64,000 bases of DNA, taken from positions 124,001-188,000 of the forward strand of contig NZ_JAFEWE010000006.1 of NCBI RefSeq assembly GCF_017355785.1. Direction: 5' to 3'. The position numbers and the translations under genes were made by a program. The notes beneath the pieces were generated by a model that did no database searches, was not told where the DNA came from, and worked only from the letters and a program-made list of their open reading frames with translations. Positions 1-64,000 of the stretch are shown here, piece after piece; within the stretch, counting starts at the first letter, position 1, and each line of letters begins with the position of its first letter. Source of the DNA: Desertivirga arenae. GTDB lineage: Bacteria > Bacteroidota > Bacteroidia > Sphingobacteriales > Sphingobacteriaceae.

Positions 1-641
1 TTCACTAAGTCGGCTGACGGCCAGTAGAGCTTCTTAAATTCTTCGAGCTCTTCCTCCTTAATGTTCACGGTCTTTTTTATAGTATTATCGTTGAACCTCC
101 GGGCTATCTCATAGTATTCCAACTCGGCCTCGGCATATTTATGAAAACGCCTCGCCCTTTTCCCGTCCTTACTTAACAGTTCATGAAAAAAAGTAAGGGG
201 ACTTCCTCCAAAGGGTAATAATAAGGCTAGCGGAGGTTTCCCCTTATAATAGATACCCTTTTTCCTGAATTCTTCTTCAACCTCCTTAAGGTTTTGTTTT
301 GGGGAAATACCTGTTACCTTCACCTCTGCAAGAACATTTGTCCCTACTAAGTATACCATAACATCGCTATAATTTCTAACCCCCACCTTTTGTCCGATAT
401 ATCCTTCAGCCTCGATACTTAATGTATCACCAATGGAAGACATAATAGTAAAAAGACCGAAATGATCAGTAGAAACGGAAATGCCTTTATTCAAATTATA
501 AACAGTAGCGTTGTAAATACGGACAGAGGTGCCTTTTCTAAATACAACCCCGATCAAAGGTTTTGATACCTGCGCAACCGTTATGACTGAAAGCAGCAGA
601 AAATAACATAAAACCCAGAACCGTACCTTACCTTCTTTCAT
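1..641 (-). CDS. Carboxypeptidase-regulatory-like (CarboxypepD_reg-like) exported protein, 3' end cut by window edge
   Basis: An open frame starts with ATG at 641 and runs through base 1 without a stop, so about 213 residues are visible and the C-terminus is missing. An N-terminal hydrophobic stretch (about residues 8-23, ending in VAQ) looks like a signal peptide. Residues about 27-110 resemble the beta-sandwich CarboxypepD_reg-like domain of Bacteroidota envelope proteins, with a DHFGLFTI turn and a GDTLSIEAEGYIGQ segment. The rest is charged and helical (EVEEEFRKKG, YEIARRFND). Such proteins are exported and often uncharacterised. No enzymatic motif is visible. It diverges from the gene starting at 827. 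The family is a reasonable guess and the function is unknown. Confidence 0.7.
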   Translation of the reverse strand, partial: MKEGKVRFWVLCYFLLLSVITVAQVSKPLIGVVFRKGTSVRIYNATVYNLNKGISVSTDHFGLFTIMSSIGDTLSIEAEGYIGQKVGVRNYSDVMVYLVGTNVLAEVKVTGISPKQNLKEVEEEFRKKGIYYKGKPPLALLLPFGGSPLTFFHELLSKDGKRARRFHKYAEAELEYYEIARRFNDNTIKKTVNIKEEELEEFKKLYWPSADLV

Positions 642-826
642 TGAATAAAATTAGCAAAGATCTTCCAGCTATCAGCTCTTTAACAGAATTTAACAACAAT
701 GTTCATCAGAAAGACTAGTTGTAGTTAGCGGTTTGGCCGGCAACTATTGCAAGGCAAAGGAATTAGGGTTAGTTGGCGACACGATAAACTCAACCAAATT
801 AGAATTATTACGTTAAAGCCATTGTT

Positions 827-1495
827 ATGCTGATTAAATATCTATTACTACTTATGGCTACAGCAAACTTTACAAGCAGAGCAGCAGACCTATCACCAAA
901 CCTTACCAAGTTTGGGAAGAACAAATGTATTCCGAAGATTATTGAGAAACCGATTTTAATAGCGCTTTCCTACTACCCCGAACTGGAGGATACGCACATT
1001 AAATTCGTATTTAAAAAGCATATTAATGGATCTGTAATGCAAGCCCAACCGCTACCAGTGTCTATCTTTAAAAGCAGGGAGAACAGGCAGTATCAGATAA
1101 ATATTAGTTCTATGCTACGCCTTATACATTCAGCAACCCCCATTCACCAATTACCCGATAATATCATTATAGGTTGGATCGGACACGAACTCGGGCATAT
1201 CATGGATTACGAGCAACGCAGCAAATTAGGATTAGTTAAATTTGGGATAACTTACCTCTTCTCATCCGGTCATCGTCGACAGGGTGAGACAAACGCAGAC
1301 ACGTATGCTGTAAATCACGGACTAGCAGATTACATTATTGCAACTAAGCGTTTCATTCTCGATAATGCCGAACTTCCTAAAGCCTATAAGGAAAAGATCG
1401 CCCGGCTTTATCTTTCTCCAGATGATATTGTTGAACAGGTAAGGAAGCTGGAAGAAAAGAAAGCAATCGAGCAAAAGAAGGCCCTACGCCAATGA
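827..1495 (+). CDS. Secreted putative zinc metallopeptidase (HExxH), 222 aa
   Basis: An N-terminal hydrophobic leader (residues 1-20, ending SRAA) predicts export. The core carries HELGH at residues 120-124 in the context WIGHELGHIMDYE, the HExxH zinc-binding and catalytic motif of metallopeptidases. About 30 residues on, GETNADTYAV (153-162) offers E154 or D158 as a possible third zinc ligand, like the ExxxD arrangement of gluzincin or M48-like enzymes. The protein is short and has no predicted transmembrane core, so it is not a canonical HtpX/M48. It ends 12 bases inside the convergent GH3 gene. The substrate is unknown; the peptidase call rests on the motif alone. Confidence 0.6.
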   Translation: MLIKYLLLLMATANFTSRAADLSPNLTKFGKNKCIPKIIEKPILIALSYYPELEDTHIKFVFKKHINGSVMQAQPLPVSIFKSRENRQYQINISSMLRLIHSATPIHQLPDNIIIGWIGHELGHIMDYEQRSKLGLVKFGITYLFSSGHRRQGETNADTYAVNHGLADYIIATKRFILDNAELPKAYKEKIARLYLSPDDIVEQVRKLEEKKAIEQKKALRQ

Positions 1496-3004
1496 TTGAA
1501 TGTAGGTTTCAAACTCAAGGAAATCCTGTTCTTTCATAACCCTTGGTATTTTAGCCTGTCCGCCAAGCTTTTTAAACTCCTCGCTCCAGCGATATATTTT
1601 ATCAAAATGCACAACTTCCGCTTCTACTGTTTTTAAAGCCTTCGTTCTTGCTACTTTATAGTTCTTGTTATTCTCCGACAGGTAATTATCCAGACATTCT
1701 GCTACCTGAACCCGATCAACTACTTTATCGGCTCCAAGTATCCATTTCATTACATATTCCCCATCTTTAAGAATAGTTGCGACTACGTATTCTTGTACTT
1801 CAATATCAAACTCACTTCCCACGCGCTCAATAGAAGCGTTCATTTGATGCACAGACAATTGCTCGCCTACCACATTCAAATAATGCTTTGTTCTGCCGCT
1901 TATCTTAATCTCTGCTCTTTGCTTATTGGTTATTATAACGGTATCTCCTATCATATAACGCCAGGCGCCAGACACCGTGGAGATCAACAGTACATACTCC
2001 CCTCCTTCTTCGACATCGCCAATCGTTAAAACCTTTGCATCTTGTTTTACACTTCCGTCTTCATCCATGTTCTCGGGAACAAAAGGAACGAACTCAAAGA
2101 AGATCCCATTATCTGTAATAAGAGCCATAGAGGTAGTATCAGGCCTTTTTTGAGTGGCTATATACCCTTCAGATGCCAGATAGGTATCGATAAAAATCAA
2201 GGGTTTACCTAAAAGCTTCTCAAAGCTCTTTTTATAAGGTTCATAGGCTACACCGCCCGAAGTATACACCTGAAGATTAGGCCATATATCGTGGATGGTA
2301 TTTAGTTTATTATGCGAAATAACTTCCTTAAGCATCATTTCTATCCAGGAAGGAATGCCGCTTAATCCTCCTATATCCCATTTGGGAGCTTCCTCAGCAA
2401 TTCGCTTTACTTTTTCATCCCAGTCGCGCAAAGCTGCTATTTCAGCTCCAGGTTTGTAATATCCTCTAAACCAAACCGGAATATTACTAGCACTAATGCC
2501 ACTGATTTCACCCTCTGAATGATCATCCTTCTCGATAAGATCAATAGAACTACCTAACATTAATATCTGCTTTCCGAAAAAGTCTGCAGGAAGATCAAAG
2601 TTTTTTAGACTTAGGACCTGTTGCACGGCAGCCTTCCTGATTGATTCTACCATTTCATCGGTTACAGGAATGTATTTACTGTGACTGGTAGTTCCACTAC
2701 TCAAGGCAAAGTATTTCTGTCCCCCAGGCCAGGTAACATTCTGATGGCCCTCGAGTAAATAGTGCCACCATTCCGAATGCATCTTATCATAGTCATGTAA
2801 GGGCACTGTCTCCTGAAATGAACGAATTATATTTTCCGAAGACAGCATATTGCTAAAATTGTATTTCTTTCCGAAGGCTGTCAAGCGTGCTTTCGTTATT
2901 AAAGCTCTCAGTACTTCCTGTTGGGCTTTTGCCGGATCAGGGCTTCCACTGATAAAACCATACACATCTATTGCCTTTTTTATGAATTCGCCAAGAACTG
3001 CCAT
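1484..3004 (-). CDS. GH3-family acyl-adenylate/amido-synthetase-like protein, 506 aa
   Basis: Full-length member of the GH3 (auxin-responsive promoter) family, part of the ANL adenylating superfamily. The ATP/AMP motifs appear in order: LSSGTTSHSKYIPVT near residue 100, a YLASEGYIA motif near 275, and STVSGAWRYMIGDTV near 345. The C-terminal subdomain has KISGRTKHYLNVVGE. In plants these enzymes couple amino acids to acyl hormones by way of acyl-AMP. Bacterial members are widespread in Bacteroidota but their substrate is not established. ATG start at 3004; it converges with and overlaps the HExxH gene by 12 bases. Monocistronic as far as seen. Family confidence is high and substrate unknown. 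Confidence 0.9.
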   Translation of the reverse strand: MAVLGEFIKKAIDVYGFISGSPDPAKAQQEVLRALITKARLTAFGKKYNFSNMLSSENIIRSFQETVPLHDYDKMHSEWWHYLLEGHQNVTWPGGQKYFALSSGTTSHSKYIPVTDEMVESIRKAAVQQVLSLKNFDLPADFFGKQILMLGSSIDLIEKDDHSEGEISGISASNIPVWFRGYYKPGAEIAALRDWDEKVKRIAEEAPKWDIGGLSGIPSWIEMMLKEVISHNKLNTIHDIWPNLQVYTSGGVAYEPYKKSFEKLLGKPLIFIDTYLASEGYIATQKRPDTTSMALITDNGIFFEFVPFVPENMDEDGSVKQDAKVLTIGDVEEGGEYVLLISTVSGAWRYMIGDTVIITNKQRAEIKISGRTKHYLNVVGEQLSVHQMNASIERVGSEFDIEVQEYVVATILKDGEYVMKWILGADKVVDRVQVAECLDNYLSENNKNYKVARTKALKTVEAEVVHFDKIYRWSEEFKKLGGQAKIPRVMKEQDFLEFETYIQSLA

Positions 3005-3213
3005 AGTAGATTTTTACTGGCTTTAATACAGTAATGCTGGCAGATGTGTTTGCCCTTAGCATGAAAATGGTTCAATTTTGGGCGGGGATCTTTGTTCGTT
3101 ATTGTGAAATTTTTAATAACACCCATACATTTTGGCCTAGCAGGTTAAATTTTATAAAAAACGTAAGATATTTTTAATTTTATTAAAATAATTAAAAATT
3201 AATATTGAGTTAA

Positions 3214-3244
3214 TTGAAACGATATCATTAAAAACGTACTTTTG
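3214..3244 (+). promoter_or_regulatory. Bacteroidota-type promoter for the receiver-domain gene
   Basis: TTG at 3214-3216 (-33 element) and TACTTTTG at 3237-3244, a full match to the TAnnTTTG -7 consensus, are separated by 20 bases. This predicts transcription starting near 3250, about 18 bases before the ATG at 3268. The surrounding DNA is strongly AT-rich. Confidence 0.6.
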
Positions 3245-3267
3245 TTAATAATTACAACAGTTTAGAT

Positions 3268-3747
3268 ATGATTAGTTTACCTAGCTATAATTTACCATTA
3301 AACTTCAAAGAGTTTATAAAGAACTATTTGCTGCCACGCTCTACATCTAAATTCTATGCTACCGAACCGAAAACTGCTGTTGATTTAAAAAAGGCTCAAT
3401 TTCTAATAGTTTCAGATGATCCTTTCACCAGCTTCGTTTTCGGTCGGTCTATCGAGAAATGGAATGGAAGAGTACATATTGCTGAATCAGATAAACAAGC
3501 CCTAGAGTTTGTTAACCATAATGAATACAAAGCAGTTCTTGTGGATATTAAAGGACTTAATGCAGAAGCTCTGGTTCCGCATAAAAAGCTTGTTAGCAAA
3601 CTAACTGGCAAATCATTATTAATAGCTTTAATTGATGAAGCAACAGCACATCTCAAAGAAGATCTGTTGTCGGTTGGATTTGATGGAAGTTTGGATAAAG
3701 AAATCAAACCAGCAGAACTATCTCAAAAACTCGATGAAATTGCATAA
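3268..3747 (+). CDS. Stand-alone receiver-domain (CheY-like) protein, 159 aa
   Basis: Residues about 43-159 fit a response-regulator receiver fold: acidic pair D50-D51 (LIVSDD), a phospho-acceptor candidate D93 (AVLVDIKG), and K144 in the position of the conserved lysine (SLDKEIKPAEL). There is no output domain. A 40-residue N-terminal extension with no recognisable domain precedes the fold. Such single-domain proteins relay phosphate or act by protein contact. No histidine kinase lies nearby. A small membrane protein follows 58 bases later and may share the transcript. The threonine/serine switch position is not obvious, so phosphorylation competence is likely but not certain. Confidence 0.75.
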   Translation: MISLPSYNLPLNFKEFIKNYLLPRSTSKFYATEPKTAVDLKKAQFLIVSDDPFTSFVFGRSIEKWNGRVHIAESDKQALEFVNHNEYKAVLVDIKGLNAEALVPHKKLVSKLTGKSLLIALIDEATAHLKEDLLSVGFDGSLDKEIKPAELSQKLDEIA

Positions 3748-3805
3748 AATATACCGAAGAACATTTAAAAGCCTTATCTTGTTCCCGTTTTAAACAAAGC
3801 ACAAG

Positions 3806-4078
3806 ATGAAGACTGTAAAAAATTTATTTAATTCTACCGGTAAAGTATTGTTTAGCTGCCTTATGGTTCTGTTTGCTCATGCGTCTGCATTTGCTGTGAA
3901 CATTGCGGACAGTGATCTAAGCAATAGTGCCGGAACAAATAAGAACTGGCTTAACTCATTCTGGTTCTTTGTTTGTGTTTCCTTTCTGGTAGCTGCTGCC
4001 GTAATTGGTTTTGGCAATAAATACAAGCGTGTAAGAAGAGATTATAAAGGTCCTGCTGATACAACAACAAGACATTAA
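3806..4078 (+). CDS. Small membrane protein with signal peptide, 90 aa
   Basis: The N-terminus has a hydrophobic leader ending in ASAFA (about residues 14-30), then a short polar stretch, one transmembrane helix (WFFVCVSFLVAAAVIGF, about residues 52-69), and a basic tail (KYKRVRRDYKG). This predicts a small inner-membrane protein with a periplasmic N-terminal segment and a cytoplasmic positive tail. No family recognised. It follows the receiver-domain gene on the same strand and is closed by a hairpin at 4089-4123, so the two probably form a transcription unit. Function unknown. Confidence 0.6.
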   Translation: MKTVKNLFNSTGKVLFSCLMVLFAHASAFAVNIADSDLSNSAGTNKNWLNSFWFFVCVSFLVAAAVIGFGNKYKRVRRDYKGPADTTTRH

Positions 4079-4088
4079 TATATTTACA

Positions 4089-4123
4089 AAAGCTTAGTAA
4101 AACCAATGGGTGGTACTAAGCTT
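4089..4123 (+). terminator. Hairpin terminator after the small membrane protein
   Basis: An 11-bp perfect stem (4089-4099 with 4113/4114-4123, AAGCTTAGTA/TACTAAGCTT core) with a 14-nt loop, followed by a T-rich stretch TTTGTTCTT. It sits 11 bases after the stop codon. Confidence 0.55.
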
Positions 4124-4357
4124 TGTTCTTCTTGCCTAAACCTCTTTCTCTTCAAAGCTCCAAAGTTATAAAACCCGGGAATGCTAGCGCCAATCTGAAT
4201 TTCGAGCGCAGTTCCAGCTTTTAAATCGGGTTTCTATTTCACCTTTAGCACTATTAGTAACTTTTTCATTACGGAATCGATACCGGATTATTTCTCCTAT
4301 TAGAAGATTTTCTTCTTCTTTTAAATCTATTAAATTAGGGCTGAACTAAAACCAATT

Positions 4358-5686
4358 ATGAAACGAAGGAAATTTTTACAGCAAACCGGAACGGTTGTGG
4401 CAGGAACTCTTCTTACAAATAATCTATTAGCTAAAACACTGGAAATCAAAAAGAAAAAAGTTGCGATGGTTGGTACCGGTCACCGGGGTACAGGGATGTG
4501 GGGAGCAGAAGTATTGAAAGAACACAGCGGTGTGATTGAATTTGTAGGACTTTGTGATAAAAACCCCGGAAGAGTACAAACAGCAAAAAAACTGATGAAC
4601 GTCAGTTGCAAGACCTACACAGATCTGGACAAAATGCTGAAGGAACAAAAACCAGAGATCCTCATTGTAACCACGGTCGACAGCACTCATGATGAAATGA
4701 TCATCAAAGGCTTGGAAGCTGGTTGTGATATCGTTACCGAGAAGCCTATGACCACCGACGAAACGAAGTGTCAGGCAATTATCGATGCAGAAGCCAGAAC
4801 TGGGAAAAAGGTACATGTAACCTTCAACTATCGCTACTCTCCTCATCGTCAGAAGATCTATGAATTGTTGAACAACGGAGCTATCGGTGAAGTTACTTCC
4901 GTAGATTTCCATTGGTACCTTGATACTTCACATGGTGCGGATTATTTCAGAAGATGGCATAGAAAAAGAGAAAACAGTGGAACACTGTTGGTTCATAAAT
5001 CCACCCACCATTTTGACTTGCTTAACTGGTGGCTAAACTCTGAACCGGAAGAAGTATTTGCTTACGGATCTCTTGAACACTATGGTAAGAACAATCCTTT
5101 CAGATATACCAATTGTCGCCCCTGCCCGCATAAGGATAAATGCAACTTCTACTTTGACGTTACTAAGGATGACCGTTTGGTGAAGCTATACGTGGAAAAT
5201 GAGAAATACGACGGCTACTTACGTGATGGCTGTGTTTGGAAGGAAGATATAGACATTTTCGACAAGATGGCTGTACAGATTAAGTACGCGAATAAAGTCC
5301 AGGTAAGTTATTCGCTCACAACATATTCACCCTATGAGGGATACCGGATATCCTTCAACGGAAAGAAAGGTAAACTGGATGCATGGATCCATGAAAGACA
5401 ACCCTGGGAAATGGAGAAGTACGATGAGCTGCAGCTCACGAAGAACTTCGGAAAAACAGAGTACATCAGAATTGACAATACAGAAGAAGGCCACGGTGGA
5501 GGTGACGTAAGATTAAGAAAACAGATCTTTACGCCAGGCGAGGATAAATTCAAACAGGCCGCGGGTACCAGAGATGGTGCTATGTCTATCCTGATAGGTA
5601 TCGCAGCCAGAAAAAGTATTGACAGCGGGAAACCTATTAAGATTGAAGGATTAACAAGCCTGAAACCAAGGACTGTAAAAAGTTAA
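4358..5686 (+). CDS. Gfo/Idh/MocA-family oxidoreductase, Tat-type leader, 442 aa
   Basis: The N-terminus RRKFLQQTGTVVAGTLL is a twin-arginine-like leader (R3-R4), predicting export folded with cofactor. The Rossmann NAD(P) motif VGTGHRGTG is at residues 38-46 and the family lysine motif TEKP at 127-130. The C-terminal alpha/beta domain follows to residue 442. These enzymes oxidise or epimerise sugars and cyclitols, and secreted members in Bacteroidota usually act on glycans. An insertion carries C253, C256 and C262 (CRPCPHKDKC) and C292, which could bind metal. It is flanked by terminators and looks monocistronic. Substrate unknown. Confidence 0.9.
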   Translation: MKRRKFLQQTGTVVAGTLLTNNLLAKTLEIKKKKVAMVGTGHRGTGMWGAEVLKEHSGVIEFVGLCDKNPGRVQTAKKLMNVSCKTYTDLDKMLKEQKPEILIVTTVDSTHDEMIIKGLEAGCDIVTEKPMTTDETKCQAIIDAEARTGKKVHVTFNYRYSPHRQKIYELLNNGAIGEVTSVDFHWYLDTSHGADYFRRWHRKRENSGTLLVHKSTHHFDLLNWWLNSEPEEVFAYGSLEHYGKNNPFRYTNCRPCPHKDKCNFYFDVTKDDRLVKLYVENEKYDGYLRDGCVWKEDIDIFDKMAVQIKYANKVQVSYSLTTYSPYEGYRISFNGKKGKLDAWIHERQPWEMEKYDELQLTKNFGKTEYIRIDNTEEGHGGGDVRLRKQIFTPGEDKFKQAAGTRDGAMSILIGIAARKSIDSGKPIKIEGLTSLKPRTVKS

Positions 5687-5690
5687 ATTA

Positions 5691-5736
5691 TAAAAGAAAA
5701 GGACCACCTGTAGCAACAAGTGGTCCTTTTCTTTTA
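5691..5736. terminator. Bidirectional terminator between convergent genes
   Basis: Perfect 17-bp stem (5691-5707 and 5720-5736) with a 12-nt loop. The stem ends are A-rich on one side and T-rich on the other, so it can terminate both the oxidoreductase (+) and the esterase (-). Confidence 0.85.
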
Positions 5737-5748
5737 TAGCAAAACTTA

Positions 5749-6603
5749 TTATAAATTTTCAGCTAGCCAGGCATCTAAGGTGGCCATAAACTGAACATAG
5801 TTACTTGCAGAAACTACGTCATGTCCTGCATTTTCGTAAACTACCAAACTAGACTTCACTCCTGTTTGGTCCAATTTCGCTTTTAAGTCAATTGCTTGTT
5901 GAACCGGAACAACAACATCCTGACGACCATGAACGATCAATGTCGGCTTTGAAGTAGCAGTAACCTTATAAATAGGGCTTCCATTTATGTAAGCTTGAGG
6001 ATTAGTAATTGGAGAAAACCCTAAGAGTAGCTGAACCAGGCCGGCTGTTTGAACGTTAACATTTCTGGTATCAGTTAAATTAGTTGGTCCAGATATGGAG
6101 ACAACAGTTTTAACCTTATTGTCGCTATTATTTCCATAAGTATGAAGCATGGCTAAATGCGCACCCGAGCTGGCTCCAATAAGCGCGATATTTCCCGATA
6201 CATTCCAACTATTTGTTTTTGCAGATACATAATCAATAACGGCCTTTACATCATCCTGCTGCTGCTGCAATTTAACAGTGCCTGTACCAGTCAGATCAAT
6301 CAACCTGTAATTCATATTTACAACAGCGTATCCTTTAGCCCTCATAGTCGTTGCATAGGTAGTAAAATCGCTTTTATCACCACTATACCATGAGCCACCA
6401 TGAATAAAAACAAGAACCTTTGTACTTGAATTTCGATTCTCGGGTAAATAAATATCCATTGTATTACTTGCACTGGCACCGTAGGAGACATTTAACATGT
6501 CTTCCGACTGAAGTGGCTTAACTTCGCTCTCGTCTTTCTTACAGGCACCTAACACCAGTACCGTAAGCATTAACACCGCTGACATTAGTTTTTTTCTGAT
6601 CAT
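5749..6603 (-). CDS. Alpha/beta-hydrolase (esterase/lipase family) lipoprotein, 284 aa
   Basis: Lipoprotein signal with lipobox VLGAC (C21). The fold carries an HGG oxyanion motif (HGGSW, 68-72), the nucleophile elbow GASSG with S145, D229 (HGRQDVVVP) and H261 (NAGHD), a complete Ser-Asp-His triad. The layout matches the hormone-sensitive-lipase/BD-FAE-type esterases, often carbohydrate or short-chain acyl esterases. It acts at the membrane or periplasm surface. It converges with the oxidoreductase gene. A role in deacylating glycan substrates is plausible but not shown by the sequence. Confidence 0.88.
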   Translation of the reverse strand: MIRKKLMSAVLMLTVLVLGACKKDESEVKPLQSEDMLNVSYGASASNTMDIYLPENRNSSTKVLVFIHGGSWYSGDKSDFTTYATTMRAKGYAVVNMNYRLIDLTGTGTVKLQQQQDDVKAVIDYVSAKTNSWNVSGNIALIGASSGAHLAMLHTYGNNSDNKVKTVVSISGPTNLTDTRNVNVQTAGLVQLLLGFSPITNPQAYINGSPIYKVTATSKPTLIVHGRQDVVVPVQQAIDLKAKLDQTGVKSSLVVYENAGHDVVSASNYVQFMATLDAWLAENL

Positions 6604-6768
6604 AATTTATTTTTCATTAGTAGTTGAACCTTCTACGCACTGATTGTTAATATGTTAACAAAAAATACACATTTTTTTAATGGCTTTTAATATATCTTTA
6701 TTAGACCCATCTCATCTGCCATGAAAGCAGTTTAAATAGGTCTTTAACGCATTAAAATAGCAACTCTT

Positions 6769-7242
6769 ATGACCTGGAAAAAATTTAGTGGAGAAATTAT
6801 TCAAAATCCAATCTTAGATGAAGTAGAAAAGGCAATTGAAAGAGAGTCTAATTTAGGGAACAAACTCAAAGTATGTATCGGGACAGACTCACAAGTGAAA
6901 GGAGCAGTTACAGACTTTGCAACAGTAATTGTGTTTTTGAGAGAGAAGAAAGGGGCATTTATGTTCATCAATCAGGAAAAAAGCACAAAAAAAATGAGCA
7001 TCAAAGAACGGATGCTCTGGGAAGTCCAAAAATCTATTGAAACAGCCTATGCACTATGTGACCTACTTGATCTATATGATGTAGACCTGGAAGTCCACGC
7101 AGATATTAATACCAACCCTATGTTTAAGTCTAACCAGGCGCTTCATGAAGCCATGGGGTATATCCTAAGTATGGGATTTGTGTTTAAAGCTAAACCGGAA
7201 GCGTTTGCTAGTTCAGCTTGTGCGAATAAGGTGGTGCAGTAG
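6769..7242 (+). CDS. YkuK-like RNase H-fold protein (DUF458), 157 aa
   Basis: Matches the ribonuclease H-like YkuK/DUF458 family. The first strand carries CIGTDSQV with D40. A second acidic/His motif VHADIN (H110, D112) and a C-terminal KPEAFASSACANKVV segment are typical of the family. These positions resemble the acidic metal-binding residues of the RNase H fold, but catalysis by the family is not established. Cytoplasmic, no signal. It stands alone, convergent with the beta-helix lipoprotein gene, and a shared hairpin separates them. Confidence 0.85.
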   Translation: MTWKKFSGEIIQNPILDEVEKAIERESNLGNKLKVCIGTDSQVKGAVTDFATVIVFLREKKGAFMFINQEKSTKKMSIKERMLWEVQKSIETAYALCDLLDLYDVDLEVHADINTNPMFKSNQALHEAMGYILSMGFVFKAKPEAFASSACANKVVQ

Positions 7243-7261
7243 AGGGTATACTAGAAATAAC

Positions 7262-7293
7262 AAAAGCCCGAAAGACGCAACTTCCGGGCTTTA
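7262..7293. terminator. Bidirectional terminator
   Basis: Stem AAAGCCCG (7263-7270) pairs with CGGGCTTT (7285-7292) around a 14-nt loop, with A/T runs on both sides. It lies between convergent genes ending at 7242 and 7317. Confidence 0.75.
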
Positions 7294-7316
7294 ATAGTTT
7301 TACTTCAATCTATGAA

Positions 7317-8852
7317 TCACTTAATCCATCTTGGATCACCAATATTTCCATTTTTCAATGTTGTATTGCTAATTGTGAAGTCGCCAGTAGAGGCGCTTGT
7401 AAATCCAGGATCCAACAAAGTTTTTGTAGTACTAGCATCATTCTTAGCGTTGGCTGTTGCACTTCCTGTGAAATTTGGCGCATTAAAATAGTTATTGCTC
7501 GCCATAGTTGTAATAGTAGTTGAGGCTTGGTTAGTATAATAACCATTAGTATTAGCAATAATATTTTTCGTGAAATGTATCTGATGAGATGTCAGGCGGA
7601 TGTATAAGAACCTGTTTGCATTTGCTACATCATTGAATGTATTATTTCTGATCGTTATTATACTTGTAATTGAATTAAAGTTAGTAGCCCCAGTTACGTC
7701 CATCCGGAATAAATCTCTGGCATGACAACTATTGTAAACGGTATTATTCTCGAACAAGAAAGTTTTTGCGATACCAGTCCTAAAGTCAATGAAGTCTCCT
7801 CCACTACATTCTATTTCATAAATAATATTGCCGCTCATAACTACTGATTCAATAAGGGCTTTTTTATTTACATAAACCAAACCTTTTACATACTTCTTTA
7901 ATTCACAATCCTGAACACTTAAAGCTCCATAAGCACTAGTCTGATCCTCATTGTAAATAATTGTTTGATCTCCAGAGGACCCTGTTCCGTCTAATACAAG
8001 GTTTTTCAATGTCAACCCTGCATTTGCGTTAATCTTTATCGTAGCACCAGTGATAAGCGGCTTGTTAGTTGATGTAGCAGCTTTAATTGTGATAGATTTA
8101 TTGATAGCCAAATCTCCGTTTACAGCATAAGTTCCAGCCAGCAATGAAAACACATCTCCATCCTTTGCACTTGCGATTACAGTTGCTAAACTTTGAGTGG
8201 AACTAACAGGAATCTCCCCAGCCACGAAAGACTTTGTACCACGTGTCTTTGTTCCGTTCATAAGTTTAACAGTGTAGCTAGTACCCTGTGTTAAGCCAGT
8301 AACGACAGCTTCACCAGCTGCAATTTCAGCAGGGGTAACTGTTTTGGTAATATTTCCAGGAGTAAGAACAATAGAAGTTGCAGTTTCACCTGCAGGCCAG
8401 TTTATCGTTACAGTCGTTGCCGTCATTTTCTGAGGATTTACATCCTGAAGAATTTGCTCTGCATCAGTCGTAAAAGATGCTGAAACCCATTTAGAATCTT
8501 CGTTTCCTGTACCTAATGCTTTTACACGAGCGTAATAAGTCGTTTCTCCCGAAAGCCCAGTAATGGTATAAGGAATTTTAGCAATTGCAATACTATCAAC
8601 AGTTTTAACCGCTGATCCAGAGAAATCAGCCGACTCGAAAATTTCTGCTTTGTAATATTTGGCTGTCCCAACAGGAGTCCAAGTTAATTTAACTCCAGTT
8701 TTATTAACAACTGCAGCTGTCATTTCAGTTGGGGATAAAGCCCTTTCAAGTTGAAGGGTTGTAATTTCCGACATAGCATCATCGTTACAGCCTTGGAAAG
8801 CTCCCGCCCCGGCCGCAAAAAGGAAGCCTATTAGTATCTTATTTATATTCAT
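7317..8852 (-). CDS. Fibronectin III / parallel beta-helix lipoprotein (DUF5123/DUF4957-like), 511 aa
   Basis: Lipobox AFQGC (C22) predicts a lipoprotein, probably surface-exposed like other Sus-locus lipoproteins. Residues about 38-130 form a fibronectin type III-like domain (TGVKLTWTPVG ... TTYYARVKALG) and a second one follows to about 210. Residues 215-511 have short repeated strands and Asn-rich turns (NNTVYNS, NNTFNDV) of a pectate-lyase-like right-handed beta-helix, as in DUF4957/DUF5123 proteins of Bacteroidota polysaccharide loci. It follows susD by 16 bases and ends at a terminator. Known relatives sit in pectin or other glycan loci. Whether this one cleaves or only binds is not visible. 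Confidence 0.8.
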   Translation of the reverse strand: MNINKILIGFLFAAGAGAFQGCNDDAMSEITTLQLERALSPTEMTAAVVNKTGVKLTWTPVGTAKYYKAEIFESADFSGSAVKTVDSIAIAKIPYTITGLSGETTYYARVKALGTGNEDSKWVSASFTTDAEQILQDVNPQKMTATTVTINWPAGETATSIVLTPGNITKTVTPAEIAAGEAVVTGLTQGTSYTVKLMNGTKTRGTKSFVAGEIPVSSTQSLATVIASAKDGDVFSLLAGTYAVNGDLAINKSITIKAATSTNKPLITGATIKINANAGLTLKNLVLDGTGSSGDQTIIYNEDQTSAYGALSVQDCELKKYVKGLVYVNKKALIESVVMSGNIIYEIECSGGDFIDFRTGIAKTFLFENNTVYNSCHARDLFRMDVTGATNFNSITSIITIRNNTFNDVANANRFLYIRLTSHQIHFTKNIIANTNGYYTNQASTTITTMASNNYFNAPNFTGSATANAKNDASTTKTLLDPGFTSASTGDFTISNTTLKNGNIGDPRWIK

Positions 8853-8868
8853 ATTAGTTTATGAATTA

Positions 8869-10647
8869 CTAAAGTTTTAAATGATTGTTATTTAAAGTAC
8901 CATTGGAGTTATCAAGGAAGTACTGCCAGATAGGCCACACTTGCTGTTCGTCTGGATTTTTTAAATACAGGGCGTCCCAATAAGTGTTGACATCAGAACT
9001 TGAAGAAAGCGTCCACGTTTTATTAGTTGTGTAACCGGCCGCTGCTGCTCCTGTTTCTGTATCGCCCGCATTTAAACCGTAAATTTCGACAGTTTCCCCA
9101 TCTGCAGCTGTACGATAATAAATCTTAGTCATTAAGCCCTGGTACTTTCCTGTTCTGGTTTCCAACTGTTGGAGCTTCTGTTTTGCCTCTGCAAGTTTTG
9201 TCCCTAGTAAATTCCAACGAATTAGATCTGCCTTTCTAAGCATCTCGCCTGTAAACTCCAGAGCTCTCTCGTCAACAATAGCATTGAAGAATGAAGACTT
9301 TGAAGCCGTAGCCTGAGCCATATAGTTGGTAACTTTCGCTGGACTGTTAGGAAAAGCCCTCTCCCTAATCATTTTCAAGTAAGGTGCTGCTGCTGCGGGT
9401 CCATCCAGCTCATTGATTGCCTCTGCTGCCATTAAGATGACGTCCGAATAACGCATATACATCCAGTTTAACCCGTCATCGTTACTAGAAGTAACTCTTC
9501 TCTTCATCCACTCATAACGATATTTTCCAAAATACCAGCGGCTTAAAGCGGTAGGAACCTGAATACCATTTGTCCATTCATAAGGAACAACTGAAACATC
9601 ACGACGTACATCATCCTTATCATATTCATACCACATGATTGGGTTAGGACCATCAGTCCCACCTTTGTTTTGAGCAGTATATTTATCTATTGTCGTATGT
9701 TTTACTCCTAAATCAAAAGTCACACGACCACGGCCCTCAGCAAATGGAATTTCCCATATTGATTCTTGACCAGCAGTAACAACTTCCTGATTTAGATTAG
9801 TGAAAACTTCTTTAAAACCTAACAGCTTTAATTTTCCGCTGTTAATGATATCCAAACATTCCTTCTTAGCAATGGCATACATCTTATCGCGAGTTAGTTC
9901 AGGATCATTACTTAATCGCACAGTTCCATCAAGTCTTTGAGCATAACCTCCAGCTGCTAACGCCAAGCGTGCTCTAAGGCCTTTAGCAAAAGCTTTATTA
10001 ACTCTCTCTACAGTTGATGTAGTAGCTGTTTCATTAGGCCATGGAAGCAAAGACGCAGCCTCGTCCAAATCTGCCAAAAGCTGTTTATAGATCGCATCCC
10101 GATCACTTCTGGGAAGGTAAACAGTTTGGGTGGTCATTGGCTCAAAACGTGCAGGCACATCTCCCCAACCTTTTATTAGGTCATTATAAAGAACAGCACG
10201 CAGAGTCAATGCCTCTCCTAATAGCTGTGCCAGTGCGGGGTTATTTTGAACATTTCCATATTTACGTAAACCAGCTATAGCTAAGTTGGAACGCTCTATA
10301 GCTTCATAAAATACAGCCCAAGCATTATTGTCTGTATTCATTTGACTATTATTTGCATTGGTGTTATAGTTAGCTAACCGAGATTTTTCATCAGCAGTAC
10401 TTTTCAAACTGTTATAAACCTCAACATCAGTATTTATCCCATAGTTTACCAGGTAGCGTCCACGATAAGAGTTAGTTTCACCAAAAGAATGGAGAATACC
10501 AACAATACTTCCCTGAGCCAAACTTGGATCAGAGAAAATTACAGATTCGTCCAGGGTTGATTGGGCTGGAGCATCCAGCATATCTTTACAGCCTGAGGTA
10601 ACGCCCAGAACTGATGCTAGTGTTATTATTGTTATAAATCGTTTCAT
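8869..10647 (-). CDS. SusD/RagB-family nutrient-binding outer-membrane lipoprotein, 592 aa
   Basis: Lipobox VTSGC (C20) and a SusD-like layout: N-terminal helical TPR-like half (LGEALTLRAVLYNDLIKGWGDVP) and the C-terminal signature VDERALEFTGEMLRKADLIRWN. SusD proteins sit on the cell surface over the SusC barrel and capture glycans before import. It lies 18 bases after susC and 16 before the beta-helix lipoprotein gene, so the three are one operon. The glycan cannot be read from sequence; the neighbouring beta-helix protein hints at a pectin-like or other uronic substrate, which is inference. Confidence 0.95.
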   Translation of the reverse strand: MKRFITIITLASVLGVTSGCKDMLDAPAQSTLDESVIFSDPSLAQGSIVGILHSFGETNSYRGRYLVNYGINTDVEVYNSLKSTADEKSRLANYNTNANNSQMNTDNNAWAVFYEAIERSNLAIAGLRKYGNVQNNPALAQLLGEALTLRAVLYNDLIKGWGDVPARFEPMTTQTVYLPRSDRDAIYKQLLADLDEAASLLPWPNETATTSTVERVNKAFAKGLRARLALAAGGYAQRLDGTVRLSNDPELTRDKMYAIAKKECLDIINSGKLKLLGFKEVFTNLNQEVVTAGQESIWEIPFAEGRGRVTFDLGVKHTTIDKYTAQNKGGTDGPNPIMWYEYDKDDVRRDVSVVPYEWTNGIQVPTALSRWYFGKYRYEWMKRRVTSSNDDGLNWMYMRYSDVILMAAEAINELDGPAAAAPYLKMIRERAFPNSPAKVTNYMAQATASKSSFFNAIVDERALEFTGEMLRKADLIRWNLLGTKLAEAKQKLQQLETRTGKYQGLMTKIYYRTAADGETVEIYGLNAGDTETGAAAAGYTTNKTWTLSSSSDVNTYWDALYLKNPDEQQVWPIWQYFLDNSNGTLNNNHLKL

Positions 10648-10665
10648 TTTAATTTCGTCTGTCGT

Positions 10666-13600
10666 TTAGAAATTAACATTTAATCCAAATACATAAGATT
10701 TACTTTTTGGATAAGCAGAATAGTCTACGCCTGGAGTCAAAGGAGTTTGACGACGAGTAGAAACTTCTGGATCAAAACCTGTATAATCTGTGAATAATAG
10801 AAGATTATATCCAGAAGCATAAATTCTTGCATTTTTAATTCCAATATGAGAGATAAGCTTTTTAGGAAGGCTATAACCCAAGGTAACAGTACCCAATCTT
10901 AAGAACGAAGCATCTTCAACAGCCCAGTCCGTAAAAACGTATCTGCTCATATAAGGAGACCATAGAGTTGTATTAGCATTCATTGCAGTAAGCTCGGCTG
11001 GATCGTTGCTGATTGTACCGTCCTCACGGAGATTGTTCCAACGCTGCCCGCTCTCCATTATCGAAAGCATATTTCTTGAACTATACTGACTTGTTGAGGT
11101 GTATTCAATTTTATTTGCGTTATACACATCATTTCCATAGCTCCAGTTCCAGTAAGTTGCAAAATCAAAGCTTTTGTACCTTGCGTTAATATTAAATCCG
11201 CCAACATTAAGAGGATTTGCATTGCCGATTACTTTTCGATCTGACAAATCAATCTTTCCATCGTTGTTCAAGTCTTTCAATTTGAGACTACCGGGTCTAA
11301 TAGTACCAACTACTGTCGTGGCGTCAGCAACACCACTGTTCAAATTCCAGCGGTTTGAGGCGAAGCCAGAAAAATCAGAAACTTCGTACCTACCGTCACT
11401 CACATAGCCGTACATATTGCCAATAGGACTTCCTGGTTCAACTAGATAATCTACTCCAACTGCGGTAGAAGCCCAACCAGAACCCTGAGAAATATTTTGA
11501 ACGCCGCCCAGAGAAACAACTTTATTTTTATTAGCACTGATATTCGCACTGATAGTCAGGTCAAAATCTTTTTTTCTTATGGCACTCCAATTTAGCGATG
11601 CCTCCCAGCCTTTATTCTCAGTCTGACCAATATTCTGATACTGACCAGTATAACCTCCAGAAAGAGGGAATAACATTAACAGATCTTTTGTACTGTTTTT
11701 ATAGGCTTCCAGTGTACCTGACAATTTCGAATTAAACAAAGTGAAATCCGCTCCTAGGTTTCTAGTAATATTAGTTTCCCACTTTAACTCAGGATTTGGA
11801 AGGATTTTGGAAGGGGCCCAGAAGCTAGTTGCTCCATTTACATAAGAAGTATTGGTACTTGAATAAACAGTTGTTCCTTGACCCGAAAGAATATCATTAT
11901 TTCCAACCGCTCCATAACTAGCTCTCAATTTCAAATCATTTAACCATGATTTTGTCACTTTCATGAAATCTTCATCTGAAATTCTCCATCCAGCAGAAAC
12001 TCCTGGGAAATAACCATACTGATTTTTTAGGAATTTCGAAGACCCATCAGCTCTAAAAGTCGCGCTAAAAAGATATCTACTTTTATAATCGTAATTTGCA
12101 CGAGTAAATACAGAGAACAGCTTATCCTCAAAACCATAATTATTATTGATTGAAAAGGCATCTTTCCCCTGTGTGGTCAACTTCCTGGCATTATTAAAAG
12201 TAAAGGTAGCTGGGAATCCGTGAACGACATTCGTTAAATCAATTGAAGATGTTTTAATGAATTCCTGTCCCACTAGCCAGGTCAGATTATGATCTTTATT
12301 CAAATATTTCTTCAAGTCAAGATTCAAGGTATTGGTGTTTCTAATTCCATTACGATTTGTATTTGTAAGAGTCAGAGCTGGAAACCCTTGATTGGTACTC
12401 GTTGGAACATTTGTAACATAATACGTTGTTCTTCCATAAAACCGATCTTGGTCATTGCGATAGCCGTCATATGCAAATTCAGATCTAAACCTCAATACCT
12501 TGTTTGGATCATAATTTACAGCAGCACTTAAGTTATACGTTTTGCGATGAACAAATTGATCATTGTCTGTAATTGAAACAATCGGGTTGTAAAGATTGAA
12601 ATCTGGGTCAGTTTCTGTTGAGTTTGATAAACCAGCAACTGGAATTGCAGGGTAAATCATTACATTTTTCAATCTTGAATCTGCTGATGAAACTTCTCTT
12701 TGCTCATTTGCTCCCGCGCCTTCTGTTTTAATATCTGCATAACGAAAACCTAAATCCAAGGATAATTTATCGTATAATTTCTGATTTAATTTAAAGTTCG
12801 CATTATGGCGCTCAAATCCAGATAAAAGCATAATTGCTTTGTCCTTAACATAACTATGACTTACGCTGAATTTGGTTTTATCTGTACCGCCAGAAATGGT
12901 TAAGTTTTGATTATAAGTAGTACCAGTCCGACCAAAAACAATATCCTGCCAGTCATTGGTTGGAACGTTTTTATAAAGATCCATATCCTGGTAATTTCCA
13001 AAATACTTTGTATAGTCAGTAATACTATTATCAAGCAAGGCGCGCTCATACTGCCACTTGGTGTAATCGTAAGGAGATATCAAATCCAACTTATTTGCTA
13101 GTTGTTTAGTTCCTCCGAAAACAGAATAAGAAACGCTAGTCTTACCGCTTTTACCACTTTTAGTAGTAATTAGCACTACACCATTACCACCTCTGGAACC
13201 ATAAATTGCGGTAGATGATGCATCCTTCAAAACAGTCATTGACTCGATATCAGTTGGAGCAATATCAGGCATTGAGGTATATTGGAAACCGTCAACAACA
13301 AATAATGGAGAACTACTTTGGGTAATTGATGCCCCGCCTCTCACACGAATAGTCATCTCAGCATCTGGCGAACCTTCGGTTGTTGTTATTTGAACCCCGG
13401 AAACGCGACCTTGCATGGCTTGCAGTGCTGAAGAAACTGGAGCAGCCGCAATTACATCAGAGTTAATTGTAGCAACCGCTCCTGTCAGGTCTTTCTTTTT
13501 TGCAGTTCCGTAACCTACCACAACAACAGCATCGAGTTCTGTCGACGATTCTTCAAGCGTCACAGAAATCTTCGACTGCTGACTAACAGAAACCTCTTTA

Positions 13601-13839
13601 GTTTTAAATCCTACATATTTAAAAACTAAAACATGGCTGCCTGTCGAAGGAACATTTATTTTAAAATTACCGTTGACATCTGTACTAACGCCAGTATTAG
13701 CTCCTTTTAAGCCCACACTTACGCCAATAAGGGTTTCCCCTTTTTTGTCAACTACCTTACCCGTTACTTGCCGGGTTTGTGCAAACGCTGTTACCATGAA
13801 GGCGAACAGACCACACAACAATAGTATTGCTTTCCTCAT
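10666..13839 (-). CDS. SusC/RagA-family TonB-linked outer-membrane transporter, 1057 aa
   Basis: Signal peptide (residues 1-20, ending FAQ), then a CarboxypepD_reg-like beta-sandwich (VTGKVVDKKGETLIGVSV, about 24-100), a TonB-dependent plug domain (about 115-225, LKDASSTAIYGSRGGNGV, the usual SusC plug signature) and a large beta-barrel ending in the aromatic SYVFGLNVNF. It imports oligosaccharides across the outer membrane using TonB energy, paired with the downstream SusD. First gene of a three-gene operon with a 530-base upstream gap. No STN domain, so there is no sign of FecR/ECF anti-sigma signalling. Confidence 0.96.
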   Translation of the reverse strand: MRKAILLLCGLFAFMVTAFAQTRQVTGKVVDKKGETLIGVSVGLKGANTGVSTDVNGNFKINVPSTGSHVLVFKYVGFKTKEVSVSQQSKISVTLEESSTELDAVVVVGYGTAKKKDLTGAVATINSDVIAAAPVSSALQAMQGRVSGVQITTTEGSPDAEMTIRVRGGASITQSSSPLFVVDGFQYTSMPDIAPTDIESMTVLKDASSTAIYGSRGGNGVVLITTKSGKSGKTSVSYSVFGGTKQLANKLDLISPYDYTKWQYERALLDNSITDYTKYFGNYQDMDLYKNVPTNDWQDIVFGRTGTTYNQNLTISGGTDKTKFSVSHSYVKDKAIMLLSGFERHNANFKLNQKLYDKLSLDLGFRYADIKTEGAGANEQREVSSADSRLKNVMIYPAIPVAGLSNSTETDPDFNLYNPIVSITDNDQFVHRKTYNLSAAVNYDPNKVLRFRSEFAYDGYRNDQDRFYGRTTYYVTNVPTSTNQGFPALTLTNTNRNGIRNTNTLNLDLKKYLNKDHNLTWLVGQEFIKTSSIDLTNVVHGFPATFTFNNARKLTTQGKDAFSINNNYGFEDKLFSVFTRANYDYKSRYLFSATFRADGSSKFLKNQYGYFPGVSAGWRISDEDFMKVTKSWLNDLKLRASYGAVGNNDILSGQGTTVYSSTNTSYVNGATSFWAPSKILPNPELKWETNITRNLGADFTLFNSKLSGTLEAYKNSTKDLLMLFPLSGGYTGQYQNIGQTENKGWEASLNWSAIRKKDFDLTISANISANKNKVVSLGGVQNISQGSGWASTAVGVDYLVEPGSPIGNMYGYVSDGRYEVSDFSGFASNRWNLNSGVADATTVVGTIRPGSLKLKDLNNDGKIDLSDRKVIGNANPLNVGGFNINARYKSFDFATYWNWSYGNDVYNANKIEYTSTSQYSSRNMLSIMESGQRWNNLREDGTISNDPAELTAMNANTTLWSPYMSRYVFTDWAVEDASFLRLGTVTLGYSLPKKLISHIGIKNARIYASGYNLLLFTDYTGFDPEVSTRRQTPLTPGVDYSAYPKSKSYVFGLNVNF

Positions 13840-13861
13840 AAAAAATATAAATATTAACTTT

Positions 13862-14369
13862 TAGGTTTATTAAGAATTTATTCTAATTTTCCTTTTCTTG
13901 TCGGCGGTAGAGACAATACTCTTCCACCCCACTTTTGTGGTATTTTTTGTTTAAATGTTTTGATTATTTAAGGGCTACAGCTCTTAATTGGTTGAATCAA
14001 GAACAATGTTACGCACTTTCGTCACAAAAAAAATACTACGCTTTATAAATATTTGTGCAATCGTTGCCGGGAACGATTTCACCTTTCATGGCAGGATGAT
14101 AACACTTGTTAACGTCCTGAATCGTCCTGTTTGCTTATGTCAAAATCTATCCATTCACTCTTTCCTCAAAAAGCATTAATTAAAAAATCAGGAAATTACA
14201 CGGGAAATGAATCAGCATTAATTTATCGTTCCAACCCAGCGTTATCCAACCCCACATCTACGTTTTATTAGGTAACAAAGTTACCGCAAAAACCAGATAA
14301 AAAAACTGTTTTAACAATTATTACAATGTTCTGTTAATACAAAATAAACACACAAAACTTAGATATATT
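13862..14369. other. Intergenic region between divergent susC and a secreted-protein gene
   Basis: About 500 AT-rich bases. A 63-codon open frame at 13988-14179 has no signal or family resemblance and I do not accept it as a gene. The region presumably holds the divergent promoters of susC and the gene at 14370. I found no clear TTG/TAnnTTTG pair, hairpin or repeat in it. Confidence 0.5.
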
Positions 14370-14918
14370 ATGAGAAATTTATTTTTTTGTTTACTGCTCG
14401 CTATTGCGGTAAATATTGATTCAAAAGCACAAATTAATGTTAATATAAATCTTGGGTCTCAACCCTCCTGGGGCCCCGCCGGCTACAATCATGTAGACTA
14501 TTATTATTTGCCTGATATAGAAAGCTATTACTATGTTCCCAAGAGGCAGTTCATCTATTTAAATAACGGCCAATGGGTATTTGCCAATGCTTTGCCCTCC
14601 CGTTATCAGGGTTACAATTTATTCAATGGATACAAAGTGGTAATTAACAGACCCACCCCTTACCTTCAGTTTCAGGAAGACCGAGTGAAATATGTGGGCT
14701 ATAAAAACAAAAAGGGTGCTCAGGTTACCATAAGGCAAAAGAATGCTGGAAATAGAGTTGCCGGAAACAATTCAAAAGGAGGTGGTTCGAAAACAAAAGC
14801 AGGAGGAGTAGCAAGTTTTAAGTCTCACGGAAACGGCAATAAAGGAGGAATTGGCGGCGGACAGGGGAATGGAAACGGTGGAGGTAAAGGTAATGGCGGA
14901 GGTAAAGGCAAACATTGA
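14370..14918 (+). CDS. Secreted conserved-type protein with Gly/Lys-rich tail, 182 aa
   Basis: Signal peptide (residues 1-20, ending SKAQ) and a short Tyr-rich globular part (YYYLPDIESYYYVPKRQFIYLNNGQW) ending near residue 125. A low-complexity basic tail of Gly, Asn and Lys (repeating GGGKGNGGGKGKH-like runs) fills residues 130-182. The Tyr-rich part resembles small exported proteins frequent in Sphingobacteriaceae. The flexible cationic tail could bind polysaccharide, nucleic acid or envelope polymers. Function unknown. Monocistronic, closed by a strong hairpin. Confidence 0.7.
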   Translation: MRNLFFCLLLAIAVNIDSKAQINVNINLGSQPSWGPAGYNHVDYYYLPDIESYYYVPKRQFIYLNNGQWVFANALPSRYQGYNLFNGYKVVINRPTPYLQFQEDRVKYVGYKNKKGAQVTIRQKNAGNRVAGNNSKGGGSKTKAGGVASFKSHGNGNKGGIGGGQGNGNGGGKGNGGGKGKH

Positions 14919-14937
14919 TCTTTCAAAACCGGATAAC

Positions 14938-14969
14938 AAAGAAGCCACTTTTATTAAAGTGGCTTCTTT
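14938..14969. terminator. Bidirectional terminator
   Basis: Perfect 14-bp stem AAAGAAGCCACTTT/AAAGTGGCTTCTTT (14938-14951, 14956-14969) with a 4-nt loop and flanking A/T runs, between convergent genes ending at 14918 and 14974. Confidence 0.9.
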
Positions 14970-14973
14970 TATT

Positions 14974-15453
14974 TTAAACCCATAAATAAGGATGATTGTC
15001 CGTCTGCTTATTAAGGCGTTCTTCAATTTTCTTGGCTGCATACGACGCTATAATCCCACCAAATAAATAAAAGCTGGTTGTAAGTAATTGCGTTTTAAGA
15101 GTTTTATTACTATGTACCGGATTTAGGCCCAATTGCTGAGGCAGGAATAGAGCACCGAGTCCTGCTAACAATCCAAGCGCAGTTCCCTTAGGTAATACAT
15201 ATTTTTTTCTTCCGGCAGCTGCAAGACTATAATAAAAGGTATTACTAATGATATCCCCTGCAAGGGTTAATTTATACAAATTATCATCTTCGGGCACAGG
15301 CTGACCGGCTTTATTTAAACCTTTTGATAAAGCATCCATTCCCATCAAGTCCATTCTTGGCGCATCTTTATCAAATCGCCTGGTCACTTCATGTAATAAA
15401 TTGAGGGCAGTAGCTCCCGCTAATCCTCCTCCAATAGCTGACAATATCCTCAT
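14974..15453 (-). CDS. Small membrane protein of unknown function, 159 aa
   Basis: Glycine-rich N-terminal segment (ILSAIGGGLAGATALNLLHE) and later hydrophobic helices (ALGLLAGLGALFLPQQLGL, about residues 92-110, and LLTTSFYLFGGIIASYAA, about 123-140) predict an integral membrane protein with 2-4 segments. No catalytic motif. It lies 36 bases downstream of cysM on the same strand, so it may be co-transcribed with cysE-cysM, but nothing ties it to cysteine synthesis. Conserved-looking sequence, function unknown. Confidence 0.65.
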   Translation of the reverse strand: MRILSAIGGGLAGATALNLLHEVTRRFDKDAPRMDLMGMDALSKGLNKAGQPVPEDDNLYKLTLAGDIISNTFYYSLAAAGRKKYVLPKGTALGLLAGLGALFLPQQLGLNPVHSNKTLKTQLLTTSFYLFGGIIASYAAKKIEERLNKQTDNHPYLWV

Positions 15454-15489
15454 ATCAAATAAAAGAGAATATTGGAAGTATTGTTTAAA

Positions 15490-16362
15490 TTAACCGAACA
15501 AATCGCTGCTCAGATACCTATCGCCCCTATCGCAAACTATAAATACAACCACACCTTTCTCTAGTTCTGATGCAACTTTTAATGCTGCTACGGCTGCTCC
15601 ACCACTACTCATTCCGGCAAAAATCCCTTCAACTTTAGCAAGCTTTCGGGTCATCTCTGTTGCGTCCGCCTGGGAGATGTCTATTACCCTGTCCACTCGT
15701 TGAGGATCGAAGATCTTAGGAAGATATTCAATAGGCCAGCGTCTGATCCCAGGAATAGATGACTCTTCCGTTGGTTGACAGCCGACTATCTGTATAGCCA
15801 AGTTCTTCTCCTTAAAATACATGGAATTTCCCATGATGGTACCGGTAGTTCCCATAGCACTCACAAAGTGCGTGATCTCTCCTTTGGTATCGTTCCAGAT
15901 CTCGGGCCCGGTAGATTTATAATGAGCAAGGTAATTATCAGGGTTAGCGAATTGGTTTAATAAGAAATAGTCTCCGGTAGCTCCCTTCTCCTCTGCATAA
16001 TCCCGGCAAGCTTCAATGCCTTCGAGTAAAGTTACCTTGGCACCGAATGCTTCCATTGTAAGTGTTCTCTCTTTAGTAGAGTTGCTTGGCATTACCAGTT
16101 CAATGTCCAGATCGAATAGTCTGGCAATCATTGCTAAAGCTATTCCTGTATTTCCGCTGGTTGCTTCGATTAATTTTGTTCCAGCTTTAATATCCCCCCT
16201 CTCCAATGCACTTTTTATCATATTCAATGCAGGGCGATCCTTCACACTTCCGCCAGGATTGTTACCTTCGAGCTTCGCGTAAACCCTAACGTTAGGGTTG
16301 GTATTTAATCTGTTTATTTCAACCAGTGGCGTATTGCCCACTAAATCTATAAGTCTGGCCAT
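15490..16362 (-). CDS. cysM: Cysteine synthase B (O-acetylserine sulfhydrylase), 290 aa
   Basis: PLP-dependent beta-replacement enzyme making L-cysteine from O-acetylserine and sulfide (the CysM type may also use thiosulfate). The PLP lysine is K41 in GGSVKDRPA, the phosphate/substrate loop EATSGNTGIALA follows near residue 66, and the PLP-phosphate loop is GTTGT near residue 171. The length (about 290) and the C-terminal VFIVCDRGDRYLSS match CysM rather than CysK. It starts 8 bases after cysE, a classical two-step operon. Cytoplasmic. Confidence 0.93.
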   Translation of the reverse strand: MARLIDLVGNTPLVEINRLNTNPNVRVYAKLEGNNPGGSVKDRPALNMIKSALERGDIKAGTKLIEATSGNTGIALAMIARLFDLDIELVMPSNSTKERTLTMEAFGAKVTLLEGIEACRDYAEEKGATGDYFLLNQFANPDNYLAHYKSTGPEIWNDTKGEITHFVSAMGTTGTIMGNSMYFKEKNLAIQIVGCQPTEESSIPGIRRWPIEYLPKIFDPQRVDRVIDISQADATEMTRKLAKVEGIFAGMSSGGAAVAALKVASELEKGVVVFIVCDRGDRYLSSDLFG

Positions 16363-16370
16363 TGTAGGTT

Positions 16371-17183
16371 TTAATCTTTAACTTGTCTTTCTACCACTTT
16401 TATTCTGGCTTCGTGGTAAACGATAGAATGTGGAGGGAGGGATTTCGTAACCCATACATTGCCTCCAATAATGCTATGATGTCCAATAATAGTTTCACCA
16501 CCCAGGATAGTTGCCCCTGAATAGATCACTACATTATCTTCAACGGTAGGATGCCTTTTTATAGATGCCATTTGCTTTTCCACACTTAAGGCTCCTAGAG
16601 TTACTCCCTGATAGAGTTTTACGTTCTTACCGATCACTGTAGTTTCGCCGATAACGATACCTGTTCCATGATCGATATGGAGATACTCTCCTATATCTGC
16701 TCCTGGATGGATATCAATTCCCGTTTTCGAATGGGCATACTCAGTCAGGATACGTGGGAGTAAAGGAATTTCCAGTTTGTATAATGCATTGGCCAATCGA
16801 TAAAACGATATGGCATAAAACCCGGGATAGGTCCTGATCACTTCGAATTCGCTCTTTGCTGCGGGATCCCCATCCAAGATAGCCCTCACATCAGTATTTA
16901 AAACCCGGTACAACTCAGGAAGGTTCTGAAAAAACAATCCTGCTCTGCGCGAACTATCGCAATCGCGACATGCAGTGGTTGCATCCATAATTTTCTTCAG
17001 CTCATCTTCTAGTCCCCTAAGCTGCAGCTCAATCTCCTTTACTGACGCAAACATCGTTTTCGCTTGTTCAGGATAAAGTAATCTGATCACTCGCAACGCC
17101 CAGGTTGCAATTTCTTCATTAGAAGGAACAGCCTCAATGTGTTGATGCTTATTAAAGATGTATTTGTAGAAGTCCTCGTTCAT
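16371..17183 (-). CDS. cysE: Serine O-acetyltransferase (EpsC/CysE type), 270 aa
   Basis: Makes O-acetylserine from L-serine and acetyl-CoA, the first step of cysteine synthesis. A long helical N-terminal domain (about residues 1-145) precedes the left-handed beta-helix of hexapeptide repeats (IDIHPGADIGEYLHIDHGTG, then VIGETTVIGKNVKLYQGVTLG). HIDHGTG carries the catalytic His pair of the family. N-terminal CRDCDSSRRAG is typical of the EpsC-like long form. Directly upstream of cysM. A regulatory repeat may lie upstream at 17407-17439. Confidence 0.93.
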   Translation of the reverse strand: MNEDFYKYIFNKHQHIEAVPSNEEIATWALRVIRLLYPEQAKTMFASVKEIELQLRGLEDELKKIMDATTACRDCDSSRRAGLFFQNLPELYRVLNTDVRAILDGDPAAKSEFEVIRTYPGFYAISFYRLANALYKLEIPLLPRILTEYAHSKTGIDIHPGADIGEYLHIDHGTGIVIGETTVIGKNVKLYQGVTLGALSVEKQMASIKRHPTVEDNVVIYSGATILGGETIIGHHSIIGGNVWVTKSLPPHSIVYHEARIKVVERQVKD

Positions 17184-17553
17184 ACCAGCAAGCCTAGTCT
17201 CCTCAAAAAAGGCATTTGCAATTTTAGGAAAAAGAATCTTGTTTCTGTGTAAAAATATGTACCAGTATTAATCCGATAAGCTTTAAAGGATTTAGCAACT
17301 GCCAGCCAAATTAACCCTTAGTTAATATGAAAGATTTTAAAAGCAGGATTTAAAAAGGATAGAGGTTCGTTTTATATCCCTGTGGGGATGGCAGTTTATA
17401 CGGGTCTGAATCGGAATTGAATCGTATCTGAATCGTATTTAAGCGGTCGCGTGTATAGTCATGGGAGTGCGTTGGGGTTTATCGCTATAGTTAATTTCCC
17501 TTCTGAATTTTGCTTGAAGATGTGACTAAACCAACAAAATCACTAACAAAGCA
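17184..17553. other. Intergenic region upstream of cysE
   Basis: 370 bases with no credible gene on either strand. It contains an 11-bp direct repeat (listed separately). The threonine aldolase gene ends at its far side and cysE begins at its near side, so it holds the cysE promoter and probably the aldolase 3' end. No strong hairpin was found. Confidence 0.5.
17407..17439. repeat. Three 11-bp direct repeats (TGAATCG core)
   Basis: TGAATCG begins at 17407, 17418 and 17429, an exact 11-base period. The four bases after each core are GAAT, TATC and TATT. An 11-bp period places each copy on the same helix face, as for a regulator binding cooperatively. It lies 220-250 bases upstream of the cysE start. 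Confidence 0.6.
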
Positions 17554-18576
17554 CTAGTGGAATTCCTTTTTTAAACTTGAAATCACCATATCTACGTCTG
17601 AGGCTTTTACCCCTAAATGTGTTACAAGGCGAACGTGTTGAGCTCCAAATGAGGAGGTTCTGATACCATGTTTTTCAAGATGATGTACAAAGCTGTCGGC
17701 AGTTAGGTGACTGTCCAGTTCAGCTATGATTATATTTGTATCTACAGGAAGGACCCTTCTCACTACCGATAGTGATGCAAGTTCTTTACCAATCACCTTC
17801 GCATGTAGGTGATCTTCTTTTAAACGATTTATATGGTGCTCTAAAGCATAAATTCCCGCTGCTGCGAGGTATCCTGCTTGCCTCATCCCTCCCCCCAAAA
17901 CTTTGCGGATCCTTCTTGCCCGTCGGATCAAATCTATATCGCCCAATAATACTGAACCGACAGGAGCTCCTAATCCTTTAGAAAGACATACCGAAATTGT
18001 ATCAAAGAGATGGCCATAATCCTTTGCATGCTCTCCGGTTTCAACCAAAGCATTAAAAATACGGGCACCATCTAAATGCAAAGAGAGCTTTTTCAATTTA
18101 GCCAGGTGATAGATCGGCTCAATCTCATTCAACGTATAATAACTTCCGCCGCCCCTGTTTGCCGTATTTTCGAGCACGATCAATCTGCTAATGGCATGAT
18201 GTATATTATGAGGATTGATATTAAGTTCTATCTGTTCAGCTGTTAAACGACCTCGGTCTCCCTGAATAGTCCTGATAGAAACGCCTGAATTAAAGGCCAT
18301 TCCTCCACCCTCATACAGATATACATGCGAACTCTTGTCACAGATCACTTCATCAAGGGGATTTGTTTGGATCTTAATAGCTATCTGGTTGGTCATTGTG
18401 CCTGAAGGACAGAACAAGGCTGCCTGTTTTCCAAACATATGCGCAAGTTTTTCTTCAAGGGCATTTACGGTCTCGTCCTCTTCATAAACATCATCTCCCA
18501 CCCTTGCTGCAAACATAGCTTCAAGCATCTCTTTGGTAGGTTGCGTTACAGTATCGCTGCGAAGATCAATAGCCAT
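17554..18576 (-). CDS. ltaE: Low-specificity L-threonine aldolase (LtaE-like), 340 aa
   Basis: PLP enzyme cleaving L-threonine or L-allo-threonine to glycine and acetaldehyde. The N-terminus MAIDLRSDTVTQPT is the family signature and the PLP lysine lies in SVCLSKGLGAPVG (about residue 200). HLDGARIFNA carries the cofactor Asp. I place the start at the ATG at 18576; the upstream TTG at 18582 would add only two residues. It sits upstream of cysE on the same strand but 370 bases away, so probably an independent unit. Confidence 0.92.
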   Translation of the reverse strand: MAIDLRSDTVTQPTKEMLEAMFAARVGDDVYEEDETVNALEEKLAHMFGKQAALFCPSGTMTNQIAIKIQTNPLDEVICDKSSHVYLYEGGGMAFNSGVSIRTIQGDRGRLTAEQIELNINPHNIHHAISRLIVLENTANRGGGSYYTLNEIEPIYHLAKLKKLSLHLDGARIFNALVETGEHAKDYGHLFDTISVCLSKGLGAPVGSVLLGDIDLIRRARRIRKVLGGGMRQAGYLAAAGIYALEHHINRLKEDHLHAKVIGKELASLSVVRRVLPVDTNIIIAELDSHLTADSFVHHLEKHGIRTSSFGAQHVRLVTHLGVKASDVDMVISSLKKEFH

Positions 18577-18728
18577 AATCAAATTAACATATTTATACGG
18601 AGAGAAGCAGCATTTTCAAGACAAATTAATTTCAGAAAGCTGCTTAAGTAATTTCTTAAAACAATAAAGCTGATATGGCACTTAAAGTTTTCAGGTTTTT
18701 TTTACATTAGCTATCTAAATTATAAGAA

Positions 18729-19580
18729 ATGATCATTATTGCAGACGGAGGCTCAACAAAAACAAATTGGTGCCTCCTAAATAAGGAGAACAAGAAAGTA
18801 TATTTTAATACCGAAGGATATAACCCGTATTTCGTAACGAAGGAATATATCGTAGAATCTTTAAAAAAGAATTTACCTGCGGATCTTGATCTCCCTGCGG
18901 TTGCCGAAGTTAACTTTTACGGCGCAGGAGTACATAATGAGGAAAAAGCAAATGAAATTAAAGAGGCATTCGCACAGGTTTTCACTCACAGTAAAATTTT
19001 TGTGGGTCACGATCTATTGGCTGCAGCAAGAGCCCTTCTGGGTGATAAACCAGGATTTGCCGCTATTTTAGGAACAGGTACGAATACCTGTATCTATGAT
19101 GGTAAAGAGATTGTAGAGCAGATAGATTCGGGTGCTTACATTTTAGGTGATGAAGGAAGTGGATGTCATATCGGCAAGAAATTGCTGATCGACTATTTAC
19201 GGGGATATATGCCGCAAAGTGTAAGAGACAGCTTTTGGAACACTTTTCAATTAACTCCGGACGACATCCAGGAAAACGTTTATTCAAAGCCCTTGGCTAG
19301 CAGATTTTGCGCAAGCTTTGCTAAATTTGTTTATGAGGAGACTTCTGACAGAACTTATACCCGTGGAATCGTGAAACAAGCTTTTACCGATTTCTTCAAA
19401 AACCTGGTGAGTCATTACCCCAATTATCAGAATTTTTCTTTCAACTGCATTGGTTCTGTAGCCTATAGTTTCAGAGATATTCTGGAAGAGGTGGCTGGAG
19501 AATACGGGATGCAAATGGGTGAATTAGTGCGTTCTCCTATAGATAATCTTGTGGAATACCACGTAGAGCATAGAGGTTAA
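18729..19580 (+). CDS. BadF/BadG/BcrA/BcrD-family sugar kinase, N-acetylglucosamine-kinase-like, 283 aa
   Basis: ASKHA-fold kinase. The phosphate-1 loop ADGGSTKTNW (D6, G7-G8, T10, K11, T12), catalytic D95 (VGHDLLAAARA), adenosine loop ILGTGTNTC (113-121) and GDEGSG (140-145) are intact, so ATP-dependent phosphorylation of an amino sugar such as GlcNAc is likely. Cytoplasmic. It stands upstream of a Nudix-related regulator (convergent) and of pfkA. A close paralogue with a damaged active site lies at 21487-22335. A hairpin follows the stop. Confidence 0.85.
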   Translation: MIIIADGGSTKTNWCLLNKENKKVYFNTEGYNPYFVTKEYIVESLKKNLPADLDLPAVAEVNFYGAGVHNEEKANEIKEAFAQVFTHSKIFVGHDLLAAARALLGDKPGFAAILGTGTNTCIYDGKEIVEQIDSGAYILGDEGSGCHIGKKLLIDYLRGYMPQSVRDSFWNTFQLTPDDIQENVYSKPLASRFCASFAKFVYEETSDRTYTRGIVKQAFTDFFKNLVSHYPNYQNFSFNCIGSVAYSFRDILEEVAGEYGMQMGELVRSPIDNLVEYHVEHRG

Positions 19581-19601
19581 ACAAATAGTCCTGGAAATAA
19601 G

Positions 19602-19638
19602 AAAGGGTTTAGCGAATCGAATCACTAAACCCTTTTTT
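19602..19638. terminator. Bidirectional terminator
   Basis: AAGGGTTTAG (19603-19612) pairs with CTAAACCCTT (19625-19634), with a T run on the + side. It lies between convergent genes ending at 19580 and 19669. Confidence 0.8.
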
Positions 19639-19668
19639 TATGGAGTAACGTTGGCATTTTAAACACTG

Positions 19669-20367
19669 CTATTCCTTCATAAAGGATAATTCCTTCTGAA
19701 ATAGCTTAGCGTATTTGCGGCGATCGAATTTGTATAAAGTAGCGGCACGATAGGAAACTCCCCTTTGTTTCTCATCCAGTTCCTTTAAAATTCCGTAATT
19801 CAGCATCTTTTTACGGAAATTACGTTTATCGAGCTTCTTGCTTAGTATTGCTTCGTAAACATTCTGCAACTGGGTAAGAGTAAATTTCTCTGGCAGTAGC
19901 TCAAAAGCGATGGGCTGATAACTTATCCTCCGTCTGATCTTCTCTAGACTTTTCTCAAAGATCAGGGAGTGGTCAAAGGCCAGTTTAGGTAACTCATTTA
20001 CGGGATGCCAGAAAGCCTTTCTTGCGTACCTGGAGTGCGGATGCAACTCATTCTTGCCGCTCAAACGGATTAATGCGTAGTAAGCCACCGTAATAACCCG
20101 TCCTTCCGGGTGACGATCTACATCTCCGAAAGTATACAGCTGCTCCATGTAGATATTGCTCAATCCTGTCAACTCATTGAGGATACGCTCTGCTCCTTCA
20201 TCAATACTTTCATCCGGCGCAACAAATAAACCTGGGAGTGCCCACCAGTCTTTGAAAGGCTCTTCGTTACGTTCTATCAAAAGAATTTTAAGAACACCTT
20301 CTTCAAAGCCGAAGATGACACAGTCGACCGAGAATACGGAATCAAATTTTGGCAGTGCGGTTTGCAA
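19669..20367 (-). CDS. Nudix-related transcriptional regulator (NrtR/AraR-like), 232 aa
   Basis: N-terminal Nudix domain (about residues 10-145) joined to a C-terminal winged-helix-like domain (about 150-232, FTLTQLQNVYEAILSKKLDKRNFRKKML), the layout of NrtR and the Bacteroides AraR family. The Nudix box is degenerate: the canonical REUxEExGU reads RILNELTGL, so two of the catalytic glutamates are lost and hydrolysis is unlikely, as in the regulator branch. The start is TTG at 20367, with no in-frame ATG near. It diverges from pfkA across 132 bases holding a palindrome. It probably senses a sugar or nucleotide and controls the neighbouring kinase/glycolysis genes; that target is inference. 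Confidence 0.8.
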   Translation of the reverse strand: MQTALPKFDSVFSVDCVIFGFEEGVLKILLIERNEEPFKDWWALPGLFVAPDESIDEGAERILNELTGLSNIYMEQLYTFGDVDRHPEGRVITVAYYALIRLSGKNELHPHSRYARKAFWHPVNELPKLAFDHSLIFEKSLEKIRRRISYQPIAFELLPEKFTLTQLQNVYEAILSKKLDKRNFRKKMLNYGILKELDEKQRGVSYRAATLYKFDRRKYAKLFQKELSFMKE

Positions 20368-20456
20368 AATGATAATATTAAAATTAAGCCTTATCTTTAT
20401 TGGTGGTTATATCCCGGCACAAAAGTGGAAAAATAATTCTACATTTTTTTAACTTA

Positions 20457-20480
20457 GTGTAGGAAATACACCTATATTCG
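20457..20480 (+). promoter_or_regulatory. Candidate operator and -7 element of the pfkA promoter
   Basis: GTGTAGGAAATACAC at 20457-20471 is a 5+5 inverted repeat around a 5-base centre. Immediately after it TATATTCG (20473-20480) matches seven of eight bases of TAnnTTTG. Transcription would begin near 20487, about 13 bases before the GTG start. No clear TTG is found at -33. The divergent regulator gene makes it a plausible site for the NrtR-like protein. Confidence 0.4.
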
Positions 20481-20499
20481 GCAATTAATTTTTTCAGTC

Positions 20500-21480
20500 G
20501 TGGCAGAAATAAAAAAAATTGGTGTATTCACTTCAGGAGGTGATGCCCCAGGAATGAATGCCTGTATCAGAGCAGTTGTAAGAACTGCAATATATCTGGG
20601 CAAAGAAGTTGTTGGTATTCAACAAGGCTATCAGGGCATGATTGATAAGAAGTTCGTACCGATGGATGCACGTTCGGTACGTAATATAATCCAGATGGGC
20701 GGAACTGTCCTTAAGACCGCCAGATGCATGGATTTCAGAACTCCCGAAGGACGTGCATTTGCATACAAAAATTTAAAAGAAGAAGGAATTGACGCCTTAG
20801 TTCCAATTGGAGGTGACGGTACTTTTACCGGCGCTGAATTCTTATCACGAGAATTCGACATACCTGTTATTTGCGTTCCGGGGACTATAGACAATGACCT
20901 TTACGGCTCTGATTACACGTTAGGGTACGATACGGCAACCAATACGGTTATCGACGCGATCGATAAGATTCGTGACACAGCCGCATCTCACGACAGATTA
21001 TTCTTCATTGAAGTGATGGGGCGTGATTCTGGCTGTATTGCTCTGCATGCTGGTATTGCTGGCGGAGCAGAAGCTATCCTTCTTCCCGAAAAGGAAACAG
21101 CGATCGATGAACTGATCGATAAACTTGAGCAGGGTTCGGAAAAGAAGACTTCAAGCATTGTGATCATTGCTGAGGGCGACAAAAATGGAGGAGCTTATAA
21201 TGTTGCAAAACGAGTAAAAGAAAAATTCAATTTTTACGATATAAAAGTTACGATTTTAGGACATTTGCAGCGCGGAGGATCTCCAAGCAGTTTCGACCGT
21301 GTTTTAGGCGGACGTTTGGGATACGCAGCTGTTAAAGCACTGCTGGCAGGAGAAAACAGAAAAATGGTTGGCTTAAGAAATAATAAAGTTGAGCTTACCG
21401 ACCTCCAGGAGGCAATCCACAATCATACTTTCAAATTGGAAGAGGATTTGTTGGAAATGGCTAATATATTGTCGATATAG
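20500..21480 (+). CDS. pfkA: ATP-dependent 6-phosphofructokinase, 326 aa
   Basis: Phosphorylates fructose-6-phosphate to fructose-1,6-bisphosphate in glycolysis. GVFTSGGDAPGMN (8-20) binds ATP; GGDGT (104-108) has glycine where PPi enzymes have aspartate, so ATP is the donor. TIDND (129-133, catalytic D131) and MGRDSG bind fructose-6-P. Length and motifs are those of a classic bacterial PfkA. Start is GTG at 20500. It begins an operon with the degenerate kinase paralogue (6 bases after) and gapA. Confidence 0.97.
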   Translation: MAEIKKIGVFTSGGDAPGMNACIRAVVRTAIYLGKEVVGIQQGYQGMIDKKFVPMDARSVRNIIQMGGTVLKTARCMDFRTPEGRAFAYKNLKEEGIDALVPIGGDGTFTGAEFLSREFDIPVICVPGTIDNDLYGSDYTLGYDTATNTVIDAIDKIRDTAASHDRLFFIEVMGRDSGCIALHAGIAGGAEAILLPEKETAIDELIDKLEQGSEKKTSSIVIIAEGDKNGGAYNVAKRVKEKFNFYDIKVTILGHLQRGGSPSSFDRVLGGRLGYAAVKALLAGENRKMVGLRNNKVELTDLQEAIHNHTFKLEEDLLEMANILSI

Positions 21481-21486
21481 AATAGA

Positions 21487-23336
<1,850 letters not shown>

Positions 23337-23358
23337 TCTCACAAGTATAGAAATTAGG

Positions 23359-23389
23359 AGTCCCTGCCCTACCGGCAGGGACTTTTTTA
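23359..23389 (+). terminator. Rho-independent terminator of the pfkA-gapA operon
   Basis: Stem AGTCCCTGCC/GGCAGGGACT (23359-23368, 23374-23383) with a 5-nt loop and a run of T (23383-23389). It sits 22 bases after the gapA stop. Confidence 0.92.
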
Positions 23390-23616
23390 TTTATTTAATG
23401 TCCCATGAAAACGTCAGAAACCTCAGCGTATCCAAGCTAAACGGTATCTTTATAAAAAAATAATATTTTTTTCATCTCACAGCGGGATCTTTTACTTCTG
23501 ATCCTTAGGCTGTTCCGTAAAAAACCGCCTGTTACTGGCTTAAAAGCAAGAAAAAATAGCTTTATAAAGTTTGGATATCAGAAAAAAGACTTTACATTTG
23601 CATCACCAAAAGGGAC

Positions 23617-23689
23617 GGTATCATAGCTCAGTTGGTAGAGCAAAGGACTGAAAATCCTTGTGTCGCTGGTTCGATTCCAGCTGATACCA
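23617..23689 (+). tRNA. trnF: tRNA-Phe (GAA anticodon)
   Basis: Acceptor stem GGTATCA pairs fully with TGATACC (7 bp), followed by discriminator A at 23689. D-arm AGCTCAGTTGGTAGAGC, anticodon stem AAGGA/TCCTT around loop CTGAAAA with anticodon GAA at 23650-23652, and T-arm with GGTTCGATTCC. The 3' CCA is not encoded (CAG follows). 73 nt. Confidence 0.96.
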
Positions 23690-23694
23690 CAGAA

Positions 23695-23734
23695 ACAAAA
23701 AAGGCTTTTTTCTACGGAAAGAAGCCTTTTTTGT
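23695..23734 (+). terminator. Terminator after tRNA-Phe
   Basis: Stem of 13 bp (23695-23707 with 23722-23734, core AAAAAAGGCTT/AAGCCTTTTTT) with a loop containing CTACGG, then T-rich sequence. It starts 6 bases after the tRNA. Confidence 0.85.
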
Positions 23735-24436
23735 TTATAGCTAAATTTTGAGACTATGATCTTCCCGTCTCATCAGTTCTTCCAGTTTGAACTTGAACCT
23801 ATTAAGATTAGGGATCACCTTTTAAGGTACCGCGACTTGGTAATACGTGAAATCCAAAATCATTTTTTCATTACTATAGATAAATAGCAAGCCCTCCTGC
23901 ATTATTAAACTTGATTCTTCAATGTCAGAGTTCAGATCTCAATCTAATCGCCCTACATGGCTCTTTCTATCCATAAAGAACCTATTTACCCCCTTGTTTT
24001 TAAATATCCCCCCCCTACTAACATCCCTCTATTACCCTAATTTTGGCCTTAGGAGCTATATATGAAAGGATATGCGTGAAGTCTAGAAGCTGCATTTCTA
24101 AAAATTAACCAATTTCTAAACGGGAGAAAACAGCAAGAAAAGGTATCAATACGAGCAACCAATTAAGTGTCTATATGACGTTTTTCTAATTATAGACGAT
24201 TTTAAGTTTAACCAAATCAATTACCAACTAATCAGTAAAAAATGAAGAAAAAACGATCGAGTATTTTTTGAGAGCCGAATTAATCCAAGCCGGTTAACTA
24301 ATCAAACAAACCAAATAAGCATGAAATATAGAAGCAAATAAGTTACAGCCATAGTGCTCCCAAAACAAGGCGAGCCTAAATGGCTCTGTTAATTCAAACT
24401 ATCCATACATGAATTAAAAAATTAAGCATACAACTC
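23735..24436. other. 702-base gap before the second SusC gene
   Basis: No credible gene. It contains TAATTTTG at 24038-24045, a full match to the TAnnTTTG -7 element, about 390 bases before the susC start, but no TTG sits at the expected 19-21-base spacing upstream. If used it would give a long 5' leader. The region is otherwise AT-rich without a clear repeat or riboswitch-like fold that I can see by eye. Confidence 0.4.
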
Positions 24437-27400
24437 ATGTCTAAACATTTTACCAAACAAGTAAGGAGGGATAACACCCACCTTCAAAATAAATTGCTGC
24501 TGACCCTAAAGGGCTCCTTAGTTCTTATATGGGCTCCGTTATTTTCAGCACAAGCCAGTATTATTAATCCCAACCCTGGCGAACAGATAAGGCGGGAATC
24601 CCCTTTATATTCAAAAAGCTTCGACAGCAATTTCGTTATATCTAAAGCCGCGAAACTTGATATTACAAAATTAGCTACACAACGTATTGTAGTTACAGGC
24701 AAAGTAACTGATAAACAAGGAACTACACTTCCAGGAGTCAGTGTAATTGTGAAAGGATCGAAAACAGGGGTAGTAACAGATGCAAATGGTGTCTTTTCCA
24801 TTAATGTTGCCGATGGAGATCAAACACTCGTTTTCTCTTATATAGGATTTGAGAACCAGGAGGTTCAGGTAAAAGGCCAGAGAACAATTAATGTAGTACT
24901 AACAGAGAAAGCTTCAAGCCTGGAAGAAGTAGTAGTTGTTGGGTATAGTTCACAATCTAAAAGAAAGGTATCGACAGCGGTAAGTACCATTAAATCTGAG
25001 GATCTGGTCCGGTCGTCATCTACTACAACAGCTGGAGCGCTAAGTGGGAAAATAGCGGGGGTATCTACCAGGGCTATAGATTCACGTCCGGGTAGAGGAA
25101 TTAACCTGGAAATCCGAAATATGGGCAAGCCTTTGTACGTGATTGACGGTATTCCATATGGTGGTGATGCAAGTAGAGATTGGCTCGGAACTTCCAATGT
25201 TTCTGGAGAAGATGCTTTTAATGCCTTAAATCTTGAAGACATTGAAAGTATTTCAGTTCTAAAAGACGCAGCGGCTGCGGTATATGGGCTTCGTGCAAGT
25301 AGTGGGGTAGTACTTGTTACAACCAAAAAAGGAAGCAAAGGAGATAACGCTAAAGTAAGGCTGAACAGCTACTATGGCTGGCAAAATCTCACCAGATTCC
25401 CAGAACTTGCAAATGCTGGTCAATATGTCCGGGGCCTAGTTGAGGCTGAACAAAATGCAGGAAAAGATCCAAGCGCACTATATTCTAAAGAAGAGCTTGC
25501 TAAATGGGAAAGCGGTACAGAACCTGGCTATAAGAGTTACGACTATTATGATATCATTATGAGGAAAAATGTACCTCAATATAATGTAAATGCGGCCGTT
25601 TCAGGAGGTTCTAATAATTCAACATACTATCTATCCTTCTCTAAGACAATGCAAGAAGCTACAATGAAGGACTTTGATTACAATAGAAATAATTTCCAGG
25701 CTAATATTGAAACCAAAATAGGTAAAAGAATAACTGTAGGCACACAGGCAAGTGGCAGATTAGAAAGAACACGAGATGTTGGGCTACCAGGAGGTGATGG
25801 CTATTTTTCTTCAATCCTGTCTCTTTTTAGCAGTATCCCGACCTATGGACCATATGCTAATGATAATCCTCAATACATGAATGCTATACCAAACAGACCC
25901 GATTTAAACCCGGCTTTGTTTAGTAGAGATATTGCCGGATACAAGGACAATTACACAAAAAATGCAAACGTAAACCTTTACTCGGAGTATAAGTTCCCTT
26001 TCGGATTGTCAGCTAAATTCACTTATTCATACAACTACACCCACCTTGATTTTGACGGATTCCAATATTCATATGACTTCTATACCTATAATAGAATAAA
26101 CGATACATATAACCTGGGTGGAGGACAAAGTGCAAGATGGAGGTTCGAAGCACAGTCAGAATCCCCTGCAAGATATGGGCAGTTTATGCTGAATTACACA
26201 AAAACCTTCGGATCTCATAATGTTGCAGCTGTTTTTGCTTATGAACGATCAGATTATGAGCGTTCAAACAAATGGTCAAACACTGCTCCTACTAATAACT
26301 ACATACCTTTTAAAACCTTGTCCGAACTAACAGGCTATGGTGAAGGCTGGAGTTATCAGGCAAGATCAGGGTATATCGGAAGGTTCGACTATAGCTTCCG
26401 GGATAAATACATGCTGTCTATGTTTGGTCGCTATGATGCGTCCTATCTCTATGCACCGGGCAAAAGGTGGGGATTCTTTCCTGGCGCATCTGCAGGATGG
26501 AGAATTTCAGAAGAGCCATTCTTTAAAGGCCTGAAAACTGTAGTTAATGATCTAAAATTAAGAGCATCAGTTGGACAAACAGGAAGTGAAGCTGGAGTAA
26601 GTATGTTCGGCTATCTACCAGGATACGACTTTAACAGTGGAGGTGCCGTTCTAGATGGGAAATACGTTATTGGTGTTCGTCCGAGAGGAATGCCTGTAAC
26701 CAACCTTTCATGGGAAAAGAACACCGCGTACAATGCAGGGCTGGACTTGAAGCTCGTAAACAGTAAACTTTCACTTACTGCAGACATTTTCAGAAAAACT
26801 ATATCTGGTAGGCCGGCTGCCCGATATGATGTATTACTACCGAGCGAAGTTGGCTATTCTCTTCCAAATGAGAACTTAAATAAGGATGAATATCGTGGAG
26901 CGGAGGGAATGATCAATTTCACTAATAAAGTTGGTAGGCTCAATTATAATATTGGGGTAAATGCTACTTATTCCCGCTTCCGTAACATTTCAACTTACAA
27001 GCCAAGGTTTGGCAATTCCTGGAATCAATACCGTAATTCTATTGAAGATAGATGGGGTGGAGTTTGGTGGGGTTACCAGGCGATTGGTCGTTTCCAATCT
27101 GAAGAGGAAATAAGGAACTACCCGATCGACAATGATGGTCAAAATAATAGAACGCAATTGCCAGGAGATATCATATACAAAGATGTTAATGGAGATGGCG
27201 TAATTAATGGTATGGATGAAAGACCGATAGGTTACCCAACTGGCTGGGCACCAATGCTTAGTTATGGTTCAAGTATCGGATTGCAATGGAAAAACTTCAA
27301 CCTAAACCTGGATTTTGCAGGAGCAACAATGCAATCTTGGTTCCAGGATTATGAATTGAGGAACCCTTATCATGCAGGTGGTAATTCCCCAGCTTATATT

Positions 27401-27754
27401 CTAACAGACAGGTGGCATAGAGCAGACCCTTACGATCCAAATAGCGAATGGATTCCTGGTAAATACCCCGCTATCAGAAAGGGTACAAGTATGAACAATG
27501 GTAGGAACAGCGATTTTTGGCTGAACGACGTTCGGTACCTTCGTTTGAAGAACCTTGAATTCGGTTATACACTGCCTAAAGGGTTGACTAACAGATTATC
27601 AATGGAAAGATTCCGCATCTATGCTTCTTCTGCAAATTTATTCAGCATAGATAATTTAAAAGATCTTGGGGTTGATCCAGAGATCGATGCCAGGGCTGCT
27701 GTAGTATACCCACAACAGAGAACCTTCCTATTAGGAATTAACGTAACGTTTTAA
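24437..27754 (+). CDS. SusC/RagA-family TonB-linked outer-membrane transporter, 1105 aa
   Basis: Long N-terminus whose hydrophobic signal is at about residues 21-40 (LLTLKGSLVLIWAPLFSAQA). A CarboxypepD_reg-like domain follows (VVTGKVTDKQGTTLPGVSV, about 84-165), the plug domain (about 175-290, LKDAAAAVYGLRASSGVVLV) and the beta-barrel ending RTFLLGINVTF. It imports an oligomeric nutrient with TonB energy and pairs with the SusD 9 bases downstream. Compared with the first SusC (10666-13839), the barrel sequence is quite different, so a different substrate is likely. No STN domain. Confidence 0.96.
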   Translation: MSKHFTKQVRRDNTHLQNKLLLTLKGSLVLIWAPLFSAQASIINPNPGEQIRRESPLYSKSFDSNFVISKAAKLDITKLATQRIVVTGKVTDKQGTTLPGVSVIVKGSKTGVVTDANGVFSINVADGDQTLVFSYIGFENQEVQVKGQRTINVVLTEKASSLEEVVVVGYSSQSKRKVSTAVSTIKSEDLVRSSSTTTAGALSGKIAGVSTRAIDSRPGRGINLEIRNMGKPLYVIDGIPYGGDASRDWLGTSNVSGEDAFNALNLEDIESISVLKDAAAAVYGLRASSGVVLVTTKKGSKGDNAKVRLNSYYGWQNLTRFPELANAGQYVRGLVEAEQNAGKDPSALYSKEELAKWESGTEPGYKSYDYYDIIMRKNVPQYNVNAAVSGGSNNSTYYLSFSKTMQEATMKDFDYNRNNFQANIETKIGKRITVGTQASGRLERTRDVGLPGGDGYFSSILSLFSSIPTYGPYANDNPQYMNAIPNRPDLNPALFSRDIAGYKDNYTKNANVNLYSEYKFPFGLSAKFTYSYNYTHLDFDGFQYSYDFYTYNRINDTYNLGGGQSARWRFEAQSESPARYGQFMLNYTKTFGSHNVAAVFAYERSDYERSNKWSNTAPTNNYIPFKTLSELTGYGEGWSYQARSGYIGRFDYSFRDKYMLSMFGRYDASYLYAPGKRWGFFPGASAGWRISEEPFFKGLKTVVNDLKLRASVGQTGSEAGVSMFGYLPGYDFNSGGAVLDGKYVIGVRPRGMPVTNLSWEKNTAYNAGLDLKLVNSKLSLTADIFRKTISGRPAARYDVLLPSEVGYSLPNENLNKDEYRGAEGMINFTNKVGRLNYNIGVNATYSRFRNISTYKPRFGNSWNQYRNSIEDRWGGVWWGYQAIGRFQSEEEIRNYPIDNDGQNNRTQLPGDIIYKDVNGDGVINGMDERPIGYPTGWAPMLSYGSSIGLQWKNFNLNLDFAGATMQSWFQDYELRNPYHAGGNSPAYILTDRWHRADPYDPNSEWIPGKYPAIRKGTSMNNGRNSDFWLNDVRYLRLKNLEFGYTLPKGLTNRLSMERFRIYASSANLFSIDNLKDLGVDPEIDARAAVVYPQQRTFLLGINVTF

Positions 27755-27763
27755 TGAATGATC

Positions 27764-29608
27764 ATGAAAAATAGATATTGTTTTTTAATCATGTTAACTA
27801 TTGCGATAAGCATGTTAGCAGGGTGTAAAGAAGATGAATGGTTACAAAGACAACCAAAAGACAGGATAACTGATGAACAGATTTGGAAAGACCCTAATAT
27901 GATCACAGGTCTTCTAGCAAACTACTATGACAGACTTCCTTCTTTTTCTGGTGTTTTTAATACAGGAACGAGTAGCGAATTTGATGATGCAATGTGGTCG
28001 GGACATGTTGATCAAAACGGTCGAAATAACTTTACTTATTCAGATAGTTACGGAAGATACTGGGACTATACCTTTATCCGGGATATTAATTTATCACTTG
28101 AAAATCTTGATAAGTATAGCTCAAGCCTAACAGACGTTAAGAAGAAACAGTTCAACGCAGAGTTAAGATTTATTAGGGCCTTCGTTTATTTCGAACTTGT
28201 TAAACGCATGGGTGGTGTCCCATTAGTTACTACCCAACTTATTTATAATAATAGTGGAGACCCTACCCCATTGCAAACCCCGAGAGCAAAAGAATCTGAA
28301 GTGTATGATTTCATATATAATGAACTAGAGGCAATTAAGGAAAATTTCTCGGAAACCACGAATAGTAAAACCCGCGCGAATAAATACACAGCACTCGCAT
28401 TAGAAAGTCGTGCAATGCTTTATGCCGGATCAATTGCAAAATACAATAATCTAATGGCCACTCCTATTACTACTCCGGGTGGAGAAGTTGGTATCCCAGC
28501 TGATAAAGCAAATGATTATTATCAAAAATCCCTGGCAGCTTCAGAAAGTATCCTTGCTAATAGCAATTATGATCTTTACAATGTTGCAGGATCATCAAAA
28601 GGAGACAATTTTTACAAACTGTTCATGACTGAAAGTGCGAATAAGGAAGTGATATTTGCAAAAGACTTTGCAACCGGAAAAGTCCATGGTTTCACTTATG
28701 ATAATGTGGTAAGAAGTTTTAGAACAGACATTGAAGGCTCCTCCATGTTAACACCATCTTTGAGCCTTGTTGAAAGCTTTGACTATCTGGACGGAACTCC
28801 TGGTGTTCTTAAAGATAAAGATCAAAGCGGCAATTATATTTCATATTCGACACCTGGAGATATATTTGCAAACAAGGATGCCAGACTTTATGGCACTGTA
28901 GTGTATCCTGGAAGTGTTTTCCGTTCTCAACCTGTAGATATCCAGGCTGGTGTTGCTGAGTGGGATAATGGTGCTTACCGGTTTAAAGTAGGTAATCTTG
29001 GGTCAGTCTATACAGACGGTAAAAAACTCACTGGATTTGATGGTCCAAGAGATAATGATCAGTATGTAAGTAATACTGGTTTTTATATTCGCAAATTTGT
29101 AAGTGAAAATCCACAGGATGGTGTACGTCCAAGTTTAGCTTCCAACTGGTGGCCATGGTTTCGTGTCGGTGAAATTTATTTGAATGCAGCGGAAGCAGCA
29201 TTCGAGCTTGGTCGCGCCGAAGCAAAAAATTATATTAATAAAGTAAGAGAGGTGCACGGAGGCTTCCCTGCCAACAGCATCACAACCCTAACTACCGATA
29301 TTATTCGTAATGAAAGGCGGGTTGAACTAGCTTTCGAAGACCATCGATATTTCGATTTAAAACGCTGGCGTATAGCACATATAGTATGGAACGGAGCGGA
29401 AAGTGATCGGAATGCGGTGGTTTACGGGTTTTACCCTTACAGAGTAGTTAGACCTGGGCATCCTGATGATGGGAAATTTATATTTCAAAGGGTCAGACCC
29501 GTACGTTTTGTAAGAGCAAGGTATTTTCAGATGTTTAACTACTATTCCTCTATTGATCAGAACGTATTGAACAACAATCCAAAGCTTGTCAGAAATCCAT
29601 TCCATTAA
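27764..29608 (+). CDS. SusD/RagB-family nutrient-binding lipoprotein, 614 aa
   Basis: I start at the second ATG (27764); an in-frame ATG at 27758 adds two residues. Lipobox SMLAGC (C21 from this start). The N-terminal half carries RFIRAFVYFELVKRMGGVP, a hallmark of SusD, and the C-terminal signature NERRVELAFEDHRYFDLKRWR is near residue 545. It captures ligand at the cell surface for the upstream SusC. Nine bases separate susC from susD and 11 bases separate susD from the DUF3823 gene. Confidence 0.95.
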   Translation: MKNRYCFLIMLTIAISMLAGCKEDEWLQRQPKDRITDEQIWKDPNMITGLLANYYDRLPSFSGVFNTGTSSEFDDAMWSGHVDQNGRNNFTYSDSYGRYWDYTFIRDINLSLENLDKYSSSLTDVKKKQFNAELRFIRAFVYFELVKRMGGVPLVTTQLIYNNSGDPTPLQTPRAKESEVYDFIYNELEAIKENFSETTNSKTRANKYTALALESRAMLYAGSIAKYNNLMATPITTPGGEVGIPADKANDYYQKSLAASESILANSNYDLYNVAGSSKGDNFYKLFMTESANKEVIFAKDFATGKVHGFTYDNVVRSFRTDIEGSSMLTPSLSLVESFDYLDGTPGVLKDKDQSGNYISYSTPGDIFANKDARLYGTVVYPGSVFRSQPVDIQAGVAEWDNGAYRFKVGNLGSVYTDGKKLTGFDGPRDNDQYVSNTGFYIRKFVSENPQDGVRPSLASNWWPWFRVGEIYLNAAEAAFELGRAEAKNYINKVREVHGGFPANSITTLTTDIIRNERRVELAFEDHRYFDLKRWRIAHIVWNGAESDRNAVVYGFYPYRVVRPGHPDDGKFIFQRVRPVRFVRARYFQMFNYYSSIDQNVLNNNPKLVRNPFH

Positions 29609-29619
29609 TTGTTGGCATT

Positions 29620-30297
29620 ATGAAAATGAAATTATTCTTAACACTTTTTGCATCAGCATCTTTATTTTTCGCTGGCTGCGACTATGATAACTATGACGAA
29701 CCTAAATCAACTCTATCGGGAAGTGTAATACATGATGGAAAACCGATTGGGGTTCGTACTAACGGGGTTCAACTGGAGCTTTGGCAAGATGGCTTCCAAG
29801 TACGTTCTCTCATACCTGTTTATATTAATCAGGACGGAAGTTATTCCGCAAGTCTTTTTGACGGAGTATATAAGCTCGTTCGTAAAGGCAATTCTCCCTG
29901 GCTGCAACAGAGTACAGATACATTACTGATAGAAGTTAAAGGAAATACGAAAAAAGATGTTCCAGTTACTCCTTACTTTACCATTAGCAATGAAAGCTTT
30001 TCGTTTTCCAATAACTCGATTACAGCTAATTTTAAGGTCGATAAAGTGGTCTCTACGGCTAACATAGATGCAATTCGTTTATATTTAGGAAACTCGATGC
30101 TAACAGATGAAGCGAGATATGAACATCGGGTAACTGCATACATGGGTACTATTGTTCTGGGCGCGAATGCAACTATTGCGACCCAACTTCCTGCCAGCTT
30201 GAAGAACCTTTCTCATGTATTTGCAAGGATAGGTGTTAAATCAACTTCTTCGGGAGAGTACTATTACACGCAAGTACAGAAAATAGCCTTAAAATAA
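29620..30297 (+). CDS. DUF3823-family lipoprotein, 225 aa
   Basis: Lipobox FFAGC (C20), followed by a domain that opens STLSGSVIHDGKPI and contains YINQDGSYSASLFDGVYKLV, a transthyretin-like beta-sandwich layout seen in DUF3823 proteins, which usually sit right after SusD. The C-terminal half is another beta-rich domain. Likely a surface accessory lipoprotein that helps bind the imported ligand. Third gene of this SusC-SusD locus, closed by a hairpin at about 30337-30370. Confidence 0.85.
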   Translation: MKMKLFLTLFASASLFFAGCDYDNYDEPKSTLSGSVIHDGKPIGVRTNGVQLELWQDGFQVRSLIPVYINQDGSYSASLFDGVYKLVRKGNSPWLQQSTDTLLIEVKGNTKKDVPVTPYFTISNESFSFSNNSITANFKVDKVVSTANIDAIRLYLGNSMLTDEARYEHRVTAYMGTIVLGANATIATQLPASLKNLSHVFARIGVKSTSSGEYYYTQVQKIALK

Positions 30298-30336
30298 AGG
30301 AAACGAACTGTAGAAAGCTTATAACATTTTTAGTTG

Positions 30337-30370
30337 AAAAGAGACTGCCCGTAAAAAGGTAGTCTCTTTT
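30337..30370 (+). terminator. Terminator of the second SusC-SusD locus
   Basis: Stem AAAAGAGACT (30337-30346) pairs with AGTCTCTTTT (30361-30370), with a partly paired GCC/GG continuation and a T run. Confidence 0.75.
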
Positions 30371-30514
30371 GCTTGAAGTGCCCATGGCAATGAATATCCT
30401 CACACTAAAAAATTATCGTGGAAGAATAAAAAGTACAAGATGTCAGTTCCTGTGACTTAAATCATCTTTTACTCCATACACTTTTCCTACCTTGCTATTT
30501 TAGAAATTGAAAAA

Positions 30515-31743
30515 ATGAACCCTTATCCATTCAACTTCATTACAAAGCCTGCAGGCCCTGCTTGTAACCTCCATTGCGACTACTGTTATTATCTGGAAAA
30601 AGAACAACTATTTCCCACTCCAAATACTTTCATGAATGAACTAACGCTCGAGAACTTTACAAGGGAATATATACAGGAACAACCAGGTAATGAAGTTACA
30701 TTTGTCTGGCAGGGAGGAGAACCTTGCCTGGCAGGCCTTGAGTTTTATAAGAAAGCGCTGGAATTCCAAAAGAAGTTCGCTAAGGGGAAGACAGTCATAA
30801 TTCATTTCAGACGAATGGAACCCTGCTTAACGACGAATGGTGTTCTTTCTTCAGCAAAAACAACTTCCTGGTAGGAATTTCAATAGATGGACCAGCAGAG
30901 CTTCACGACCAGTATCGAGTAGATAAAGGACAAAAAGGAACATTTCATAAAGTGGTTAAAGCGATTGAGCTACTTAAGAAACATAAGGTAGAATTTAATA
31001 CCCTTACCGTAGTTAATAATTCAAATGTAGAGCATCCTTTACGGGTTTACAATTTTCTTAAAGACATAGGAAGTAACTATATTCAATTCATTCCACTGGT
31101 TGAACGCATATCAGAAAATATAACATCTGAGGGCTTGAAGTTGGTACAAGCTGAAAGCAATGTAGAAAGCACCCTTGCGCCATGGTCAGTTCCCTCCCTG
31201 AAGTTCGGTCGATTCCTTGTTGATGTATTCAATGAGTGGCTAAAGAAAGATGTAGGGAACTATTTCATTCAGGTTTTTGATGCAACCCTTGCAAATGAGA
31301 TGGGCCAACCTGCCGGCGTTTGTAGCTATAGTAATAGCTGTGGTAATGCCTTGGCAATTGAGCATAATGGGGATGTGTTCTCCTGTGATCATTACGTTTA
31401 TCCCAACTATAAGCTTGGTAATATAAATACGGAGTCAATAACCACGATTCTACAGGAACAGGTGCAGACTGAGTTTCACAAGAAAAAATTGGAAGACTTA
31501 CCAGGGTTGTGTAAAAACTGTAAGGTTTATCACTACTGCTTCGGCGAGTGCCCCAAGAATCGTTTCAATACGACAAAAAAAGGAGAAAAAGGCCTGAACT
31601 ACCTCTGTGCCGGATACAAGCATTTCTTTGCATACGTGCAGCCCTATATGAAATTTATGGCAAACGAACTTAAACATAAAAGAGCACCTGCCAATATTAT
31701 GTACGTAAAAAGACAGGTGATCCTGAAAAGATTTAAAGGGTAA
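30515..31743 (+). pseudogene. Anaerobic sulfatase-maturating radical SAM enzyme (anSME), frameshifted
   Basis: Two open frames together give one anSME of about 409 residues. Frame one (30515-30874) has the radical SAM cluster CNLHCDYC near residue 18 and the FVWQGGEP motif; frame two, from about 30805, has QTNGTLLND, GISIDGP, and the SPASM cysteines (NSCGNALAIEHNGDVFSCDH, CKNCKVYHYCFGECP). The break is near 30800-30808: a one-base loss (or two-base gain) joins the frames. anSME converts an active-site Cys or Ser of sulfatases to formylglycine. No sulfatase is visible in the window. It may be a genuine pseudogene or a sequencing/assembly error. Confidence 0.85.
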
Positions 31744-31818
31744 GCTATAAGTAAAGCCATGAATTTACGGTAAAGTTGAATCTATTCAACCTTCGACAGA
31801 TTTTTACTTAAAGTAGAT

Positions 31819-32781
31819 TTATTCTGCTTTCTTACTACCTGTCGAAATATTGTTTTGCTTCAATGTTTCATAAAACAATGCTTCATTATTCTCTCTTTTC
31901 ATTTCGTTGAAAATTTGCTGAATAACTTTTTCGCAATCTGTTCTATAGGGTGATCTCTGCGCAACATAAAGATTATAGGCTAAACACATATTATCCAGGC
32001 CATCTTTGTAACGTTTTAGGTTAAGAGTATATATCAAACCTAATCCATAAAACACCTCCGGATTTTCCCTGTCTACCTGAGCAAGGTTTTTATAAGCCTC
32101 TATAGCCTTATCATAGTCTCCAAGGTACTGGTAGACTACTGGTATGTTTTGCAGTGGAACACTGCCTTTCGGATCAATTTTTAAAGACCTTTGATACGCG
32201 TTTAAAGCTTGATCATACTTTTTCAGCTTCCTGTAAGAAATACCGAGATTATCCCAGGCAAAGGCAAAAGAAGGATCAATAGATACAGCCTTTTCAAAAC
32301 TTGCAGCTGCTTCTGAAAGTTTAGAGGTCTTCAACTGGTCTACTCCCTCATAGTAATACCGCATCGCTTCCTCATTTACCAAATAAGAAGATGTAGAACC
32401 TTTATCTAAAGTTGCCGCTTTACTTTTAATTGCCTCGCAGCTGTCCATCAAATAGCGTTCAATTTCATAATAATGCTTTTTGTATTCGTTGGACTGAAGA
32501 TTGTCGGAAACGACAATGTTAACCTGTTTCTTTTCCTTTCTATTATTAGCGTTGGCAGCAACAGCAGAAAGTTGTGAGCCTATCTGGTAGGCGATAACTT
32601 GTTTGTCAATACATTCATTTATCTTCTTGGTAATCTCTTTTTTTCCAAGATTCCCGGTCTTTACTGAATCAATACACCTACATGCATTCTCAGCTAATTC
32701 TTTAAGTAGCTGCTCTTTCTGGGCAGAAGCCTCAATTGCAAACAGGGAAATTATCAGGGATAAGGTCACAGCTTTTTTCAT
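31819..32781 (-). CDS. TPR-repeat exported protein, 320 aa
   Basis: I start at the ATG at 32781, which opens a signal peptide (MKKAVTLSLIISLFAIEASAQ) and is 11 codons inside the longest frame. N-terminal part holds Cys-rich motifs (ENACRCIDSVKTG). Residues about 140-270 contain about four tetratricopeptide repeats (SEAAASFEKAVSIDP, DQALNAYQRSLKIDP, DKAIEAYKNLAQVD). It is probably a periplasmic scaffold for protein contacts. Partner unknown. Divergent from the YceI gene. Confidence 0.85.
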   Translation of the reverse strand: MKKAVTLSLIISLFAIEASAQKEQLLKELAENACRCIDSVKTGNLGKKEITKKINECIDKQVIAYQIGSQLSAVAANANNRKEKKQVNIVVSDNLQSNEYKKHYYEIERYLMDSCEAIKSKAATLDKGSTSSYLVNEEAMRYYYEGVDQLKTSKLSEAAASFEKAVSIDPSFAFAWDNLGISYRKLKKYDQALNAYQRSLKIDPKGSVPLQNIPVVYQYLGDYDKAIEAYKNLAQVDRENPEVFYGLGLIYTLNLKRYKDGLDNMCLAYNLYVAQRSPYRTDCEKVIQQIFNEMKRENNEALFYETLKQNNISTGSKKAE

Positions 32782-32952
32782 TGTATTCGATAATAAGTTG
32801 AGGTTAAAAATCAAAGCAATATAAAAAAATATGATTCAATTTCTTGATCTATGTTAAGACTCTTTTTTAACCTACATCAATGCACAGCTTCTGCGGATGC
32901 TGCAATTTTGTGATATCAACAAACAGAAAAAGAAACATAAAAAATTTATATC

Positions 32953-33504
32953 ATGGAAACTACACAAAACACTGCTCAACTTGTAAAATGGACAATTGAT
33001 ACAATGCACTCTGAAGTATTGTTCAAAGTAAAACACCTGGTGATCTCTACCGTAACTGGTTCTTTTAAATCCTTTACAGGAAGTGCAAGCTTCAAAGAAG
33101 GAAGTCTGGAAGGTGCCGATATTAACTTTAGTATTGACGTGAACAGTGTTGACACAAATCAAGCTCAGCGAGACGGACATTTGAAATCAGGAGACTTCTT
33201 TGATGCAGAGAACTACCCGACCATTGATTTCCAATCTACTTCCTTTACTCAAAAAGACGACGAGAATTATACTTTAGTTGGTGATCTGACGATAAAAGGT
33301 GTTACCAAACAGGTGGAGATCAATGCTGAGTATGGTGGAACTGAAAAAGATGCCTACGGAAATCAGAAAATAGGTTTTGAGGTTACCGGCACAATCAATC
33401 GTAAAGAATTTGGTTTAACGTATAATGCTATTACTGAAACAGGAGGTTTGGCGATCGGCGAAAACATTAAACTTATTGCAAATATTCAGTTGCAGAAAAG
33501 TTAG
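32953..33504 (+). CDS. YceI-family lipocalin-like protein, 183 aa
   Basis: The sequence fits the YceI beta-barrel: WTIDTMHSEVLFKVKHLVISTVTGSFKSF near the start, then AQRDGHLKSGDFFDAENYPTIDFQS and TINRKEFGLTYNA toward the end, the conserved family signature. YceI proteins bind isoprenoid or lipid ligands in the barrel. There is no signal peptide in this version, so it may be cytoplasmic. Ligand unknown. It is followed by the mirrored repeat region. Confidence 0.92.
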   Translation: METTQNTAQLVKWTIDTMHSEVLFKVKHLVISTVTGSFKSFTGSASFKEGSLEGADINFSIDVNSVDTNQAQRDGHLKSGDFFDAENYPTIDFQSTSFTQKDDENYTLVGDLTIKGVTKQVEINAEYGGTEKDAYGNQKIGFEVTGTINRKEFGLTYNAITETGGLAIGENIKLIANIQLQKS

Positions 33505-33587
33505 TGGGATTACACTGATTATTTGTGGGATTACACCGATTGGTAGTAGATTACCCTGATGGCTAGGATGATTACACGAATTAGTTA
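33505..33587 (+). repeat. Tandem array 1: four ~21-bp units, forward orientation
   Basis: Units begin near 33505, 33526, 33547 and 33567 with a shared core GGATTACAC or a variant of it (first two units identical for 12 bases, GTGGGATTACAC). Unit length is 20-21 bases. It starts 1 base after the yceI stop and is mirrored by the array at 33711-33790. Confidence 0.75.
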
Positions 33588-33710
33588 AAATAATAGAGGC
33601 AGGATTGATGTTCCAAGGAATTTCGTCCTGCTTTTAATTTTACTAACCAGTACGATTTAAACTAGCATTGGTTCAAAATGTCTTCATACCGGAAGTCAAC
33701 ATCCAAACAA

Positions 33711-33790
33711 TCTGTGTAATCATCCCCAAACCTGTGTGATCCACCTAATATCGGTGTAATCATTCCCACATCTGCGTAATCCAACCTATC
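33711..33790 (-). repeat. Tandem array 2: four 20-bp units, reverse orientation
   Basis: Units start at exactly 33711, 33731, 33751 and 33771 (period 20), each with TCTGTGTAATC or a close variant. The core GTGTAATC is the reverse complement of GATTACAC in array 1, so the two arrays face each other across about 125 bases. Confidence 0.8.
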
Positions 33791-33960
33791 CCATCATAAA
33801 ATAATTCTAGACCTAAGCACAACATTCGCAGGATAAAAGCGTATATTTGTATATAATCGTTTAGCAGACACGCTTCTTCTATCCTATTGTACTACTTGAA
33901 ATAATAACTTCCCTTGTAAATCATTCGGTAGTTACATTAATTACACATAAATTCAATCAT

Positions 33961-35205
33961 TTGTCATTCGAACAATTAAATCTTAGTGCTTCTATTTTAA
34001 AAGCGCTAGAAACTGAAGGATATACTAATCCCACCCCAATACAACAACAGGCAATTCCAGCAGTATTAAACAGAAAAGACATCTTAGGATGTGCACAAAC
34101 TGGCACAGGAAAAACTGCTGCCTTTGCTCTGCCTGTACTGCATCAATTAGAGCAACAACCTGCAGAAAAAGGTAAAAAAAGAGATATCAGAGCTTTAATA
34201 CTATGTCCTACACGTGAGCTTGCTATTCAAATCAATGATAGTTTTAGTGCCTATGGTAAACATACAGGTTTAAAACATCAGGTAGTTTTTGGAGGTGTTT
34301 CTATTAATGCTCAAATCAACGCATTGAAAGTTGGAGCAGATATTCTGATTGCAACACCAGGAAGACTTGTAGATTTACTTAATCAAAGAGTGATCAGCCT
34401 GAAAAAAGTGCGTCATTTTATCTTAGATGAAGCAGACCGCATGTTAGATATGGGCTTTATCAGAGATATAAAAAAGGTTATTGAAGTTATACCAACTAAC
34501 AGGCAAACTTTATTCTTTTCGGCGACAATGCCTCCTGAAATAGCATCGTTGGCTAATTCAATTCTTAACAACCCTACAAAGATCGAAGTGGCTCCGGTTT
34601 CATCTACTGCTGAAAAGGTTACGCAGGCGATCTATGAGGTAGATAAAAAAAATAAAGCGTCTCTGCTTATCCATTTGCTGTCAGACAAAAAAATGCAAAG
34701 TGTTCTTGTTTTTACCAGAACTAAGCATGGAGCAGATAAGCTTGTAAAGATCCTGACGAAGGCCAATATAAAAAGTGATGCAATTCATGGTAACAAAGCA
34801 CAGAATGCCCGTCAGAAAGCTTTATCTAACTTTAAAGATGGCAGGATTCGTGTTCTCGTAGCTACAGACATCGCTTCACGCGGAATTGATATTGATGATT
34901 TGAAGCACGTAGTTAATTTCGATCTCCCAGAACAGGCGGAAACTTATGTTCACAGAATAGGTAGAACAGGCAGGGCTGGCAATGAAGGTATTGCTATTTC
35001 TTTCTGCAGTACTGAGGAACAGGATCTATTAAAAGATATAAACAAAGTTACAGCACAACGGATTCCGCTAGTTGCAGAACATCCTTATCCGGTAGATAGA
35101 AATGCTAAACCGCTTACTGTCCAACCAGAAAATAGAAGAAGTCAGGCTCCAGCAAAAAAGAAGGTTTTTAAAAGAAGAGAAAAACGTAGTGTAGCTACTG
35201 CTTAA
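33961..35205 (+). CDS. rhlE: DEAD-box ATP-dependent RNA helicase, RhlE-like, 414 aa
   Basis: All SF2 DEAD-box motifs are present: Q motif (GYTNPTPIQQ), AQTGTGKT, PTRELA, TPGR, DEAD (LDEADRMLD), SAT, ARGIDI-like (ASRGIDID) and HRIGRTGR. A short basic tail (KKKVFKRREKR) may add RNA affinity. It remodels RNA duplexes, probably in ribosome assembly or mRNA decay; the RhlE group is inferred from motif context. The start is TTG at 33961, giving MSFEQLNLS, the usual family opening. A desaturase gene follows 46 bases later. Confidence 0.94.
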   Translation: MSFEQLNLSASILKALETEGYTNPTPIQQQAIPAVLNRKDILGCAQTGTGKTAAFALPVLHQLEQQPAEKGKKRDIRALILCPTRELAIQINDSFSAYGKHTGLKHQVVFGGVSINAQINALKVGADILIATPGRLVDLLNQRVISLKKVRHFILDEADRMLDMGFIRDIKKVIEVIPTNRQTLFFSATMPPEIASLANSILNNPTKIEVAPVSSTAEKVTQAIYEVDKKNKASLLIHLLSDKKMQSVLVFTRTKHGADKLVKILTKANIKSDAIHGNKAQNARQKALSNFKDGRIRVLVATDIASRGIDIDDLKHVVNFDLPEQAETYVHRIGRTGRAGNEGIAISFCSTEEQDLLKDINKVTAQRIPLVAEHPYPVDRNAKPLTVQPENRRSQAPAKKKVFKRREKRSVATA

Positions 35206-35251
35206 GAAGCTGCCAGTTTTAATTAAATTATAATAAATATTATCATACAAT

Positions 35252-35971
35252 ATGTATATCCTTCTTTTCTTTATAGGGCATTGGTTCCTTTCCCTTTTTT
35301 GTCAAACGTTCTTTCTGCATCGCTATGCCTCTCACAAGGTATTTAGCATGAATAAATTTTGGGAACGCTTTTTCTACCTTGTGACCTATATTTGTCAGGG
35401 TTCTTCTTTTCTAAACCCTTGCGCCTATGCTACTATGCACCGCGACCATCACGCATTCAGCGACACTGAAAAAGATCCTCATTCACCTCATTTTTTCACT
35501 GACGTGTTTCAAATGACCTGGGCTACAGTGCTTACTTTCAGAGATCATGTAAAAAGGTCGGAAGAAGGTTGTGGTGGAAGATATCCACAATGGAGAATAG
35601 TTGACAGGATTGGCTCAAGCATCCCATCGCGCATTCTTTTTGGAATATCCTACACATGCTTCTATATTCAGTTCGCTGAATTTTGGTGGATGTTCCTGTT
35701 GTTGCCTATCCATTTCCTTATGGGTCCTTTGCATGGAGCTATCGTTAATTGGTGCGGCCATAAGTATGGTTACGCAAACTACGACAACAAAGACCATTCA
35801 AAAAACACGAGTCCGTTTGACTTTCTCATGTTAGGTGAATTGTTTCAAAATAACCACCATCGTTTTCCAAACAGTGCCAATTTTGCACAAAAATGGTTTG
35901 AGGTGGATCCTGTTTTTCCAGTGTTGAAAGCCTTACATTTTATGAAGGTTATCCGGTTGAAAAAGGCTTAA
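35252..35971 (+). CDS. Acyl-CoA/lipid desaturase, SCD-like, 239 aa
   Basis: Membrane di-iron desaturase with the three His boxes: HRYASH (23-28), HRDHH (63-67) and NNHHRF (about 199-203). Hydrophobic spans lie between them. It introduces a double bond into fatty acyl chains; members help membrane fluidity. It is followed by a cold-shock gene, which suits a cold-adaptation neighbourhood, though the two may not share a promoter. Confidence 0.93.
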   Translation: MYILLFFIGHWFLSLFCQTFFLHRYASHKVFSMNKFWERFFYLVTYICQGSSFLNPCAYATMHRDHHAFSDTEKDPHSPHFFTDVFQMTWATVLTFRDHVKRSEEGCGGRYPQWRIVDRIGSSIPSRILFGISYTCFYIQFAEFWWMFLLLPIHFLMGPLHGAIVNWCGHKYGYANYDNKDHSKNTSPFDFLMLGELFQNNHHRFPNSANFAQKWFEVDPVFPVLKALHFMKVIRLKKA

Positions 35972-36102
35972 TCAACTCTTATAGAAACATTTGATAAAAT
36001 GAATCGTTGATATATAATGTGAAACACAAATCTCACATTTTCAAATAAATAAAGTAATACGAGATATTATAAGTATCTTTAAAAATAATAATACCAAATA
36101 CA

Positions 36103-36294
36103 ATGCAAAAAGGAACAGTTAAATTTTTCAATGAAACAAAAGGTTTCGGTTTTATCACACCTAGCAACGGTGGAAAAGAAATCTTTGTTCACTCTTCTGG
36201 CTTGATCGACAAAATTCGTGAGAACGATACAGTTGAGTTTGAAGTAGAACAAGGTCGCAAAGGACCTAATGCGGTAAATGTAAAAGTAGCGTAA
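36103..36294 (+). CDS. Cold-shock domain protein (CspA family), 63 aa
   Basis: Single OB-fold with RNP motifs KGFGFI and EIFVHSS and no other domain. It binds single-stranded nucleic acid and melts RNA secondary structure. A TATCTTTA near 36074 is a weak -7 candidate. It is followed by a terminator and a small charged gene. Confidence 0.95.
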   Translation: MQKGTVKFFNETKGFGFITPSNGGKEIFVHSSGLIDKIRENDTVEFEVEQGRKGPNAVNVKVA

Positions 36295-36316
36295 GCACTA
36301 TATAATATTGATCGTC

Positions 36317-36352
36317 AAGCATTTCCCGCTATCCGGGAAATGCTTTTTTTTT
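36317..36352 (+). terminator. Terminator after the cold-shock gene
   Basis: Stem AAGCATTTCCC (36317-36327) with GGGAAATGCTT (36335-36345), 7-nt loop, followed by eight T. Confidence 0.92.
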
Positions 36353-36386
36353 CAACAAATTTTATAAACAAAAATCAAGAATACAT

Positions 36387-36590
36387 ATGGCAAAATCTCA
36401 GGCAACCTTCATGAAAAAAGAATTAGAGAAAAAAAGATTGAAAAAAAGGGAAGAAAAGAAAGAGCGTAAAGAAGAGCGTAAAAAGAACGCAACGGGAGGA
36501 GATCTTGAAAATATGATAGCGTACGTAAACGAATTCGGTGAGATTTCATCAACTCCACCGCCGCCTAAAAAGGAAGAGAAGCAGGACTAA
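36387..36590 (+). CDS. Small highly charged protein, 67 aa
   Basis: Residues 1-33 are a Lys/Glu/Arg-rich helix (MKKELEKKRLKKREEKKERK), then a short folded-looking stretch LENMIAYVNEFGEISSTPP and a Pro/Lys tail. No family named with certainty. Similar proteins occur next to cold-shock genes in Bacteroidota, which suggests an RNA- or ribosome-related role by guilt of position. It lies beyond a terminator from the csp gene, so it may have its own promoter or read-through. Function unknown. Confidence 0.75.
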   Translation: MAKSQATFMKKELEKKRLKKREEKKERKEERKKNATGGDLENMIAYVNEFGEISSTPPPPKKEEKQD

Positions 36591-36824
36591 TCTGCTTTAA
36601 TTGAAGTTGTGATAATAGTGCATCGCGGTCTTTATAGGGGAAATAACAGCGTTGTAATAAACATTCCATGAGTACCCGGATGCATTTTTCACCTTCTGCG
36701 CTATAAAAGTTACCCTCCTTATCCCTATAGTTTTTTCTAATGTAATAGTTGAGCTGCTGCAAGTAATAGGGTCGGGTAAACTTCTAGTGAATACAGCTTT
36801 TGTTGAGGCAATTTGGTCCTTCAT
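36565..36824 (-). pseudogene. Short conserved-looking gene, apparently frameshifted
   Basis: Two overlapping minus-strand frames appear to make one protein: MKDQIASTKAVFTR from ATG at 36824, then a frame change at about 36784 to KFTRPYYLQQLNYYIRKNY ... KCIRVLMECLLQRCYFP, ending at 36565. A one-base loss joins them. The second part has strongly protein-like composition while the continuation of frame one (PDPITCSSSTI) does not. The stop overlaps the charged-protein gene by 26 bases. Family not recognised. It could be a sequencing error or a decayed gene. Confidence 0.4.
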
Positions 36825-36933
36825 CTTTACTCATCTTTTATTGTCAGTTTATAACTGATAATGACGTCTACCGGTTTTAAAAAAAGCAAAAATATTGTTG
36901 TGTAGAATTAAACTCAGGTTAAACCTAAGAGCA

Positions 36934-37386
36934 TTATTTTGGCTTCTGGCTATAGGTGGAATAGTCTGTACTTAAAGGAGTAATACCGGAAATTCTGAAT
37001 TCTGTAGCTATCTGAGCCCGGTGATATGTAGAATGATTGATAACATGAAAGAGCAAATTACCTATTGTGTTTTCGAAGGTCTGCTCAACGTTAAAAGCAA
37101 ACTCAATCACTTCTTCTAAACTATTTGAATTAAGTATCATTGTAGTATTCTCGAAATTCACTTTATTAATTCTATGAAAATCTAGAATTGAATGTATCTG
37201 CCATGGGTCTATACGATCCTGGTTGGGTAATACTCTTCGGTTCCAGTTTCGGTGAGCATTCAGGATATGACTATAAAGCTGAACTGCCTTTTGGGGCACT
37301 TCCTGCTGATGTACTAAAAACTCGTTTGCTAACTGTTGGTTAGTATAATAGTTATATTCGAAAAGCTGCTTAAAAAAATCTTTCAT
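36934..37386 (-). CDS. DinB-like putative metal-dependent protein, 150 aa
   Basis: I start at the ATG at 37386; the longer frame to 37455 adds 23 residues with no family character. The four-helix DinB/YfiT fold is suggested by an N-terminal helix FFKQLFEYNYYTNQQLA and by His motifs ILNAHRNW (near residue 42) and HVINHSTYHRAQI (near 118-130), the three metal ligands of the family. Members include thiol-transfer enzymes; the substrate here is unknown. Cytoplasmic. Confidence 0.85.
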   Translation of the reverse strand: MKDFFKQLFEYNYYTNQQLANEFLVHQQEVPQKAVQLYSHILNAHRNWNRRVLPNQDRIDPWQIHSILDFHRINKVNFENTTMILNSNSLEEVIEFAFNVEQTFENTIGNLLFHVINHSTYHRAQIATEFRISGITPLSTDYSTYSQKPK

Positions 37387-37461
37387 GGCACTGATGGACG
37401 GGATTTTAGGCGGCAAGTTAAAAGATTTTCTATTTTTTCCACTGCAATTTGGCAAAAAGTA

Positions 37462-37506
37462 AAAAAGCCATCTGGTCGTACCCCTTGCACTTCCAAATGG
37501 CTTTTA
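37462..37506 (-). terminator. Terminator of the RND efflux operon
   Basis: AAAAGCCAT (on the minus strand) with an 18-nt-loop partner ATGGCTTTT: plus-strand arms at about 37462-37475 and 37493-37506, with T-rich sequence downstream in minus orientation. It follows the outer-membrane channel gene. Confidence 0.75.
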
Positions 37507-37537
37507 TTTTATTTTGACCTTTTACCTCGTCTATTCT

Positions 37538-38950
37538 TTACTTCCAACCACCACCTAATGCGCGATAAAGTTCAACTAAAGCTCCATTTCGTTGACGTTG
37601 TACAGCAACCAGATTTAACTCTGCTTGTAAAGCATTTGACTGTGCTGTGATCACCTCAAGATAATTAGCCATATCACTTTTAAAAAGGAGATTAGCATTG
37701 CTTATAGATTGTTTTAGGGTTTGGACTTGTTGCTGTGCAATCTCCGCCTGTTCGGCTAATTTACGGTTTTGAACTAAAGCATTTGACACTTCTGTCATGG
37801 CTACAAGAACCGATTCTCTGAATCTCAATACCGCTTGTTCCCGTTCGATCTTTGCTACCTCAAATTGTGTCTTCAAAGTTCTGTTCCTGAGAATGGGTTG
37901 TAATACAGATCCGGAAGCGATTCCAAATAAAGAAGCAGGAGTTTTAAACCAATTATCGAATTTAAAACTCTCTACCCCTGCGCTTCCTAGTAATGACAAC
38001 GATGGATATAAATTTGCCTGGGCTACTCCAGCTCTAGCATTTGCCGCTTTTAAAGCCAGCTCTGAGGCCCGGATATCAGGCCTTCTGCTAACCACTGCGG
38101 CGGGAAGTCCGGTCTTCGTGTCGATTGCCGTTCCATCCAAAGCTCCTGACAGATTTCGTTCGACAGTACCGGGTAAGCGTCCAGTTAAAAGCTTTAGAGC
38201 GTTCTCCTGCAAGGCAATACTCTGCTCTAACTGCGGAATAAGCAAAGCGGTAGCCTGACGCCGCGCCTCTGCCTGCTGCACTGCAAGGCTTGTTACATCG
38301 CCAGACTGTTGTAATAATGATGTTAACCTAAGCGTGCTATCGTTCAATTGAAGGTTTCGCCTGGCTATTGCAAGCTGTTGATCTAACATAAGCAAATTGT
38401 AATATCCCTGTGCCACATCTGATACCAGCCTGGTCTGCACGGCTTTTGTAGCCTCATAGGTTTGAAAGTAATCGGCAGCAATGGCTTCTTTCTGTCTTCT
38501 TAACTTACCCCAGGCTATTACATCCCAGGAAAGATTAAGGGAGGCATTATAGTTTTCAATAGCGTTAATTCCAAATTGAGAAGCATTTAAGCCGGTTAAA
38601 CTATTATCAGAAAAACGATTGTATGAGCCTGTTACCTGCGCATTTAACTGTGGAAGTAACAGAAGTTTCGACTGCTTGAACTGTTCCTCGGCCGCATCAA
38701 TGCGTTTCAAAGCGATCCCCAAATTGTTGTTATTCCTTAATGCACTATCAATGAGCACCTGAAGGAATTTATCTTTGAAGAACTCATTCCATTTAATATC
38801 AGCAATACTGCTGGTATCGGAGAAGGACTGCCCCTCAAAGTTTTGCTGCACCAGAACCGTTGGGCGACTGTAGTTCTTCCCCACTTTACAGGAACCTACT
38901 ACAAGAGCGAGCAGCAATGCACTGTAACTAAAAAATTTATTGAAGTTCAT
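37538..38950 (-). CDS. RND efflux outer-membrane channel lipoprotein (TolC/OprM-like, NodT family), 470 aa
   Basis: Lipobox VVGSC (C21), then the two-repeat TolC-like channel (about residues 60-260 and 270-465), with helical segments such as AIENYNASLNLSWDVIAWGKLRRQKEA. It forms the outer-membrane exit duct of the tripartite pump. Starts 4 bases after the pump gene stop. Third gene of the adaptor-pump-channel operon. Confidence 0.94.
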   Translation of the reverse strand: MNFNKFFSYSALLLALVVGSCKVGKNYSRPTVLVQQNFEGQSFSDTSSIADIKWNEFFKDKFLQVLIDSALRNNNNLGIALKRIDAAEEQFKQSKLLLLPQLNAQVTGSYNRFSDNSLTGLNASQFGINAIENYNASLNLSWDVIAWGKLRRQKEAIAADYFQTYEATKAVQTRLVSDVAQGYYNLLMLDQQLAIARRNLQLNDSTLRLTSLLQQSGDVTSLAVQQAEARRQATALLIPQLEQSIALQENALKLLTGRLPGTVERNLSGALDGTAIDTKTGLPAAVVSRRPDIRASELALKAANARAGVAQANLYPSLSLLGSAGVESFKFDNWFKTPASLFGIASGSVLQPILRNRTLKTQFEVAKIEREQAVLRFRESVLVAMTEVSNALVQNRKLAEQAEIAQQQVQTLKQSISNANLLFKSDMANYLEVITAQSNALQAELNLVAVQRQRNGALVELYRALGGGWK

Positions 38951-38954
38951 GATC

Positions 38955-41900
38955 TTAAGCGTTAAATAATTCTTCTTCCAACTCTTCTATTTCCTCTCGG
39001 CGAGCTTTCCCCGAAACCTTCTCATGCAGGTTCTGAAAGATGACAAAGAGCACTGGGATTATAAATACTCCGAGAAGGACTCCGGTTAACATTCCTCCTA
39101 CAGCACCGGTACCTATTGAACGATTTCCAAGAGCTGAAGCACCATTGGCAGTCACCAAGGGAAGCAAGCCAACGATAAAGGCGAAAGAGGTCATTAGTAT
39201 AGGACGTAAACGTAATCTGGAAGCCTCAAGCGCTGCACTTGCGATATCCATCCCATCTTTTCTTCGTTGCACAGCATATTCAATGATCAGGATAGCATTC
39301 TTTGCCAGTAATCCTACCAACATAATCAGGCCAACCTGGACATAGATATTATTTTCAATACCAGTTAAACCGATAAAGGCAAACACTCCGAAAATTCCGG
39401 TTGGAACAGAAAGGATCACTGCAAATGGAAGGATATAACTTTCATATTGGGCCGCAAGAAGAAAATATACAAACAGCAAGCTCATCACGAAGATCCACGT
39501 TAATTGAGATCCTGAGCTCTGTTCCTCACGGGTCATACCTGTCCATTCATAAGAGTAGTTTTTGGGTAAGTATTGCTCTGCAACCTCGTTAACGGCTTTA
39601 ATAGCATCACCCGAAGTGTAACCAGGCTTAGGGAGGCCGTTAATGGCAACAGCATTAAACAAGTTGTTCCTGGTGACCGTTTCTGGTCCGTAAACTCTTT
39701 TTAACTTAACAAGAAGATTTGCCGGAACCATCTCTCCCAGATTGTTTTTAACATATATGCTATTAAGGGATGTAGGATCAGCACGATAAGTGGCATCAGC
39801 CTGAACGATCACCCTGTAGAACTTACCAAAACGGTTGAAATCAGAAGCGAAACTACTGCCGTAGAAAACCTGCAAGGTTTGCACAAGATCGGATATAGAT
39901 ACACCAAGCTGCTTTGCCTTCTTTTGGTCAATATTAAGCATGTACTGGGGATTATTGGTGCTGAAGGTGGTAAAAGCATACATGATCTCTTTCCTTTTCA
40001 TCAGCTCGGCAATGAAACCATTAGCAGTGGCATTCATTTTATCCAATGCACCTGCTGAGCGGTCCTGCAAGATCAATTCGAAACCTGTTGTATTTCCAAA
40101 TCCCTGAACGGTTGGGTAAACGAACATAAATACACTGGCTTCTTTGATGGCAGCAAAGCGTTGATTAAGGACGCCGATGATTTGATCAAGATTATTCACC
40201 TCCCCACGCTGCCCGTAAGGCTTCATGCGGATGAAACCTACGGCATAGTTAGAGCTGTTTGCATTAGCCACGATATTTAGACCAGTTACTGCTCCTACCC
40301 TTTCAACTGCCGGCTCTTTTCTAAGAATACTATTAATCTTGTCCATTACCTTACGAGTTCGATCCAGCGATGATCCCGGAGGAAGGTTGACAGAGTAAAC
40401 AACAAAGCCCTGATCTTCAGTCGGGATAAATCCTGAAGGTGTTCTTTTCATCAAAATTACTGTGGCAACGGTCACTACAGCTAAAGCACCAATAGCTACC
40501 CATTTTTTGCGGGTTAAAAAACGAAGGCTGCCAACATACTTATTAGTGGTTGCATTGAAGCCGGCATTAAATGCATTGAAGAATCGTGTTTTGAAGGTTC
40601 CTTTTTCGCCAGATTTTGGTCCGTGATGTTCGCTCTTAAGAAAAATCGCGCAAAGTACGGGACTTAGCGTTAAAGCGTTTACAGCAGAAATAAGGATAGC
40701 AATACCCAACGTGAACGCAAACTGCTTATAGAATACCCCTACCGGGCCTTGCATAAATCCTACAGGAACGAATACTGCAACCATTACCAGCGTAATAGAT
40801 ATGATAGCACCGGATATCTCATTCAGAGATTGAATAGTTGCTTTCTTTGCCGAAAGCCGTGTGCTTTCCATTTTAGCATGGACGGCCTCCACAACTACGA
40901 TCGCATCGTCTACGACAATACCTATAGCCAATACCATGGCAAAGAGGGTAAGCAGATTGATGGAGAATCCGAACAACTTCATAAAGAAGAAAGTACCTAT
41001 GATCGCGACCGGAACAGCAATTGCCGGAATTAAAGTTGAGCGGAAATCCTGAAGGAAAACATATACAACAATAAAAACCAGGATAAAAGCTTCTATCAGC
41101 GTATGCTGAACCTGAGAAATAGATGCATCCAGGAACTCCTTAGAGCTGTACATGGTGAAGTAATGAATCCCCTTTGGAAACTTCTGAGAGGCCTTTTTCA
41201 TCACCTTATCAACAGCTGTCAATATCTCATTTGCGTTTGACCCTGCCGTTTGGAATACTGCTAGTCCCGTTCCATTTTCTCCGGCAATCTTTGTATCGGC
41301 ACTGTAGGTAAATGAGCCTAGTTCTACTCTGGCTACGTCTTTAAGCTGGATCACCGATCCATCAGCATTTGCCTTTAGTACAATCTCTTCGTATTCTTTA
41401 TTCTGAGAGTATTTTCCCTTGTACTTTAATACATATTCAAAGGCCTGACTGCTGCCCTGTCCGAAACGGCCCGGTGCGGCTTCAATATTTTGCTCACGAA
41501 TGGCATTAATTACATCCTGCGCTGATAGATTCGCTGCTTTCAGTCTATCGGGCTTCAACCATATACGCATGGAATAATCTTTAGCACCAAAAATCGTAGC
41601 CTGCCCCACACCTGGTACCCGTTGTATTTCAGGGATGATATTGATCTTCGCATAATTCTGCAGAAAAGTTTCATCATAGGTTGTATCAGTGCTATACATC
41701 AAGGGGACATAGATCATACTGTTCTGTTGCTTCTGGGTGGAGATACCAGCTTGAACAACTTCCTGCGGCAGCTGACTCGTTGCTTTTGCAACCCGGTTCT
41801 GCACGTTTACAGCAGCCTGATCAGGGTTAGTACCCAGACTAAAAAAAACATTCAGGGTAAGAGTTCCATCATTACTTGCAGTTGAGGTCATATAGGTCAT

Positions 41901-42122
41901 GTTCTCAACACCATTAACTGCTTCTTCAATCGGAGTGGCTACTGCCCGTGCAACAACTTCTGCATTTGCGCCTGGATAAACAGCCGTTACCTGAACTGTG
42001 GGTGGTGCTATATCTGGAAATAATGTGATCGGTAACGAGTATAGCGACAGTAATCCCAGTAAAGTCAGGATAATAGAGACCACTGTAGAGAGAACGGGTC
42101 TCTCTATAAACTTTCTAAACAT
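38955..42122 (-). CDS. RND multidrug efflux pump, HAE1/AcrB-like, 1055 aa
   Basis: Twelve-helix inner-membrane RND transporter with two large periplasmic loops. N-terminus MFRKFIERPVLSTVVSIILTLLGLL is the family opening. TM4 has VVDDAIVVVEAV, the Asp pair of the proton relay; PVAIIGTFFFMKLFGFSINLLTLFAMVLAIGIVVDD covers TM3-4. It uses proton motive force to extrude hydrophobic compounds. The C-terminal tail is Glu-rich. Substrates unknown. Adaptor gene 37 bases upstream and channel 4 bases downstream. Confidence 0.96.
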   Translation of the reverse strand: MFRKFIERPVLSTVVSIILTLLGLLSLYSLPITLFPDIAPPTVQVTAVYPGANAEVVARAVATPIEEAVNGVENMTYMTSTASNDGTLTLNVFFSLGTNPDQAAVNVQNRVAKATSQLPQEVVQAGISTQKQQNSMIYVPLMYSTDTTYDETFLQNYAKINIIPEIQRVPGVGQATIFGAKDYSMRIWLKPDRLKAANLSAQDVINAIREQNIEAAPGRFGQGSSQAFEYVLKYKGKYSQNKEYEEIVLKANADGSVIQLKDVARVELGSFTYSADTKIAGENGTGLAVFQTAGSNANEILTAVDKVMKKASQKFPKGIHYFTMYSSKEFLDASISQVQHTLIEAFILVFIVVYVFLQDFRSTLIPAIAVPVAIIGTFFFMKLFGFSINLLTLFAMVLAIGIVVDDAIVVVEAVHAKMESTRLSAKKATIQSLNEISGAIISITLVMVAVFVPVGFMQGPVGVFYKQFAFTLGIAILISAVNALTLSPVLCAIFLKSEHHGPKSGEKGTFKTRFFNAFNAGFNATTNKYVGSLRFLTRKKWVAIGALAVVTVATVILMKRTPSGFIPTEDQGFVVYSVNLPPGSSLDRTRKVMDKINSILRKEPAVERVGAVTGLNIVANANSSNYAVGFIRMKPYGQRGEVNNLDQIIGVLNQRFAAIKEASVFMFVYPTVQGFGNTTGFELILQDRSAGALDKMNATANGFIAELMKRKEIMYAFTTFSTNNPQYMLNIDQKKAKQLGVSISDLVQTLQVFYGSSFASDFNRFGKFYRVIVQADATYRADPTSLNSIYVKNNLGEMVPANLLVKLKRVYGPETVTRNNLFNAVAINGLPKPGYTSGDAIKAVNEVAEQYLPKNYSYEWTGMTREEQSSGSQLTWIFVMSLLFVYFLLAAQYESYILPFAVILSVPTGIFGVFAFIGLTGIENNIYVQVGLIMLVGLLAKNAILIIEYAVQRRKDGMDIASAALEASRLRLRPILMTSFAFIVGLLPLVTANGASALGNRSIGTGAVGGMLTGVLLGVFIIPVLFVIFQNLHEKVSGKARREEIEELEEELFNA

Positions 42123-42159
42123 AATTCTTGGTATTTATCTAACGAGATAGATGTTGTTA

Positions 42160-43332
42160 TTACTTCAGTTCTTTGTATATGTCGTCTGAATTTAGAGCCT
42201 TCGGTTTAATGACGGCCCCTTCCTGCAGCCTGTCGATGCCACTGAATACAATTTTTTCTCCTTCAGCTAATCCTTTTGATACCAGGTAGAACTTTCCGTC
42301 GGTGCCAGCAATAGTAAGAGGTTTCCCCACAACTTTACTACTGTCGTTCACTGCATAAGCAAACACTTTGTCTTGCAGTTCGAAGGTCGCTTCCTGTGGC
42401 ACAAGGATAGTATTAGCCTGAACTTTAGGAATGCGAACTTTACCGGTGCTGCCTGATCTCAATAAACCATCAGGATTAGGGAATGAGGCTCTGAAATTGA
42501 TGGTTCCCGTGGTTTTTCCAAATTGACCCTCAACTAACTCTACCCTGCCTTTTAGAGGGTAAATCGTTTCGTCTGGCAATACAAGCTCAATTTGCGGCAA
42601 TGATTTTATCTTTTCTGCTAAACTTCCTCCTTGCAATCCATTTCTAAAATCAATAAGATCTACTTCGCTCATGCTAAAGTACGCATGAACTTCCTTTGTT
42701 TCAGATAATACAGTTAGGGCATCAAGGCCTGCCGAGCTTACCAGACTCCCTGTTTTAAAGGGAATGCTGCCTATATAACCAGCTGCGGGAGCTGTAATAG
42801 TTGTATAGCTAAGATTGATCTTTGCTGCCTGTACCTGGGCCTGCGCTTGAAGTACGTTTGCCTTGGCCATATTATAAGCGGCATTAGCAGTACGAAGCTG
42901 AACATCAGAAACTACTCCGTTCTTAACCAGGGGACTAAGTTTTGAAACATTAATGGACGCACTCTCCAATGCAGCCTTTGATGAAGCAAGTTGAGCTAAG
43001 GCGGTGTTTAATTGAGCCTGATACGTGCGGTGATCAATTTTAAATAATACCTGCCCTCTTTTAACAAATGCACCTTCGTCTACATAAATGGCCTCCAGAT
43101 AACCATCAACTTTAGGACGAATCTCAATATCCCGCTTACCCTGGATGGCTGAGTTAAATTCAGAGTAAGTGGTTACAGCCTCTGATTTAACTGCCAAAAC
43201 TGGCAACTCTGGCGGAGGAGGTGCAGCGGCTACACCTTCGGCAGAAGAAGAGCTGCAACTATCAAAAAAAACGAGTGTAGTAATTGCTAAAATGAAGGTT
43301 GATAGGGTTCTTGTTTTTAATAACGCTTCCAT
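42160..43332 (-). CDS. RND efflux periplasmic adaptor (membrane-fusion) lipoprotein, 390 aa
   Basis: Lipobox near FFDSC (C26). HlyD-like organisation: a lipoyl half-motif near residues 60-95 (RPKVDGYLEAIYVDEGAFVKRGQVLF), a coiled-coil hairpin (about 105-165, Ala/Gln-rich AQLASSKAALESASINVSKL), the second lipoyl half (ITAPAAGYIGSIPFKTGSLV), beta-barrel and membrane-proximal domains. It bridges the pump and the channel. First gene of the efflux operon, under a candidate TetR operator/promoter at 43437-43466. Confidence 0.95.
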   Translation of the reverse strand: MEALLKTRTLSTFILAITTLVFFDSCSSSSAEGVAAAPPPPELPVLAVKSEAVTTYSEFNSAIQGKRDIEIRPKVDGYLEAIYVDEGAFVKRGQVLFKIDHRTYQAQLNTALAQLASSKAALESASINVSKLSPLVKNGVVSDVQLRTANAAYNMAKANVLQAQAQVQAAKINLSYTTITAPAAGYIGSIPFKTGSLVSSAGLDALTVLSETKEVHAYFSMSEVDLIDFRNGLQGGSLAEKIKSLPQIELVLPDETIYPLKGRVELVEGQFGKTTGTINFRASFPNPDGLLRSGSTGKVRIPKVQANTILVPQEATFELQDKVFAYAVNDSSKVVGKPLTIAGTDGKFYLVSKGLAEGEKIVFSGIDRLQEGAVIKPKALNSDDIYKELK

Positions 43333-43436
43333 AATCTGTTGTCTGTTTGCTAATGATTTTTTTATTGCTGGAAATACTACGCTTTAGTATTTCCAAACTT
43401 CCTTTTATATTTTTTGGCTGCACTTAACTTTGCTAG

Positions 43437-43466
43437 GAAACCTAACGGTGTTAACCAACGTTTCAA
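43437..43466 (-). promoter_or_regulatory. Efflux-operon promoter with overlapping TetR-type operator
   Basis: Read on the minus strand: TTG (-33) at 43464-43466 and TAGGTTTC (-7, seven of eight bases of TAnnTTTG) at 43437-43444, 19 bases apart. The palindrome CTAACGGTGTTAA (43442-43454) overlaps the -7 element and spacer, so binding would block RNA polymerase. Confidence 0.6.
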
Positions 43467-43540
43467 AAAAAATTGCTTTTTTTACTCTTATTGCAAATGT
43501 CCTTCTTGTTTTTTTATTTTGTATAACATAGGTATTTTTC

Positions 43541-43553
43541 CTAACACCGTTAA
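43541..43553 (-). promoter_or_regulatory. Second copy of the TetR-type operator
   Basis: CTAACACCGTTAA is the reverse complement-related form of the site at 43442-43454 (core TAACACCGTTA versus TAACGGTGTTA). It lies about 100 bases upstream in the same gap, 22 bases beyond the tetR stop, and could support looping or cooperative binding. Confidence 0.6.
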
Positions 43554-43575
43554 CCTACCAGGCAAAAAAAACGGA

Positions 43576-44190
43576 CTATCCGTTCTTTGCTTCAAAACTT
43601 CTGATATAGCCTTCCACCGCATCATCCAGAACCATTTTATTAAGTTCTAAATCAATTGAAGTACACGTATTAACCAGCTTGATAGAAATCAGTCCATGCA
43701 TTACCGAAAATAACGTATGGTACTTTAAGCAGGCATTTATATCTGTTCGCCCGCTTTTGGCGATAAGCTCCTCAATAACGCTTCCTGCGAGATTGCGAAA
43801 TTTATCTCTCTCTGGTAAAGCTTCTGTTATATCGCATCCCATCGTTCCAATGCTGAACATTATCTGATAAAGCTCCTTGTTTTCCCCCGCAAAATTCCAG
43901 TAAGCATCGGCAATTGCCCTGATCTTGTTCTCAGGTTCATCTTTTTTGTCGATGATATCGAGAATGGTTTGAGTAAGCAAACGAAATCCCTTCTTGCTAA
44001 ACTCAAGAAGAATAGCTTCTTTATTTTTAAAGTGATCATAAATAACAGGAACACTGTAGTCTATCTTGTCCGCTATTTTCCGGATTGATAATGCACTCCA
44101 TCCTTCTGTTTTCACCAGGTCCCAGGCAGTGCAAATGATCTTTGACTTCAACTCTTCTTTCTCTCGTACTCTTCTTTCTGCTATTCCCAT
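43576..44190 (-). CDS. TetR/AcrR-family transcriptional regulator, 204 aa
   Basis: N-terminal helix-turn-helix (about residues 15-60: LVKTEGWSALSIRKIADKIDYSVPVIYDHFKNKEAIL), the highly conserved TetR DNA-binding block, then a helical ligand domain. I start at ATG 44190; the longer frame starts with TTG at 44214 and would read through the operator. It is located just upstream of the efflux genes on the same strand, and the matching operators around both suggest it represses the pump and itself. Ligand unknown. Confidence 0.92.
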   Translation of the reverse strand: MGIAERRVREKEELKSKIICTAWDLVKTEGWSALSIRKIADKIDYSVPVIYDHFKNKEAILLEFSKKGFRLLTQTILDIIDKKDEPENKIRAIADAYWNFAGENKELYQIMFSIGTMGCDITEALPERDKFRNLAGSVIEELIAKSGRTDINACLKYHTLFSVMHGLISIKLVNTCTSIDLELNKMVLDDAVEGYIRSFEAKNG

Positions 44191-44198
44191 TGCTTTAC

Positions 44199-44242
44199 CT
44201 AACAGTGTTAGCAAAATTAACAGTTCAATTTGAATAAGGCAA
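44199..44242 (-). promoter_or_regulatory. tetR promoter with perfect palindromic operator
   Basis: Minus strand: TTG (-33) at 44240-44242 and TAATTTTG (-7, full match) at 44212-44219, spacing 20. Just downstream lies the perfect palindrome CTAACAGTGTTAG (44199-44211), over the predicted start of transcription and 8 bases before the ATG, an autoregulatory position. Confidence 0.75.
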
Positions 44243-44403
44243 GAGCGGTATGTGAAAAACCTTCAATCCTGATGTTTTTATGACGATTGCTTTTATTGTA
44301 AAAATCTTATGGTTGTTCTAATGAGAGAGGGAGACCAATATATCTTTGGCTTTTATTTTTCAGCGAGGCGAGGTGAAGTAAGATTCCTTATTTGGACCAA
44401 GGG

Positions 44404-44431
44404 TTGAAAAAGAGAAATTATTCTATTTTTG
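44404..44431 (+). promoter_or_regulatory. Probable promoter of the carbonic anhydrase gene
   Basis: TATTTTTG at 44424-44431 fully matches TAnnTTTG. TTG at 44404-44406 lies 17 bases upstream, slightly short of the usual 19-21. It is 42 bases before the ATG. Confidence 0.5.
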
Positions 44432-44472
44432 GCACTCAAATCACACAAAAAGACATTCTTAATTCTATTTAA

Positions 44473-45108
44473 ATGAAAACCCTTACAAAAGAAATGCAAG
44501 CAGAAATTACTCCCAGCATGGCGTTGGAGTTGTTAAAACAGGGAAATACGAGATTCGTAAGTAATCTTAAAATAAACAGGAACTTGTTGCAACAAGCAAA
44601 TGAGACTTCTGATGGGCAACATCCATTTGCAGTTATTCTTAGCTGTATCGATAGCAGAACTTCTGCTGAATTGATATTCGATCAGGGTCTGGGAGATATC
44701 TTTAGTGTCCGTGTTGCCGGAAACATCATCAACGAAGATATTTTAGGAAGCATGGAGTTTGGTTGTAAAGTAGCAGGATCAAAGATCATCGTGGTACTTG
44801 GACACACCAAATGTGGTGCTATTAAAGGCGCTTGCGATCACGTAGAAATGGGTAATCTTACGGCATTACTTACCAAGATCAGACCAGCAGTAGATGACGA
44901 GCTAACTATTAAAGAAAACCGGAACTCTTCAAACCCTGAGTTTGTAGAAAAAGTTTCTGAGATAAATGTAAAGCGGACAGTTAGGTCAATAGTAGAGAGG
45001 AGTCCTATCCTAAGAGATATGATCAAGGCTGGAGAGATTCAAATTGTTGGAGGGATCCACGATATAACTACTGGTGTTGTACAGTTTCATGAGGTAGAAA
45101 GCTTGTAA
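44473..45108 (+). CDS. Beta-class carbonic anhydrase, 211 aa
   Basis: Interconverts CO2 and bicarbonate. Zinc ligands are visible: C58 in SCIDSR (with D60 and R62, the Asp-Arg dyad), then H111 and C114 in VLGHTKCGA. The fold runs across DIFSVRVAGNI, a family signature. No signal peptide, so probably cytoplasmic. Stop codon lies inside the loop of a hairpin shared with the convergent PorP gene. Confidence 0.95.
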   Translation: MKTLTKEMQAEITPSMALELLKQGNTRFVSNLKINRNLLQQANETSDGQHPFAVILSCIDSRTSAELIFDQGLGDIFSVRVAGNIINEDILGSMEFGCKVAGSKIIVVLGHTKCGAIKGACDHVEMGNLTALLTKIRPAVDDELTIKENRNSSNPEFVEKVSEINVKRTVRSIVERSPILRDMIKAGEIQIVGGIHDITTGVVQFHEVESL

Positions 45109-45121
45109 AAGCTTTCTACCT
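45092..45121. terminator. Hairpin embracing both convergent stop codons
   Basis: Perfect 13-bp stem AGGTAGAAAGCTT/AAGCTTTCTACCT (45092-45104, 45109-45121) with a 4-nt loop. The anhydrase stop (45106-45108) lies in the loop; the opposing PorP/SprF stop (45121-45123) touches the far arm. Confidence 0.7.
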
Positions 45122-46041
45122 TAGAAATAGCATGCCAAATGATCCCGGCCCCTTACTGCAAACCTAAATTTTAACATTACTTCATGGGAGCCCTTTTGAT
45201 ATCTTCTTAGTTCAGTATGGGCCATATCATAGCTATAGCCAAACTGAACATCGGGAGTTACGAAAACAGAAGCCATGAAGTTGAATGAATCCATAGATCT
45301 GTAGGAAGCACCTAGCCAAAACTTCTCCATTAGCAAGATACTTGAACTTATATCAAACTGAATGGGACTTCCATTTACATATTTCACTAAAACACCAGGT
45401 TTATATTTAAAATCATAACTCACGTCCCAAAGAGTCCCTGCCTGGAAATAATAATGTGGCTTATTTCTTAAACTTCCTTCAGCTTTTTCAGCGGAAGCGA
45501 TAGAGCGCTGGTAAAAGTAAGGGGATGAAACACCCATATAAAACCTGGGCGTAAAGAGCATAACACCTGCACCAAAATTTCCCCGGATCACACTTGTATT
45601 CTGAAAAACAGGATCATTTACAGATTCCGGACTTTGTGCATAGAGCTGAGAATAATCTCCACGGAAGCTACTGAATCCACCGTTAAATCCAACAGCCAGA
45701 TATCCATCTTCTCCAACTTCCACCCTTTGTGCAAGTGTAAAGTAAGCTCCGGTTTCTTTAAGCACTTCGCCCGCCCGGTCATCTGCCAGGATCCCACCTA
45801 TAAAGGTATTCGACTCGCCAATAGGGGAATGAACGGAGAGAGATTGTGTTCTTGGGGCGCCTTTAAAACCGGTCCATTGCAACCTTGAAAGAGCAGTTAC
45901 ACGCAGAGATTCTTCCATAGCTGAATAGGCCGGATTTATCGCCTGATTATTGAACATATACTGCGTGTACATGGCCTGCTGCTGCCCCCTGGCTATTATT
46001 GAAAGCAAAATCGCTGATAATATAATTCCTATCGCTTTCAT
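45121..46041 (-). CDS. PorP/SprF-family type IX secretion outer-membrane protein, 306 aa
   Basis: Signal peptide (residues 1-20, ending RGQ) followed by the family opening MYTQYMFNNQAINPAYSA. The rest is a beta-barrel-like run with aromatic strands (GEDGYLAVGFNGGFSSFRGDY). SprF of Flavobacterium johnsoniae is needed to secrete the giant adhesin SprB, and such genes often follow their type B substrate. Here it starts 2 bases after the stop of the 5,380-residue gene, so the pairing is strong. Function as partner of this substrate is inference from context. Confidence 0.93.
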   Translation of the reverse strand: MKAIGIILSAILLSIIARGQQQAMYTQYMFNNQAINPAYSAMEESLRVTALSRLQWTGFKGAPRTQSLSVHSPIGESNTFIGGILADDRAGEVLKETGAYFTLAQRVEVGEDGYLAVGFNGGFSSFRGDYSQLYAQSPESVNDPVFQNTSVIRGNFGAGVMLFTPRFYMGVSSPYFYQRSIASAEKAEGSLRNKPHYYFQAGTLWDVSYDFKYKPGVLVKYVNGSPIQFDISSSILLMEKFWLGASYRSMDSFNFMASVFVTPDVQFGYSYDMAHTELRRYQKGSHEVMLKFRFAVRGRDHLACYF

Positions 46042-46043
46042 CC

Positions 46044-49000
46044 TTATCTTTTTAATATTACGTATCCTTTATTGCTTTTTTGAGATCCATCAGCCACTTT
46101 AGTATGAATGATGAAATAGTAGACCCCATCAGTCAGTGTTGCATTTGCATTTGAGCCAATGCCACTATTGGCAATTCCTCTGAAAGCTTTATCGCTGTTA
46201 TTATAGCCCTTGATCCTATACACTTCATTACCCCAGCGGTTGAAGATAATCACCTCGTTATCCGGATACCTTTCGATATTGCGAATGACGAACTGCTCGT
46301 TGCCCTGACTGTCATTGTTAGGAGAAAGTAAGGGATCAGGAACGATATCGTCATTCTCTCCAGGACCCACTGGCTTGCCTTCAGGATAGAAATCCTTGAT
46401 GATTACGTTTGCATTGCTTCCAAGTTTCACAAAAGCACTTGGAGTTGCCGAAGTAATACGAATGGCCAGATTTTCGTCACCTTCTTTCAGGTAATCTTTC
46501 AAGCTTTGAACATGAATTTTTTGCTCACTTGTTTTAGCTCCAGCCGGAATAGTGATGGAGGTATATTGAGGTTGAAGGACATAGTCTTTACCCTGTGCAG
46601 CACTACCCCCATATTGCAAACCGAGTTGCACATCCTGAAGAAGTACATCATCTAATACAGCTCTAACAACTATTGAATCGCCTTCAGTTATTGTTGCAAC
46701 ATCAGGAGTGAGAGAAGCCGTTACATTACCTTGTACCTTCAACCGAACGGTAGCTGTATCTTTTAATCCGGCAGGGTCAATTATTTCGTATACAAACTCT
46801 TCAATACCTGCAAATCCTTTTCTAGGAATATAAAGGAATGAACCATCGGAAACATTGAAATTGTCAAGTTGAGCCCCTGTGAGTGGCGCACTAATTAAAC
46901 GGAATTTCAAAACATCACCGTCCACGTCCGAATCGTTCGTAGCCACTGTACCTCTGAAAGCAGCATCCTTGGCGATATAAAATTCATCATCATTTGCCTT
47001 TGGAGGGTCATTAACCGGAGTTACATTTATGATACCTGTAGCAATGTTCGACTCAAGTCCCAGGTTATCCTTAACGGTATAAGTGAAGGTGTAGGTTCCA
47101 TAGTCATTAGCAAGCGGAGAATATCTTAACGTTCCATCGGTATTTATAACAAGCGTTCCCTTTACCGGAGGCGTCTGGATCCTAACCGTTTTCGCATCAA
47201 TTCCATCAACATCTGTGTCATTTGCAGTAACAGAGAAAGTAACCGCTACATCTTCAGGAGTTGTAACGACATCAGGATTAGCAACAGGGGCAAAATCATC
47301 ATTGATGATCTTTGCAATAGCAGGGCTGCCCTTTGCTGTTAGTCTTCCTCCATACGAGGGACTGATATTGCTCAAGACCATGTTAAATAATTCATCGGCT
47401 TCAACTCTAAGGTCTCCGTTCACCTCTACAGTGATCTGTTTGGTTTCACCCGCAAACCCAGAGAATGAAAGAGTACCAGATTTTGCCAGATAATCATTGT
47501 CATCAGTTGAAGCACTTCCATTAGTAGTACGGAAATCTACATCGAAACCGCGGCTTGTAAGATTATCTAATTTAACGTTGAAGGTCACGGTTGTCTTACC
47601 GTTATGTTTTTCAATTACTGGATCAGGACCAGTTATCGTTATTTCAGCTTTATCGTTATCGTTGATATTAATTACCGGTAATGGAGTTGCCCAGGCAAGA
47701 AGACTGTTTGAGTTACTGATTGATTCAACTGAAATACTTATAGTCTCAACATCCTCAAGTTCATTGTCGTCAGTTATCCTAACCGGAAGCGTAATACTAT
47801 TGGTTCCTGCGGGAATAGTGATAGAACTTATAGCTGAAGTACTGTAATCAGCGCTTGTAGCAGTTCCGGATAAACGATAGGTAATGATTGTTGGTGCCTC
47901 GGAGGTAACATTTTGAGGGTAACTGAAAGTGAAAGCAGCATCTTGCAGTCCTTCTGTTCCATCGGTTTTTGTTACCAGGATCTGACCGGCATCATCATTC
48001 TTAATGGTTCCAGTTGAGTTTGCGTTAGTGATCTGCAACTTATTGGCAAATGCATTAGATAAGCTATGAATAGTCAGATTAAAGATTTCATCAGCCTCAA
48101 GCTTTAAATCTCCCTTAACCTGAACTTTTATCGTTTGCACCTCTCCTGCCTGACCAGCAAAGTTCAGTACCTGATCAATACCAGGAATATAGTCATTGTC
48201 TTCCACTGTTGCAGACCCGTTAGCTGTGGAATACTTAAGCGTGAAAGGCAAACCTGTAGCCTTGCTTAAGGTAACCGGGAAATCGAAGGAGGTTGTACCA
48301 CTATTTCCTTCAGGCTTAACTACCGGAGCTCCTAAAGAGATATCCCCAAAGTCATCGTCCATAATTTTCATTACCGGAATTTGAGGGTTAAGTGTAACCG
48401 CAGCATTATATAAGGAATTTAATGAGCTTACGTTCAACACTACTGTTTCGTCCTCTTCCACTATGGCATCATTAATTACAGGAAGAGACAAAGTAACCTT
48501 ATTTTGGTTCGCCGGGATGGTAATGGCTGCAGAGGTTGCCCCTGTATAATCCACACCATTGCCGCCTGCTGTTCCATCCAATGAGTAATTTATCAGGACC
48601 GGCTGGTCTGAGGTCATATCAGCCGGTAAGCTGAATATAAAGCTACCTGCAACGGTTCCTGTTTCCGCCCCGTCAGTCTTGGTAATAGTAACAGCTCCCC
48701 GGTCATCATTAAGGATGGTACCGGTAACACTGGTATTCTCTAAAGCCAACCGCCCATTGAAATTCTCAGACAAGTCTTTCAACATAAGGGTTAAGGTCTC
48801 ATCCGCCTCTATCTTCTTATCGCCTTTTACCTGGATGCTGATAGTTTGGGTTTCTCCTGCAGTTCCTGCAAAGGACACTGCCGCATTTACCGCCGCTGTT
48901 GCATAGTCGTTGTCTGAGGCCTTCGCCAGATCATCAGCTGTTTGGTATGGAAGACTGAATGGCCTTCCGGTTGCCTTTTTCAGGGTGAGTTTAAAATCAA

Positions 49001-52000
49001 GCGTACTTGTACCATTATCGCCTTCAGCTATGCTGGCCGGCGCCACCGAGATAGTGGTGTTGTCATTGTCAAGGATGTCTGTTGATTGAATCGCATTTAA
49101 CAGTTGAATGGTATAAGCATTACTTGACACTGATGCAGACAGATCTACTTTTTCTTTATCTTCAACCAGTTCATCGTCAGTAACAGGAAGACTCAGCGTT
49201 ACACTGTTTTGTCCTGCCGGGATAGTTATTGCCGCCGGAGAATTTCCTGAATAATCAATACCGTTATTTTTGGCAGTCCCGGCGAGGCTGTAATCTATCT
49301 TAACCGGAATATCAGCAGTGATTCCGAAAGGATAACTGAAAATAAATGAAGCTGCCTGCCCGCCTTCCACTCCATCTGTTTTTGCGATACTTATCGCTCC
49401 TGAGTCGTCATTCTGTATGGTCGTCGTTCGCTGTTTTTCAGGAATAGTTAAAAGTCCTCCGAAATTATTAAGCGGCTCCCTTAAGATAAGGTTGAAGCTC
49501 TCATTCGCCTCTATCTTCTTGTCTCCCTTTACCGGGATACTGATCGTCTTACTTTCGCCCGCTGTTCCTGCAAAGGTTAAAGTACCGATCACAGGAATAT
49601 AATCTCCATCGGTTGAAGAAGCAGTTCCGTCAATGGTTTCATAAGTAATGTCAAAACCAGTATTGGTTGGCCTGTTCAACGTTACTGTGTAGACCGCGTT
49701 TTGAGTGCCATCATTTCCTTCTGGTGCAGCAACATTTGCACTAAAGGACAAGGTACCGCTGTCGTTATCAGCAACTATAAGATCTGGGAAAAGCGGGTCG
49801 ACTGAGATAACTGCGTTATACTGACTAGCTGAAACTACGTTAAGAAGCTTAATCTCCTCATTCCCCTCCACTTTAATATCATCCAGTACAGGCAGTACTA
49901 ATGTGGCAGCACTTTGGCCAGGCTGAATTACTATTGTTCCTGATGTTGCCCCAACATAGTCCTCTCCGTTACCCGCTGCATTGCCTCCAAGACTATAAGA
50001 GATACTTGTTGCTTTATCTGCAGTAATATTTCCTTTGAAACCGAAAATGAATTTACCAGGTGCAGGTCCAGACTCTGCTCCATCAACTTTTGTTACCTGA
50101 ATTACTCCTGCATCATCATCAGTGATTGTACCTACAGCAGTTTCGACAGCAAAAGACAGGCGACCGTTAAACGTATTGCTTACACTGTTCAGCTTGGCAG
50201 TAATAGTTTCTGTTTCCTCGATCATCTTATCGTCTTTTACCACTACTGAAATAGTCTGAGATTCACCAGCGGCACCACTGAAGCTTAAAGTTCCATTTGT
50301 ACTGGTATAATCGCCGCTTGCACTGGTTGCAGAACCATCTGCAGTAGAATACTGAAGGGTGAACGGTTTTTCGGTAGCTTTATCTAAGGTCACTTTAAAG
50401 CTAAGTGATTGGGATCCTGCGTCGCGTTCATTAATAGCGGCGGGACTTATTGACAAGGTTCCATTGTCATTATCAGCAATGCTAATACTTGTGACATTGG
50501 CAGGAATACCAATATTGTATGGATTCGCCTGAACTTTGGTTTCCAGTTCAATCTTCTCAGTGTCTTCTATCACTGCGTCATCAGTTACTGGAAGCGTTAC
50601 AGTTACACTGCTCTGTCCTGCAGGAATATCTATAACGGAGTTAGTCCCAGTATAATCAAGGCCTCCTTTAGCATTACCGCCTAAAGTATACTCAATCCTT
50701 AAAGGAACATCCGCTATTAGTCCGTTTTCAAATCCGACGTTAAAGGAAGCATCCTTCAACCCTTCCTGACCGTCAATTTTGGTAAGAACAAGATTCCCTG
50801 AATCATCATTTTTGATGGTGACCGTTCTATTAGTCGCTGTAACTTTAATACGATTATTAAAAGGGCTTATTACAGCTCCAAGGTTGAAATTAAAGCTTTC
50901 ATCTGCTTCAATCTTAGTGTCCCCATTAATAGGTATAGTTATAGTCTTCACATCACTTAGACCACCCGAGAAGGTTAAAATACCATTATTGGAAACATAA
51001 TCATTATCGGATGCTTTTGCTGTCAGATCTGAAGTAGAGTAAGCTAGTTTGAAACCCGATGAGCTTTCCTTGTCAGCACTAACGCTGAAAGTTGCGTTCT
51101 TTTGTCCGTTATCACCTTCAGTTATACTGATATCATTACTAAGGGTAACAGTTAGTTCGTCGTTATCCTCAATGTTAAGTGTTTTAGAGGGAGATGAAAT
51201 ACTTGTCGGATTAAGACTTGTAATTGTGCCTGCTGTAAGCTTTACATCCTCATCCCCTTCCACTATCTGATCATCTGCTACAGAAAGGGATAGTACAGCT
51301 TTTGTTTCTCCAGCAGGAATGGTAATACTTCCGGCCGCAGCGTCAGTAAAATCCTGTCCTTTTACGGCTGTACCAGCTAAAGAATATTGCACAACAGCAT
51401 CTTTGTCCGAAGAGTAACCCGGTTTATAACTGAATTCAAAAGTTCCGGGAACAGTTCCAGCTTCCTTTCCATTGGCGACAGTGATGAATATTTCACTCTG
51501 ATCATTGTTAACGATCGTTGCTTTTGAAGAAGCCGCAGCTAGTTTTAGTCGCTGATTATAATCATAAGAAAGACCGCTTAGCAATAAAGTCATGAATTCA
51601 TCGCTTTCAATTTTACGATCTCCATTAACTACTATGTCAATAATTTGAGATTCTGCTGCATTACCTGCAAATTGAAGGTTGGCAGATTTAGCAACATAAT
51701 CTCCGTCTGCAACTGTAGCTGTTCCATCGGCTGTAGAATAATTTAAGTTGAAGGCCCTACTTGTCGCGTTGTCAAGACTTAAGGTGAAACTCGCGGTTTT
51801 TACACCATCATCACCCTCTGTCAAATTCACACCGGAAAGGGTTAGAGTAGCAAGGTCATTGTCATCAATCGAAATTTTTTGAACCTGGTTGGACAGAGTG
51901 ATCGGATAGGAGGAGCTCACAGATGTTGCGTTGACCATCAGGCTTTCCGCATCTTCTAAGGTTAGATCATCAACTACCGGAAGTTTTAATTCTACCGAAC

Positions 52001-55000
52001 TTAGTCCTGCAGGGATAGTTACCTCTCCCGTACTTGAACCTATATAGTCCGTCCCGTCTCCCACGGCATCCCCGGTTAAATTATAACTTACCTTAATATC
52101 CTCATCAGCTGTTCCCTGGCTAAGGCTGAACAAGAACAGACCTCCTTTTATTCCTTCTGCTCCATTTTCACCTGTGATCGCTATCGTAGCTGCATCATCA
52201 TTTTTTATAGTTGTTGTTGCATTGTCAATTACAAAACTTAGCCGGTCGGCATTTAATCTGTCTTTGAAAGTTTCTGTGATATTACTTAATAGTACTTTAA
52301 AAGCCTCGTCCTTTTCAATCTTTGTATCTCCATTGATTATAACCGTGAAGCTTTGTGTTTCTCCTGGGTTTTGCCCGGTGAAGCTTAGTTGGGCATTTAC
52401 AGGCAAATAATCATTATCGCTTACCAATGCGGTTCCATCTGCGGTAGCATAATCAATTGAAAAAGTCTTTGACGTTGCTTTATCCAGGGTAACAGTATAG
52501 CTTGCGGTGGTTGTACCCGAATTAGTTTCGGTAGCTATTACCGGGGCACTTAGGGTAAGGGTAGCAACATCATTATCCTCGATAGTTAGCTGTTGATAAG
52601 TATTAGCCATGGTAAGGCCATTATCTATGGAGTTAACGGTAAGTTCTACCGTTTCGTCCTTCTCAACAATAGCATCATCATTTACAGTAAGCGGTAAACT
52701 AACACTATTAACTCCGGCAGGGATGGTGATAAATCCAGATGAACCGGTATAGTCGGCTGAGTTGGCCGACCCTTCCAGTGAGTACTGGATAACAGTTGGC
52801 TGAGAAGAACTGGTGCCCGCTGGGAAACTGAATATAAATTCAGGAGTATCGCCAGCCTCTGCTCCATCCTTATGGGTGATGCTGATATTTCCGCCGTCAT
52901 CATTTAGAATCCGCCCTGTTGCATTTGGATCCATGATAATGAGTTTCCCTCCGAAGTTCTCGCTAAGGTCGGAAAGCTGGATCTTAAACGTTTCATCTGC
53001 CTCAATCTGCAGGTCTCCTGTTACCGGTATACTTATCTTTTGTGTTTGAGCACCCGGACTAACGGTAAAGTTAAGAATCCCGGTTTTAGCAATATAGTCT
53101 GAACCTGCAACAGCAGTTCCATCCACAGTCTGATACTTGATGGTAACAGCTTTGCCCAACTCTTTATTTAACATAACATCAAATACAAGATCCACAGTTC
53201 CGTTACTGCCTTCGGTTACAGAGACAGGACTAACAATGGCAATCGTTGCCTGATCGTTGTCAATGATGTCAAGGCTAGCGGGACTGTTTTGCGCAGCAAA
53301 TCCGTAAATACTGTTTACCGTTATCGCAACTTTGATGTCTTCAGTATTTTCAATAATGTCGTCATCCGTAACAGGGATACTTATGGTAACATCACGTTTT
53401 CCAGCATCGATGGTTGCTGTACCGGTAACCGGTAAAGAATAATCAGATCCAGATACAGCACTACCCGACAAGGTGTAATTAATAATAGTAGGCTTATCAG
53501 CGATGGCCCCGTTACTTAAGCTAAAGGAAAGAGAGGCATTATAAGCTCCTTCTTTTCCATTTGCCGCAGCTATAACAATCTCTGCGCTATCATCATTTTT
53601 CAGTGTACAACTTGTCTGTGTTACCGGCACTGTAAGTGCATTAGCAAAACTGTTACTTAGCTGGGACAACTTTAAGGTAAAGCTTTCATCGGCTTCAACC
53701 TTCCTGTCGCCATTAACCACAACAGTGATCGTTTTGCTTTCCCCTGCTGATCCATTGAAGGTAAGCGTGCCTGAAGCTGCTACATAATCATTATCGGCCG
53801 AAGTAGCATTGCCATCCTGCGTGCTATAGGTAATGCTAAAAGCCTTACTTACCGGATTATTAAGAACTACTGTGAATGTAGCAGTAGTTTGACCTGTTGA
53901 AGTTTCATCAAGAGAAACCGGACCACTCAAAGTTAAAGTTGCCGCATCGTTATCTATAACAGGAATTTCCAGGGAAGAAGTAGCAAGAGAAACCAGTCCT
54001 GAACTGTTTGACAAGGTAAGGTCCCTCAGAATAATTTTTTCCTCTTCCTCCAGGATATTATCGTCAATAACAGGAATACTCAAGGTATAACCAGGCTGGC
54101 CTGCAGGAATTTCTATCCAGTTCTGAGCAGGAGAAGTATAATCTTTCCCTCCTTCGGCATCTCCATCTAGCTTAAATGAAACTCTTGTTGGCTGATCAGA
54201 GGTTACCCCTGCCGGAAAATTAAACCTCAATTCAGCCATCCCTGGATTATCTTCACGAAAATCGCTGGCAGTGATCGTAATATCACCCGAGTCATCATTA
54301 ACAATAGTAGTTGTTGCGGATGTATTAGCAAGCCTTAGGGTATTTCCGAAATTTACAGAAGGCGCATTAAGCTCTACCGTGAATGTCTCATCTGCCTCAA
54401 TCTTCTGATCAGAATTGATTGGAATTTCAATAGTATGAGTTTCACCTGCAGAACCAGTAAAGCTTAAAGGTAGCTGGGTTGAAGTAGTTGGAACATAGTC
54501 GGCATCTGCACTTGTTGCTGTTCCATCAACTGTTTTATATTTAATGGTAAAACCTTCGGCAGTCGCCACATCCAATTTTACATCAAAGCTTGCTGTCCTT
54601 GTTCCGTTGTTTCCTTCAAGAATGGTTACGGGACTAATAGAAACAAGAGCCTTATCATTGTCAGCAATTTTTAGAGACTGAGGTGAATTTACAACCTTTA
54701 TACCATGAGAATTTGAACGCGCGGTTGCAGTTACCTCTACAATTTCAGTATCCTCTACAACTGCGTCATCAATAACAGGTAAGTTAACAGTTACACTATT
54801 TTGCCCTGCAGGAATATCGATAAAGGAATTAGCACCGGTATAATCTTCGTTTGATTTAGCTGTACCTGTCAGGAAATAATCTACTCTAACCGGAACATCT
54901 GAACTTAATCCATTTTCATACCCAATAGTAAATGAAGCGTTATTAAGTCCCTCTTCTCCATCGTTTGTCGTGAGCATTAAATTTGCCGTATCGTCATTCT

Positions 55001-58000
55001 GGATCGTAACGGTGCGAGTAGTAACAGGGACCTTAATCCGCGCTCCAAAAGGACTTGTAAGCGTTCCAAGATTAAATCTGAAGCTTTCATCCGTCTCAAT
55101 CTTACCGTCTCCATTGACAGGAATGCTAACTGTTTTAATATCGTTAAGGCTGCCTGAAAATGTAAGAGTACCACTAATCGCGATATAGTCATTGTCGGCT
55201 GTCTTTGCGGTAATATCTGCAGTGGAGTAAGTCAGGGTGAACCCAGAGGCTGTTGCCCTGTCGGGACCTACAGTGAAACTGGCAGTTTTCTGTCCGTTAT
55301 TTCCCTCTGTTATCGTTACGTCGCTGCTTATTGTTACAGTAGCCTCATCGTTATCCTCGATCTGCAGGGTTTTAGATCCATCGATAATACTTGTAGTATA
55401 AGCACTTACTATCGTTCCGGCCGTCAGCCTTATATCTTCAGTACCTTCAACGATCTGGTCATCTATCACTGGTAAAGAGAGGGTAGCTTTTGTCTGACCG
55501 GCAGGAATCCTGAAAGAACCGGATATATCGCCGGTAAAATCGAGCGTTGCTGCGGCCGAGCCGGTTAATGTGTATTGAATGTCAACATCTTTATCAGAAC
55601 TAAAGCCTGGCTTAAAGCTAAATTCAAAAGAACCGGGAATTGTTCCTTGTTCTTTCCCATTTGTAGCGGTTATAACTATTTCACTTTGATCATCATTTGT
55701 TATCATTGCCTTTGCAGAATTAGAAGCAAGGCTTAAGTGTTGAGTAAAGTCATAAGACAGGTTGCCCAGCAAGAGGTTGAAATTTTCGTTACTTTCAATT
55801 TTACGGTCACTATTAACAGTAATATCTATTGTTTGCACTTCACCCGCTTCGCCGTTGAAGTGGATCTTTCCAGTTTTGCTCTGGTAATCCCCATCGGCTG
55901 TAGTAGCATTACCATCAGATGTAGTAAAATCCAGATCAAATCCTTTGCTAGTTTTGCTGTCGAGACTAATGGTGAAACTTGCTGTCTTTACACCGTCATC
56001 GCCTTCCATTAGCGAAACCCCGGCAAGGCTAATTATTGCCTTATCATTATCTTCAATACTAGTCGTTTCGGTCGGATTAGACAGACTTACCGGATAAGAA
56101 CTACTTACACCTGAGGCACTTAGGGTAATTGATTCTAAATCTTCTAATATAGTATCGTCAATAACCGGAAGCTCAAGGACTGCAGAATTCTTCCCTGCCA
56201 AAATGGTTATCGAACCAGTGGTATTGCCGGAATAGTCGATCCCGGCTCCGCCAGCATCTCCTGTTAAAGTATACGGTACGGTGATATCCTCATCTGCAGT
56301 ACCTTGACTTAGCGTAAAGGTAAAGCTTGCTCCTTTCAGGCCTTCTTTTCCCTTATCTCCTGTAATTGCTATAGTAGCAGCGTCGTCGTTTTTTATAGTA
56401 CCGCTGGATGTTTTCAAAGCGAAGCTTAACCGGTCCGCATTTAATTTGTCTTTAAATGTCTGACTGATATTACTTAACTCCACCTTAAAGGTCTCATCCT
56501 TCTCAATCTTTGAATCGCCATTGATCACTACATTGAAGCTTTGAGTCTCTCCGGCATTCTTACCAGTAAAGCTTAAGCTCGCATGAGCAGGCAGATAATC
56601 ATTATCGCTTACTAAAGCAGTTCCGTCTGAAGTAAGATAGTCAACCGAGAAGCTTTTAGAGGTAGCTTTGTTCAGGGTTACTGTATAAGTGGCAGTTGTA
56701 GTTCCCGAATTTGTTTCGGTAACAATTGCCGGTGCACTTAAAGACAAAGTAGCTAAATCGTTATCTTCTATGACCAACTTGTCAAAGGTATTGCTCATTG
56801 TCATACCGTTGCTGACAGATATCACATTCAGCTCTACGCTTTCATCTAATTCAACAATTGCATCGTCGACCACTGACAGACTCAAGGTAACACTATTACT
56901 GCCGGCAGGAATAGTAACAGAAGAAGCAACTCCGCTGTAATCAGTCCCGGCGACAGCATCACCTGTAAGGGTATACTGAATTACTGTTGGCTGAGATGAA
57001 CTATAACCAATAGGAAAACTAAATCTAAACTCAGGAGTCTGAGCTCCCTCCCCTCCGTCTTTATGGGTGATGGCAATATCACCACCATCGTCATTCTTAA
57101 TGCGGCCGATAGCATTGGGATCAGGCGTAGTAAGCTGACCACCGAAACTTTCGCTTAGGTTGCTGAGGCTGAGGGAGAAAGTTTCATCAGGTTCGATAGA
57201 AAGATCGCCCGTAACAGGAACACTTATTTTCTGAGTTTGAGCGCCAGGTGTAACGGTAAAAGTTAAGATCCCTGTCCTGGCAATATAATCTGAACCTGCA
57301 ATTGCACTGAGGTCGGCTGTTTTGTATTGCAAGGTAACTGTTTTGCTTATTGCCTTATTTAAGCTTACCTCGAATTCAAGATTATTCGCCCCCGAATTCC
57401 CTTCTGTTATAGAAACGGGACTGGAAATACTTATTATACCCTGGTCATTGTCGAGAATATTTAGGTTTGCCGAACTGTTAGCGAAAGTAAAGCCATAAAC
57501 ATTTGAACCTATGCTGGCCGATACAACAATGTCTTCTGTATTTTCTACTATATCATCGTCTGTAACAGGAACGGGAATGGTAATGCTGCTTGAGCCGGCA
57601 GGAATTATTGCTGTGCCAGCTATTGGTAAGTCATAATCAGCTCCAGAAATAGCTGTCCCAGACAATGTATAATTGATTGCAGTTGGTTTATCTGAAATAC
57701 CATTATTCAAGCTGAAAGTGATGGACGCGTTATACATTCCCTCGGCACCCGGCGCAGCTGATACAGCCACCTGGGCAGCGTCATCGTTCTTGATGGTGCA
57801 TACTGCCAGTGAAATTGGAATTGTAAGTTTATTACCGAAGGTGTTACTAAGTTGAGAAAGTTGAAGTTGAAAATCCTCATCAGCTTCCACTTTTTTATCG
57901 CCATTAATGGTAACGCTTATTGTTTGAGTTTCTCCGGCGGTTCCGTTAAAAGTAAGGATACCAGATGTAGAAATGTAGTCGTTATCGGCAGCGCTTGCAA

Positions 58001-61000
58001 CACCATCTATAGTATTATAGGTAATACTGAAACTTTTACTTACCGGCTTATCAAGCTTAACAGTAAAACTTGCAGTAGTTTGACCACCGGATGTTTCGGT
58101 GATAGTACCAGGACCACTAAGGCTCAGGGTAGCGGCATCATTGTCTTCAATAGAGGCTTCAGGAATTGAAGTATTTAAAGAAACGCGGCTATAGTCGCTT
58201 ACTAATGAAACGTTTTTAAGCCTTACTTTCTCCTCCCCTTCAACAATGAGGTCGTCGTTTACTTGTAAGCTCAAAACAACCGACTGCTGCCCGGCAGGGA
58301 TCTCAACAAAGGCAGCATTCGAAGGTGTAAAATCAACACCTGCCTCAGCTCCTGCTCCATCAAACTCAAAATTGATGTGAGTAGTCTTATCTGAGCTCAC
58401 GCCATTAGAAAAGCGAAACTCGAACTTACCATTTTGGGGACCATTCTCCGAACCATTGGTAGCCAAAATACTAATGATACCAGAATCGTCGTCGAGGATG
58501 GTAGCAGTTGCAGTAGTATTGAACAAACTCAAACTATTGCCAAAAGTGGGACTTACGCTTTCGAGCAGGATATTGAAAGTCTCATCTCCTTCGATCTTCT
58601 GATCTGCATTAACGATAATATCAATAGTATGAGACTCGCCTGCGGTACCATTAAAATTAAGGGTTGCACTTGTACTTGCAGGAATTGCCGTATAATCTCC
58701 TTCTCCACTTTTTGCAGTACCGTCGGCAGTTTTATATTTAAGGCTGAAACCATCAGCGGTAGCCACATTAAGTTTAACCTCAAAGCTTACGGTCTTTGTA
58801 CCGCTATTACCTTCCGTTACGCTTACAGGACTTACAGTTATAAGAGCTTTATCATTATCAGTGATCGTGAGTGATTTTGTAGGATTAGTTAATCCGATAG
58901 AATAAGTATTGGCTTCAACAGAGGCTGCAATCAACACAGATTCTGAACCTTCTGCAACAGCATCATCAATAACAGGCAAAACAAGTGTGACATTATTTTG
59001 TCCGGCAGGAATTATCACTGAACCGGTTACAGCAGAAGAATAATCCAGACCGCCTCCTTTAGCATCACCAGAAAGAGTATAGTTTATAGTTAAGGGAATA
59101 TCTGTTGTTACCCCCGAAGGCAACGAAAAAGTAAAACTTCCACTTTTAACACCCTCTTCTCCGTCTTCGCTGCTAACAGTTATCTGACCACTATCATCAT
59201 TAACTATATCTGCATTGGCAATATCCTTTGGAATGGTTAAACGACCACCAAATGAATCTGAAAGATTGAAAATGTTTAGTTTAAATGATTCTGATCCTTC
59301 AATTTTTTTATCACCTATTATTGGAACAGTAATGAATTTCTCTTCGTCCTTAACGCCCAAAAATTCCAGAGATACTGTACCTGAAGATACATAATCATTG
59401 TCGGCAGATCTTGCAGAACCATCGTCTGTGCGATAGTTTAAGGTAAATTTCTTCGATGTCTCCTTATTTAGACGAAGAGAAAAAGTAGCGTTTATCGTAC
59501 CGGTATTTCCCTCATTGAGAACAATATCATTCCCCAAATTTAAGTTGGCATTATCATTATCGCTGATCTTAACCTCAGGAGCGATAGTGGTAGCATTACT
59601 TACTGTATTTGCATGTGAATTATACAAACGGGTGAGAGCCACTTTTGAGACTTCATCACCTTCAACAATCTCATCATCTATTGCAGGAAGTGTTAAAGTA
59701 ATTTCATTTTCCCCTGCCGGAATTTTTATCGTTCCAGAACCAGTTCCTGTAAAATCCAAGCCGGCGGTAAGGTCACCGTTTAATACATAATCAATTTCTG
59801 TATCAACATCGGAAGTAACTCCCGTAGTTAGACGAAAATTAACCTTAGCTGGCACTGTGCCGGTCTCGGTACCGTTGGTAGTGGTAACAAAAAGCTCTGC
59901 TATATCATCATTTACGATAGTCCCGGTAGCAAAATTGGTATTAAGATAACCACCTGATGGATTAGACAATGTAACCCTGAAAGTTTCATTCCCTTCTATT
60001 ACACGGTCTGCATTCAGCAGAAATTTAACAGTGGCCGTCTTTGAATTAGCTGGGATGGTAACAGTGCCTGTTCCTGAAACCGACGAGTCAAAGTCAGCTG
60101 TATTGGTTGTAATATGACTCAATGTATAATTGGCACTTACATCACAACCAGTGGTATTAGGTATTGACACTGTAAAACTTATTTCACTTAAGGCTGCAGT
60201 TTTTTCAGTTACGGAAGCATCCAGAATAGATATACCAACCGTGGTAATTGTGAGATTGGATGATGTTTTAATATTATTACAACCTGCACTGCATTCTAAG
60301 GCAGCATCTGTCGGCGGAGCACTATCAGGGTTAGTTGCATCCGGGTCTGTGACGTCGGCAGGACGAAGGATACTGGCAGTAACAGAACTTAATGATCCGG
60401 AAACTGTTGTCTTGCCTTTAACCTGCAAGGTAAGTTCAGCCCCATTCTTCATGTCTACAGTAGTAGAGAATTGAGTGGAGTTTGCTGTGTTCCCATAATT
60501 ACTTGACACACCTACAGTTGGAAGTGCAGTTACCCCGGTGAATTGAAATGAAGATGGGTAGGCCAGGGTAAATTTGGCACCAGTTACATCATCAGGACCT
60601 GCATTTTTTAATTTAACATTGTATGTAATCTCTTCGCCTACGCAGTAACTTGTTTTACCTGGCGTTATGCTTACTACCTGAAGATCGGCCTTCCTAAGCT
60701 CAACATTCATCAGAGGGCTTATCGGAGTACTTTCTACATAGGTCCAGGTATCCAACCCTCTGGCATTACCAAAGTCATTGGTCCATTTGTGTCCTGCAGT
60801 AGTGCTGCTTGCACCGGTTAATTGCTTTGTTCCGTTGGAAATTGAAGAATCGTCCCAATAAATTTTATCATCAGGACTGTTTACTCCATTTGTTCGTTTT
60901 ATAATGATTCCATTAGGGTTGTTCTCAACATCAGAAAATGGAAAATGAACCTCTCCTCCTCGTAGTGTCATTTTCATGTTTGAAGGGGTGAAACTGAAAC

Positions 61001-62186
61001 CGCCGCTTACAGGACTACCCTGTCCGTTTGTTCCGTCCCAGTAAACTGAATCTTTTCCAATTGCAGTAGTACCAGTGAGCGTTTTATCAACTAAGTCATT
61101 GAAAGAACCATTCTTGTCGATATCAATATTTATGGAATAACCAATAACCTGATTAGCCTCAAAACTAATATAGCCACCAAGAGGAAAGCTACCTGCTTTG
61201 TATAAAGAACCCTCTTTTCCACGAAATAGAAAGTTACTAGCAGAAGGACTGGAAGGTTCTTTTAAAAGCCATGTTGTTCCTCCCCCGGCAATTGGTGCAG
61301 AATCCGGAAGATCGGCGTTTGGCTGCGAAAAGAAAATCTTATGAGTTACATCTGTGCCTGAATCAGCTGTCCGGGGGTCCTTTATAGCAGCACCTGTATT
61401 ACTTACACTTTTATAAGTAGCATTTCCGGAGGTATTAACAAAACCTTTGTTATTTGCAAAAAAAGCGAAAATGAATCCAGCCTGCCCGTTGTTATTTACT
61501 TCATAAATATAACCATCCTTAGTAAGGATCCTGAAAATACCATTAAATCCGGGGCCGAAGCTACCAAGGCTACCGCTAAAAATATTCATGTAAGAACGAC
61601 CGTTCTTTATAAATCCGTCAGTTCCTTTAACTGTTACGTCAAAGGCAGCGATATAAGGACCTGTGGAAGGTTGAGTCCATGCTGTGCCAACTAATATAGT
61701 AGTTGGAAATTGGGAGTCTTGGGCTGCAGCGGGGGATGGTGATATGAAGTTTATTTCCCAAACTCCCTCTTCTCCATTTTTTACAGTAAGTGTATAGGGA
61801 CTATAACCTCCTGTATTAGGGAGGGGACCAGCAGTTTCTTCTGCTAAATTATTAATCTTACCCAGAGTAGTCCCTGTACCTGTTGAGTAAGTGTTTCCAT
61901 TAGGGGCTGTGGCCTTTATTTCTCCACTTCCAACATTTTGGGCGCTGGATCCCAGGTATAATATTTCACCAGCTTTTACATATACTTTAACTGACCCCCG
62001 TGTTGGAAAAGAATTATAAGCACTGTTGGCAGATGTTGTACTTTGAAGGTATGCCCTGTATCCCCCATTAGTTAAAAGATCCTTACTCCCTTCTCCAAAT
62101 ACCTTCCCACTCACCAGTGAAAACAGAACCGGTATTAAAAAGAAAATGCGTTGCACACTATTATAGCTAAAAAAGTTCCTATACAC
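46044..62186 (-). CDS. Giant secreted Calx-beta-repeat protein with type B T9SS sorting domain, 5380 aa
   Basis: Start is GTG at 62186; signal-like hydrophobic stretch at residues 14-27. Residues about 30-490 have no domain I can name; 499-610 look like a DUF11-type domain. From about 650 to 4965 lie 37 Calx-beta-like domains (19 of type A, 18 of type B, strictly alternating). Type A carries NGDxKIExDE, type B carries VxDDxIVExxE acidic loops, probable Ca2+ sites. Two cadherin-like modules (ANDTDVDGIDAKTV, NDSDVDGDVLKF) cover about 4965-5150 and a 38th Calx-beta domain 5155-5265. The last 90 residues (SPNNDSQGNEQF ... FNRWGNEVYRIKGY) are a T9SS type B CTD. Likely a Ca-stiffened surface adhesin or gliding-type filament; that role is inferred. 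Confidence 0.95.
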   Translation of the reverse strand: MYRNFFSYNSVQRIFFLIPVLFSLVSGKVFGEGSKDLLTNGGYRAYLQSTTSANSAYNSFPTRGSVKVYVKAGEILYLGSSAQNVGSGEIKATAPNGNTYSTGTGTTLGKINNLAEETAGPLPNTGGYSPYTLTVKNGEEGVWEINFISPSPAAAQDSQFPTTILVGTAWTQPSTGPYIAAFDVTVKGTDGFIKNGRSYMNIFSGSLGSFGPGFNGIFRILTKDGYIYEVNNNGQAGFIFAFFANNKGFVNTSGNATYKSVSNTGAAIKDPRTADSGTDVTHKIFFSQPNADLPDSAPIAGGGTTWLLKEPSSPSASNFLFRGKEGSLYKAGSFPLGGYISFEANQVIGYSINIDIDKNGSFNDLVDKTLTGTTAIGKDSVYWDGTNGQGSPVSGGFSFTPSNMKMTLRGGEVHFPFSDVENNPNGIIIKRTNGVNSPDDKIYWDDSSISNGTKQLTGASSTTAGHKWTNDFGNARGLDTWTYVESTPISPLMNVELRKADLQVVSITPGKTSYCVGEEITYNVKLKNAGPDDVTGAKFTLAYPSSFQFTGVTALPTVGVSSNYGNTANSTQFSTTVDMKNGAELTLQVKGKTTVSGSLSSVTASILRPADVTDPDATNPDSAPPTDAALECSAGCNNIKTSSNLTITTVGISILDASVTEKTAALSEISFTVSIPNTTGCDVSANYTLSHITTNTADFDSSVSGTGTVTIPANSKTATVKFLLNADRVIEGNETFRVTLSNPSGGYLNTNFATGTIVNDDIAELFVTTTNGTETGTVPAKVNFRLTTGVTSDVDTEIDYVLNGDLTAGLDFTGTGSGTIKIPAGENEITLTLPAIDDEIVEGDEVSKVALTRLYNSHANTVSNATTIAPEVKISDNDNANLNLGNDIVLNEGNTGTINATFSLRLNKETSKKFTLNYRTDDGSARSADNDYVSSGTVSLEFLGVKDEEKFITVPIIGDKKIEGSESFKLNIFNLSDSFGGRLTIPKDIANADIVNDDSGQITVSSEDGEEGVKSGSFTFSLPSGVTTDIPLTINYTLSGDAKGGGLDYSSAVTGSVIIPAGQNNVTLVLPVIDDAVAEGSESVLIAASVEANTYSIGLTNPTKSLTITDNDKALITVSPVSVTEGNSGTKTVSFEVKLNVATADGFSLKYKTADGTAKSGEGDYTAIPASTSATLNFNGTAGESHTIDIIVNADQKIEGDETFNILLESVSPTFGNSLSLFNTTATATILDDDSGIISILATNGSENGPQNGKFEFRFSNGVSSDKTTHINFEFDGAGAEAGVDFTPSNAAFVEIPAGQQSVVLSLQVNDDLIVEGEEKVRLKNVSLVSDYSRVSLNTSIPEASIEDNDAATLSLSGPGTITETSGGQTTASFTVKLDKPVSKSFSITYNTIDGVASAADNDYISTSGILTFNGTAGETQTISVTINGDKKVEADEDFQLQLSQLSNTFGNKLTIPISLAVCTIKNDDAAQVAVSAAPGAEGMYNASITFSLNNGISDKPTAINYTLSGTAISGADYDLPIAGTAIIPAGSSSITIPVPVTDDDIVENTEDIVVSASIGSNVYGFTFANSSANLNILDNDQGIISISSPVSITEGNSGANNLEFEVSLNKAISKTVTLQYKTADLSAIAGSDYIARTGILTFTVTPGAQTQKISVPVTGDLSIEPDETFSLSLSNLSESFGGQLTTPDPNAIGRIKNDDGGDIAITHKDGGEGAQTPEFRFSFPIGYSSSQPTVIQYTLTGDAVAGTDYSGVASSVTIPAGSNSVTLSLSVVDDAIVELDESVELNVISVSNGMTMSNTFDKLVIEDNDLATLSLSAPAIVTETNSGTTTATYTVTLNKATSKSFSVDYLTSDGTALVSDNDYLPAHASLSFTGKNAGETQSFNVVINGDSKIEKDETFKVELSNISQTFKDKLNADRLSFALKTSSGTIKNDDAATIAITGDKGKEGLKGASFTFTLSQGTADEDITVPYTLTGDAGGAGIDYSGNTTGSITILAGKNSAVLELPVIDDTILEDLESITLSASGVSSSYPVSLSNPTETTSIEDNDKAIISLAGVSLMEGDDGVKTASFTISLDSKTSKGFDLDFTTSDGNATTADGDYQSKTGKIHFNGEAGEVQTIDITVNSDRKIESNENFNLLLGNLSYDFTQHLSLASNSAKAMITNDDQSEIVITATNGKEQGTIPGSFEFSFKPGFSSDKDVDIQYTLTGSAAATLDFTGDISGSFRIPAGQTKATLSLPVIDDQIVEGTEDIRLTAGTIVSAYTTSIIDGSKTLQIEDNDEATVTISSDVTITEGNNGQKTASFTVGPDRATASGFTLTYSTADITAKTADNDYIAISGTLTFSGSLNDIKTVSIPVNGDGKIETDESFRFNLGTLTSPFGARIKVPVTTRTVTIQNDDTANLMLTTNDGEEGLNNASFTIGYENGLSSDVPVRVDYFLTGTAKSNEDYTGANSFIDIPAGQNSVTVNLPVIDDAVVEDTEIVEVTATARSNSHGIKVVNSPQSLKIADNDKALVSISPVTILEGNNGTRTASFDVKLDVATAEGFTIKYKTVDGTATSADADYVPTTSTQLPLSFTGSAGETHTIEIPINSDQKIEADETFTVELNAPSVNFGNTLRLANTSATTTIVNDDSGDITITASDFREDNPGMAELRFNFPAGVTSDQPTRVSFKLDGDAEGGKDYTSPAQNWIEIPAGQPGYTLSIPVIDDNILEEEEKIILRDLTLSNSSGLVSLATSSLEIPVIDNDAATLTLSGPVSLDETSTGQTTATFTVVLNNPVSKAFSITYSTQDGNATSADNDYVAASGTLTFNGSAGESKTITVVVNGDRKVEADESFTLKLSQLSNSFANALTVPVTQTSCTLKNDDSAEIVIAAANGKEGAYNASLSFSLSNGAIADKPTIINYTLSGSAVSGSDYSLPVTGTATIDAGKRDVTISIPVTDDDIIENTEDIKVAITVNSIYGFAAQNSPASLDIIDNDQATIAIVSPVSVTEGSNGTVDLVFDVMLNKELGKAVTIKYQTVDGTAVAGSDYIAKTGILNFTVSPGAQTQKISIPVTGDLQIEADETFKIQLSDLSENFGGKLIIMDPNATGRILNDDGGNISITHKDGAEAGDTPEFIFSFPAGTSSSQPTVIQYSLEGSANSADYTGSSGFITIPAGVNSVSLPLTVNDDAIVEKDETVELTVNSIDNGLTMANTYQQLTIEDNDVATLTLSAPVIATETNSGTTTASYTVTLDKATSKTFSIDYATADGTALVSDNDYLPVNAQLSFTGQNPGETQSFTVIINGDTKIEKDEAFKVLLSNITETFKDRLNADRLSFVIDNATTTIKNDDAATIAITGENGAEGIKGGLFLFSLSQGTADEDIKVSYNLTGDAVGDGTDYIGSSTGEVTIPAGLSSVELKLPVVDDLTLEDAESLMVNATSVSSSYPITLSNQVQKISIDDNDLATLTLSGVNLTEGDDGVKTASFTLSLDNATSRAFNLNYSTADGTATVADGDYVAKSANLQFAGNAAESQIIDIVVNGDRKIESDEFMTLLLSGLSYDYNQRLKLAAASSKATIVNNDQSEIFITVANGKEAGTVPGTFEFSYKPGYSSDKDAVVQYSLAGTAVKGQDFTDAAAGSITIPAGETKAVLSLSVADDQIVEGDEDVKLTAGTITSLNPTSISSPSKTLNIEDNDELTVTLSNDISITEGDNGQKNATFSVSADKESSSGFKLAYSTSDLTAKASDNDYVSNNGILTFSGGLSDVKTITIPINGDTKIEADESFNFNLGAVISPFNNRIKVTATNRTVTIKNDDSGNLVLTKIDGQEGLKDASFNVGFENGLIADVPLRIEYTLGGNAKGGLDYTGTNSVIDIPAGQSSVTVTLPVTDDAVIEDTEKIELETKVQANPYNIGIPANVTSISIADNDNGTLSISPAAINERDAGSQSLSFKVTLDKATEKPFTLQYSTADGSATSASGDYTSTNGTLSFSGAAGESQTISVVVKDDKMIEETETITAKLNSVSNTFNGRLSFAVETAVGTITDDDAGVIQVTKVDGAESGPAPGKFIFGFKGNITADKATSISYSLGGNAAGNGEDYVGATSGTIVIQPGQSAATLVLPVLDDIKVEGNEEIKLLNVVSASQYNAVISVDPLFPDLIVADNDSGTLSFSANVAAPEGNDGTQNAVYTVTLNRPTNTGFDITYETIDGTASSTDGDYIPVIGTLTFAGTAGESKTISIPVKGDKKIEANESFNLILREPLNNFGGLLTIPEKQRTTTIQNDDSGAISIAKTDGVEGGQAASFIFSYPFGITADIPVKIDYSLAGTAKNNGIDYSGNSPAAITIPAGQNSVTLSLPVTDDELVEDKEKVDLSASVSSNAYTIQLLNAIQSTDILDNDNTTISVAPASIAEGDNGTSTLDFKLTLKKATGRPFSLPYQTADDLAKASDNDYATAAVNAAVSFAGTAGETQTISIQVKGDKKIEADETLTLMLKDLSENFNGRLALENTSVTGTILNDDRGAVTITKTDGAETGTVAGSFIFSLPADMTSDQPVLINYSLDGTAGGNGVDYTGATSAAITIPANQNKVTLSLPVINDAIVEEDETVVLNVSSLNSLYNAAVTLNPQIPVMKIMDDDFGDISLGAPVVKPEGNSGTTSFDFPVTLSKATGLPFTLKYSTANGSATVEDNDYIPGIDQVLNFAGQAGEVQTIKVQVKGDLKLEADEIFNLTIHSLSNAFANKLQITNANSTGTIKNDDAGQILVTKTDGTEGLQDAAFTFSYPQNVTSEAPTIITYRLSGTATSADYSTSAISSITIPAGTNSITLPVRITDDNELEDVETISISVESISNSNSLLAWATPLPVININDNDKAEITITGPDPVIEKHNGKTTVTFNVKLDNLTSRGFDVDFRTTNGSASTDDNDYLAKSGTLSFSGFAGETKQITVEVNGDLRVEADELFNMVLSNISPSYGGRLTAKGSPAIAKIINDDFAPVANPDVVTTPEDVAVTFSVTANDTDVDGIDAKTVRIQTPPVKGTLVINTDGTLRYSPLANDYGTYTFTYTVKDNLGLESNIATGIINVTPVNDPPKANDDEFYIAKDAAFRGTVATNDSDVDGDVLKFRLISAPLTGAQLDNFNVSDGSFLYIPRKGFAGIEEFVYEIIDPAGLKDTATVRLKVQGNVTASLTPDVATITEGDSIVVRAVLDDVLLQDVQLGLQYGGSAAQGKDYVLQPQYTSITIPAGAKTSEQKIHVQSLKDYLKEGDENLAIRITSATPSAFVKLGSNANVIIKDFYPEGKPVGPGENDDIVPDPLLSPNNDSQGNEQFVIRNIERYPDNEVIIFNRWGNEVYRIKGYNNSDKAFRGIANSGIGSNANATLTDGVYYFIIHTKVADGSQKSNKGYVILKR
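47290..60235 (-). repeat. Protein-level tandem array of 37 Calx-beta-like domains (A-B alternating)
   Basis: Counted from the conserved acidic loops: 19 A loops (e.g. NADQKIEGDET, NGDTKIEADES) and 18 B loops (e.g. IDDAVAEGSES, TDDDIVENTED), in strict ABAB order, beginning and ending with A. Mean domain length about 117 residues (about 350 bases). Confidence 0.85.
50466..58850 (-). repeat. Large duplicated block: two ~4.19-kb copies of six A-B pairs
   Basis: Domains A3-B8 (about 54656-58850) correspond pair by pair to A9-B14 (about 50466-54655). Anchors: CCCGAATT at 52516 and 56704 (offset 4188), CCAAG at 50878 and 55066 (4188), GAGTTTGAG near 53041 and 57232 (4191). The boundaries are estimated by eye. 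Confidence 0.75.
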
Positions 62187-62378
62187 GTAGGTAGTTCTAA
62201 GTTTTTCGAGAGAGCGTTAAATAAGATGTTGCGCTGTATACGGAAATGCAGGACACAAGTTTCCTTTTTTTATTTCCTTAACAAAAACTTATTATCGCAA
62301 TGATTAAATCGCATTAGAACTTCTGATTATCAAAGGACTCGACAAAGGGTTAGGATTATAAGTGAGATTTCGTATAGG

Positions 62379-62804
62379 CTAACTAAGACTATTTTTTTGC
62401 AATAAGAAACTTAGTTTTAATAAATAAAGGGCATACTGAACGTCTTCATCAGACTTCAAGTAAAAACTTACCCAGCCTGAATTCTTAAAGACATGATGGT
62501 TCTGAACCCTTTTTTCTGCCAGCAGCTCAGCCTTCATCTTTCTGCTGAATAATACATCCAGTAAGCCGTTACCGTGTAAATGACCGATCTCCTTACCCTT
62601 ATAGTTAAACTGCACGCCTCCATATTTATGAAGACTTAAAGTGACTCCTTCCCAACTACCTACCTCAGATTCAATTTCGTCTAACCATTCTAACATTTTG
62701 GGTTTTATAATAAACATCGAGAACTTCAAAAGGGCATCAAAGAATAAAGGCAATCCGGGAATTACTTTAAGAAACCCGAGCCATTTAACAGTAAATGCAA
62801 ACAT
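62379..62804 (-). CDS. Luciferase-like domain protein (DUF5519-like), 141 aa
   Basis: The sequence GGVQFNYKGKEIGHLHGNGLLDVLFSRK followed by HHVFKNSGWVSFYLKSDEDVQYALYLL matches the small 'luciferase domain' (DUF5519) family, which is unrelated to bacterial luciferase chemistry as far as known. N-terminus is hydrophobic (IPGLPLFFDALLKFSMFII). It starts 1 base after the stop of the SRPBCC gene, same strand, so it is the last gene of a three-gene operon. Function unknown. Confidence 0.75.
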   Translation of the reverse strand: MFAFTVKWLGFLKVIPGLPLFFDALLKFSMFIIKPKMLEWLDEIESEVGSWEGVTLSLHKYGGVQFNYKGKEIGHLHGNGLLDVLFSRKMKAELLAEKRVQNHHVFKNSGWVSFYLKSDEDVQYALYLLKLSFLLQKNSLS

Positions 62805-62805
62805 T

Positions 62806-63717
62806 TTATCTTTTCTCGCTTAACGACTTGATGTGGTCCATTACACGTAGATGAACGTGCCTTGTAATGCTTTCCGCCCATATGTCATAATACCAAAGCG
62901 GGAACACGTACAAGCGATACCAGCTATTTCCAGTCAGGGTAGTGGTCCCATTACGGTTATCTTTCAATAAAAACTGTCCACGCAAAATATCTATATGCCC
63001 CATGATCTCAGGGTCTCTCGGTTGCTTTACAATATCAAATGTCAGGTTCTCCAAGGGCTTGTATTGCACAATCTTCTCATCGAAAATGTAACCGTTACTA
63101 AATATACACTTTCGTCCGGCACCTTCGTAATAACCATCTACCGTCGCCGCTACCGGACTTGGCATTCCTACTTTGAATAACCAGAATTTGTTCTTCTCTT
63201 TTATCCTTTCGAAGGCAACTACGTGCTTCCAAACTTCTTCTGCTGGGGCATTTATAACAATTACATCAGAAACCTTACTCTCGTAATGATGCTTAGAAAG
63301 AGAATCTGCAACAAAAAGGAAAAGCAATAAGGAAAGGACACTTATATTTAAATTCCTGTTATCCCTTTTAAACATCGCCCTTCCAACGAATGTCCCGGTA
63401 ATAACAAAGCCAAAAATCAAGGGAGAAACAATAATGAGGCAAATCACTCCTTCTCCCAGGAAAATAGCACTTAAAAGAATCGCCACTGTACAGTTTAAGA
63501 CAGAAAGAGCCGTTACCCTGGCACCTTTCAATTCCAGGTTCTTCCAAAACCAGGAGCATATGATCCCCATCACAAATGGAATGATAACAAACTCAGCATA
63601 GATAAATACACCGGGATGCAGCGATAAGGCACGTGTAATTCCGATTACGGAAAAGGCGAAGAGATTTGAAAATACCAATCCTTGGATCTCTTCGCGTTTG
63701 TAATTCCTATTATTCAT
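62806..63717 (-). CDS. Membrane protein with SRPBCC (polyketide-cyclase-like) domain, 303 aa
   Basis: Residues 1-135 hold four or five transmembrane segments (LFAFSVIGITRAL, FVIIPFVMGIICSWFW, VLNCTVAILLSAIFLGEGVICLIIVSPLIFGFVITGTF). Residues about 150-303 are a soluble helix-grip domain (VIVINAPAEEVWKHVVAFERI ... GTTTLTGNSWYRLYVFPLWYYD) of the SRPBCC type, which binds hydrophobic ligands. The membrane-plus-SRPBCC architecture suggests lipid or polyketide handling at the inner membrane; this is inference. Starts 16 bases after the previous gene. Confidence 0.8.
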   Translation of the reverse strand: MNNRNYKREEIQGLVFSNLFAFSVIGITRALSLHPGVFIYAEFVIIPFVMGIICSWFWKNLELKGARVTALSVLNCTVAILLSAIFLGEGVICLIIVSPLIFGFVITGTFVGRAMFKRDNRNLNISVLSLLLFLFVADSLSKHHYESKVSDVIVINAPAEEVWKHVVAFERIKEKNKFWLFKVGMPSPVAATVDGYYEGAGRKCIFSNGYIFDEKIVQYKPLENLTFDIVKQPRDPEIMGHIDILRGQFLLKDNRNGTTTLTGNSWYRLYVFPLWYYDIWAESITRHVHLRVMDHIKSLSEKR

Positions 63718-63733
63718 ATTCTCTTAATTAATG

Positions 63734-64000
63734 TTAATTGATTCCTTCCAGCTGTTTGATATACCTGTAGCAGATATAGAGAGGTATGATGCCCAGCACT
63801 CCAAAAGAGCAGTCAATCAATTGCCAGAATAGCGGAATACCTCGTATTGCTCCTGCGATAAAAGCAAGAGGGAGGACCATTAAACATGCAATCATTCCAA
63901 ATTGTATCACCCAGATATTTCTGACAGGATCGCGAAGAGGACCTATAAAAGCAGTGGCGATTACGATATGGGCAAAAGCCAGCCAGTCAGTTCCATAAGC
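63734..64000 (-). CDS. Membrane protein, C-terminal part (5' end beyond window)
   Basis: The frame is open from base 64000 to the stop at 63734-63736, giving 88 visible residues (AYGTDWLAFAHIVIATAFIG ... YIKQLEGIN). Three hydrophobic segments (LAFAHIVIATAFIGPL, IQFGMIACLMVLPLAFIAGAI, LIDCSFGVLGIIPLYICY) predict an integral membrane protein. It is 16 bases upstream of the SRPBCC gene in the same direction and probably belongs to its operon. Family not recognised from the fragment. Confidence 0.7.
   Translation of the reverse strand, partial: AYGTDWLAFAHIVIATAFIGPLRDPVRNIWVIQFGMIACLMVLPLAFIAGAIRGIPLFWQLIDCSFGVLGIIPLYICYRYIKQLEGIN

Follow-up and report, generated by a model that had tools for sequence, protein, structure and literature searches.

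A giant Desertivirga arenae protein with strictly alternating Calx-beta domain classes, probably a fibrillar adhesin-type surface protein exported by type IX secretion

Fibrillar adhesins carry a head opposite their anchor on a long stalk of beta-domains (PMC8286594). BapP of Pseudoalteromonas tunicata is a large adhesin with Calx-beta and Big_9 repeats and Ca2+ sites predicted at junctions, and LapA has Calx-beta-like domains too, according to the available part of one report (PMC12153261). In the same part, BapP is described as having 1,600 aa, 12 repeats and a beta-propeller head, and neither an ABAB order nor a type IX secretion system (T9SS) domain is mentioned. Among the Bacteroidota, SprB of Flavobacterium johnsoniae is a giant surface filament protein (PMC9870892). 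In NCX1 and CALX, the two Calx-beta domains CBD1 and CBD2 form an intracellular regulatory pair of the exchanger. No relevant paper on alternating Calx-beta domains and none combining Calx-beta with type IX secretion was found in the open-access literature.

The stretch of D. arenae DNA analysed here (64,000 nucleotides; hereafter the window) encodes a protein that shares the giant size of SprB and, like the fibrillar adhesins, places a head opposite its predicted anchor on a long beta-domain stalk; unlike in those adhesins, the head has no recognised adhesive domain and the stalk is made of two ordered classes. The giant ORF (46044-62186, minus strand, 5380 aa, GTG start) begins with a probable signal peptide (about aa 1-31, 62094..62186), judged by a hydrophobic N-terminus and a predicted helix at aa 9-23. 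The conserved N-terminal head without a named family (about aa 32-495, 60702..62093) and a DUF11 beta-sandwich (aa 505-619, 60330..60674; PF01345, 37.9 bits, cut-off 24.6) are followed by 37 Calx-beta domains in strict ABAB order (aa 643-4964, 47295..60260), two cadherin-like/Big_9 domains (46737..47291), a weakly matched, diverged 38th Calx-beta domain beyond the array (aa 5153-5268, 46383..46730; 18 bits against the B profile) and a CHU_C type IX secretion C-terminal domain (aa 5286-5378, 46053..46331). All of these are on the minus strand, as is the gene for a PorP/SprF-family T9SS outer-membrane protein that lies 2 nt downstream (45121..46041). The plus strand was ruled out as coding over the array interval, where it has stops throughout. 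An earlier note on this DNA, which gave no strand, had placed the array no more than 25 nt from the measured interval; its very long rod is borne out as regards stalk length, while its figure of about 5,000 residues is too high for an array of about 4,320. The T9SS C-terminal domain, the PorP/SprF neighbour, the conserved head, the super-repeats and the relatives had not figured in that note.

The Calx-beta identity, first proposed from the letters alone, is agreed on by Pfam, an AlphaFold2 model and comparison with the PDB. PF03160 matched the two halves of the array with 420 and 474 bits, far above the cut-off of 27, and gave 21 single-domain matches above it; a profile search of the PDB matched the CBD domains of NCX1 and CALX, down to 1.9e-18. 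The model of an ABA segment (pLDDT 96.5, pTM 0.84) is a Calx-beta sandwich that VIA-align superposes on NCX1 CBD1 with a Z of 15.8 and an rmsd of 1.7 A over 112 residues, at 25% identity. Six of the nine CBD1 ligand positions, the equivalents of E385, D421, D447, E451, E454 and D500, are acidic and invariant in 37/37 domains. The other three depend on class, with mostly G446, N498 and D499 in A and mostly D446, D498 and N499 in B, and the same contrast is what most domains show in each of the seven arrays compared. The spacing of the NCX1 ligand numbers is consistent with the PDB profile alignment. Judged by these residues, the stalk domains are likely to bind Ca2+. Fold, six ligand positions and tandem arrangement are shared with NCX1 and CALX; here, however, 37 domains stand in tandem in an exported protein and fall into two classes, each lacking different ligands from the other.

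The earlier note had read 19 A and 18 B domains in perfect alternation, and the exact count is indeed 37 with the order unbroken. The length difference it described also holds: A domains have 118-125 aa (mean 119.9, n=19) and B domains 109-117 aa (mean 113.6, n=18). The ending NDD is common to nearly all A domains, and DND to nearly all B domains. Mean identity is 41% for A-A, 39% for B-B and 23% for A-B pairs, so that it rises from 23.5% at lag 1 to 39.4% at lag 2; neighbours reach at most 33%, and the best pair of all 76%. In an IQ-TREE tree of the domains, the two classes form unmixed clades split by a single branch (support 96/96), which is present in 92% of the bootstrap trees. The first domain, A01, belongs to class A but has diverged strongly (34 bits with the A model, 31 bits with the B model). 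For 19 A and 18 B domains ordered randomly, the probability of perfect alternation is 5.7e-11, a value that excludes chance only, because tandem duplication is itself a source of non-random order.

The AB pair is not the largest repeat, as a four-domain phase and a 12-domain super-repeat stand above it. The two copies of the super-repeat, domains 5-16 (aa 1113-2511, 54654..58850) and 17-28 (aa 2512-3907, 50466..54653), both on the minus strand, share 41-76% identity; 11 of the 12 block pairs lie at 56-76%, and most are sisters in the tree. Identity at lag 12 is 51% against about 40%, a value reached in none of 20,000 permutations. The four-domain phase is present in the window array for A (p=0.001) and B (p<0.001) and, across nine arrays that are not all independent, for B in all nine (p<0.02) and for A in six (p<0.002). 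Congruent A and B histories were considered as proof of pair duplication and rejected, since the congruence arises only through the 12-domain block. Outside it, no correlation between the two histories was detected (Mantel r=0.09, p=0.27), and the AB pair as the duplication unit therefore lacks support. Every visible size change is a multiple of four: 12 domains in the window array, eight in the relative L045 (domains 14-20 against 22-28, 71-95%), and two losses of four each in L042 compared with L040.

Relatives belonging to two other genera repeat the strict alternation. It is present in L039, L040, L041, L042, L043 and L045, and the strict arrays hold 29, 37 or 45 domains, always 4n+1. One-to-one domain orthology between genera was not seen in the array interior when the window array was compared with L039 and L040; the latter two show a weak one-to-one signal when set against each other, and a weak signal is also present at the C-terminal end of the array. 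Because the order has been kept in related genera despite replaced domains, alternation is an old, maintained feature of the stalk. It is not a universal one. Other relatives have additional domain classes, cadherin-like stalks or no stalk, and arrays of the L051 type contain long single-class runs; the members of such runs in L051 all match a single domain of L055 at 88-93%. The head is common to orthologues whose stalks differ greatly, being found with 23 cadherin-like domains and CHU_C in L048 and with CHU_C in the stalkless, 824-aa L069. The stalk is therefore modular, the same head occurring on a Calx-beta stalk, a cadherin-like stalk or none. Flavobacterium poyangense is a named relative (37% in the head). 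In a thin phylum sample, searched with the ABA profile at the strict cut-off of E 1e-30, 6 of 296 genomes matched.

We put at roughly 70% the probability that this is a T9SS-exported, fibrillar adhesin-type surface protein with a Ca2+-stiffened stalk. The CHU_C domain (PF13585; 66.7-73 bits, cut-off 27) would direct export through the T9SS, for which SprA is present in the genome, and retention at the surface, with the adjacent PorP/SprF protein (227 bits), whose gene lies downstream of most orthologues, as a probable partner. We assign the protein to CHU_C rather than to TIGR04131, because the match to that type B sorting domain over the CHU_C region (25.2 bits) falls below the cut-off of 35. 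Displayed in this way, the head would be held off the cell by the 37-domain stalk. The acidic Ca2+-site residues of every stalk domain are predicted at the end facing the next domain, where Ca2+ may lock the junctions and give a stiffer rod, and the slightly different ligand sets of A-to-B and B-to-A junctions would make two distinct interfaces. Blocks of several domains (12, 8 and 4) would have been duplicated or lost, changing the array length with the ABAB order preserved. An adhesive role of the head is likewise suggested by the architecture, on which the word adhesin rests, because a profile search found neither a known adhesive domain nor a named family in the head and its model is only moderately confident (pLDDT 77). 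Naming a family from PDB matches was rejected: these lie mostly within aa 312-641, hardly reaching aa 32-311, and resemble generic beta-sandwich matches. A SprB-type gliding-motility adhesin, in place of a static one, would fit the T9SS C-terminal domain with its PorP/SprF neighbour, the presence of SprA in the genome (SprA_N, 518 bits) and a size resembling the 6497 aa of SprB (PMC9870892). We nevertheless regard this as quite improbable, since the stalk is Calx-beta and the SprB repeat (PF13573) is absent from the protein, the matches in the genome lying in other ORFs, on C7, C23 and C41, and this ORF on C40; further, with twelve CHU_C matches in the genome, this domain by itself is no marker of a motility adhesin.

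Why the two classes alternate is a separate question. Nearly even odds can be given to a mutational by-product, in which the array arose by amplification of an ancestral unit, AB or A1B1A2B2, without selection on order, and unequal exchange can join only domains of one class because the two classes are too diverged to recombine. The size changes in multiples of four and the 4n+1 arrays are what such a history would leave, and repeats commonly grow by several domains at once, two-domain units being the commonest (PMC1553488). It does not account for the class-specific residues at three Ca2+-ligand positions, kept in seven arrays from several genera. In the DNA of the window array, exact matches longer than 18 nt are absent even between domains of the same class; exchange is for that reason probably rare now and cannot currently maintain the A/B difference. 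A functional constraint fits the persistence of class-specific ligand residues and alternation across genera. That persistence upholds part of the earlier proposal of a two-domain repeat selected as a unit, whereas the 4- and 12-domain periodicities, and the fact that duplication of even blocks also preserves alternation, weaken the case for the rest. Divergence between adjacent domains has also been proposed to limit misfolding (PMC4660218; PMC8201768), and an identity of 23% to neighbours against 39% to the next but one would agree with a role in preventing domain-swap misfolding during export. This reading is unlikely: L051 and L055, with the same head, have a mean lag-1 identity of 49-54% and single-class runs, and relatives with such similar neighbours contradict neighbour dissimilarity as the sole cause. 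The Periscope Proteins, whose stalk length varies between related species as it does here, also violate the neighbour-divergence rule (PMC8201768); they require at least 80% repeat identity, whereas neighbours here share 23% and the best pair 76%. The titin A-band (PMC10665226) offers another likeness, as a giant beta-domain chain with repeats of repeats in which domains at the same position are most alike. Titin, however, combines two families (Ig and FnIII) rather than two classes of one, and no scaffold of matching periodicity is known here. A hierarchical rod, in which AB pairs build four-domain units and these the 12-domain super-repeat, with AB and BA junctions binding different Ca2+ sets and a fixed turn per four domains, is a speculative extension that we rather doubt; if true, one face would recur every fourth domain and stalk length would be quantised by four.

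Alternation across genera despite domain turnover offers a natural test of why adjacent domains differ in long chains, with interface chemistry, misfolding avoidance and mutational bookkeeping as the candidate causes. Relatives that carry the same head on cadherin-like, mixed-class or no stalks are ready comparisons, and the class-specific Ca2+ positions lead to a clear prediction that could be tested with a three-domain construct.

The giant gene (46044–62186, minus strand; GTG start, 5380 codons) encodes, in N- to C-terminal order, a probable signal peptide, a ~460-residue head without a named family, a DUF11 beta-sandwich (aa 505–619), an array of 37 Calx-beta domains (aa 643–4964, window 47295–60260), two cadherin-like/Big_9 domains, a diverged 38th Calx-beta domain and, at the C-terminal end, a CHU_C type IX secretion (T9SS) domain. 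In a search of the source genome, Calx-beta matches were confined to this ORF. A PorP/SprF gene lies 2 nt downstream. Between it and a minus-strand RND efflux set (AcrB-type transporter, HlyD-type adaptor and outer-membrane efflux protein, 37538–43332), which has a TetR-family regulator upstream (43576–44214, minus), stands a carbonic anhydrase gene (44473–45108, plus). Upstream of the giant gene, two minus-strand genes encode a small 'Luciferase domain' protein (PF17648; 62379–62804) and a protein that weakly matches Polyketide_cyc2 (62806–63717). The sole tRNA found in the window is tRNA-Phe (gaa; 23617–23690, plus).

The earlier note read the array as 37 Calx-beta domains of two alternating classes, A and B, and the HMM and structural checks returned this fold and no other. 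The HMM scan gave Calx-beta at 420 and 474 bits, and the best PDB sequence matches were the calcium-binding domains of NCX1 and CALX. An A-B-A triple modelled with AlphaFold2, without templates and from 62 sequences of the window and relatives, reached a pLDDT of 96.5; its top VIA-align match was NCX1 CBD1 (Z 15.8, rmsd 1.7 Å, 112 residues, 25% identity). When cut at the acidic domain ends, the array resolves into 19 A and 18 B domains in unbroken ABAB order, nearly all A domains ending in NDD and nearly all B domains in DND. Mean identity is 41% for A-A, 39% for B-B and 23% for A-B pairs, with A-B pairs at or below 33% throughout. The division into two classes was borne out by a domain tree that does not mix them, a single branch separating A from B with support 96/96.

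NCX1 CBD1 carries its Ca2+ ligands at the domain end that meets the next domain. The residue numbers used here for these ligands fit the spacing in the PDB sequence alignment. All 37 domains carry the same acidic residue at the equivalents of E385, D421, D447, E451, E454 and D500, which are putative Ca2+-binding positions. Three ligand positions separate the classes: 446 (G in 14/19 A, D in 17/18 B), 498 (N in 17/19 A, D in 18/18 B) and 499 (D in 18/19 A, N in 17/18 B). Arrays from other genera have the same majority residues there. Exceptions include A, N or K in place of the majority residue in certain B domains from L044, L046 and L049, relatives recognised by the same N-terminal head (as are all L-numbered proteins); L051 departs from the class pattern at ligand positions.

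Matches to the head (aa 1–641) occur in 77 of 301 genomes from the family and in each of the three genomes examined from the window's genus, on stalks that vary widely. Strict ABAB order with 37 domains recurs in L039, L040, L041 and L043, and at other sizes in L042 (29 domains) and L045 (45); these relatives belong to two genera besides the window's. In L044, L046, L047 and L049, of which two are from the window's genus, 4 or 8 domains of a further class break up the ABAB stretches. L051, L055 and L057 combine further classes with long runs. L048 has 23 cadherin-like domains in place of Calx-beta and L069 no stalk (824 aa overall); both keep CHU_C. One head joined to unrelated stalks or none (L048, L069, others) points to exchangeable stalks. 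Separately, L051, L053 and L055, from another genus, have 51–55 Calx-beta domains with ~50% identity between neighbours (lag 1), and resemble a recently changing array more than the window's array does.

Longer repeats overlie the alternation. Identity between domains twelve apart is 51% versus ~40% at other even lags, a value reached by 0 of 20,000 permutations. Domains 17–28 repeat domains 5–16, with 11 of the 12 pairs at 56–76% identity (pair 6/18 is the outlier, 41%) and most pairs grouping as sisters with good support in the tree. A four-domain phase is present as well: within each class, domains a multiple of four apart resemble each other more than domains whose spacing is two greater (permutation, A p=0.001, B p<0.001). 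With lags 4, 8 and 12 removed, the phase persists for B and is lost for A; between genera, it is common to A in most comparisons tested and to B in fewer. By eye, and as a feature picked post hoc, the loop that follows the first ligand reads EG in 9/9 B domains at positions 4, 8, 12... versus 1/9 at positions 2, 6, 10.... Among relatives, L040, L041 and L043 show one-to-one interior orthology (~75–100%), L042 lacks domains 8–11 and 21–24 of L040 (two losses of four), and L045 has an offset-8 duplication (domains 14–20 versus 22–28, 71–95%). All visible size changes are multiples of four. No clear one-to-one orthology of interior domains was seen between genera.

Whether the alternation is itself selected is a question on which the evidence points both ways. 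Selection is suggested by class-specific ligand residues that are kept across genera despite domain replacement. Alternation would, however, need no selection of the AB pair if A/B divergence limits exchange to like-with-like and duplication of even blocks keeps the order; repeats usually grow by multi-domain duplication (PMC1553488), although the persistence of the ligand residues speaks against this account. A third option, that the A/B difference guards against misfolding of like neighbours, is made less likely by relatives whose adjacent domains are far more alike. The rival explanations (alternation as a by-product of mutation, avoidance of misfolding, and a gliding-motility adhesin of the SprB type) do not exclude a Ca2+-stiffened T9SS stalk, so their probabilities are not to be added to its own.

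Such a stalk is the likely reading of the giant protein, with a probability of roughly 70%. Export by the T9SS is indicated by the CHU_C domain, the PorP/SprF neighbour and SprA, which the source genome encodes; the TIGR04131 match of the protein is below the cut-off. PorP/SprF adjoins most relatives' genes; it was not matched in the stretches around L039, L045 and some others, and several stretches end too early to show it. The T9SS would export the protein, a stalk of about 40 beta-sandwich domains would carry the N-terminal head at its distal end, and Ca2+ ligands placed at domain junctions as in CBD1 would stiffen the rod. Large adhesins with Calx-beta repeats are already known, and Ca2+ stiffening has been proposed for BapP and RTX adhesins, both according to PMC12153261; super-repeats are known in titin (PMC10665226). 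In the open literature, outside which most subscription journals lie, no stalk with two Calx-beta classes in strict alternation was found to have been described. A search of the head and giant protein for a known adhesive domain found none. By its stalk architecture the protein is likened to fibrillar adhesins, a known kind, and from this architecture we infer that it may have an adhesive role.
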